A stretch of DNA of 34,320 bases from NCBI GenBank assembly GCA_902776305.1, contig CACYPS010000031.1, positions 25,041 to 59,360 of the forward strand, in the 5' to 3' direction. Made by a program: the position numbers and the translations under genes. Positions within the stretch are counted from its first letter, which is position 1, and every line of letters starts with the position of its first letter. This DNA comes from an uncultured Lachnospiraceae bacterium. Its GTDB lineage: Bacteria > Bacillota > Clostridia > Lachnospirales > Lachnospiraceae. Shown piece by piece: positions 1 through 34,320 of this stretch. Below the pieces are notes generated by a model. That model ran no database searches and was not told the origin of the DNA. It worked only from the letters and a program-made list of their open reading frames with translations.

Positions 1-146
1 AGGAATCAATGTCGTCAGCCAAGAAATTACGGAAGCAGACGGCAAACCTGCTCATACTTCCGTAAATCGAGCAAGGAATCAATGCCGTCAGTCAAGAAAT
101 TACGGAAGCAGACGGCAAACCTGCTTCTACTACGTAAATCCGGCAG
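1..146. repeat. Tandem 73-bp repeat, two copies plus a remnant
   Basis: Two direct copies lie at 1-73 and 74-146, and a partial third start follows at about 147-155 (agagtcaat). They differ at only a few positions. Each copy carries an inverted repeat: in copy 1 TTACGGAA pairs with TTCCGTAA and GCAG with CTGC; in copy 2 GAAGCAG pairs with CTGCTTC and TTACG with CGTAA. The array may continue beyond the left edge. It precedes the promoter of the 285-2138 gene but is about 80 bp upstream of it. It could be an intergenic repeat family or part of an upstream transcript; no function is assigned. Confidence 0.75.
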
Positions 147-176
147 AGAGTCAATATGTGCATATTTTACATGGTT

Positions 177-259
177 GAAATTGCACAATTTCAGATTGTA
201 TTTGAACGCACAAACCCCCCTCCCGGTCTTATAATCTCACCATAAAGAAAGCGCTTACA
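177..259 (+). promoter_or_regulatory. Promoter with palindrome and cre-like operator
   Basis: A perfect 16-bp palindrome (GAAATTG-CA-CAATTTC) spans 177-192. A good -10 box TATAAT lies at 230-235, but no convincing -35 is seen at 17 bp, which suggests an activated promoter. At 246-259 the sequence AGAAAGCGCTTACA matches the classic catabolite-repression element (cre) core at 12 of 14 positions; it would lie at about +5 to +18, a typical roadblock position for CcpA or another LacI-family regulator. The ribosome site GGAGG is at 272-276, 8 bp before the ATG at 285. The arrangement suggests carbohydrate control; that is inference from the motif. Confidence 0.55.
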
Positions 260-284
260 TAATTGCTTTACGGAGGATAAGGTC

Positions 285-2138
285 ATGAGTGAATTCATTG
301 TCAACATCATTCATCGCCCCGAAATGGTTCCGGAGTACTCCGCAACCGTTACAGGACAGGGAAAAGAAGGAGATCTCGGTGATGCGAGCCTTCTCGTAGA
401 ATCACTGGACATCTTTAAAACACAGCAGAGACTGGCCCATGAGAACGGCCTCAAGGTCACGATCCAGATGACATACGCTTCTCTCTTCAACGAGGAAGCG
501 GTAAAAATTGCGAAGGAAGATCAAGAAAAATACGGAGATGAGATCGCGCTCTCGCTCCTCGGACTTCCCTGCGAAGAGTTCCGTGAAAAATACAAGACTA
601 AGGATTTCTGCATCTGGATGTTCTCCATGGAAGATAAGAAGGCTATCGTGAATGATGTCTTCGGAAAGTTCTACGATGCATTCGGATTCTATCCGGAATC
701 CACCGGATCCTACTACATGGATGCAGACCTCATCAACTACATAAAGGAGCAGTATCCTTCCGTAAAATGTGCTGTCGCCACATGCTGGGAAGAAGGCCCG
801 AAAGCGTACCACACCTGCAATAACAGCTGGTACACATTCATGGATGGCGGTCCGTGGGCTCCCTGGATCCCGTCCAAAGTCAATACGCATGCTCCGGCTG
901 CAAATGCCGCAGAGGACAGCGGAATTGTCGCCATCCCGCACCTCTCCCGCGACCTGATCGCATGCTATGACGGAAACGGATCCAATTTCGGAACACATCC
1001 GCAGAACGTACTTCGCGGTATGATTTATGACTCGAAGACATGGGAATATCCGTACCTCTACAATCTGATCGATCAGTACAGGAGCCTTGAGCAGTACAAC
1101 AACGGCTACGCTTACAACATGATGTTCGTAGGTCCCGGCTGGATGAACAAGATGGGACGCTGGGAAGCACCGTATGAGCTCCTTTACAAATCCTATTCGG
1201 ACGGATGCAAGTATTACGGCGACCTCAAGAAAAAAGGTCAGCTCATCGATATGACGATGTCCGAATTTGCGGATTATTACAGACAGAAGAAGCACTACAC
1301 CGAACCGGAATGTGCACTCTGGAGAGATATACTTTACGGAAGCGATAAGCAGCTTTTCTGGTACTGCGATCCCTACATGCGTGCATGCGTCAACATGGAT
1401 CAGGGCGGAGCAATCGTCGACCTTCGTCCGTACGCCGCAAAACTCGAGTGGCCGATCGGAATCGGAACGCCGCATATTCAGGACGCAAGTTATCCTTTCC
1501 TGATTCAGGAGAAATACAGGGCAGGCTATTTCACACACTATGCGGGTGAGGGAACGATTCGTTCCGCCAAGATCTGCCACAACGGTGAGGAAGTCGACCT
1601 GTGTCTCTGCAGAACAAAAGCGCATTTTTCCGAGGAGAGAACGGAAGATGGCGTCGGAACAAAGAGAGTGCTCACACTGGATCCGGTCGACATCAAGTTC
1701 ACTGATCTGACAGTGAAGATTCAGACGGTCATAACATTTGAAGAAGGATCTTCCGAGATCAAAATCGCACGAAAGATCCTCGAAATGAGCGATCCGAATG
1801 CCGATGTGACGATCAATGAGTACATGGTCGCCTGCTATGGCACGACAGAATACACGGAAGATATGACAGGCATCACGCTGCAGGTAAGCGGCGATGAAGT
1901 AAAGACTATCAATTATGAGTACAAGTGCCGTGAGGAATCTCTTCAGGGTGCAAATGAAGTCTCCGCTCTCATTCCCGCCATCAAGACCCGTGCGGCTCTT
2001 CGCGCGGAGGATAAAGATGCAGTCGGTTATGTGCGCGAGGGATATGCATTTTCACCGATGTTCACACTCGGATATACAGTTCGGATCACCGGAAAGGAGG
2101 AATTTGCAACATGGCTCAATCTGGCAAGGGAAAACTGA
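285..2138 (+). CDS. Uncharacterised 617-aa protein, possible carbohydrate-active enzyme
   Basis: I do not recognise this family with certainty. The protein has no signal peptide or membrane segment, so it should be cytoplasmic. The N-terminal half (residues about 1-300) reads like an alpha/beta barrel of the polysaccharide deacetylase/GH57 kind, with many aromatic and acidic residues (for example around YPESTGSYYMDADL and MDGGPWAPW). The C-terminal 200 residues look like a beta-rich sandwich domain. It may belong to the structural-genomics families DUF3863/DUF3864, but I could not check this. The start is supported by GGAGG 8 bp upstream. The cre-like site over the transcription start fits a role in sugar metabolism. 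Its last 28 bp overlap the start of a zinc-ribbon gene. Confidence 0.85.
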   Translation: MSEFIVNIIHRPEMVPEYSATVTGQGKEGDLGDASLLVESLDIFKTQQRLAHENGLKVTIQMTYASLFNEEAVKIAKEDQEKYGDEIALSLLGLPCEEFREKYKTKDFCIWMFSMEDKKAIVNDVFGKFYDAFGFYPESTGSYYMDADLINYIKEQYPSVKCAVATCWEEGPKAYHTCNNSWYTFMDGGPWAPWIPSKVNTHAPAANAAEDSGIVAIPHLSRDLIACYDGNGSNFGTHPQNVLRGMIYDSKTWEYPYLYNLIDQYRSLEQYNNGYAYNMMFVGPGWMNKMGRWEAPYELLYKSYSDGCKYYGDLKKKGQLIDMTMSEFADYYRQKKHYTEPECALWRDILYGSDKQLFWYCDPYMRACVNMDQGGAIVDLRPYAAKLEWPIGIGTPHIQDASYPFLIQEKYRAGYFTHYAGEGTIRSAKICHNGEEVDLCLCRTKAHFSEERTEDGVGTKRVLTLDPVDIKFTDLTVKIQTVITFEEGSSEIKIARKILEMSDPNADVTINEYMVACYGTTEYTEDMTGITLQVSGDEVKTINYEYKCREESLQGANEVSALIPAIKTRAALRAEDKDAVGYVREGYAFSPMFTLGYTVRITGKEEFATWLNLAREN

Positions 2139-2335
2139 ATTTCAGATGCCCCTCCTGCTTTCAGAGGGATCTGGATATAGATATGTTCTATGATAAGGAT
2201 AAAAAGGAATACTATTGCATGCGCTGCCAGTTCCACGGAACCGAGAAGGAAGTTCTTGCGGGAAATGAGATAATCCGCTGGAGGTATAAGGATATGCATA
2301 AGCGCTATGCATTGGAAGATTTTTATAAGAACTAA
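2111..2335 (+). CDS. Small zinc-ribbon protein (74 aa)
   Basis: A 74-residue basic protein with two CxxC knuckles, CPSC (residues 13-16) and CMRC (37-40), 20 residues apart, which is the layout of a single zinc ribbon. The rest is charged and aromatic, without membrane segments. The gene starts inside the end of the preceding ORF, in another frame, behind an unusually strong ribosome site (GGAAAGGAGG at 2091-2100), so translation is probably independent and strong. Two terminators follow. Zinc ribbons of this size bind nucleic acid or act as small adaptors; no specific function can be given. Confidence 0.8.
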   Translation: MAQSGKGKLNFRCPSCFQRDLDIDMFYDKDKKEYYCMRCQFHGTEKEVLAGNEIIRWRYKDMHKRYALEDFYKN

Positions 2336-2353
2336 ATAAAAAATAATAATAAT

Positions 2354-2382
2354 AAAAATCCGACCGTTGAGGTCGGATTTTT
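2354..2382. terminator. Bidirectional intrinsic terminator
   Basis: A perfect 12-bp stem (2354-2365 with 2371-2382) has a 5-nt loop GTTGA and is bounded by A- and T-runs on both sides. It can terminate the zinc-ribbon transcript rightward and the lipoprotein transcript leftward. Confidence 0.9.
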
Positions 2383-2393
2383 ATTATGTTTGG

Positions 2394-2437
2394 GGAAGGC
2401 TGCGGCAACTGTCTAATGCGACAGCCTCCTTTTATTT
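2394..2437 (+). terminator. Second hairpin terminator
   Basis: GGAAGGCTG pairs with CAGCCTCC (one bulged A), with an inner GCA/TGC pair, and is followed by TTTTATTTT. It forms a back-up rightward terminator between the two convergent genes. Confidence 0.55.
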
Positions 2438-2461
2438 TGAATTTTTCGGATTTAGTCCCGG

Positions 2462-3241
2462 TCAGTCATTTACGCCTTCGATGAAGACCTGATTGCCGTC
2501 CTCATCGTAGATCTCATATGAACCGTCATAATACTGAAGATTTACCGGATCTCCGTCGCCGTCAACGAGCCTGCCGTACTTGGAATACTCGGAATCGGAG
2601 TCTTCGCTGCTCTCCGAGGAACTGCCGGTCGAACCGGTGGAAGCGCCGGCAGACTTGAGATACTTGGAGTAGACATAACCCTTTTCACCGTTATACTCAA
2701 CGATGTACCACTCACCTTCGGCTCCTACGACTGTGATCTCATCTCCCTCATCGTATCCTCCGAGAATATCGCCTTCGAAATCGGCCTCCTCACGGACATT
2801 GATATCAGCGGTCGTGACCATCTGCTGTGAATTAGTTGTGCCCTGGGTCCCTTCAGCTGTTGTGCCGTCAGCGGTCGTGCCGTCAGCAGCTGTAGTGCTG
2901 CCTGCAGCAGTTCCTGCAGTTCCGCCTGCAGTCGTGCCGGCAACGGCTGTGCCGTCTGTAATCTCCTGAGCCGGGATCGGTGTGATAACATCGCTCTGTC
3001 CGCTCTCTGTTGTGGTAGAGGAATCGGTTGATGCAGGTTTTGTGACCTGTGATGCTGTTGCGTCGCCGGCAGTAGTTTTACTGTCAGTCGGAGCCTGTGT
3101 TACCGTTGGCACTGTACTGATATCGGATATGCTCTGATCTGCGACAGTGGCTGTCTCAGCCCCTTCTTTGGAGCCGCCGCACGCCATGAATGTGCCTGCG
3201 AGAGTGAGCGACAGAAGAACTGCGAGAAGTCGTCTTTTCAT
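2462..3241 (-). CDS. SH3-domain lipoprotein
   Basis: A 259-aa exported lipoprotein. Residues 1-20 form a lipoprotein signal peptide (KRR followed by a hydrophobic stretch) with the lipobox ending in FMAC, so Cys21 should be lipidated and the protein held on the outer face of the membrane. Residues about 25-138 are a Thr/Ala/Gly/Asp-rich low-complexity linker with GTTA/DGTTA repeats. Residues 141-200 are a bacterial SH3 domain (DINVREEAD, GDEITVVGAEGEWYIVEY, GYVYSKYL), a fold that commonly binds cell-wall peptides. A Ser-rich spacer and a 45-residue acidic tail follow. The ribosome site AAGGAGG lies just upstream. The gene is monocistronic and converges on the zinc-ribbon gene. A cell-wall role is inferred; no catalytic domain is present. 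Confidence 0.9.
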   Translation of the reverse strand: MKRRLLAVLLSLTLAGTFMACGGSKEGAETATVADQSISDISTVPTVTQAPTDSKTTAGDATASQVTKPASTDSSTTTESGQSDVITPIPAQEITDGTAVAGTTAGGTAGTAAGSTTAADGTTADGTTAEGTQGTTNSQQMVTTADINVREEADFEGDILGGYDEGDEITVVGAEGEWYIVEYNGEKGYVYSKYLKSAGASTGSTGSSSESSEDSDSEYSKYGRLVDGDGDPVNLQYYDGSYEIYDEDGNQVFIEGVND

Positions 3242-3358
3242 AATATATCCTCCTTAAGTAAATGGATTTATCTTATTTGCTCGACTGATATGTCGTGTAT
3301 ATCTGAGTTAAGTGACAAACCCTATTTTACTATAGATTTTCAAATCCTGCGATAGTGA

Positions 3359-3370
3359 GTTTCATGAAAC
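3359..3370. other. 12-bp perfect palindrome
   Basis: GTTTCATGAAAC lies between the thioesterase stop and the lipoprotein gene. It could be an operator for the lipoprotein promoter, which otherwise has no clear -35/-10 pair, or part of the operon end. No T-rich terminator is seen between the two genes, so some read-through from the acyl operon into the lipoprotein gene is possible. Confidence 0.3.
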
Positions 3371-3389
3371 AGGGAATTTTCACAATCTC

Positions 3390-4121
3390 TTACATTTTCT
3401 TCATACGGATCCGGAAGCAGCTTCGGTCTGTTCGCCCTTCGAAGAGTCGGGCATCGTCCGTCCGGTAAGCCCTGATGGTGATCGTATCGCCGGGACGGAT
3501 CTCCGTTAGATACTCCGCTTCAATCAAAGTGTTATCATAACCGATATATTCTTCCGTCGGAATCATATCCTCGACCACATCGAAATACCGGCAGTTGTTG
3601 ACATGCCCGTTGATATCAATGTGGCTGAAGCGTGCTGTGTAAAGACTCTCGGAGACAAGCCGGAGGTCATCAGTATTTTTGAACCAAATCGCAAGAGAAC
3701 GCGGCTCGGGGATCTCGTTTCCCGTGAGAAAACCGTCTATCTCGATTCCATATTCATCGGGGAATATAAAACTTCTGGTCTTCTCGTCAATCAGCATCCA
3801 CAAGGCACATCCCCTGACAAGGATTTCGTTTCCCGACGAGACTTCATAATGTCTCGGAAAAAATATCCGCATGGTCGGACCGGGCCAGGAGCGGAATGTA
3901 ACCTCCTCGTCGTAGCGTGGCATTCGGGTAATCTCCGCAGACTGTCTGGCGATGATCCAGAGAAGACCTTTGTCCAATGTCTTATTGCGTCCGACTCCTA
4001 GAGCTTCCGTGTGTGTGATGCTTGTTTCCTGAAAGAAACCGAGCATATTGGATAGCCTGAGCTCGCGATGCCGTGTCACATCACGGCTGTGTATAGTAAA
4101 TGTTTTCTCGAAATAATCCAT
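3390..4121 (-). CDS. Acyl-ACP thioesterase
   Basis: A 243-aa protein of the acyl-ACP thioesterase family (FatA/FatB-like, two tandem hot-dog domains), which hydrolyses acyl-ACP to free fatty acid and ACP in the cytosol. The length is normal for bacterial members. The N-terminal domain has the typical start (YFEKTFTIHSRDVTRHRELR) and the GLLWIIARQSAEI strand; the second domain carries the family block SHIDINGHVNNCRYFD (166-181) with the conserved Asp169-Asn171-His173 cluster. It is the last gene of a leftward operon, 11 bp after the acyl carrier protein. It presumably releases acyl groups carried by that ACP or by the housekeeping ACP; which chains it prefers cannot be read from the sequence. 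Confidence 0.9.
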   Translation of the reverse strand: MDYFEKTFTIHSRDVTRHRELRLSNMLGFFQETSITHTEALGVGRNKTLDKGLLWIIARQSAEITRMPRYDEEVTFRSWPGPTMRIFFPRHYEVSSGNEILVRGCALWMLIDEKTRSFIFPDEYGIEIDGFLTGNEIPEPRSLAIWFKNTDDLRLVSESLYTARFSHIDINGHVNNCRYFDVVEDMIPTEEYIGYDNTLIEAEYLTEIRPGDTITIRAYRTDDARLFEGRTDRSCFRIRMKKM

Positions 4122-4132
4122 AGTGAATTTCT

Positions 4133-4387
4133 TTATTTTGAATATTTTTCAATCGCGTCAATGAGCTGGCCGAGTGTCTTCAGACGATTCCACTGACGGT
4201 TCGGGATCTTAACGTCAAACTCGGCCTCGATTTTGCAGATAACAAGGATGAAGTTCATGGAATCCATAGCCATGTCCGTGTTCACAACAGAGCTCTCATC
4301 GAGTGGAACCCCGTTCAGTTCCGGAACACAATTGTAAATAATTTTCAGTGTTCGCTCTTTAATTTCGTCTCTTGACAGTTTTGCCAT
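4133..4387 (-). CDS. Dedicated acyl carrier protein
   Basis: An 84-aa acyl carrier protein. The attachment site for 4'-phosphopantetheine is Ser43 in the motif MDSMNF (41-46), followed by the acidic helix III region (CKIEAEFDVKIP) that partner enzymes dock to. Length and helix pattern fit the PP-binding family. The motif reads DSM rather than the DSL of housekeeping AcpP, and the gene stands between an adenylating ligase and a thioesterase rather than beside fab genes, so it is probably a specialised carrier. It starts 13 bp downstream of the ligase stop, so the two should be co-transcribed. Confidence 0.92.
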   Translation of the reverse strand: MAKLSRDEIKERTLKIIYNCVPELNGVPLDESSVVNTDMAMDSMNFILVICKIEAEFDVKIPNRQWNRLKTLGQLIDAIEKYSK

Positions 4388-4400
4388 TTTTTATCTCCCT

Positions 4401-5822
4401 TCAGACTAAACGTCTTTCAATTTCCCAGCGTCGTATCTTGCCCGTTGCAGTTCTCGGAAGCGGACCGCCATAGCTGATGACACCGCTGATCCGGAGCCCC
4501 ATCGCTCTTTTATCGTTGAACTCAGCAAGCAGACTATCTATGTTTTCAGGTACATTTTCTTCGGAATCACCGATGACCAGGAACGGTCTGTCCTGTTTCA
4601 GAATGACGGTGAGGTCCGAAAACCCGAGAAGTACCGAAAGTTCATCTTCATATTCCGGACAGAATATCTTCGTGCCGTCCGGGAGCACGAGCATATCTTT
4701 TTTTCGTCCTGTTAGGCGCAGCACACCACGCGTGTCCAGAGAACCGAGATCACCGGTGTAGAGCCTTCCGCCCTGAACCGGAATGATCGGGTGGCCGAGC
4801 ACATACGCAGGATTATCAATATTTTCCGCATCTTTTGTTACTGTCTCCGAAAAGTCCAGATATCCTTGCATCAGACAGGGCGTCACAACAGAAATCTCGC
4901 CGTCCGGCTCGATGCGAAAATCCGCACCGGGACATGGGTAGAGCGCGAACGGATCCTTCTGATCCTGCGTGATAGCGAGACCGCTGGATGTCTCTGTCAG
5001 CCCATACCCGAGATAGACATCCATTCCCATATCCTGCAGTGCTTTCACCGAAACGGCATCGAGCGGAGCCGCACCGATTAGTACGACCCGGAGGCTTGAG
5101 GGAAGAGCATGCTGAAGCATTAACATCTTAAGCAGGGAAGGTACGACCGGAAGAATAGTGGGTTTGAAAAATTCACAGTCACTGAAGAGATACCTTGTAC
5201 CCCTGCCGAGCGCAATCGTCGCCCCGTTAGTCAGTCCCCACAGCATTGTACAGACAAAACCGAAGACGTGAGAGAACGGGAGCAGCGACAGAATAATATC
5301 ACCCGGCCCGCACGGGAGCATGGCTTGTCCGGAGAAGCTGCTGCAAAGAAGGCTCTCCGATGTGAGGACGACAGCTCTGGAGCTGCCGGTCGTTCCCGAT
5401 GTGAAGAAAATGAGGCGGCCCTCATGAGTGTTTTCATCACCTGCCTGATACCACCGAGGCGCGCATCCGCACGCTTCACAGAGCTCCTCCTGAAGGTCGG
5501 GATCGGACGCGTAAATGCTCTCCGCGCCCGCCGTACGGGCCAGCGCAAACAGAGTCTCATCGGGCGTATTCTCATCTATCAGGATGACATCGCAGCCGGA
5601 TATCACACACGCGAATATCCGGATGAGCGTGGCCGGCTCGTGATCGGTCACAATCAGTTCGCTTCGAATGCCTGACAGCCGTATCTCGCTTTCTGCGCTG
5701 CGGATCATGTCGGCAAGTTCTGCGTACGATATGCTTTTCTGATCGTTTCCGTAGAGAACGGCCGTACCGAAATCGGTACTCCATACTTTGAGTAAATGAC
5801 GAAATAAATGACACATTTGCAT
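4401..5822 (-). CDS. AMP-dependent acyl-ACP/acyl-CoA synthetase
   Basis: A member of the ANL (AMP-binding) superfamily, 473 aa from the chosen start. It activates a carboxylic acid with ATP as acyl-AMP and transfers it to a thiol, here most likely the phosphopantetheine of the adjacent ACP. Motifs: the P-loop FFTSGTTGSS (139-148), GYGLTETS (272-279), YTGD (355-358), and the C-terminal catalytic lysine in RTATGKIRR (Lys462). The frame is open to a TTG at 5858, but the ATG at 5822 has a GGAG site 7 bp upstream and is preferred. First gene of the leftward acyl operon, divergent from the flavoenzyme operon. Substrate unknown; a fatty acid is likely from the context. Confidence 0.88.
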   Translation of the reverse strand: MQMCHLFRHLLKVWSTDFGTAVLYGNDQKSISYAELADMIRSAESEIRLSGIRSELIVTDHEPATLIRIFACVISGCDVILIDENTPDETLFALARTAGAESIYASDPDLQEELCEACGCAPRWYQAGDENTHEGRLIFFTSGTTGSSRAVVLTSESLLCSSFSGQAMLPCGPGDIILSLLPFSHVFGFVCTMLWGLTNGATIALGRGTRYLFSDCEFFKPTILPVVPSLLKMLMLQHALPSSLRVVLIGAAPLDAVSVKALQDMGMDVYLGYGLTETSSGLAITQDQKDPFALYPCPGADFRIEPDGEISVVTPCLMQGYLDFSETVTKDAENIDNPAYVLGHPIIPVQGGRLYTGDLGSLDTRGVLRLTGRKKDMLVLPDGTKIFCPEYEDELSVLLGFSDLTVILKQDRPFLVIGDSEENVPENIDSLLAEFNDKRAMGLRISGVISYGGPLPRTATGKIRRWEIERRLV

Positions 5823-5930
5823 AAAATCACTCCGTTTATTGCAAATATCTTGTGACAATTATATAATTAACTTATGATAATTTCTACATAAAATGGCAAA
5901 TATTAACGCAAAACAATCAAGGAGAGACAC
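5823..5930. promoter_or_regulatory. Divergent promoter region of the two lipid operons
   Basis: This 108-bp AT-rich region separates the two operons. Rightward, TTGTGA (5850-5855) and TATGAT (5873-5878) have 17-bp spacing, followed by the ribosome site AAGGAG before the ATG at 5931. Leftward, a TATAAT reads from 5863 to 5858 on the minus strand, with a weak TAGAAA at -35. The promoters overlap, so one regulator could control both operons. A 16-nt duplication of the isomerase start (ATGGCAAAyATTAAyG) occurs at 5893 and 5931; the first copy lacks a ribosome site. Confidence 0.55.
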
Positions 5931-7289
5931 ATGGCAAACATTAATGAGAAGATATGTATTATCGGCGCAGGACCGGCCGGTCTTTCGGCGGCAATGTATC
6001 TTGAACAGAAAGGATACTTCAACTACACGATCCTTGAGAAGGAGGATCATGTCGGTGGAAAATGTCATTCACCGCACTACAACGGCAGAAGATATGAGAT
6101 GGGAGCAATCATGGGAGTACCGTCCTATTATGCCGTTCACGATGTGGAAGAGTTCTGCGGTATTACACACGACGGACCGAAACTGAATCGTAATTATAAG
6201 AATCTGAAGGGTAAAGTTATCGAGCCGTTCGAGCCGAAGAAAAACCCGCTCAAGATTCCGCGCCTGCTCAAGATGAGAAAGCAGCTGAAGGTGTTCGGCG
6301 AACTCCTTGAGACAAAGTACAAGGGATATGATGTTAACGGACACCGCGGCGTAGCGGAAGGCCGCTATGACGGATATGCCGTAACGCCGGATCGTGAGAA
6401 AATCTCCGGCGAGAACCCGAATCTGAAGGATCTGGCTCTCCCGTTCAAAGAGTTCTGTGAACTCAACGGTGTTGAACTCGTTCAGGATATCTGGATCGGA
6501 CCGTTCACTTCCTTCGGCTACGGATATTTTGATGAAATCCCGGCGGCATATGTCCTGAAATACCTTGATTTCCAGACGACCATGAATTTCGTCAAGGTCA
6601 ATCTCTGGACATGGAAAGAGGGTACACAGTATATCTGGGAATGCCTGAATGACAAGCTTCGCAACCAGGCAAGACTGAATTCCGATATCACATCGGTAGA
6701 GCGCCATGACGGAAAAGTATTCGTGACTGTGAATGACGAAGTCGAAGTATATGACAAGATTATTGTTACGGCACCTCTTCAGTTCCTGCCGAATTATTTT
6801 GATGCGACAGAGGAAGAGAAGGAACTCTTCTCGAAGATCGATTATGAGAGATATGACGTTCTCGCAGTCGAGACAAAACCGGAGAATCATCCTGAGATTT
6901 CCTATTATATTTTTGACAACATGACTCCGGAGAGATATGGCCATCTGATGGTCTATTACCGTCGGTGGAAAGACAGCGTGGACCAGGTCATCACGACCTA
7001 CGCACTGCGCAATCACAGAGGAAAGAGAACATATAAGACAAGTGCATGCAAGAAAATAGTTCTTAAGGATCTCGAGGCTATGGGAAATGCAGCATCCAAG
7101 GTCGTCAATGAGAAGAACTGGTATTATTTCCCGCACGTTTTCACTGAAGACTATGCGGCAGGCTGGTATGACAAGGTCGAGGCTATGCAGGGTATGAACG
7201 GGACCTACTATGCCGGTGAGATTATGTCCTTCGGCGATATGGATGAGACAGCTGAATATTCACGTGAACTTGTGGACAGATTCTTCTGA
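5931..7289 (+). CDS. Polyunsaturated fatty acid (linoleate) isomerase-like flavoprotein
   Basis: A 452-aa FAD enzyme of the flavin amine oxidase superfamily. The N-terminus binds FAD: GAGPAG (12-17), Glu36 ending strand beta-2, then the GGKCHSP block (42-48). Several blocks match what I remember of the P. acnes polyunsaturated fatty acid isomerase PAI, which turns linoleate into trans-10,cis-12 conjugated linoleate without net redox: MYLEQ near the start, GRRYEMGAIMGVPSY (52-66), AAYVLKYLDF, LWTW-EGTQ, WYYFPHV, and YYAGEIMSFG (426-435). It is slightly longer than PAI (about 424 aa), mainly from an insertion around residues 95-140. Start supported by AAGGAG. First gene of the rightward operon. 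The resemblance is from memory; double-bond specificity cannot be predicted. Confidence 0.85.
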   Translation: MANINEKICIIGAGPAGLSAAMYLEQKGYFNYTILEKEDHVGGKCHSPHYNGRRYEMGAIMGVPSYYAVHDVEEFCGITHDGPKLNRNYKNLKGKVIEPFEPKKNPLKIPRLLKMRKQLKVFGELLETKYKGYDVNGHRGVAEGRYDGYAVTPDREKISGENPNLKDLALPFKEFCELNGVELVQDIWIGPFTSFGYGYFDEIPAAYVLKYLDFQTTMNFVKVNLWTWKEGTQYIWECLNDKLRNQARLNSDITSVERHDGKVFVTVNDEVEVYDKIIVTAPLQFLPNYFDATEEEKELFSKIDYERYDVLAVETKPENHPEISYYIFDNMTPERYGHLMVYYRRWKDSVDQVITTYALRNHRGKRTYKTSACKKIVLKDLEAMGNAASKVVNEKNWYYFPHVFTEDYAAGWYDKVEAMQGMNGTYYAGEIMSFGDMDETAEYSRELVDRFF

Positions 7290-7301
7290 TGATGAACGGT
7301 C

Positions 7302-7370
7302 AGGGGGCTGTCGTAATAAGGTATATGACCACTATTCATGACAGTGTTATTACCTGTTGCGACAACCCCT
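7302..7370 (+). other. Long intergenic hairpin within the flavoenzyme operon
   Basis: AGGGG-x2-TGTCG (7302-7313) pairs with CGACA-x-CCCCT (7360-7370), and further inner pairing is possible (AGGTA with TACCT, CACT with AGTG). No T-run follows, so it is more likely an mRNA processing, stability or translational-control element between the isomerase and the second flavoprotein than a terminator. Confidence 0.5.
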
Positions 7371-7412
7371 CTCTTTATCCGGAGAAGAGCACGAGCTTAA
7401 ACAGGAGTAAAT

Positions 7413-9017
7413 ATGAAGTTTTATAAAGAGCATTATGATGTGATTATTATGGGCGCCGGTCTTGCAGGTCTGTCCGCAGCCCTGCAGCTCCAGGCCAGAG
7501 GCATCACAGACATTCTGATCCTGGAAAAGCATAACCTTCCCGGCGGTCTTGCCACGAGTTATGTCAGGAACGGAATCGAGATCGAGGCAACACTCCATGA
7601 GATGATGTCGATCGGTTCCAAGGAGGATCGGCTGAAGGTCGGCACGTTCTTTGACGAGATGGGAATTGATATTGACTGGCTGAAGGTACCGGAAGCATAT
7701 CGTTTTATTGAGAAGACGAAGAAGATCGACATCACCCTGCATTCAGGTTTCGAGACCATGTCGAATGAAATCGACGCACAGTATCCGGGATGGGGTGACA
7801 AAGTATATGATTTTATGAATCTGTGCAACCGGGTCTACAATTCCATGAATATCCTCTCTGTCACGCCGATGAGTAAACCGGAGATGCTGAAGAAACATCC
7901 TGATTTTGTCAAGACAGTCGGGTATTCGGCAAAGCAGGTCATGGAGACGTATAAATTCCCGCAGGATATAGTGGATATACTGACGCCGTACTGGATTTAT
8001 GTCGGCAACCCGATGAGTTCACTTCCGTTCACGATCTATGCCTTCCTTATGGCGGATTACTTCCGCGGGGGAAGTTATGTCTGCCGCAATTTCTCACACG
8101 AGATGAGCATGAAGCTGCAGGCTAAGGTGGAGGAGAACGGTGCGCAGATCGAGTTCCGTCAGGAAGTCGAGAAGATTCTTGTCCGCAATAAGAAAGTTTA
8201 CGGGGTGCGCACGAAGAGAGGGGACGAGATATTTTCCGATTATGTCATCAGCGCCGCATACCCTAACAAGGTCTACACACAGATGATCGAGCCGCTGTCG
8301 GAAGTTCCGGCAGGTGCGATAAAGATGGTCAATGCAAGAAAACTGTCCGTCTGTCCGGTCTCGGTCATGATGGTCCTGGACGGAACGCCGGAGGAACTCG
8401 GGATTCGGGATTACAATGTCTTCTCGGGAGATACGATGGATACGGACAAGATCTGGGAAAATTACCACACGCTCGGCCCGTACGGATACCTGACATCGAT
8501 CTGCCTCAATCTGGCCAATCCGGACTGCACGCCGGAGGGATATACACAGTTCTCCATTACCGCACTTCCTCTGGTCGATCCGTTCCTCGACGTGAAGGAG
8601 ACGGAGTACCATGCGCTGAAGCGCCGTCTGGCCTCGGAGATGATAGCGAATTACGAGGAGACAACAGGGGTCAACATTCACGACCATATCGTTGAGATCG
8701 AAGTGGAGACGCCGGTCACGGTCGCACATTATGTCGGTGCCTGGAAGGGAAGCATTTACGGATACTCTCATTCGCTGGATGACCACGCAGTCGCACGCCT
8801 TCAGATGAAGGAGGAAGATCATTTTATTGAAGGTCTGGAATTTGCCGGCGCACACGGTATATCAGGTAACGGTATGGGACCCGCTGTGACGAACGGACGG
8901 GCAGCCGCCAAAGGAGTACTGGACTCGCGCAAAGAACAGAAAGAAGATTACAGACTGGTATCAGGTTACATGAAACTGGCTGACATGCTGAACAGGAGAA
9001 AGGGGGCTGACAAATGA
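7413..9017 (+). CDS. Phytoene desaturase/retinol saturase-like FAD oxidoreductase
   Basis: A 534-aa flavoprotein of the CrtI/CrtISO/RetSat superfamily. The FAD fold begins at residue 9 with GAGLAG (14-19) and Glu38, followed by PGGLATSY (43-50) and a substrate-channel region (EATLHEMMSIG). The C-terminal FAD signature lies in the Gly-rich segment at 474-502 (FAGAH, GNGMGPAV, NGRAAAKGV). Members desaturate, isomerise or, as retinol saturase does, reduce one double bond of a conjugated polyene. In an anaerobe, between a fatty-acid isomerase and an NAD(P)H:ferredoxin-type reductase, reduction of a conjugated dienoic fatty acid is the most economical guess; this is inference. Ribosome site AGGAG upstream. 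The stop overlaps the next start by 4 bp, indicating translational coupling. Confidence 0.85.
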   Translation: MKFYKEHYDVIIMGAGLAGLSAALQLQARGITDILILEKHNLPGGLATSYVRNGIEIEATLHEMMSIGSKEDRLKVGTFFDEMGIDIDWLKVPEAYRFIEKTKKIDITLHSGFETMSNEIDAQYPGWGDKVYDFMNLCNRVYNSMNILSVTPMSKPEMLKKHPDFVKTVGYSAKQVMETYKFPQDIVDILTPYWIYVGNPMSSLPFTIYAFLMADYFRGGSYVCRNFSHEMSMKLQAKVEENGAQIEFRQEVEKILVRNKKVYGVRTKRGDEIFSDYVISAAYPNKVYTQMIEPLSEVPAGAIKMVNARKLSVCPVSVMMVLDGTPEELGIRDYNVFSGDTMDTDKIWENYHTLGPYGYLTSICLNLANPDCTPEGYTQFSITALPLVDPFLDVKETEYHALKRRLASEMIANYEETTGVNIHDHIVEIEVETPVTVAHYVGAWKGSIYGYSHSLDDHAVARLQMKEEDHFIEGLEFAGAHGISGNGMGPAVTNGRAAAKGVLDSRKEQKEDYRLVSGYMKLADMLNRRKGADK

Positions 9018-10192
9018 AAATAGAAAGCTTTTTGAAAGATGTCGGCGGAGCCTCAAGGGTGACCGCCGCACGCCGCGAAAAGTTCAGGAAGGGCTCCCCG
9101 ATACCGGAACCTGAAGATCCGATCCGCGCTCTGTCCGATGCACTGCATCCGGATAAGATACGTTTTATCGTGACGGATGTGAGGGATGTTTCGCCGACAT
9201 CGAAGACGTGGAGACTAAGATCGACCGACGGACACATTCCGATTTTCCAGTCCGGACAGTATGTATGTTTCCATCTGCAGATCGGCAACAGTGTTCTGAA
9301 CCGTCCTTATTCCATCTCATCGGCTCCGTTTGAATCAAAGTGTGACAATCCTTTTATTGAGGTGACAATACGCAGGAACAGACCTTATTTTGTTCCGGAT
9401 TATTTCTTCGATCATGTAAAGGTCGGGGAGGTCCTCTGGGGTTCGATGCCGTTCGGAACATTTTATTATGAACCGCTCCGCGATTCGAAGAATGTTGTCG
9501 CGATAGCGGGCGGCAGCGGTATCACGCCGTTTGTTTCGATGGCCAGGGAGATCGCAGCCGGGTGGCTTGATGTCAATCTGACGATCATCTACGGTTCCGT
9601 TCACTCGTCGGATATTGTATGCGGCAGAGAACTGGATGAAATAGACCGGAAATGCGATAAGGTAAAAGTTGTTCACGTGATGTCCGACGATCCGGATTGG
9701 CAGGGCGAGAAAGGATTCGTTAACCGGGAGATTATCGAGAAGTACTCCGGGGAAGATACAACGTATATGTTCTGCGGTCCGTACGCTATGTATACATTTG
9801 TCGAAAAAACCATGAAGGAGATGGGTGTACCGGCCGGAAAATTCCGCAAGGATGCGATTGCTCAGCCCGATGTCAGCCTGATTCCCGGTTATCCCTCGGA
9901 TAAAAAAGACGAGGTCTATACGATCAAGGTCATGAGAGGTATTCACGAGGATATCATACAGGCAGCAGCTTCGGAACCTGTTGCGGTCGCGGTCGAGAGA
10001 GCGGGCATCGCACTGGATACGCACTGCCGCGGAGGTGAATGCGGAATGTGCAGAAGCCAGTTGCTCGAAGGTGAGATCTTCGTATCGCCGATCGGGGACG
10101 GAAGACGCCGCATGGATAAGGAGCTCGGATGGTTCCACGCATGCTCGGCGTATCCTATGTCCGACCTTGTGATCAAGATTCCGATTCTGTAA
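9014..10192 (+). CDS. NAD(P)H reductase with C-terminal [2Fe-2S] ferredoxin domain
   Basis: A 392-aa modular electron-transfer protein. After a 45-residue leader come the ferredoxin-reductase FAD domain with RPYS (98-101), the NAD(P)-binding domain with GGSGITPF (166-173) and CGP (254-256), and a plant-type [2Fe-2S] ferredoxin domain from about residue 300 with ligands Cys338, Cys343, Cys346 and Cys377 (C-x4-C-x2-C-x30-C). It can take hydride from NAD(P)H and pass single electrons to a partner. The 4-bp ATGA overlap with the preceding flavoprotein suggests that protein is the partner. Related reductases serve oxygenases, but no oxygenase is present, which fits an anaerobic reductive pathway. 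No clear terminator follows. Confidence 0.9.
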   Translation: MKIESFLKDVGGASRVTAARREKFRKGSPIPEPEDPIRALSDALHPDKIRFIVTDVRDVSPTSKTWRLRSTDGHIPIFQSGQYVCFHLQIGNSVLNRPYSISSAPFESKCDNPFIEVTIRRNRPYFVPDYFFDHVKVGEVLWGSMPFGTFYYEPLRDSKNVVAIAGGSGITPFVSMAREIAAGWLDVNLTIIYGSVHSSDIVCGRELDEIDRKCDKVKVVHVMSDDPDWQGEKGFVNREIIEKYSGEDTTYMFCGPYAMYTFVEKTMKEMGVPAGKFRKDAIAQPDVSLIPGYPSDKKDEVYTIKVMRGIHEDIIQAAASEPVAVAVERAGIALDTHCRGGECGMCRSQLLEGEIFVSPIGDGRRRMDKELGWFHACSAYPMSDLVIKIPIL

Positions 10193-10255
10193 AGTAAGAA
10201 AGGATAAATTCGCAGTTCATGAAATCATAATATTGGTGCACACGAAAGATTTCTG

Positions 10256-10431
10256 TGCTATACTTTGTTCGGCTTTGGGTCCCCGCAGGTAAAAATGCGG
10301 CCTCCTGAAGTCGAACTGTGAATTTTAATCTCTGACGCAGAATTCTCGTGACTTAAGTCGTGAGATGAATGCGCAAAATGAAACTTGTCTCTGACATGGG
10401 ATACAAATGACGTCCAAATCGTATCAGGAGG
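10256..10431 (+). promoter_or_regulatory. purL promoter and structured leader
   Basis: An extended -10 (TGcTATACT, 10256-10264) places the transcript start near 10271, leaving a leader of about 165 nt. The leader can form a long stem in which GTTCG-x-CTTT pairs with GAAG-x-CGAAC around an inner CCGCA/TGCGG hairpin, and a second stem CTCGTGAC-TTAA-GTCGTGAG nested within CGCA/TGCG. Two TCTCTGAC repeats flank the second stem. It ends at the purL ribosome site AGGAGG (10426-10431). I do not recognise a known riboswitch consensus (purine, ykkC/PRPP, ZTP and THF cores appear absent). A purine-responsive element is plausible but unproven. Confidence 0.5.
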
Positions 10432-10436
10432 AATTA

Positions 10437-13400
10437 ATGGTCAGAAGAGTATACGTTGAAAAGAAACCCGCATACGCAATCGCAGCTAAGGACCTACTGC
10501 ATGAGGCAAAGTACTACCTGCATGTTGAGGGGATTGAGGATATTCGCGTATTCATTCGTTATGATGTTGAGAACATAACAGATGAGACCTATGAGAAAGC
10601 GACGAGAACGGTTTTCGCAGAACCGCCGGTTGATGATCTCTACGAAGAGCAGCTTCCGGAAGCTGATGGCACATATCGTGTCTTCTCAGTAGAATATCTG
10701 CCCGGACAGTTCGATCAGAGAGCCGACTCCGCCGAGCAATGCATCCGTTTCCTCAATGAGAAGGAAACGCCGACTGTTCACTCCGCTACCACATATATGG
10801 TCATCGGTGATATTTCCGATGAAGATTTTGCAAAAATACAGAACGACTGCATCAATCCGGTAGACTCCCGCATCACCGATGAGGTGAAACCGGAAACACT
10901 GGCCGCGGATTATCCGGAACCGGCAGATGTCGCTGAACTCAAAGGCTTTAGATCTATGCCTCTGGAAGATTTTGAAGTACTCTACAACTCTCTTAATCTG
11001 GCCATGACATATGAAGACTTCCTGTTCATACGCAAGTACTATCGGAACGAGGAGAAGAGAAATCCGTCCATCACGGAGATCCGTGTTCTCGATACGTACT
11101 GGTCCGATCATTGCCGTCACACGACATTCCAGACAGAGCTGAAAGAGGTCAACTTCGAAGAAGGCGATATGAGAAAGCCTCTGGAGGATACATTTAAGAT
11201 GTATCTCGCGCACCGCGACGAAATGTATAAGGGACGCGATGACAAATATGTATCCCTCTGGGATCTGGCAACGCTCAGTGTCAAGAAGCTGAAGGCGGAG
11301 GGCAAGCTGAACGATCAGGAAGAATCCGACGAGATCAACGCATGCTCCATCGTGGTCCCGGTCGATGTGAACGGCGTGGAGGAAGAGTGGCTCATCAATT
11401 TCAAGAATGAGACGCACAACCATCCGACGGAAATCGAGCCGTTCGGTGGTGCCGCCACATGCCTCGGCGGTGCGATCCGCGATCCGCTTTCCGGACGTAC
11501 TTATGTATATCAGGCTATGCGCGTGACAGGTGCTGCGGACCCGACAAGACCGCAGAGCGAGACTCTGAAGGGTAAATTGCCGCAGAAGAAGATCGTTCGC
11601 CAGGCTGCGCACGGCTACAGTTCCTACGGTAATCAGATCGGTCTTGCAACCGGTCTTGTTAAGGAAATCTATCATCCGGATTACGTCGCTAAGCGTATGG
11701 AGATCGGTGCGGTCATCGCAGCGGCTCCGAGAAGCGCTGTGATCCGTGAGAATTCCGATCCGGGCGATATCATCATCCTTCTCGGCGGACGGACAGGCCG
11801 CGACGGTATCGGCGGTGCGACAGGATCTTCCAAGGTCCATACAGAAAAGTCGACGGAGGAGTGCGGTGCTGAAGTCCAGAAGGGTAACGCTCCGACTGAG
11901 AGAAAGCTTCAGAGGCTTTTCAGGAGACGCGAAGCAGCGCATCTGATCAAAAAGTGCAACGATTTCGGTGCAGGCGGAGTATCCGTAGCGATCGGAGAGC
12001 TTGCACGCGGTCTTGATATCGACCTCGATAAGGTACCGAAGAAGTACGCCGGTCTCGACGGCACGGAGATCGCTATCTCCGAATCCCAGGAGAGAATGGC
12101 AGTTGTCGTTGACCCGAAAGACGTCGAGGAGTTCGTGCAGTATGCGCATGAGGAGAATCTGGAGTCCACGGTCGTCGCGACTGTCACGGAGGATCCGAGA
12201 CTTGTCATGCACTGGAGAGGAAATAAGATCGTCGATATCTCCAGAGATTTCCTTGACACGAACGGTGCCCATCAGGAGGCTTCCGTGCTGGTCGATGTCC
12301 CGAATTTTGCGGACTCCGAGCTGAATGTATCACCGTTTGCACCGACGGATGTCAACGATTCCGAGAACATTCGTAACCAGTGGCTGTCCACGATGGCTGA
12401 CCTCAATGTCTGCTCGCAGCGCGGTCTTGTCGAGATGTTCGACTCATCAATCGGTGCGGGTACGGTCACAATGCCGTACGGTGGAAAATATCAGCTCACC
12501 GAGACACAGGCCATGGCAGCAAAAGTTCCGGTACTCGGTGCAAATACCGAGACCGTTACCCTCATGAGTTACGGATTCGACCCGTATCTCTCCAAATGGA
12601 GTCCGTACCACGGCGCCGTCTGGGCTGTCACGGATTCCATGGCAAAGATCGCAGCGACAGGCGGTGACGTCACAAAGATCCGCTTTACGTTCCAGGAGTA
12701 TTTCCGCAGAATGACGGAGGATCCGACTCGCTGGAGCCAGCCGTTCGCTGCATTGCTCGGCGCTTATGCTGCGCAGATCGGATACGGCCTTCCGTCGATC
12801 GGCGGAAAGGATTCGATGTCGGGAACATTTGAACATATCGATGTTCCGCCGACACTGGTCTCTTTCGCAGTCGATGTCGCAAAGGAAAAGGATATTGTCA
12901 CATCGGAATTCAAGTTCCCGGGCAGCAAGATCGTCTGGATCCGCGTTCCGAGAAATGAGTATCAGCTCCCGGTATACGAGGGTGTACTCGAAACATACAG
13001 AAAACTCCGTGAGGATATGCAGGCAGGACGCATCGTCTCAGCCTACGCGCTCGAGCGCCACGGCATCGCGGCGGCTGCCGCCAAGATGGCCTTCGGTAAC
13101 CGCCTTGGCGTAAAGATCGAGCATGATCTTGATCCGCGCGATTTCTTCTCTCCGGCATACGGAGATCTGCTGGTCGAGGTGAAGGACGGACAGGTAGGAA
13201 ACCTTGTGTCTACATATCGAGTGATCGGCGAGGTGACGGATGACAATACATTCAGCTACGGCAACGCGAGAATTTCGCTCGACGATATGCTGGGTGCATG
13301 GACCGGAACACTGGAGAAAGTCTTCCGTACACACGCGGGCGTGGATGCTCCGATCGACGCCAACAGGGGAGTCTATCATGCCGACAGTATCTATGTCTGC

Positions 13401-14213
13401 AAGAACAAGATCGCAAAGCCGCATGTATTTATACCGGTCATGCCGGGTACGAACTGCGAGTACGATACGACGAAGGCATTTGAAAATGCCGGCGCCACGG
13501 TGACCGCGACCGTCTTCCGCAACCTGACGGCGGAGGATATAAGAGAGTCTGTGGATGAATTTGCAAAACAGATCGCAAACGCCCAGATCATCATGTTCCC
13601 GGGCGGCTTCTCGGCAGGTGACGAGCCGGATGGTTCCGCCAAGTTCTTCGCAACGGCTTTCCAGAATGCGAAGATCAGGGAAGAGGTGGAAAAGCTCCTC
13701 AATGAGCGCGACGGTCTTGCGCTCGGTATCTGCAACGGCTTCCAGGCACTCATCAAGCTCGGTCTTGTTCCGAACGGTATGATCACCGGACAGGATGCAG
13801 ACGCACCGACGCTGACTTTCAACACGATCGGCCGTCATATCTCCCGCATGGTCTATACGAAGGTCGTGACCAATAAGAGCCCGTGGCTGATGAACGCACA
13901 GCCGGGCGGAGTATATGTCAATCCGGCATCCCACGGCGAGGGACGTTTCGTCGCATCGCCGGAGTGGCTTGATAAGCTCTTTGCGAACGGTCAGGTAGCG
14001 ACGCAGTATTGCGATCCGTTCGGAAATGTCTCCCTCAATGAGGAGTGGAACGTGAACGGTTCCTACAATGCGATCGAGGGTATCACATCGCCGGATGGCC
14101 GCGTCTTCGGAAAGATGGCGCATGTGGAGCGCCGCGGGGACGGCGTCGCGGTGAATATTTACGGCGAGCAGGATCTGAAGATATTTGAGTCGGGCGTGGA
14201 GTACTTTAAATAA
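10437..14213 (+). CDS. purL: Phosphoribosylformylglycinamidine synthase (single chain)
   Basis: A 1258-aa cytosolic enzyme for the fourth step of purine synthesis: ATP-dependent conversion of FGAR plus glutamine to FGAM. The single chain includes the glutaminase, unlike the split PurL/PurQ/PurS of bacilli. Visible parts are an N-terminal PurS-like region, two AIRS-like synthase halves (first ATP/FGAR block NETHNHPTEIEPFGGAAT; later GGKDSMSGTF), and a C-terminal class I glutaminase from about residue 990 with FPGGFSAGDE, the nucleophile Cys in LGICNGFQ (about 1096) and SHGEGRF (about 1164). The ORF extends to an ATG at 10407, but AGGAGG at 10426-10431 lies 5 bp before the ATG at 10437, which is chosen. 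Monocistronic, ending in a strong terminator. Confidence 0.95.
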   Translation: MVRRVYVEKKPAYAIAAKDLLHEAKYYLHVEGIEDIRVFIRYDVENITDETYEKATRTVFAEPPVDDLYEEQLPEADGTYRVFSVEYLPGQFDQRADSAEQCIRFLNEKETPTVHSATTYMVIGDISDEDFAKIQNDCINPVDSRITDEVKPETLAADYPEPADVAELKGFRSMPLEDFEVLYNSLNLAMTYEDFLFIRKYYRNEEKRNPSITEIRVLDTYWSDHCRHTTFQTELKEVNFEEGDMRKPLEDTFKMYLAHRDEMYKGRDDKYVSLWDLATLSVKKLKAEGKLNDQEESDEINACSIVVPVDVNGVEEEWLINFKNETHNHPTEIEPFGGAATCLGGAIRDPLSGRTYVYQAMRVTGAADPTRPQSETLKGKLPQKKIVRQAAHGYSSYGNQIGLATGLVKEIYHPDYVAKRMEIGAVIAAAPRSAVIRENSDPGDIIILLGGRTGRDGIGGATGSSKVHTEKSTEECGAEVQKGNAPTERKLQRLFRRREAAHLIKKCNDFGAGGVSVAIGELARGLDIDLDKVPKKYAGLDGTEIAISESQERMAVVVDPKDVEEFVQYAHEENLESTVVATVTEDPRLVMHWRGNKIVDISRDFLDTNGAHQEASVLVDVPNFADSELNVSPFAPTDVNDSENIRNQWLSTMADLNVCSQRGLVEMFDSSIGAGTVTMPYGGKYQLTETQAMAAKVPVLGANTETVTLMSYGFDPYLSKWSPYHGAVWAVTDSMAKIAATGGDVTKIRFTFQEYFRRMTEDPTRWSQPFAALLGAYAAQIGYGLPSIGGKDSMSGTFEHIDVPPTLVSFAVDVAKEKDIVTSEFKFPGSKIVWIRVPRNEYQLPVYEGVLETYRKLREDMQAGRIVSAYALERHGIAAAAAKMAFGNRLGVKIEHDLDPRDFFSPAYGDLLVEVKDGQVGNLVSTYRVIGEVTDDNTFSYGNARISLDDMLGAWTGTLEKVFRTHAGVDAPIDANRGVYHADSIYVCKNKIAKPHVFIPVMPGTNCEYDTTKAFENAGATVTATVFRNLTAEDIRESVDEFAKQIANAQIIMFPGGFSAGDEPDGSAKFFATAFQNAKIREEVEKLLNERDGLALGICNGFQALIKLGLVPNGMITGQDADAPTLTFNTIGRHISRMVYTKVVTNKSPWLMNAQPGGVYVNPASHGEGRFVASPEWLDKLFANGQVATQYCDPFGNVSLNEEWNVNGSYNAIEGITSPDGRVFGKMAHVERRGDGVAVNIYGEQDLKIFESGVEYFK

Positions 14214-14234
14214 CATAAACTTCCCATAAAAATA

Positions 14235-14289
14235 GGCTGCTGCTCCGATACAGGCTTTATGGCAATGTATCAAGGCTGCGGCCTTTTTT
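14235..14289 (+). terminator. purL terminator
   Basis: GGCTGCTGC (14235-14243) pairs with GCTGCGGCC (14275-14283) with one mismatch and one G-U pair. An inner GATACA/TGTATC stem completes the structure, and TTTTTT follows directly. Confidence 0.85.
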
Positions 14290-14339
14290 CGTTTACATCC
14301 GCCCCCCGAGGGCAAAGTTCACAGGTTTTTCACAGAAAC

Positions 14340-14554
14340 TTGACATCCATAGTATAATAATAGAATGGCGGTAACCGTTCATCTGACGTGTCGCCGGGGT
14401 GCTCGTTCTCTGAATGAGCGCTATACTCGAATGCAGGTAACTACTCAGAACAATATTTGCAGGCGCTTTACTAATTTTCGCGGGGGACTGAATAGTTACA
14501 GATATAGTCTCGAACACTTCTGTGCGGACCGGATCCTGCACAGAAACAGGGGGG
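14340..14554 (+). promoter_or_regulatory. Promoter and long structured leader of the penicillin-binding protein gene
   Basis: TTGACA (14340-14345) is followed by TATAAT (14353-14358) and TAGAAT (14361-14366); only the latter gives a usable 15-bp spacing. The leader of about 185 nt contains a GCTCGTT-ctctg-AATGAGC hairpin (14401-14419) and a strong hairpin just before the ribosome site, where TCTGTGC (14519-14525) pairs with GCACAGA (14538-14544) around GGA/TCC. The ribosome site AGGGGGG (14548-14554) follows 3 nt later, so the last hairpin could affect translation. No known riboswitch or T-box sequence is recognised. Confidence 0.5.
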
Positions 14555-14557
14555 AAA

Positions 14558-17323
14558 ATGGCAGAACAAAACAAGAAAGCAGTCCGTAATAACAAGAAAA
14601 GGAAAATACTCAAAACTTTTCTCTGGATAACAGGCGTGCTTTTCCTGGTGTGCATGATATACGGCTTTGTACGGCTTCGCCCGCTCTACATAGAAGCCAG
14701 GGAGCGCATCTACGACATCCTGGCTGATATGGACACAGGGAGCTTCCGAAGACAGACGAATACCATGATCTATGCCCGCGACGGAGAGCTTATCGGCAAG
14801 CTCGGTTATGAGCATTATGACTATGTCGACATCTCAGACATCTCTCACTACATCCAGCAGGGTTATATTGATGTCGAGGACAAGAGCTTTAAGTCTCACC
14901 ACGGCGTCGATTTTAAGGCCACGATTCGCGCGGCGATCGCCCTTGTGACACATCGTGGCAGAATCACGCAGGGCGGCAGTACCATCACCCAGCAGGTCAT
15001 CAAGAATAATCTGCTTTCGACGGATCGTTCATTTGAAAGGAAAGCGTTAGAGATACTGATTGCTTTCCAGCTAGAGAAGGAATACACAAAAGCGGATATC
15101 ATGGAGTTTTACTGCAACAGCTGCTATTACGGCAACAGTTGTTACGGCGTTGAAGGTGCGGCAAAGTATTATTTCGGCGTTGACGCTAAGAGTGTCGATC
15201 TCGCGCAGGCTGCGATGATAGTAGGTACAAGCAATTCGCCGAACAATTATAATCCGGTAGCCAATTATGAGCTCTGTATGCAGAAGAAGGAGAGAGTTCT
15301 CGGGCAGATGCTGAAGGAAGGCTCCATCTCCGAGCAGGAGTATGCCGCCGCAGTCGCCGAGCGTCCTGAAGTACACGAGATCAGTGACAACATCGGCAGC
15401 GAGAGCTATGAGTCAAGCTATGCGGTTTACTGTGCTGCCATCAAACTGATGGAGCATGATGGGTTTGAATTTCAGTATACATTTTCTTCGGAGGAAGAAT
15501 ACGACGCGTACCACGAGAAATACACCGAAGCTTACAACGAAGCGACTTCAAGAATAAGAAGCGGCGGTTTCAAAATCAACACATCCTATGATCAGGATGT
15601 ACAGGAAAAGCTGCAGAATGCACTCGATACGACACTTGAGGAGCAGACGGATCTGCAGGAAGACGGCCGTTACGATATGCAGGGGGCTGCTATCTGTATA
15701 GACAATGAATCCGGGCAGGTCATTGCAGTCGTCGGCGGCAGAGGAACCGATGATGCGTTTAACCGTGCATATATGGCTAAGAGACAGACGGGATCGGCAA
15801 TCAAGCCGCTTCTGGTCTACGGACCGGCGCTGAACGAAGGTGTCGTTACGCCCTCAACCGTCTATAACGACAGCGAGATCGACATTAACGGCTATTCACC
15901 GAAGAACTCCGACGGACAGTATCTCGGGGATATGACTGTGCGGGAAGCTCTCGCAAGATCCGTCAACACGATCGCTGTCCAGATTTATAACAATGTCGGA
16001 ACAGAGACCGCTATGTCTTATCTTGACAAGATGAAATTCGGAAACATGTCGTTCGGCGATGCGTACAACTCGGCTCTTGCGCTGGGAGCATTTACGAACG
16101 GTGAGACTGTCAGCGATATGGCGCGCGGCTTTGCGGCCATAGCGAACGGCGGTGTGATGCGTGAGAGTACATGCATTTTCTCATTGATTTCTGAGGTTGA
16201 CGGGACGATATATTCGTACAGTCCGAAAGACGGAGAAAAAGTGTTCAGTGAGGATACCGCGTTTATTCTGACCGATATGATGGTGGGGGCTTTCCAGGAG
16301 GAATACGGTTCTGCCGTGTCCATCAAAAATGAAGACCAGTGCTTTGCGGGTAAAACGGGAACGACAAATGAAAACCGTGACGCCTGGTTCGCCGGCTTCA
16401 GCCGATACTATACAACAGTTACCTGGATAGGCTGCGATATGCCGAGATCGGATGATCATCTGGTCGGTAACGGCTATCCGGCTCAGGTATGGTCTGCGTT
16501 CATGAATGAGATGCATGAGGATCTGGAAAGAAAGGAATTTGAAATTCCGGATACTATCATTCTGTCAGGTGCAGACGGATCCGAACAGAAACCGGACTAT
16601 AAAGAGAATATCTACGCGAGCCGTCCGGAGGGTATGGATTATACTTCAGGCGAGCTGAAGAAGAAGATAGCCGATAATGAGCGCGAACGCAGAATCGTTC
16701 AGGAAATGGCTGACGCGGAAGCGACTGTCAGCGAATTTGAACAGTATCAGGTCGCCAATGTGGACGAGGCGATCGCCATCGATGACAAGTTCAATGCCGT
16801 CATGGAGGTCATCGGCAGGATCGAAGATGATCTCAGGCAGGCGGATCTTCGGGAGCGTGCAGAGTACAAGTATTCTCTGCTTGCGGGAGATGTGAAGAAC
16901 AACTGGATAGACGCAATGAACGCCGAAAATGAGGCACAGGCACAGGCTGACCGGATCTGGAATGAAGAGCAGGCAGCCCAGTCCTCTGAATCTGCCCTGC
17001 AGATCACACATGACAGCTGGGTCAACACGGTATGGTATTATGTCTCCGCGCTGAATGACAGGACGATATACTCTTCGTCAGTCGATACACTGATTGCGGG
17101 AGCCGAGGAGGCAATCACGCACTGCGAAGGATACGGCGAGTACGATGATCTTCGCTATGAACTTGACCAGGCTTCGAGGAAGGCAAGAGAACTTCCGACA
17201 GAAGAGGAAGTTGAGAGACAGCGGGCGGCAGCCGAGGCAGCTGCGGCAGCAGCTGCTGCGCAGATCGAAGCTTCGCGGGATCCGGTGGTCGGTACCGGAC
17301 CGGGTAATGTGACCATAAGATAA
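14558..17323 (+). CDS. Class A penicillin-binding protein (bifunctional)
   Basis: A 921-aa membrane-anchored peptidoglycan synthase that polymerises lipid II and cross-links the peptides outside the membrane. A short basic cytoplasmic tail precedes one membrane helix (about residues 18-40). The GT51 glycosyltransferase domain has EDKSF with the catalytic Glu (about 106), the QGGSTITQQ motif (about 137) and KALEILIAFQLE. The transpeptidase has TGSAIK with the active Ser (about 412), SVN and GKTGTT (about 597). Beyond residue about 680 is a long charged, helical extension ending in a run of Ala and an RDPVVGTGPG tail, not part of the standard enzyme. Start chosen at the ATG behind AGGGGGG rather than the upstream ATG at 14522. 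Monocistronic. Confidence 0.93.
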   Translation: MAEQNKKAVRNNKKRKILKTFLWITGVLFLVCMIYGFVRLRPLYIEARERIYDILADMDTGSFRRQTNTMIYARDGELIGKLGYEHYDYVDISDISHYIQQGYIDVEDKSFKSHHGVDFKATIRAAIALVTHRGRITQGGSTITQQVIKNNLLSTDRSFERKALEILIAFQLEKEYTKADIMEFYCNSCYYGNSCYGVEGAAKYYFGVDAKSVDLAQAAMIVGTSNSPNNYNPVANYELCMQKKERVLGQMLKEGSISEQEYAAAVAERPEVHEISDNIGSESYESSYAVYCAAIKLMEHDGFEFQYTFSSEEEYDAYHEKYTEAYNEATSRIRSGGFKINTSYDQDVQEKLQNALDTTLEEQTDLQEDGRYDMQGAAICIDNESGQVIAVVGGRGTDDAFNRAYMAKRQTGSAIKPLLVYGPALNEGVVTPSTVYNDSEIDINGYSPKNSDGQYLGDMTVREALARSVNTIAVQIYNNVGTETAMSYLDKMKFGNMSFGDAYNSALALGAFTNGETVSDMARGFAAIANGGVMRESTCIFSLISEVDGTIYSYSPKDGEKVFSEDTAFILTDMMVGAFQEEYGSAVSIKNEDQCFAGKTGTTNENRDAWFAGFSRYYTTVTWIGCDMPRSDDHLVGNGYPAQVWSAFMNEMHEDLERKEFEIPDTIILSGADGSEQKPDYKENIYASRPEGMDYTSGELKKKIADNERERRIVQEMADAEATVSEFEQYQVANVDEAIAIDDKFNAVMEVIGRIEDDLRQADLRERAEYKYSLLAGDVKNNWIDAMNAENEAQAQADRIWNEEQAAQSSESALQITHDSWVNTVWYYVSALNDRTIYSSSVDTLIAGAEEAITHCEGYGEYDDLRYELDQASRKARELPTEEEVERQRAAAEAAAAAAAAQIEASRDPVVGTGPGNVTIR

Positions 17324-17328
17324 CGAGT

Positions 17329-17399
17329 TTGTGTTCATGAAGAGTATGTGATATAGTATTAACCGGTCGGATATGTGCCGCAGCAGCGGCACACCGACC
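17329..17399 (+). promoter_or_regulatory. Promoter with a hairpin at the very 5' end of the transcript
   Basis: TTGTGT (17329-17334) and TATAGT (17352-17357) have 17-bp spacing and an extended TG at 17349-17350. The expected start is about 17364, exactly where a strong hairpin begins: GGTCGG (17365-17370) and GTGCCGC (17375-17381) pair with GCGGCAC (17386-17392) and CCGACC (17394-17399). No T-run follows, so the structure probably protects the 5' end of the lipoprotein mRNA, although it might also stop read-through from the upstream gene. Confidence 0.6.
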
Positions 17400-17480
17400 A
17401 GAGCTTACCGAAACATGAAATAGCCGGCAGCGAAGAACCTGATGTGTGGTTCCGATGCCGGTACGATAAAGGAGAAATGT

Positions 17481-18542
17481 ATGAAGAGAGGCATTGCAGC
17501 ATTTGCGGTATTTTTGTCAGTCAGCCTGCTCAGCGCCTGTAATTCGGCGGGGATTCTCGGAATAGAAGAGAAGAAATCTGAAAATGCAGTCGAATCCACA
17601 GTCGAATCCACAGCGGACCGGTCAGATACGAGCACGGCCGAGAGCGTTGAGGAAGTTGTAGTCGAGGAGGAAATTCCGGAGCTCAAAAACGGCGAGACCT
17701 GGACTGTCGACGGGCAGTGGTCCATGACGATACTTGGCGCATCGATGACGGAGGAGCGCAACGAGTTCAGCGATCTGAATCCGGCAGTAATTTATGTTGT
17801 GGATTATACCTACACGAATCTCGGATATGAGGACACGATTCTGGACGGTCTTTATATCACACTGGATCAGGAGATCCTTGATTCGACCGGAGCTGAGGGA
17901 TGCTTTTATCCCGGCCTGATTTCCAATCTGCCTGAAAATGTACCGGTCGGAGCTACCTGCCGTGCACAGGCGTGGATCGGCGTTGAGAATCCCGGTACGT
18001 TCAAAATCAATATGTCTATGTATGACGTGAAGATGAAGCAGCATCAGGCGTCATTCATCGTTGATCCCGATGCGGAGCACGTTGAAATGGCAGTACCGAC
18101 GGTTGAAAACGATACTGCAGGTACTCTGGGAATCGGCGAGCCCTGGACGGTGGATGGCCAGTGGTCCCTGACGATCACCGGCGTCAGACCGACGGATGAG
18201 CGCAACGAGTTCGAGTACAGAAATCCGGCCGCAGTTTACGTCGTAGATTATGAGTATACGAATCTGGGATATCAGGAAGAAGCGTCGGATATGAGCGGGG
18301 ATTCCGAGGATGTCGGTCTGTTCATGACGGTAGATTCTCAGATCGTCGACAGTGCCGGACTCATGGGTTATTCCTATGCCGGTACAGTAGAGAGTTCTCC
18401 GGAAATAATTCCGGTGGGCGAGACCTGTCATGCACAGGAGTGCATCGGTGTGGAGAACCCCGGTGACTTCAGGCTCACAGTCAGCATGTATGATACAACA
18501 GGTACCAAACAGAGACAGACATTCCTTGTAAAGGTCGGCTGA
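17481..18542 (+). CDS. Lipoprotein with two homologous beta domains
   Basis: A 353-aa exported lipoprotein from the chosen ATG (GGAG site upstream; the frame opens at 17442). The signal peptide MKRGIAAFAVFLSV is followed by the lipobox LLSAC, so the cysteine at about residue 20 is lipidated. A Ser/Thr/Glu-rich linker leads to two domains of about 120 residues that are clear duplicates: each begins with GE-WTVDGQWS, continues with (E/D)ERNEF and VYVVDY-YTNLGY, and ends with VPVGATC or IPVGETC, IGVENPG and MYD. They resemble the immunoglobulin-like domains found in Firmicutes lipoproteins (DUF4352/DUF5067 type); the family name is tentative. Role unknown, possibly cell-envelope binding or sensing. 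Confidence 0.88.
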   Translation: MKRGIAAFAVFLSVSLLSACNSAGILGIEEKKSENAVESTVESTADRSDTSTAESVEEVVVEEEIPELKNGETWTVDGQWSMTILGASMTEERNEFSDLNPAVIYVVDYTYTNLGYEDTILDGLYITLDQEILDSTGAEGCFYPGLISNLPENVPVGATCRAQAWIGVENPGTFKINMSMYDVKMKQHQASFIVDPDAEHVEMAVPTVENDTAGTLGIGEPWTVDGQWSLTITGVRPTDERNEFEYRNPAAVYVVDYEYTNLGYQEEASDMSGDSEDVGLFMTVDSQIVDSAGLMGYSYAGTVESSPEIIPVGETCHAQECIGVENPGDFRLTVSMYDTTGTKQRQTFLVKVG

Positions 18543-18552
18543 TTTTCCTGAT

Positions 18553-18619
18553 GCCTGAATATAACAATCGCGATACTGCTTATGCTTTAGATGAATCTTA
18601 AGGCTATCGGCATTCAGGC
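18553..18619 (+). other. Intergenic inverted repeat
   Basis: GCCTGAAT (18553-18560) and ATTCAGGC (18612-18619) are perfect inverted repeats 51 nt apart between the lipoprotein and comEC. There is no T-run. It could form a stem that insulates comEC translation or marks a weak transcript end. Confidence 0.4.
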
Positions 18620-18643
18620 GAATGATAAAGAGGCGATACGCAT

Positions 18644-20719
18644 ATGACCAGACGTCCTTTGGCTTTCCTGTGCGTCCTCTGTATTGTGTTTTTTGCAGTC
18701 CTTACCTATTTCGGCCTTCCCCCTGAGAGGGGGCAGGCCGAAAAGGGGGCTGTTTACAAGCTGCTGGAAGTTCCCCGGGACGTTACGGTGACCGGTGAGA
18801 TCCTCCGGTCGGAGGAGCAGGAAGACTATTCTTATCTTTTTCTTAAACAGGCAGTTCTGTCTGTACATTCTCAGACATACAATATAAGCAATGTAAGAAT
18901 CACACTGAAGGTTCCCGTGCATTATGCGGTCGGGATACAGGTCAGTGCTTTTGGCATGCTGAAACCTATCGAAGAGCCTGCAAATCCGGGTCAGTTCGAC
19001 AGGGCTTTTTATTATCGCCTTCGCGGAATCGGATATACTATGTTAGATCCGCAGATTCAGGTATTGTCTTCCCATATACATCCTGCGTCTGAGGGTCTTG
19101 CAATCGTCAGAGAAGCGCTGCGGGAACGCATCCGAGATGCATTTCCGAAGGAGACAGCCGGAATAATATCCGCCATGATTCTCGGAGACAAATCGCTCCT
19201 GACCGAAGATGTACGGAACGGTTTTTCCATGGGCGGCGTATCCCATATGCTCGCGATATCGGGCCTTCACATATCTCTGTTCGGTGAGGGTTTATACCGC
19301 CTGCTTCTTCTGATTCCGTTCTTTGGCAGAGGCAGAAAAAAGGGTGCAGGTGCCCTGGCAATTGTGATCCTTATCTCATATGCGGTCCTCACCGGTCTGT
19401 CTGTCGCGACGATTCGTGCAGTGATCATGTTTGCGGTCATGAGAGGTGCGGATTTTGCGGGGAGGACGTATGATCCGCCGACTGCGATCGCATTTGCGGC
19501 ACTCCTCATTGTCATAGAGCAGCCCCTTTATGTCTTCTACAGCGGTTTCATTCTTTCCTTCCTGGCGGTCACGGTGTTCACTGTCTTTTATGACCGCAGC
19601 GGTATCGTGACAGGTCTTATACTTTTTCTGGTTACTCTTCCGGTCATTCTTTGGTCATTTTATGAATTCTCATCCTACACGATTCTGATCAATTTCATCG
19701 TGGTCCCGCTCGTTCCCTTCGTGCTGCTGTTCGGCCTTTTCGGGACGATATTCGGCGGTATATGTTCCGGTCTTTTTTCCCTGCCTGCGGTTCTACTGCT
19801 GAAGGCGATCATGGCGATTCTGGCATTTTTCCGACGACTTCCCTATGCAAATTTTATACTCGGGCGACCTGAAGTGTGGCAGATTATTCTCTACTACCTG
19901 CTGCTTGTCGGGTTTCTTTATTTTCTGGACAAATGGCGCGCGAGGATTCGCAGATTTCTTTTGTATCCGCTTGTAATTCCGCTTATCGCGATATTTGCCT
20001 TACATGTCCGCGCGGGACTTACGCTTCATTTTCTGGATATCGGTCAGGGAGACTGCTGTGTGATGGAGATGCCCGGCGGGCAGAATGTGATGGTGGATGG
20101 CGGTTCCTCGACCGTCTACGATGTCGGTGCATATCGGATCATGCCCTTTTTGAAGTATGAGGGAATTCAGAGATTGGATTATGTGTTCCTCACACATATT
20201 GATTCGGATCACACGAGCGGCGTGATAGAACTTCTTGAGGCAGTTCGGGACGGTGAGACGGCAATCAGGGTCGATAAGCTTGTCCTGCCGGTACTTAAGG
20301 AGCACGGTGAGGCTTACAGGCAGATGGAAGAGTTGGCAGGGGAAGCCGGCGTGAAGATTTTGTATGTGGAGAAGGGGGATGCATTTGCATTTGAGGGGAT
20401 TAAAAGCGGGAAGGCGGATACATTGGCATCCGGGGCAATCAAAAGCGGAAAGTCGGACGCAATTGCATCTGAGGGGACCAAAAACGGGAAGCCGGATGGG
20501 AACCGAACCGTACATTTTGAAATACTCGGACCGGACGTGAGCGTGGAGACGGTGCCGGTGGATGAGAACGGGCAGTGTATTACATTTGCACTGCGATGCG
20601 GCGGCTTCGACTGCCTTATGACGGGGGATGTGCAGAATGCCGGGGAGGAGAGAATGGTGGAATGCCTGAGGAAGGTGGGATATAGGGCGGAGATTCTGAA
20701 CCCTTTATCTGCTTATTGA
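18644..20719 (+). CDS. comEC: ComEC/Rec2 DNA-uptake channel, C-terminally truncated
   Basis: A 691-aa membrane protein of the ComEC/Rec2 family, which passes single-stranded DNA across the membrane in natural transformation. It has an N-terminal membrane helix, an extracellular OB-like domain (about 40-150), the multi-pass competence domain (about 170-430, with GGVSHMLAISGLHISL), and a metallo-beta-lactamase-like domain from about 458 (LHFLDIGQGD) with THIDSDH (about 517). The family normally continues after LMTGD with a block like LK-HHGS and about 100 more residues. Here the frame reads AEILNPLSAY and stops, exactly where AT-rich foreign DNA begins. The HHGS ligands are absent, so the nuclease-like domain is probably dead. 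Three 13-residue repeats lie inside it. Confidence 0.88.
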   Translation: MTRRPLAFLCVLCIVFFAVLTYFGLPPERGQAEKGAVYKLLEVPRDVTVTGEILRSEEQEDYSYLFLKQAVLSVHSQTYNISNVRITLKVPVHYAVGIQVSAFGMLKPIEEPANPGQFDRAFYYRLRGIGYTMLDPQIQVLSSHIHPASEGLAIVREALRERIRDAFPKETAGIISAMILGDKSLLTEDVRNGFSMGGVSHMLAISGLHISLFGEGLYRLLLLIPFFGRGRKKGAGALAIVILISYAVLTGLSVATIRAVIMFAVMRGADFAGRTYDPPTAIAFAALLIVIEQPLYVFYSGFILSFLAVTVFTVFYDRSGIVTGLILFLVTLPVILWSFYEFSSYTILINFIVVPLVPFVLLFGLFGTIFGGICSGLFSLPAVLLLKAIMAILAFFRRLPYANFILGRPEVWQIILYYLLLVGFLYFLDKWRARIRRFLLYPLVIPLIAIFALHVRAGLTLHFLDIGQGDCCVMEMPGGQNVMVDGGSSTVYDVGAYRIMPFLKYEGIQRLDYVFLTHIDSDHTSGVIELLEAVRDGETAIRVDKLVLPVLKEHGEAYRQMEELAGEAGVKILYVEKGDAFAFEGIKSGKADTLASGAIKSGKSDAIASEGTKNGKPDGNRTVHFEILGPDVSVETVPVDENGQCITFALRCGGFDCLMTGDVQNAGEERMVECLRKVGYRAEILNPLSAY
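20393..20503 (+). repeat. 39-bp tandem repeats inside comEC
   Basis: In-frame tandem units of 39 bp at 20393-20431 and 20432-20470, and a partial one to about 20503, encode EGIKSGKADTLAS, GAIKSGKSDAIAS and EGTKNGKPDGN. They lie in the metallo-beta-lactamase domain between the metal motif and the DVSVETVP strand and form a hydrophilic inserted loop. Such arrays can change copy number without breaking the frame. Confidence 0.8.
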
Positions 20720-20821
20720 TAAATATTTGTATCGGGGCAGATACCAGCATAAACAAACGAGATTGTATCAAAGAAACCATACGCTGCACCCTTTATTTGA
20801 AAATTGATAAAGAATTGTATC
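20701..20821 (+). repeat. 33-bp imperfect direct repeat at the island's left end
   Basis: Copies at 20701-20733 and 20789-20821 share 27 of 33 bases; both begin CCCTTTAT and end TTGTATC. A third TTGTATC stands between them at 20763-20769. The first copy starts exactly where comEC diverges. They could be recombinase or accessory-protein binding sites, or successive insertion scars. Confidence 0.65.
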
Positions 20822-20919
20822 AAAAAATCAGAAGTGTATGTTATATTAAAGGTAATAGTGTAACGGATTTTCTACATGATTAACATAAAAAGACAAATAA
20901 TGAAGGGGGGTACGATTAT

Positions 20920-21843
20920 ATGGAAAAAAAGAAACCTAATTTATTAATGGCTTTTTTGAAACATCCTATGGTAACAGCTATTATCGGTACTCTGGTTGGC
21001 ACTCTTTTAGGTGGTCTCGTAACCGCTTATGTTACCGCGACAAATGTTGAACAGGCAACCGTCGAATTGATGGCAAATCGGCTTGAAATTGTTGAGAAAA
21101 AAGATACGCTTGAGGAAGCGATAAATAAAGTTAATAAAGAAGTAGATAAAAAGAATGCGGATATCGAAGAAAAAACAGCAGAATTGGAAAAGAAGGATCA
21201 GGAGATAGCTGACTTAACGAGGCAGCTGAATGATGATACTGAAATTAATAATTTGAATGAGAAGCTTGAGGAGAAACAGAAAGAAATAGATAAATTACAG
21301 GCAACTATGGATGATCTGCAAAAGGAAAAAAATGAGTTACAAATACAGTATGATGAATTACTGCAGAAAAAATATGATGAATATACGCAAGAGGCGAAGT
21401 CTAATGCACCTATTTCTTTGGCAAATTTGGAGGCTTTGAAATGCGATAATATCGTTAAGTCTGGCGAAGCTGACACAAGCATAAATGGTACAAAATTTTC
21501 ATATTATTTTGAGACGGATTGGACGGGTGAACAATCTATCGAATATGCACTCGATGGTCAGTATAGAGAATTCAAGGGAATGGCCTATATTACTAAGGTG
21601 GCGTATGGATACTTTGATGAAAACTCTCCAGAATTAAATAATGCTTCAATCAGCATAGAAGTCAAATATAACGATAGTGATGATTATCGTGTGAAAGATA
21701 GTGTTGTAGGTCTTATCCCGGATAGTGCTCCAGTGGAGCTAAAAGCAGACTTAATAGGCGTTACAAAAATGAAAATTGTATTTCGGGGTGCATGGTATAA
21801 TCAACACCCCGTAATTCGATTAGGAGAACCAGCACTATATTAA
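20920..21843 (+). CDS. Membrane-anchored coiled-coil protein with carbohydrate-binding-like domain
   Basis: A 307-aa protein. A short basic N-terminus precedes one Gly-rich membrane helix (about 17-38, with GTLVGTLLGG spacing suited to helix packing), then a long charged coiled coil (about 45-160). The C-terminal domain (about 165-307; FSYYFETDWTGEQSIEYALDG, ITKVAYGYFDE, IVFRGAWYNQHPVIRLGEP) resembles NPCBM-type carbohydrate-binding modules, which bind sugars or serve as structural domains. Lys-rich and AT-rich, unlike upstream genes. Start supported by GAAGGGGGG 9 bp upstream. First gene of the island, monocistronic, ending at a terminator. Topology and function are unproven; a role in surface sensing or defense is only suggested by location. 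Confidence 0.8.
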   Translation: MEKKKPNLLMAFLKHPMVTAIIGTLVGTLLGGLVTAYVTATNVEQATVELMANRLEIVEKKDTLEEAINKVNKEVDKKNADIEEKTAELEKKDQEIADLTRQLNDDTEINNLNEKLEEKQKEIDKLQATMDDLQKEKNELQIQYDELLQKKYDEYTQEAKSNAPISLANLEALKCDNIVKSGEADTSINGTKFSYYFETDWTGEQSIEYALDGQYREFKGMAYITKVAYGYFDENSPELNNASISIEVKYNDSDDYRVKDSVVGLIPDSAPVELKADLIGVTKMKIVFRGAWYNQHPVIRLGEPALY

Positions 21844-21881
21844 CTTGTGAAACCCCAGCTTTTCGTCAAAGTATCATTTGT

Positions 21882-21951
21882 CGAAGAGATGAAAATGGAT
21901 TCCTATTGCCAGGGAAAGGCAGTGGGAATCTTTTTTTGCGTTGAACGAATA
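21882..21951 (+). repeat. 70-bp terminator-like repeat, copy 1
   Basis: It is 57/70 identical to the copy at 24031-24100. It contains a 13-bp stem with two G-U pairs (21898-21910 with 21918-21930), loop AGGGAAA, then seven T, so it is a good terminator for the coiled-coil protein gene. Confidence 0.85.
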
Positions 21952-22033
21952 TCAGTATCTATCAAAAGTTCAAAGAGCCAGCGTTTATAGGACCTTTTCA
22001 GAAAGTAAACTATATTGGATCAATTATAAGAAA

Positions 22034-22076
22034 AGATGCTTAGTGCGCAATTGACTGCACTAAGCATCTGTTTTTT
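22034..22076. terminator. Bidirectional terminator at the 3' end of the AIPR gene
   Basis: A perfect 13-bp stem (22034-22046 with 22057-22069) has a 10-nt loop, with T-rich flanks on both strands (TTTTTT rightward, TTTTC leftward). It ends the leftward AIPR transcript; its rightward T-run overlaps the AIPR stop codon. Confidence 0.88.
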
Positions 22077-23916
22077 AAGAAAGAGAGTTGAATATGCTCT
22101 TTATATCTGTCTCCATGGAACCCATCCACCCTGATTCAAGAATTCCATAATAGTTCTTGTCTTTTTTAAGGAAATTAGATATGATCAAGCCTTCTTCAAA
22201 ACGCGCCATCATTGAAAAATAATTGATGCCGGCATTGATAATGATCATGAAGAGCTTATACAGAACATCATCGTATGCATCTTTATCTGCAAATACAGCC
22301 GGAGGAATAAAGTAGGAAATATCATCCAAGTTTTTAAAGTCATCATATACTTGTGAGTAAGGTGGTTCGCGTCTGGATGCAGCGAAAACATCTGCAAGAT
22401 CATCGTCATTAATATTGCCTTGATAATAACGCGCAGCAAGTGCTACAAATGCGATACAGATTGTTCTTGAATTATGGGCGAATGCAAGTCTATTCTGCGA
22501 GTTTGGCCGGTTCCTGTTTTCTGTATCAAAGCGCTTTTGGAATTTCTTCCTGAAATAGTAATCAATGTAAAGAAGCTCTTTACAGAGATTGGCAATTGTG
22601 GATTGGTTACCGTCAAAAACAAGGTTGTAGTACTGTGGCATATACAGTGAGGAGGGTTTGTTTCTACTTGTTCCTGGCATTTGGAAGATTGCAGATAAGC
22701 ACAACTTTCCAATTTCTGCAAGGTCAGTATTAAGGTAAGCGGTTTTAAAGGCTGATGGAACAGTCTCACCCCTTTTAGTCTGATAATAAAGACCTACTTC
22801 TCGCATAGCTTGGCTGAACCTTACTTGTTCTGGAGAATTTGCCTTGAGGTCAATAGGTTTGATTGCTTTTTGCGAGTTTGTAGCTTTTGCAATTTCAAGA
22901 CTGAACAAGTTCTTTTCATCTTCCGTTTCCCCACAGTTTTCGATAATTTTACATGGAACATAAAAGTCCCGGGATTCAGACACATTCTTGTTCTTATGAA
23001 TCATGTATGTAGTTTGGCCGCCGTTTACAATAGAGAAATTTTTGAGTTTTACTTCTCGTCCATCAATTGAGAATTCATCGCAAACAATAGTGATTCCATT
23101 GTTTTTGATCCAGAATGTGTCTGGACTATTATTAATGGTATCTTCAATTCCTTTGTCAATTTGTCTTCCAGAGACGTGATACCTGAGATTCCGAGAGAGA
23201 AGGTTTGTATTGTGCTGAGCATACAAGGTCTTGATGGAAAAAGCGGAGGCATTGACGAATGCAGCATTGTCTCCATAAAGTAGATAGTTATTAGACTCGT
23301 CGATCATTATCTTGCCAGACTCAACCGTAGGCCTACGAGATTCTGACTCCTTTATTTCTGATACAACGTCTGGTCCGAAATAGATATGTACTTCAAAATT
23401 ACTGGAATCTTCAAATAATTCCATAAATTTTCTTATAAGGCGATCCCTGCGAATATTGTTCTGAGGAGCGCTTGTGTAGAATACAAACTGAACTTTAGAT
23501 TCTTCTCCTACTTCGGAATCTAAAGATAAAAATCGAGATTGTACTTTTGCATTGACCTGTTCGTAGTGACCGCTTTTCATGTCCTTATAGAATGAAGCCA
23601 TTTTTGTTAATGCATTGAAAACGTCCTCACTGGATATAGACTGGTAATATTTTGATTGTCCGATGACAAGATCTGAGGCTTCTGTGTTCGGGTCACTTAA
23701 AAGGAAGTCTACGCCCCCGTCGTACTGGCCATCCACAACAATATCATCAAAATCAGATTCATTCAGAATCAATGCCGGGTTTTTATAATAGCTTGATTTT
23801 ACGGCTAACGCTGAAAAAACATACTCATTAGGTTTGTTTCTTAAAGACGCATAGGCGTCTTTTAGAGAATTGATTTTAGAGGAGATATAATCATATGATG
23901 TCTGGGCGATTGGCAT
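22075..23916 (-). CDS. AIPR-family abortive infection phage-resistance protein
   Basis: A 613-aa protein of the AIPR (abortive infection phage resistance) family. The recognisable core lies around residues 255-330 (IEDTINNSPDTFWIKNNGIT, then FSIVNGGQTTYMIHK). The N-terminus looks like a restriction-endonuclease fold: Asp66/Asp70 in YDGGVDF, then VIGQSK with Gln87 and Lys89, which fits a D...QxK variant of PD-(D/E)xK. A nucleic-acid-cleaving, possibly self-targeting defense effector is therefore likely; the trigger is unknown. Start supported by AAAGGAG. It is the only island gene on the minus strand, has its own terminator, and is flanked by the two 70-bp repeats, so it looks like an independent cassette. 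Confidence 0.87.
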   Translation of the reverse strand: MPIAQTSYDYISSKINSLKDAYASLRNKPNEYVFSALAVKSSYYKNPALILNESDFDDIVVDGQYDGGVDFLLSDPNTEASDLVIGQSKYYQSISSEDVFNALTKMASFYKDMKSGHYEQVNAKVQSRFLSLDSEVGEESKVQFVFYTSAPQNNIRRDRLIRKFMELFEDSSNFEVHIYFGPDVVSEIKESESRRPTVESGKIMIDESNNYLLYGDNAAFVNASAFSIKTLYAQHNTNLLSRNLRYHVSGRQIDKGIEDTINNSPDTFWIKNNGITIVCDEFSIDGREVKLKNFSIVNGGQTTYMIHKNKNVSESRDFYVPCKIIENCGETEDEKNLFSLEIAKATNSQKAIKPIDLKANSPEQVRFSQAMREVGLYYQTKRGETVPSAFKTAYLNTDLAEIGKLCLSAIFQMPGTSRNKPSSLYMPQYYNLVFDGNQSTIANLCKELLYIDYYFRKKFQKRFDTENRNRPNSQNRLAFAHNSRTICIAFVALAARYYQGNINDDDLADVFAASRREPPYSQVYDDFKNLDDISYFIPPAVFADKDAYDDVLYKLFMIIINAGINYFSMMARFEEGLIISNFLKKDKNYYGILESGWMGSMETDIKSIFNSLS

Positions 23917-24030
23917 AATTCAGCTCCTTTCCTGTAGTAAGGTATATTATTAATTTATCGCAGATAATAAAGCAACACAAGCCTCTATATACTTCTATTC
24001 AATTTACAACGCATAAACAGATGTATTTTC

Positions 24031-24100
24031 CGAAGAAATGAAAAAGGATTCCTGTAGTCGGGGGACGGCAGAGGGAATCCTTTTTTGCGGTGAAGGGATA
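24031..24100 (+). repeat. 70-bp terminator-like repeat, copy 2
   Basis: It shares 57/70 positions with copy 1 at 21882-21951. The stem AAGGATTCC (24044-24052) with GGGAATCCTT keeps the outer pairs although the bases changed, followed by TTTTT. It lies upstream of the AIPR start, where no rightward gene needs a terminator, so its presence suggests a duplication or insertion event. Confidence 0.8.
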
Positions 24101-24128
24101 TAAGTCGTCGGCATGGACGTGTGTTTTA

Positions 24129-24137
24129 TGATACAAT
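24129..24137 (+). promoter_or_regulatory. Extended -10 promoter of the GIY-YIG/hsd operon
   Basis: TGaTACAAT is an extended -10 box without a good -35. The predicted start is near 24144, downstream of the first possible ATG (24113), which supports translation from the ATG at 24179. Confidence 0.5.
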
Positions 24138-24178
24138 ATTACCGGAAAAGTGACTATCAGCACATAGAGGGCAAAACT

Positions 24179-25042
24179 ATGGCATACGGAAAAACGATAG
24201 AATTATATTTGGTGAACGGAACCGCTGACAGCATCATCACAGCAGAACTGTCAAACTGGAATGGAAAAGCGATTAAGATTCCTCGCATAGAAGTCTCTTC
24301 GTGCAAACGTCAGGATATCTGTGATCCGGGAGTATACTTTCTTTTTTGCAAAGAAGATGATGGGACTGATGCGGTATACATCGGTGAAGCTGAGAATGTC
24401 AAAGAGCGACTTGTACAGCATATCCGTGATAACCAGGCAGAGAAGGAAACGTATTATTGGACCACGGCGGTCTTGTTTACCGGGCGCGATCTGAACAAAG
24501 CCTTGATTCGTTATTTGGAAAACCGACTTGTTGAGATTGCTCGTAGTAGTAACCGGTATAAGGTTCTTACGAAGAATACCTACAAAAATACAGTTATGAA
24601 AGAGTCGCAGATATCTGCGATGGAAGAGTTCATAGAAAACATCAAAGTTTTAATTAATGCGCTGGGATATAAAGTTCTTGAGCCATTCGTGGTACAGAAT
24701 GCAAATGGGAAGGCTGATGATGCAAGTGAAGAATTCTTTTTATCTGCCGGTTCAGCAAGTGCAAGAGGGATAGTAACAGCGGAGGGTTTTGTCGTATATA
24801 AAGGAGCAGTTATGAACGAAAAAATTAGCATTAAGTCCGTAGGTGCTGGTATTGTCAGGTTGCGCGATAAGCATATCAAAGATGGTCATATTGAAGATAA
24901 CGTAACAACAGAGGATATATTGTTCAACAGCTCTTCTGCAGCAGCAAATTTCATACTCGGCTACAGCGTGAGTGGTCCTCAGACTTGGAAAACTCAGGAT
25001 GGAAGAACCCTTAAAGAAATTGAATCAAGCGAGGCAAACTGA
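24179..25042 (+). CDS. GIY-YIG nuclease with DUF4357 domain
   Basis: A 287-aa protein from the chosen start. The GIY-YIG nuclease domain shows GVYFLF (51-56) and VYIGEAENVKERL (66-78), with Arg77 as the expected catalytic arginine, and a glutamate in RYLENRL (about 115) as the expected metal ligand. The C-terminal 100 residues (SARGIVTAEGFVVYKGA, then IEDNVTTEDILFNSSSAAANFILG) match the DUF4357 pattern often fused to GIY-YIG nucleases in restriction and defense loci. The domain should cleave one DNA strand in a metal-dependent way. It is the first gene of a rightward run into the type I restriction genes. The frame is open to 24113, but that start would precede the promoter. Confidence 0.88.
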   Translation: MAYGKTIELYLVNGTADSIITAELSNWNGKAIKIPRIEVSSCKRQDICDPGVYFLFCKEDDGTDAVYIGEAENVKERLVQHIRDNQAEKETYYWTTAVLFTGRDLNKALIRYLENRLVEIARSSNRYKVLTKNTYKNTVMKESQISAMEEFIENIKVLINALGYKVLEPFVVQNANGKADDASEEFFLSAGSASARGIVTAEGFVVYKGAVMNEKISIKSVGAGIVRLRDKHIKDGHIEDNVTTEDILFNSSSAAANFILGYSVSGPQTWKTQDGRTLKEIESSEAN

Positions 25043-25103
25043 AAAAGGATAGGTGGTGAACAGAATGTATCACTACTCATCTATTATAGATTGAGAATGC
25101 TTT

Positions 25104-25724
25104 ATGGAAAGAATAGAAGAATACAATTCGTTGCGTCAGGAAATCCTTCAAAGAGACGCTAAGTATAATGAATATTTGCAGATTGCGTGTGCTGTAACTA
25201 CAGCGGTATTAACATTTGCATTAGGACAGAAAGAACCCATGGTTTGCATAGTCCCGATAGTAATGATCGTTCCGCTTTATAGACTCGGATTAGAACAATT
25301 AAATCAGGAGTTAAAGATAGGAATGTACCTTTATGTTTTCTACAGTGATGAGGGTCTCTTATGGGAAAAACGCCATAAGACATATTACAGAGTAGAAAAA
25401 AACATAATTGAAGAAAACAAAACAAAGGGAAGAAATGGAACAACAATAGAACGTGATCCTAATCATTGGTTATATATCGTTTTAATACTAATATGTGCTT
25501 TATTATCCTTTTATAAGATGTTCGATGTGGGCTATTCAGCTAATGGGTTAACAGTTCGATTATTCATTGTAGTGTTGGTAACAACAATGTCAATACTATT
25601 GGTATTAATATTTAGGAAGAAGTATTCCTATGGCAGAGGAAAGCTTTTTATAGAAATTTGGGAGCAGATAAAAAAAGAAGAGAATAATAAAAAGCAACAT
25701 GAAGAACAGCCGGGGGTGAGCTGA
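25104..25724 (+). CDS. Four-helix membrane protein abutting hsdR
   Basis: A 206-aa protein with two membrane hairpins: helices at about 24-41 and 46-63, then about 121-138 and 150-170, joined by a charged loop (65-120) and ending in a Lys/Glu-rich cytoplasmic tail. The topology recalls SLATT/S-4TM-type proteins, considered pore-forming effectors of nucleotide- or phage-sensing systems, but I see no diagnostic motif and the identity is uncertain. The stop codon is followed immediately by the hsdR ATG (0 bp gap), with the hsdR ribosome site inside this gene, so the two are translationally linked. It is AT-rich compared with hsdR. A role tied to restriction is inferred from position only. Confidence 0.78.
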   Translation: MERIEEYNSLRQEILQRDAKYNEYLQIACAVTTAVLTFALGQKEPMVCIVPIVMIVPLYRLGLEQLNQELKIGMYLYVFYSDEGLLWEKRHKTYYRVEKNIIEENKTKGRNGTTIERDPNHWLYIVLILICALLSFYKMFDVGYSANGLTVRLFIVVLVTTMSILLVLIFRKKYSYGRGKLFIEIWEQIKKEENNKKQHEEQPGVS

Positions 25725-28049
25725 ATGATACTCGATAAAAAGAACATGACGGAAGAGGATATCAAGCTCAATTTTATCACGCCTGCAATCAACGCCAGCG
25801 GCTGGAGGAACGGCTACAACATTACCATGGAGACCAAGATCACGGACGGAAAGATCAATATCCGTGGGAACATGGCCTACCGTGAAAAAGCGAAGAAGGC
25901 CGATTATCTCCTGTATCTTAACAGGTATTATCCTATCGCTGTTGTGGAGGCAAAGGACAATAACCACAGCGTCTCCTACGGCCTTCAGCAGGCAATGACC
26001 TATGCGCAAATGCTGGAACTTCCTTTTGCGTACAGTTCGAACGGGGATGGTTTCTACGAGCACGACTTCCTGACCGGTGCAGAACGGGAACTTAAGATGG
26101 ACGAGTTCCCGACCATGGAGGAGCTGGTCGACCGCTACCGGAAAGGGACGAATGGCGGCGCCGGTCTCAGTGAGCAGGAGTGGAAGCTGATCCAGCAGCC
26201 CTATTACTCCGGCCAGAAAACGTACCCGCCGAGATACTACCAGCGCAACGCCGTCAACAATACCCTCGACGCTGTGGCAAGGGGGCAGGACAGGATCCTG
26301 CTCGTTATGGCCACCGGAACCGGAAAGACCTACACGGCATTCCAGATCGTCTACAGGCTCCTGACCAGCGGGGTAAAGCGCAAGGTGCTGTATCTTGCCG
26401 ACCGGAACAATCTTGTGGACCAGTCAATACAGCAGGATTTTTCACCACTGGAGAAGGTCATCCACAAGGTCAATTTTGCAAAAGACAATAAGAATACGAT
26501 AACGGCTTATCAGGTCTATTTTGCCCTGTACCAGCAGTTAATCGGGGACAATGATCAGGAGCACTACAGCGAGCTCTTTGATCCGGACTTTTTTGACCTC
26601 ATTATCGTCGATGAGTGCCACAGGGGTTCCGCAAAGGCAGACAGCCGCTGGAGGAGGATTCTGGAATACTTCAAGAGTGCTACCCAGATCGGTATGACGG
26701 CGACTCCCAAAGAGACCATGTACGTCTCGAACATAGACTACTTCGGAAAGCCAGTCTATGAGTACAGTCTGAAGACGGGGATCGAGGATGGCTTCCTTGC
26801 CCCGTTCCGGGTGCTTGGCATGACGATGAACATCAGCGATGGCTGGAGGCCGTACAAAGGGCAGAAGGATTATTACGGGAACGAGATAGAGGACCGTATT
26901 TACAATAACAAAGATTTTGACTATAACATCATTCTTGCAGACCGGATTAACGAGGTGGCTTATCGAATATCGGAGTATTTGAAAAAATATGGACGAATGC
27001 AGAAGACCATCGTGTTTTGCGCAACGGAGGATGCGGCGGAGCGGATGCGCATCGCTCTTGTGAATCAAAACAAAGATATGGTCCAGCAGAATCCTGATTA
27101 CGTTGTCCGCATTACAGGATCGGATGAATACGGGAGGGGCAAGCTACAATATTTCATCTCTGCGACACAGAAGTATCCGGTCATCGCGACGACCTCCGAA
27201 TTGCTGTCCACGGGATCAGACTGCAAGATGACGCAGCTCATCGTTCTGGACAAGAATATAAACTCTATGACACAGTTCAAGCAGATCATCGGGCGTGGCA
27301 CTCGTGTTCGTGAGGACCAGGGGAAGCTCAGCTTCACGATCATGGATTTTCGTGCCGTGACACGGCTCTTTGCTGATCCCGACTGGGACGGACCCGTAGA
27401 ACAGGTAGACGGATATAATCCGCTGGAGGACAAGCCGGATAAAACGCCGGGAGAAAAGGAGCCGGGAGAGAAGCCTCCGATGCCTTATGTGGACGTAGAA
27501 GGGGCCAAGGTATACCTGACACAGCAGCTTGTATCGGTCTATGACGCGAACGGGAAGCTGCTCCGGCAGGAGAACATTATCGACTACACAAGGAGGAACA
27601 TCCTCGGCAGCTATGCAGACCTTGCGACGTTCATACGGAAGTGGTCCGAGGCAGATAAAAAAGAAGCCATCACGCAGGAACTCAGGGAACACGGCATCGA
27701 CCTAAATATGCTTAAGAAGGAAGAACATATGGAGGAAGTTGATGACTTTGACTTCATAACCCATGTGGCCTACGACCAGAAGCCGCTGACCAGACGGGAG
27801 AGGGCGGAGAACGTGAAGAAGCGGGACTTCCTGCATAAATACAACGGTGTGGCCAGAAAAGTCATAGAAGCATTAATTGAAAAATATGCCAATGACGGCA
27901 TTACGGAAATAGAAAAGACAGAGGTGCTGAGGCTCGACCCGTTCAAGCGGATGGGGAACCCGGCACGGATTGCAAAGCTCTTCGGCGGCAAGGAAGGCTA
28001 TTTGAAAGCCGTCAAAGAGCTCGCAGAAGAAATTTACAGAATAGGATGA
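25725..28049 (+). CDS. hsdR: Type I restriction enzyme R subunit
   Basis: A 774-aa motor and nuclease subunit (EcoEI-like family, shorter than EcoKI-type HsdR). The N-terminal nuclease domain has ADYLLYL with Asp60 and VVEAK with Glu75 and Lys77. The SF2 helicase shows MATGTGKT (195-202), DECH (296-299), MTATP (324-328) and QIIGRGTRVRED. The C-terminal region (about 590-774) is the domain that docks to the methylase. With HsdM and HsdS it translocates and cuts unmodified DNA far from its target. No inactivating change is seen. It follows the membrane protein with no gap and precedes hsdM by 7 bp. Confidence 0.95.
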   Translation: MILDKKNMTEEDIKLNFITPAINASGWRNGYNITMETKITDGKINIRGNMAYREKAKKADYLLYLNRYYPIAVVEAKDNNHSVSYGLQQAMTYAQMLELPFAYSSNGDGFYEHDFLTGAERELKMDEFPTMEELVDRYRKGTNGGAGLSEQEWKLIQQPYYSGQKTYPPRYYQRNAVNNTLDAVARGQDRILLVMATGTGKTYTAFQIVYRLLTSGVKRKVLYLADRNNLVDQSIQQDFSPLEKVIHKVNFAKDNKNTITAYQVYFALYQQLIGDNDQEHYSELFDPDFFDLIIVDECHRGSAKADSRWRRILEYFKSATQIGMTATPKETMYVSNIDYFGKPVYEYSLKTGIEDGFLAPFRVLGMTMNISDGWRPYKGQKDYYGNEIEDRIYNNKDFDYNIILADRINEVAYRISEYLKKYGRMQKTIVFCATEDAAERMRIALVNQNKDMVQQNPDYVVRITGSDEYGRGKLQYFISATQKYPVIATTSELLSTGSDCKMTQLIVLDKNINSMTQFKQIIGRGTRVREDQGKLSFTIMDFRAVTRLFADPDWDGPVEQVDGYNPLEDKPDKTPGEKEPGEKPPMPYVDVEGAKVYLTQQLVSVYDANGKLLRQENIIDYTRRNILGSYADLATFIRKWSEADKKEAITQELREHGIDLNMLKKEEHMEEVDDFDFITHVAYDQKPLTRRERAENVKKRDFLHKYNGVARKVIEALIEKYANDGITEIEKTEVLRLDPFKRMGNPARIAKLFGGKEGYLKAVKELAEEIYRIG

Positions 28050-28056
28050 CAGAAAT

Positions 28057-29544
28057 ATGAGTGATTTGGGAAGTTTCGTAAAACGGCTGAGGGACATTAT
28101 GCGGAACGACGCAGGCATTAACGGCGATGCCCAGCGTATCGAGCAGATCGCATGGATGCTCTTTTTGAAGGTGTACGATGCGCAGGAAGAGAACTGGGAA
28201 TTTGATGAGGAGGACTATGTCTCTATCATCCCGGAGGACTGCCGGTGGAGGAACTGGGCAGCGGACGATGGGAAGGGCACGGCGCTGACAGGTGACCTGT
28301 TGTTGAACTTCGTCAATAATACGCTGTTCCCGACATTAAAGGGACTTGAAATAGACACTGACACGCCGATCAAGAAGGCCATTGTGAAGTCCACCTTCGA
28401 AGATGCCAACCAGTATATGAAGGATGGCGTGCTCCTTCGGCAGGTCATCAATATCATCGACAGCGTTGACTTCGGTGATTATGAGGAGAGCCATGCGTTT
28501 GGCGATATTTATGAGGCAATTCTGAAGGAGCTGCAGAGCGCCGGCAGTGCCGGTGAATTCTATACGCCTCGCGCTGTGACCGACTTTATGGCAGAGATGA
28601 TAAAGCCCCGGATCGGTGAGACAATGGCTGATTTTGCCTGTGGCACAGGAGGCTTCTTAGTCAGTTGGATCAAGAGACTTGAAGACCAGGTGGAGACCAC
28701 AGAGGACTCTGATGCCATGCACAGGTCTATTTACGGCATCGAGAAGAAGCAGTTCCCGTACATGCTCTGCGTCACGAATATGCTCCTTCACGGTGTAGAC
28801 GTTCCCCGCGTGTACCATGACAACTCTCTGCTGAGGGATGTTCTTGACTATACGGAGAAGGACCAGTTTGACGTCGTTCTCATGAATCCCCCCTACGGCG
28901 GTTCCGAAAAAGCTGACGTGAAAGGACACTTCCCAGCAGATCTTGCAAGCTCGGAGACGGCTGATCTTTTCATGACTGTGATCATGTACAGATTAAAGCA
29001 GGAAGGTCGTGCAGCGGTGATCCTTCCTGACGGATTCCTGTTCGGTACAGATAATACAAAGGTGGCCATCAAGAAGAAGCTGATGAGCGAGTTCAATCTG
29101 CATACGATTATCCGTATGCCGAGCAGTGTGTTCTCGCCGTATACATCCATTACAACAAATATCCTGTTCTTTGAGCGGGAAGGAACCACAAAGAAGGTGT
29201 GGTTCTACCGCATGGATATGCCGGATGGATACAAGCATTTCTCTAAGACAAAACCGATGAAGAGTGAGCACTTCGACGCTGTGCGCGAGTGGTGGGAGAA
29301 CCGAACCGAGATCAAGGACGCAGATACCGATACCTTCAAGTCGAAATGCTATACCGCCACTGAGATTGCAGATGGCAACTACAATCTTGACCTCTGTGGA
29401 TATCCTCATGAGGAAGAGGAAATCCTGCCTCCCAAAGAGCTGATTCAGCAGTACCAGGAGAAGCGAGCCAGCCTGAATGCGGATATTGACAGGATTCTTG
29501 CCAAGATTACAGGCATCCTTGGGATAGAAGAGGATGGTGAGTGA
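28057..29544 (+). CDS. hsdM: Type I restriction-modification methyltransferase M subunit
   Basis: A 495-aa adenine-N6 methyltransferase subunit. An N-terminal helical domain (about 1-140) precedes the catalytic core with GEFYTP (166-171), the AdoMet loop DFACGTGG (192-199) and the catalytic motif NPPY (277-280). Motifs and length are those of complete HsdM proteins, so it should be active. It methylates the host target sequence chosen by HsdS and forms the M2S core of the restriction complex. The start lies 7 bp after the hsdR stop, and hsdS begins 1 bp after its stop. Confidence 0.96.
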   Translation: MSDLGSFVKRLRDIMRNDAGINGDAQRIEQIAWMLFLKVYDAQEENWEFDEEDYVSIIPEDCRWRNWAADDGKGTALTGDLLLNFVNNTLFPTLKGLEIDTDTPIKKAIVKSTFEDANQYMKDGVLLRQVINIIDSVDFGDYEESHAFGDIYEAILKELQSAGSAGEFYTPRAVTDFMAEMIKPRIGETMADFACGTGGFLVSWIKRLEDQVETTEDSDAMHRSIYGIEKKQFPYMLCVTNMLLHGVDVPRVYHDNSLLRDVLDYTEKDQFDVVLMNPPYGGSEKADVKGHFPADLASSETADLFMTVIMYRLKQEGRAAVILPDGFLFGTDNTKVAIKKKLMSEFNLHTIIRMPSSVFSPYTSITTNILFFEREGTTKKVWFYRMDMPDGYKHFSKTKPMKSEHFDAVREWWENRTEIKDADTDTFKSKCYTATEIADGNYNLDLCGYPHEEEEILPPKELIQQYQEKRASLNADIDRILAKITGILGIEEDGE

Positions 29545-29545
29545 T

Positions 29546-31024
29546 ATGATGACAGCGGAAGATTTAAAATATTCAATTCTGCAGCTTGCTATGTGTGGGA
29601 AGCTTGTAGATCAAAGATCAGAAGAAGGGACAGGAGAAGGTCTGTATAAAAAGATGCAGGCCGACAAAACGAGGCTTATTCGTGAACATAAAATCAAAAA
29701 AGACAAGCCATTGGCAGAAGTAACAATAGAAGAACTGCCATTTGAAGTTCCTCAGAATTGGAAAGCTGTCCGTGTAGGAGAAATTGGTTCTTGGTCTGCT
29801 GGTGCTACTCCATCAAGAAGTCATCCGGAGTATTATGGTGGAAATATCCCATGGCTTAAAACTGGAGATCTTAATGATGGCGATATATACGAAGTGCCTG
29901 AATTCATTACAGAAGAAGGTGTGCAGCATTCGTCTGTAAGACTGAATCCGGTGGGATCCGTTCTTATGGCGATGTATGGGGCGACCATTGGCAAACTGGG
30001 AATCTTACAAATCGAAGCAACGACTAACCAAGCATGCTGCGCTTGCATTTGCTATGAAGGAATGTGGAACAAGTATTTATTTTACTATCTGTTATCACAG
30101 AGGAAAAATTATATAGCAATGGGCGCAGGGGGAGCACAACCTAATATCTCAAAAGACAAGATAGTTAATTCTATTATTGCCCTACCTCCCCTCGCAGAAC
30201 AAAAACGCATCGTCGCAAAGATCGAGGAGCTGATGCCTTTCGTAGAGCAGTACGCAGCTGCCAGCACTAAGCTGAATACACTCAATGCTTCGTTCCCAGA
30301 AATGATGAAAAAGTCGATCCTGCAGGAAGCGGTGCAGGGAAAGCTCGTACCGCAGGATCCTAACGATGAACCGGCAAGTGTGCTGCTGAAGAAAATTGCA
30401 GAAGAGAAGAAGAGACTTATTAAAGAAGGGAAGATAAAGACGCAGAAACCGCTACCAGAGATTACGGAAGACGAGATTCCTTTCGATATTCCTGAGAGCT
30501 GGGAGTGGGTTAGGATAGGTGAGATATTCAAAGTCGGAACAGGCATGACGCCGCTAAAGGGAAATTCTCTGTTTTATGATGGGGGTACTATTCCATGGAT
30601 AACTTCCTCATTAACATCAGAACGTTACATTAAACAAGCAAATTCATTTGTTACACAATATGCAGTTGAGAACACTACATTGACCGTGTACCCAGCGCAC
30701 TCGTTGATAATTGCAATGTATGGACAGGGAAAGACGCGTGGGCAAGTATCAGAGTTATTAATAAATGCAACGACAAATCAAGCTTGTGCAGTGTTGGAGT
30801 ATTATATTTATTATCCAGAACTGATCGAATATACATATTATTATTTCATGTTTAATTATGATGTCCTCAGGAAGAAAGCAGAAGGGACGTCTCAACCCAA
30901 CTTGAATTTGAAAAAGATTGTCGAAACTATTATTCCGATTCCACCGCTTAATGAGCAGAGGAGGATAATAGCTAAAACTAAAGAGATTATTAATGGTATA
31001 GGGCACTCTCTTCTAAATGATTAG
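29546..31024 (+). CDS. hsdS: Type I restriction specificity subunit
   Basis: A 492-aa DNA-recognition subunit from the ATG at 29546, which directly follows the hsdM stop and has GGTGAG as ribosome site (an in-frame ATG at 29534 would overlap hsdM). It has two target-recognition domains (about 72-215 and 318-480), each ending in a PPL-EQ(K/R)RI(V/I)AK helix. The two halves are repeats: SILQ-A--GKLV-Q starts at residue about 10 and again at about 257, and each is followed by K-L-E(V/I)T and then P(F)(E/D)(V/I)P--W--VR-GEI. Two different TRDs imply an asymmetric bipartite target. TRD2 is markedly AT-rich, as expected of swapped domains. Confidence 0.94.
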   Translation: MMTAEDLKYSILQLAMCGKLVDQRSEEGTGEGLYKKMQADKTRLIREHKIKKDKPLAEVTIEELPFEVPQNWKAVRVGEIGSWSAGATPSRSHPEYYGGNIPWLKTGDLNDGDIYEVPEFITEEGVQHSSVRLNPVGSVLMAMYGATIGKLGILQIEATTNQACCACICYEGMWNKYLFYYLLSQRKNYIAMGAGGAQPNISKDKIVNSIIALPPLAEQKRIVAKIEELMPFVEQYAAASTKLNTLNASFPEMMKKSILQEAVQGKLVPQDPNDEPASVLLKKIAEEKKRLIKEGKIKTQKPLPEITEDEIPFDIPESWEWVRIGEIFKVGTGMTPLKGNSLFYDGGTIPWITSSLTSERYIKQANSFVTQYAVENTTLTVYPAHSLIIAMYGQGKTRGQVSELLINATTNQACAVLEYYIYYPELIEYTYYYFMFNYDVLRKKAEGTSQPNLNLKKIVETIIPIPPLNEQRRIIAKTKEIINGIGHSLLND

Positions 31025-31056
31025 TAGTAATTACATCCTAAATGACTACTACTTTT
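31022..31056 (+). terminator. Weak terminator after hsdS
   Basis: TAGTAGT (31022-31028, starting at the hsdS stop codon) pairs with ACTACTA (31045-31051), followed by CTTTT. The stem is AT-rich and modest. Confidence 0.4.
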
Positions 31057-31068
31057 ACTACTAAAGAC

Positions 31069-31180
31069 TGCTGTGTTATGCCAAATTATGCCGATTTATG
31101 GCAAAATCTGTAACTGTTACAAAAATGTTAAAGCGCCCAAACTGCCGATAAAACAGGGCTTTTCTCGGCATAACACGGCA
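31069..31180. repeat. 112-bp element bounded by 17-bp inverted repeats
   Basis: TGCTGTGTTATGCCAAA (31069-31085) and the complement of CTCGGCATAACACGGCA (31164-31180) agree at 14 of 17 positions. Further ATGCC/GGCA half-sites lie inside (31079-31102) and a TGCCGA/TCGGCA pair at 31143-31170. It may be a small non-coding insertion, a recombination site or a structured RNA. The rest of the 359-bp gap between hsdS and the XRE gene holds only the terminators and promoter listed. Confidence 0.6.
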
Positions 31181-31255
31181 CTTTTAAGAGGAAGAAAAAG
31201 TGATAAAAATTTTATTCATTTGCCATGGCAGCTAATTATCTAAAGAGGGTGTAAG

Positions 31256-31288
31256 TAGTCCAGTCGTTACGCTGGACTATTATTTTTT
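31256..31288 (+). terminator. Intrinsic terminator before the XRE/ImmA operon
   Basis: A perfect 8-bp stem TAGTCCAG/CTGGACTA (31256-31263 with 31272-31279) and an 8-nt loop is followed by TTATTTTTT. It separates the restriction operon from the regulator operon. Confidence 0.85.
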
Positions 31289-31310
31289 GTAGGGAAAACA
31301 AACCAAACAG

Positions 31311-31339
31311 TTGACAAACGTTCGTTCGAGATATAATAT
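31311..31339 (+). promoter_or_regulatory. XRE/ImmA promoter with embedded LexA-like operator
   Basis: TTGACA (31311-31316) with TAATAT (31334-31339, 17 bp) or the overlapping TATAAT (31332-31337, 15 bp) forms the promoter. Between the boxes, CAAAC-GTTC-GTTCG (31315-31328) resembles the Firmicutes LexA box (CGAAC-N4-GTTCG) with one mismatch in the half-sites. The site may bind LexA or the XRE protein encoded downstream. A related sequence recurs at 32578-32610. Confidence 0.6.
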
Positions 31340-31383
31340 TTTCTTGACGGGAACAAATGTTTTGATAGAAAGAGCGTGGTGAT

Positions 31384-31764
31384 ATGGGAGAGAATGAAAG
31401 AATTAATTTTGGGAAGTACTTAGAACAACTACGGAGGAGCCGTGAGAGAACGCTGCGTGAGACCGGTAAGGCGATCGGCGTATCACCTCAATTCTATAGC
31501 GAAGTAGAGAAGGGGAGAAGGAATGTTCTGACGAAGGACAGGATGGAGAAGCTGGCAGACTACCTTGTACTAAATGAGGAGGAACGTCATACTCTCTACG
31601 ATAAGGCGAAGGATGCAAACAATGCAGCACTTCCTATGGATTGTGAGGATTATGCTGCGGATCATGCATTCGTCGCAGAGGCGCTCAGGTTGTCCAAGGC
31701 AACAGGCGCCGGTGAAAAAGAATGGCAGCGGCTGTTAGATGACTTAAGGGCTCGGAAGGGATAA
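31384..31764 (+). CDS. XRE-family transcription regulator
   Basis: A 126-aa DNA-binding protein with an N-terminal helix-turn-helix of the XRE/Cro-CI type (about 10-65; LEQLRRSRERTLRETGKAIGVS, then YSEVEKGRRNVLT as recognition helix and following turn). The C-terminal half is acidic and helical. It sits 2 bp before an ImmA-type protease gene, the arrangement known from ICEBs1-like elements where the ImmR repressor is cleaved by ImmA after DNA damage, releasing excision genes. It most likely represses its own promoter and possibly the related site at 32578-32610. The ribosome site is weak (GGTG), consistent with low repressor levels. Confidence 0.9.
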   Translation: MGENERINFGKYLEQLRRSRERTLRETGKAIGVSPQFYSEVEKGRRNVLTKDRMEKLADYLVLNEEERHTLYDKAKDANNAALPMDCEDYAADHAFVAEALRLSKATGAGEKEWQRLLDDLRARKG

Positions 31765-31766
31765 TA

Positions 31767-32528
31767 ATGTACATACCTACTTTCAGAATGAAGCGGAATG
31801 GCTGTCCAATACTTAGCAACGAGGAAATAGAGCGAGACGCTGAATACTTCATCTATGATTATGACAAGACACTTCTTACAGATCCAAGGGCAGTAGATAT
31901 CGAAAATTTCATGGAGTTCTATCTCGGACTTACTCCAGAATATACTTTTCTGACACAGTGTGGGCTGATCCTCGGCAGGATGGTGTTCAACAATACGAAC
32001 AAGCTTGCTGTATATGTTCCGAACGAGAAGAAGGCGGATTACATATTTGCCAAACGGGGGACAGTTGTTCTTGATAATACACTGCTCGAAGATAGAAATG
32101 AGGTTTGCATGCGGTCTACGATGGGCCATGAGTGCGGCCACTGGATCTACCACAAAGCGTTTTTTACGCTGAGTCCGAATGGAACACGATCAATTGATAT
32201 TGCAGACCAGGGAATAACCGCATGTCGTGAGGTTGATATCTTTGGCAGCAGACATCGCCTTGTCACCGACCATGACTGGCTGGAGCACCAGGCAAAGATG
32301 TTCAGTGCCTGCATTCTGATGCCGCGCAGTGCATTCATAAGATATGTGATGGACCCAAAGCTCCGGAACTACGTCGAGAACTGTCCGGCTGAATGGGATT
32401 ATGACAACGTGCTTGCAACGTATGCGGCATTACGGTTTGATGTGTCCGTTCAGTCAGCCAGGATACGGCTGTTCCAGCTTGGCATGGACTACGAGAACGT
32501 GATGAGGAAGAAAGGCTTTGTGATATGA
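31767..32528 (+). CDS. ImmA/IrrE-family metallopeptidase
   Basis: A 253-aa zinc-protease-like protein of the ImmA/IrrE (DUF955) family. Catalytic motif HECGH (121-125; consensus HExxH) gives two zinc ligands and the catalytic Glu. The second family block WLEHQAKMFSACILMP (171-186) supplies the third ligand (Glu173). The 70-residue N-terminal part is family-variable. By analogy with ImmA, its target is expected to be the XRE repressor encoded 2 bp upstream, giving damage- or stress-induced derepression of the element. No membrane segment or signal peptide. GGAAGGGA upstream serves as ribosome site. Confidence 0.9.
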   Translation: MYIPTFRMKRNGCPILSNEEIERDAEYFIYDYDKTLLTDPRAVDIENFMEFYLGLTPEYTFLTQCGLILGRMVFNNTNKLAVYVPNEKKADYIFAKRGTVVLDNTLLEDRNEVCMRSTMGHECGHWIYHKAFFTLSPNGTRSIDIADQGITACREVDIFGSRHRLVTDHDWLEHQAKMFSACILMPRSAFIRYVMDPKLRNYVENCPAEWDYDNVLATYAALRFDVSVQSARIRLFQLGMDYENVMRKKGFVI

Positions 32529-32577
32529 TAGTGCACTCTGCGGGTGCAGGGTCCATATATTTTTGAAGATATTCTAA

Positions 32578-32610
32578 ACCGAGCAGTTGACGAATATATG
32601 TTCTTTCGAA
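32578..32610. promoter_or_regulatory. Second copy of the LexA-like/XRE operator
   Basis: AACCGAGCAGTTGAC here parallels AACCAAACAGTTGAC at 31301-31315. It is followed by CGAATATATGTTCT (32591-32604), which matches CGAACATATGTTCG at 12 of 14 positions. No good -10 is found at the right distance, so it is probably an operator upstream of the 32819 gene rather than a full promoter. Confidence 0.5.
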
Positions 32611-32752
32611 GGAAGTTATATCAAAAGATAAAAAGAACAAATAATAGAATAAAATAGCATAAAAAAACAAAAAATAGCATATGGAAGGACATATAAGTAA
32701 ACATAAGCATAAAATAGAAAATAAAAACAAATAAAATATAATATTGTTTATA

Positions 32753-32810
32753 TTGACAAATTAGAGCAATGTGATATAATTTGCAACAAGAATACAGACC
32801 GGGTTGGAGG
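32753..32810 (+). promoter_or_regulatory. Strong promoter of the coiled-coil/HTH gene
   Basis: TTGACA (32753-32758) and an extended TGaTATAAT (TATAAT at 32775-32780) with 16-bp spacing come close to consensus. Upstream 32620-32750 is almost entirely A/T with A-tracts, which could act as UP elements or bent DNA. The ribosome site TGGAGG (32805-32810) lies 8 bp before the ATG. Confidence 0.8.
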
Positions 32811-32818
32811 ATGATTAA

Positions 32819-33910
32819 ATGATCAATACAGAGCTTGCGCAGCGTCTTAAAGAGATAAATGACTCTCAGGATGAATTGCAAAATCAATCTAAGGAAATAC
32901 GTAGATTCATGGAAAAGCAGAAGGAGCTTGAAGATTTAATGGAGGTCCGGGAAGGAGTAGAAAAAGAAATTGAAGAGCTTACTGCAAAAGCTGAAGGTGT
33001 CGATAGTATAGTACAGAGAAAAAGACTTGAATTAACAATTGCTCAAGCAAACGAGAAACGTTCACAGGTGGTGGAGCGTCAGGAAAGTCTGGAGAAAGAA
33101 CTGCTGGCGATGACAGTTGTTATTCAAAAGAATAAGAATTTTGATAAATGGATCCTGTTTAACAATATTCGTGAACTCTTAAGAAGCAGCGACGTTAAAT
33201 TGGGACAGATCGAGAAGGAAGCTGGATGTCAACCAGGATATATGTCAAGGCTGGAGAAGTCGGGGAATACAACCGACCCCAGCATTGAATTTGTAGTTAC
33301 CGCAGCCAAAATGCTGAGTGTTCCTATAGACTTATTGATACATACTGATGTTGGTATAGTGACACCAACAGAGGAATACTTATTGCAATTTTTGAAAGGT
33401 TTGATTGATGATACGCGCTCCGATGATATTTTATGGGAAAAAGAATCCGTAACCATGCTGCAGCATATTGAGCCTCTTTTTGAAATCGGTTCTGGTAGCA
33501 GAACAACACACCCTCTGTTTAAGTATCAGCAGATGAAGGTCAATGAAACAGAATACGAAGATGACATTTTTTATGATTCTCAGTTCTACCCAAGAGAAAC
33601 GGTGAGGATAGTGGATAGCAGCTATCATGCAGAGCTTATGAGCACTGCGGCAAAGATATATATCATGGCTTGTAAAAAAGGGATCGCTAAGGAGCTGGCA
33701 AACGCACCTTTGTTTTACGAGGTCTATCTTGTAAAAGGCGAGGAGGTTATACCGATTTGTTGTAGTTTAGATACGGGAACAGCTGTGTCGGGAGCGACAG
33801 AGGCACTCTATAAGGAAATAGAAGTTGCAGCAGCGCATGTTCACTTAAATTATACTGCAAGAGCTATTATCAGTAGTTATTTGGAAGAGAGAAAACTACC
33901 ATTTGAATGA
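32819..33910 (+). CDS. Coiled-coil protein with central helix-turn-helix domain
   Basis: A 363-aa protein. Residues 1-105 are a long coiled coil rich in Glu, Lys and Gln. Residues about 113-173 are an XRE-type helix-turn-helix (NNIRELLRSSDVKLGQIEKE, then CQPGYMSRLEKSGN and a tail VTAAKMLSVPIDLLI). The C-terminal 190 residues form a mixed alpha/beta domain of unknown type (YYHAEL-like and YEVYLVKGEEVIPICCSLDTG segments). The coiled coil suggests dimers or larger assemblies of a DNA-binding protein. It has a near-consensus promoter behind an operator shared with the XRE/ImmA pair. I do not recognise the full-length architecture; a regulator or sensor of the island is the likeliest role. Confidence 0.85.
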   Translation: MINTELAQRLKEINDSQDELQNQSKEIRRFMEKQKELEDLMEVREGVEKEIEELTAKAEGVDSIVQRKRLELTIAQANEKRSQVVERQESLEKELLAMTVVIQKNKNFDKWILFNNIRELLRSSDVKLGQIEKEAGCQPGYMSRLEKSGNTTDPSIEFVVTAAKMLSVPIDLLIHTDVGIVTPTEEYLLQFLKGLIDDTRSDDILWEKESVTMLQHIEPLFEIGSGSRTTHPLFKYQQMKVNETEYEDDIFYDSQFYPRETVRIVDSSYHAELMSTAAKIYIMACKKGIAKELANAPLFYEVYLVKGEEVIPICCSLDTGTAVSGATEALYKEIEVAAAHVHLNYTARAIISSYLEERKLPFE

Positions 33911-33930
33911 TGCATAAGGAGGGCATATAG

Positions 33931-34110
33931 TTGACAAACAGACCTAAAATTGTAAAGACACCGAAGTACAACATCCCGATTGGTGAAGCGCTTAGAAAGC
34001 CCGATGGACGCTATTTCCTAAAAATTAAGAAGGCAAAGAGCAAGGAAGTTGAAGAAGTTCCACTCGATCAGCTAAACCACATGATTATGGTAGAAGCGGA
34101 TGGAGTATGA
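33931..34110 (+). CDS. Small basic protein, TTG start (59 aa)
   Basis: A 59-codon ORF starting with TTG behind a near-perfect ribosome site AAGGAGGG (33916-33923, 7-bp spacer), 20 bp after the coiled-coil/HTH gene, so it is probably in the same operon. The product begins MTNRPKIVKTPKYNIPIGEA, is Lys-rich, and has no Cys and no membrane segment. The FLKIKKAKSKEVEEVPLDQL stretch suggests a small beta-hairpin plus helix. No family is recognised; small ORFs are frequent next to recombinase genes of such islands. Confidence 0.65.
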   Translation: MTNRPKIVKTPKYNIPIGEALRKPDGRYFLKIKKAKSKEVEEVPLDQLNHMIMVEADGV

Positions 34111-34255
34111 GGCAGCGACGTCCGTCGGAGCGACGCGCCTTGCATGAATCATAATTAGAGCTCCAAACGAGCAGGACCAATCATGAGTTCAGGCCGGTAC
34201 GAGCATTTACAGAATCTCTGTAGTACAGTGTAGATAATGGGTTTATTCACAGCCA

Positions 34256-34286
34256 TGATACAATGAGAATAAAGACTCACGGAGGA
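34256..34286 (+). promoter_or_regulatory. Promoter and ribosome site of the right-edge gene
   Basis: An extended -10 TGaTACAAT (34256-34264), identical to that of the GIY-YIG gene, precedes GGAGG (34281-34285) and the ATG at 34294. The 183-bp gap before it shows only a GC-rich segment with CGACG repeats (about 34116-34137) and no gene. Confidence 0.5.
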
Positions 34287-34293
34287 AAATATC

Positions 34294-34320
34294 ATGGCAA
34301 GAAAAAACAGACATGACTGG
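34294..34320 (+). CDS. Start of a gene cut by the window edge, possibly a recombinase
   Basis: Nine codons are visible (MARKNRHDW), with GGAGG 8 bp upstream. Several large serine recombinases of clostridial mobile elements begin with a similar basic MARK(S/N)R stretch, and the position next to the island's regulators fits, but nine residues cannot establish this. Confidence 0.4.

Follow-up and report, generated by a model that had tools for sequence, protein, structure and literature searches.

What is the job of a gene set in which a fatty acid isomerase, a flavoprotein of the carotenoid desaturase fold and an electron-transferring reductase stand back to back with proteins for activating, carrying and releasing an acyl chain? 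Such a set lies in the window – the whole stretch of 34,320 nucleotides analysed here, from an uncultured Lachnospiraceae bacterium. Its six genes are linked in many gut bacteria of cattle, goats, sheep and deer, and most likely act on dietary polyunsaturated fats. We consider it probable that they form a cassette for the anaerobic biohydrogenation of dietary polyunsaturated fatty acids (PUFAs), a process that sets the amount of unsaturated fat reaching milk and meat.

Six genes and the proteins they encode

Six intact open reading frames occupy positions 3390–10192, with ACS, ACP and TE running leftward and PAI, RED and FNR running rightward from a common divergent gap. The original prediction had named these six genes, and all of them are open and belong to the families expected; the interval it gave for them (4401–10192), though, omits ACP and TE.

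The leftward arm begins with ACS (4401–5822, minus strand), an acyl-adenylate-forming synthetase (PF00501, 133 bits) of 473 residues if read from the ATG at 5822, or 485 from an upstream TTG; it matches the malonyl-CoA synthetase 4fuq in the PDB (E 1.7e-16). The adjoining acyl carrier protein gene suggests that its acyl acceptor may be ACP rather than CoA. ACP itself (4133–4387, minus strand; 84 residues) scores 27.4 bits against PF00550, for which the cut-off is 20.8, and carries the serine of a DSM motif. It is followed by TE (3390–4121, minus strand), an acyl-ACP thioesterase of 243 residues that exceeds the cut-offs of both PF01643 (74 bits) and PF20791 (47 bits), and whose best PDB match is the putative oleoyl-ACP thioesterase 2own (E 5.8e-16).

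The divergent gap (5823–5930, 108 bp) holds overlapping promoter-like sites on its two strands: TTGCAA-17-TATAAT at 5839–5867 on the plus strand and TAGAAA-17-TATAAT at 5886–5858 on the minus strand. Between 3200 and 10500, 14 promoter-like sites were counted against 9.1 ± 3.1 in shuffled sequences, a weak excess. A comparison of 50 ACS–PAI gaps yielded no common palindromic operator, the best palindrome occurring in 4 of the 50, and the frequent 8-mers of these gaps are mostly start-of-gene or promoter letters shared among related sequences. Rfam returned no match anywhere in the window. Beyond the cassette, PurL is the next gene rightward of FNR, and an SH3-domain protein lies beyond TE. For both RED and PAI, plasmid records gave a single weak match, at 27.7% identity (Ligilactobacillus) and 27.8% (Photobacterium), respectively.

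PAI (5931–7289, plus strand) is an FAD-dependent polyunsaturated fatty acid isomerase of 452 residues, belonging to the PF01593 family. Its homology to the crystallised fatty acid isomerase of Propionibacterium (Cutibacterium) acnes (2b9w; E 5.5e-143) is full-length, running in two stretches (5–139 and 166–452 of 452) with 211 of 385 aligned residues identical (55%). The two enzymes share their fold family and differ in a stretch of 27 residues (140–165) of the window protein that is left unaligned. Arg88 and Phe193 of 2b9w, which we take to be the fatty-acid gate residues, are kept as R87 and F220.

The next gene, RED (7413–9017, plus strand), encodes a CrtI-fold flavoprotein of 534 residues (PF01593, 60 bits), which we propose to be a conjugated-diene reductase. 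It shares the fold of the CrtI/carotenoid desaturase family and scores below the curated cut-offs (106.3 bits for the TIGR02734 crtI family, cut-off 238; 102.5 bits for TIGR02730 carot_isom, cut-off 587); we also assume a resemblance to retinol saturase (RetSat). Those structural relatives of RED that have been characterised best are desaturases, and a common fold does not fix the direction of a reaction.

The stop codon of RED is overlapped by the start of FNR (9014–10192, plus strand; 392 residues), an NAD(P)H/FAD reductase with a C-terminal [2Fe-2S] domain and the proposed electron donor to RED. Its NAD-binding (PF00175 NAD_binding_1, 72 bits) and ferredoxin (PF00111 Fer2, 33.5 bits) domains both exceed their cut-offs, its FAD-binding domain (PF00970 FAD_binding_6) falls just under, at 21.0 against 21.1 bits, and cysteines C338, C343, C346 and C377 are invariant in all 14 aligned sequences. 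FNR stays below every curated subfamily cut-off, its best NCBIfam match being BenC (124 bits, cut-off 430). Homology to characterised enzymes is strong in the case of PAI, moderate in that of FNR and, for RED, limited to the level of the fold.

A conserved unit with a dedicated acyl carrier

When 84,980 species genomes were scanned with a RED alignment, 555 relatives emerged, of which the best 80 were kept as named loci; the locus counts in this and the next three paragraphs refer to these best 80 of 555. FNR directly follows RED in all 79 loci with 300 bp of downstream sequence. PAI directly precedes RED in 63 of all 80 loci and, where 1.6 kb of upstream sequence is available, in 54 of 64, the other ten of these having RED and FNR without an adjoining PAI. 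In the 57 loci whose upstream sequence extends to 4.3 kb or more, ACS is found in 47, ACP in 44 and TE in 44, and all six genes in 44. Median identities to the window proteins are 76% for PAI, 69% for RED, 62% for FNR, 52% for ACP, 45% for TE and 40% for ACS; the divergence of the last three has not broken up the layout. Since the other neighbours in the window recur in only one to three of the 80 loci – an open reading frame at 285–2135, the SH3-domain protein, PurL and ORF K in one each, and PBP in three, two of them at 29–30% identity – it is the six genes that are kept together and not their surroundings. A YgfK-like protein was considered as a seventh core gene and dismissed, as it lies directly downstream in merely 15 of the 58 loci with room for it.

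By their titles, 64 of the 80 loci are of ruminant-gut origin (a hand count without a baseline for the collection): 28 RGIG titles and one from red deer name the animal, and 35 carry RUG-type names, RUG presumably standing for 'rumen uncultured genome'. The remaining 16 titles show no ruminant origin, one being a scaffold of Firmicutes bacterium CAG:103. The expectation that RED would recur in one conserved unit with the isomerase and an electron carrier of its own is thus borne out, mostly in ruminant-gut Clostridia.

With neighbours that activate, carry and release acyl chains or transfer electrons recurring in this way, a role in carotenoid or polyene pigment metabolism, which the shared fold of RED and the carotenoid desaturases might suggest, becomes very improbable: what surrounds RED are fatty-acyl genes, and phytoene/squalene synthase (PF00494) was found in none of the 41 genomes searched, the host's own included, while 7 of 14 control genomes were positive. 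Neighbours that consistently point to another pathway such as pigment synthesis, one of the outcomes that the original prediction had named as speaking against it, are not what the loci contain.

ACP and TE track PAI, not RED. All three of ACS, ACP and TE accompany 44 of the 47 PAI-bearing loci (the exceptions being L106, L114 and L119), and none of the ten PAI-less loci has ACP or TE, three of them having ACS; for ACP and TE, Fisher's test gives p 6.6e-9, a value to be read with the loci being related and not independent. This association is also what a biosynthetic unit would display, in which ACS loads ACP, the bound acyl chain is remodelled by PAI and RED, and TE frees an altered fatty acid for a membrane lipid or signal. 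Sets of ACS, ACP, a modifying enzyme and TE occur in alkyne-tag biosynthesis. Yet the cassette has no recurrent neighbour among ketosynthases, acyltransferases or transporters, the hosts are largely ruminant-gut anaerobes, to which PUFAs are abundantly available, and PAI is close to a free-fatty-acid enzyme, all of which makes a biosynthetic role improbable. In the biohydrogenation that we favour, ACS, ACP and TE may load the fatty acid on a dedicated carrier and later release it, with ACP acting ahead of the redox steps, in the course of them or once they are complete; it counts against this reading that the trio fits poorly with free-fatty-acid chemistry, the P. acnes isomerase reportedly taking the free fatty acid as its substrate.

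Linkage was also followed through closer relatives, in sets that overlap the named loci by at least three (from G022, G005 and G010). Among 61 same-genus relatives, RED (counted at ≥60% identity) is present in nine: G000, G022, G034, G005, G035, G030, G032, G010 and G013. FNR directly follows it in all nine and PAI lies immediately upstream in seven; in G013, PAI is about 14 kb from RED on the same contig, and in the genome of G034 (75% complete), which has RED and FNR, PAI was not found. The complete divergent ACS–ACP–TE arm is present in five of the nine (G000, G022, G005, G035 and G030). The contigs of G034 and G010 end in or just beyond ACS, those of G013 are too short for this arm to be judged, and in G032 a TE gene is found on the other flank instead, past FNR and a gene resembling YgfK.

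An order-wide search of 392 genomes (E ≤ 1e-60), whose second step scored three to four candidates per genome, so that weak or third copies may escape it, found RED in 12 and PAI in five, the two being adjacent in G000, G274 and G348. The last of these (also L072), from another genus of the family, has all six genes in identical layout, with identities to the window of 33% (TE), 35% (ACP), 46% (ACS), 68% (PAI), 50% (RED) and 48% (FNR). In a different family, G233 (also L079) keeps the order of a PAI-like gene (26%), RED (27%, its reading frame interrupted by one stop) and FNR (31%). Two genomes have PAI but no RED: G217, and G147, in which the genes after PAI are HypB-like and YgfK-like. Conversely, PAI was not found genome-wide in the RED–FNR carriers G423 and G155, nor in G034; since RED and FNR occur in loci and genomes devoid of PAI, RED apparently also functions apart from it.

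In a RED tree of 89 rows, built by a quick method, PAI adjoins RED on the deepest RED1 branches (L143, L147, G274 and G348), and the label 'no PAI' switches eight times, at least seven of them on well-supported branches, a count that takes in four RED2 outgroup rows as well as G423 and G155. Most simply, this would mean that the association of PAI with RED is ancient and that PAI has been lost several times. A paralogous pair, RED2–FNR2, has an AMP-binding enzyme next to it in G035 and a 4HBT thioesterase close by in G030.

A predicted trans-10 route

In the proposed pathway, PAI would shift a double bond of linoleate to produce a conjugated diene, which homology predicts to be trans-10,cis-12 conjugated linoleic acid (CLA). 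RED would then saturate one bond of this diene, most likely the cis bond, with two electrons and two protons, to leave a trans monoene. The electrons would pass from NADH or NADPH to the FAD of FNR, from there to its [2Fe-2S] domain, and on to the FAD of RED. The host would benefit from the removal of toxic PUFAs and from an electron sink, and the six genes might amount to the complete detoxification pathway that had been envisaged for them.

The product is where our reading parts from the original prediction, which had named vaccenate. Because the P. acnes isomerase gives trans-10,cis-12 CLA, as stated in the available portions of PMC7339423, PMC13365329 and PMC10019597, the cassette probably follows a trans-10 route and its predicted monoene is trans-10 18:1. 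The second step would be known chemistry, since a B. fibrisolvens reductase converts trans-10,cis-12 CLA to trans-10 18:1, according to excerpts of PMC7339423.

For RED, both the activity and its direction are proposals: the protein is accompanied by a [2Fe-2S] reductase of its own that draws on NAD(P)H, as a net reduction would lead one to expect, and RED is probably a conjugated-diene reductase. Were RED instead a second isomerase or a dehydrogenase – working, for example, redox-neutrally with reduced flavin, like the plant carotenoid isomerase – FNR would only keep its FAD reduced and the cassette would end at particular CLA isomers. The carotenoid isomerase score of RED is level with its crtI score, and the solved structures closest to it are those of desaturases for gamma-carotene and phytoene. 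Against this stand the RED–FNR pairs without PAI in several lineages, which point to a RED independent of the isomerase, and the adjacent reductase in every one of the 79 loci (best 80 of 555), which suits stoichiometric use of electrons better than activation; we therefore regard an isomerase or dehydrogenase as unlikely. A separate route for PUFAs and CLA, hydration by the fatty acid hydratase MCRA, was set aside as the host's own alternative: in a search of 41 genomes MCRA was above cut-off in 11, including the cassette-bearing G022, and was not found in G000, so that it would be an extra route in some genomes.

Beyond net reduction, one may ask – tentatively, as we rather doubt that all of it holds – whether RED and FNR represent an undescribed family of two-component ene-reductases acting on an unactivated conjugated hydrocarbon chain, with PUFA isomerisation and reduction taking place, in most of the bacteria concerned, on the dedicated ACP between loading by ACS and release by TE. 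If so, a trans-10 biohydrogenation pathway that is genetically encoded and works on a carrier would be spread across uncultured ruminant-gut Clostridia, and RED2–FNR2 would be a second such reductase, for a different fatty acid.

Relation to known systems

The presence of PAI in rumen Lachnospiraceae is already published: excerpts of PMC10019597 (2023) report it in 7 of 228 rumen metagenome-assembled genomes (Lachnospiraceae 2, Oscillospiraceae 1, unclassified 4) and tie the trans-10 pathway, or trans-10,cis-12 CLA, to low milk fat. The word 'reductase' is absent from the main text of that paper, the available portions of which describe no PAI neighbourhood or partner genes; those of PMC6037716, PMC9533493 and PMC12254105 name no such cassette genes either. 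A full-text search of the open literature (Fukuda 2007 and Hughes 1982 being outside its scope) likewise found no description of a reductase partner of PAI or of the cassette. A conserved cassette in which a trans-10-type isomerase adjoins a likely reductase and its electron donor would provide genetic markers, together with a few candidate proteins, for lineages other than Butyrivibrio.

The best-known counterpart is that of Butyrivibrio fibrisolvens, whose isomerase and CLA reductase (CLA-R, characterised biochemically) follow, in the accessible parts of PMC2654759 and PMC4786556, the same logic of isomerising and then reducing one bond. Unlike the trans-10 route predicted for the cassette, that of Butyrivibrio leads through cis-9,trans-11 CLA to vaccenate. 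The isomerase of Butyrivibrio is bound to the membrane (PMC12254105, in part), and its oxidoreductase could not be searched for in genomes, according to an excerpt of PMC4478896. The parallel with Butyrivibrio drawn in the original prediction holds as an analogy only, none of the 80 locus titles (best 80 of 555 relatives) naming that genus.

Each protein of the rightward arm also departs from its closest known relatives. C. acnes stops at trans-10,cis-12 CLA (PMC7339423, in the portion available), whereas in the window PAI has RED and FNR downstream of it and the ACS, ACP and TE genes opposite. RED is set apart from CrtI, carotenoid isomerase and retinol saturase by a [2Fe-2S] reductase gene of its own, which overlaps it, and no carotenoid genes were found near it. 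FNR, finally, shares its FAD, NAD(P)H and [2Fe-2S] domains with reductases of the BenC/Hcr/PaaE type, yet its proposed partner is a flavoprotein in anaerobes rather than an oxygenase.

Neighbours of the cassette in related loci

Among the best 80 of 555 relatives of RED, the cassette's CrtI-fold flavoprotein and proposed reductase, a YgfK-like Fe-S flavoprotein of 900-970 aa lies beside the cassette in 25 of the 80 loci (L085, L105, L107, L116, L163 and others) – sometimes in duplicate – and directly downstream of it in 15 of the 58 with room for such a gene. In the same set it is accompanied by HypA in eight loci and by HypB in eight. The window's own genome encodes a 59% homologue on a contig other than the window's (C37:465-3263; locus L170), and the YgfK-like protein may be a second redox partner.

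Pairs of HGD-D proteins (2-hydroxyglutaryl-CoA dehydratase/benzoyl-CoA reductase type) are found near the cassette in 8 of these best 80 of 555 (L107:18876-21506; further loci L098 and L086-L093), six of the eight belonging to one Mogibacterium-like clade. In L087, L089, L090, L091 and L093, the place of the isomerase PAI, just upstream of RED, is occupied by a DUF5692 membrane protein encoded on the strand opposite RED (L087:8689-9810; 373 aa, PF18948 at 416 bits for this copy); one guess is that it represents a different isomerase.

Paralogues and a plasmid homologue

A paralogous pair, RED2-FNR2 (about 32 and 38% identity), occurs without PAI at L034:9628-12376, on contig C34 of the window's genome, and also at L044 and L045. 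It is divergent from an AMP-binding protein gene in genome G035 and lies downstream of a 4HBT thioesterase in G030.

Separately, a Ligilactobacillus acidipiscis plasmid (NZ_CP113927.1; L174) carries a 28% RED homologue, which is followed by an FAD-binding oxidoreductase gene and adjoins a divergent TetR regulator, with an FAD synthetase gene close by.

An A+T-rich region of the window

Window positions 22075-33910 are richer in A+T (GC 0.38-0.42 in most 2-kb steps). One AIPR and one GIY-YIG/DUF4357 protein are encoded there, as are a type I restriction-modification set at 25725-31024 and an HTH/M78-like pair; this region is likely a defence island.
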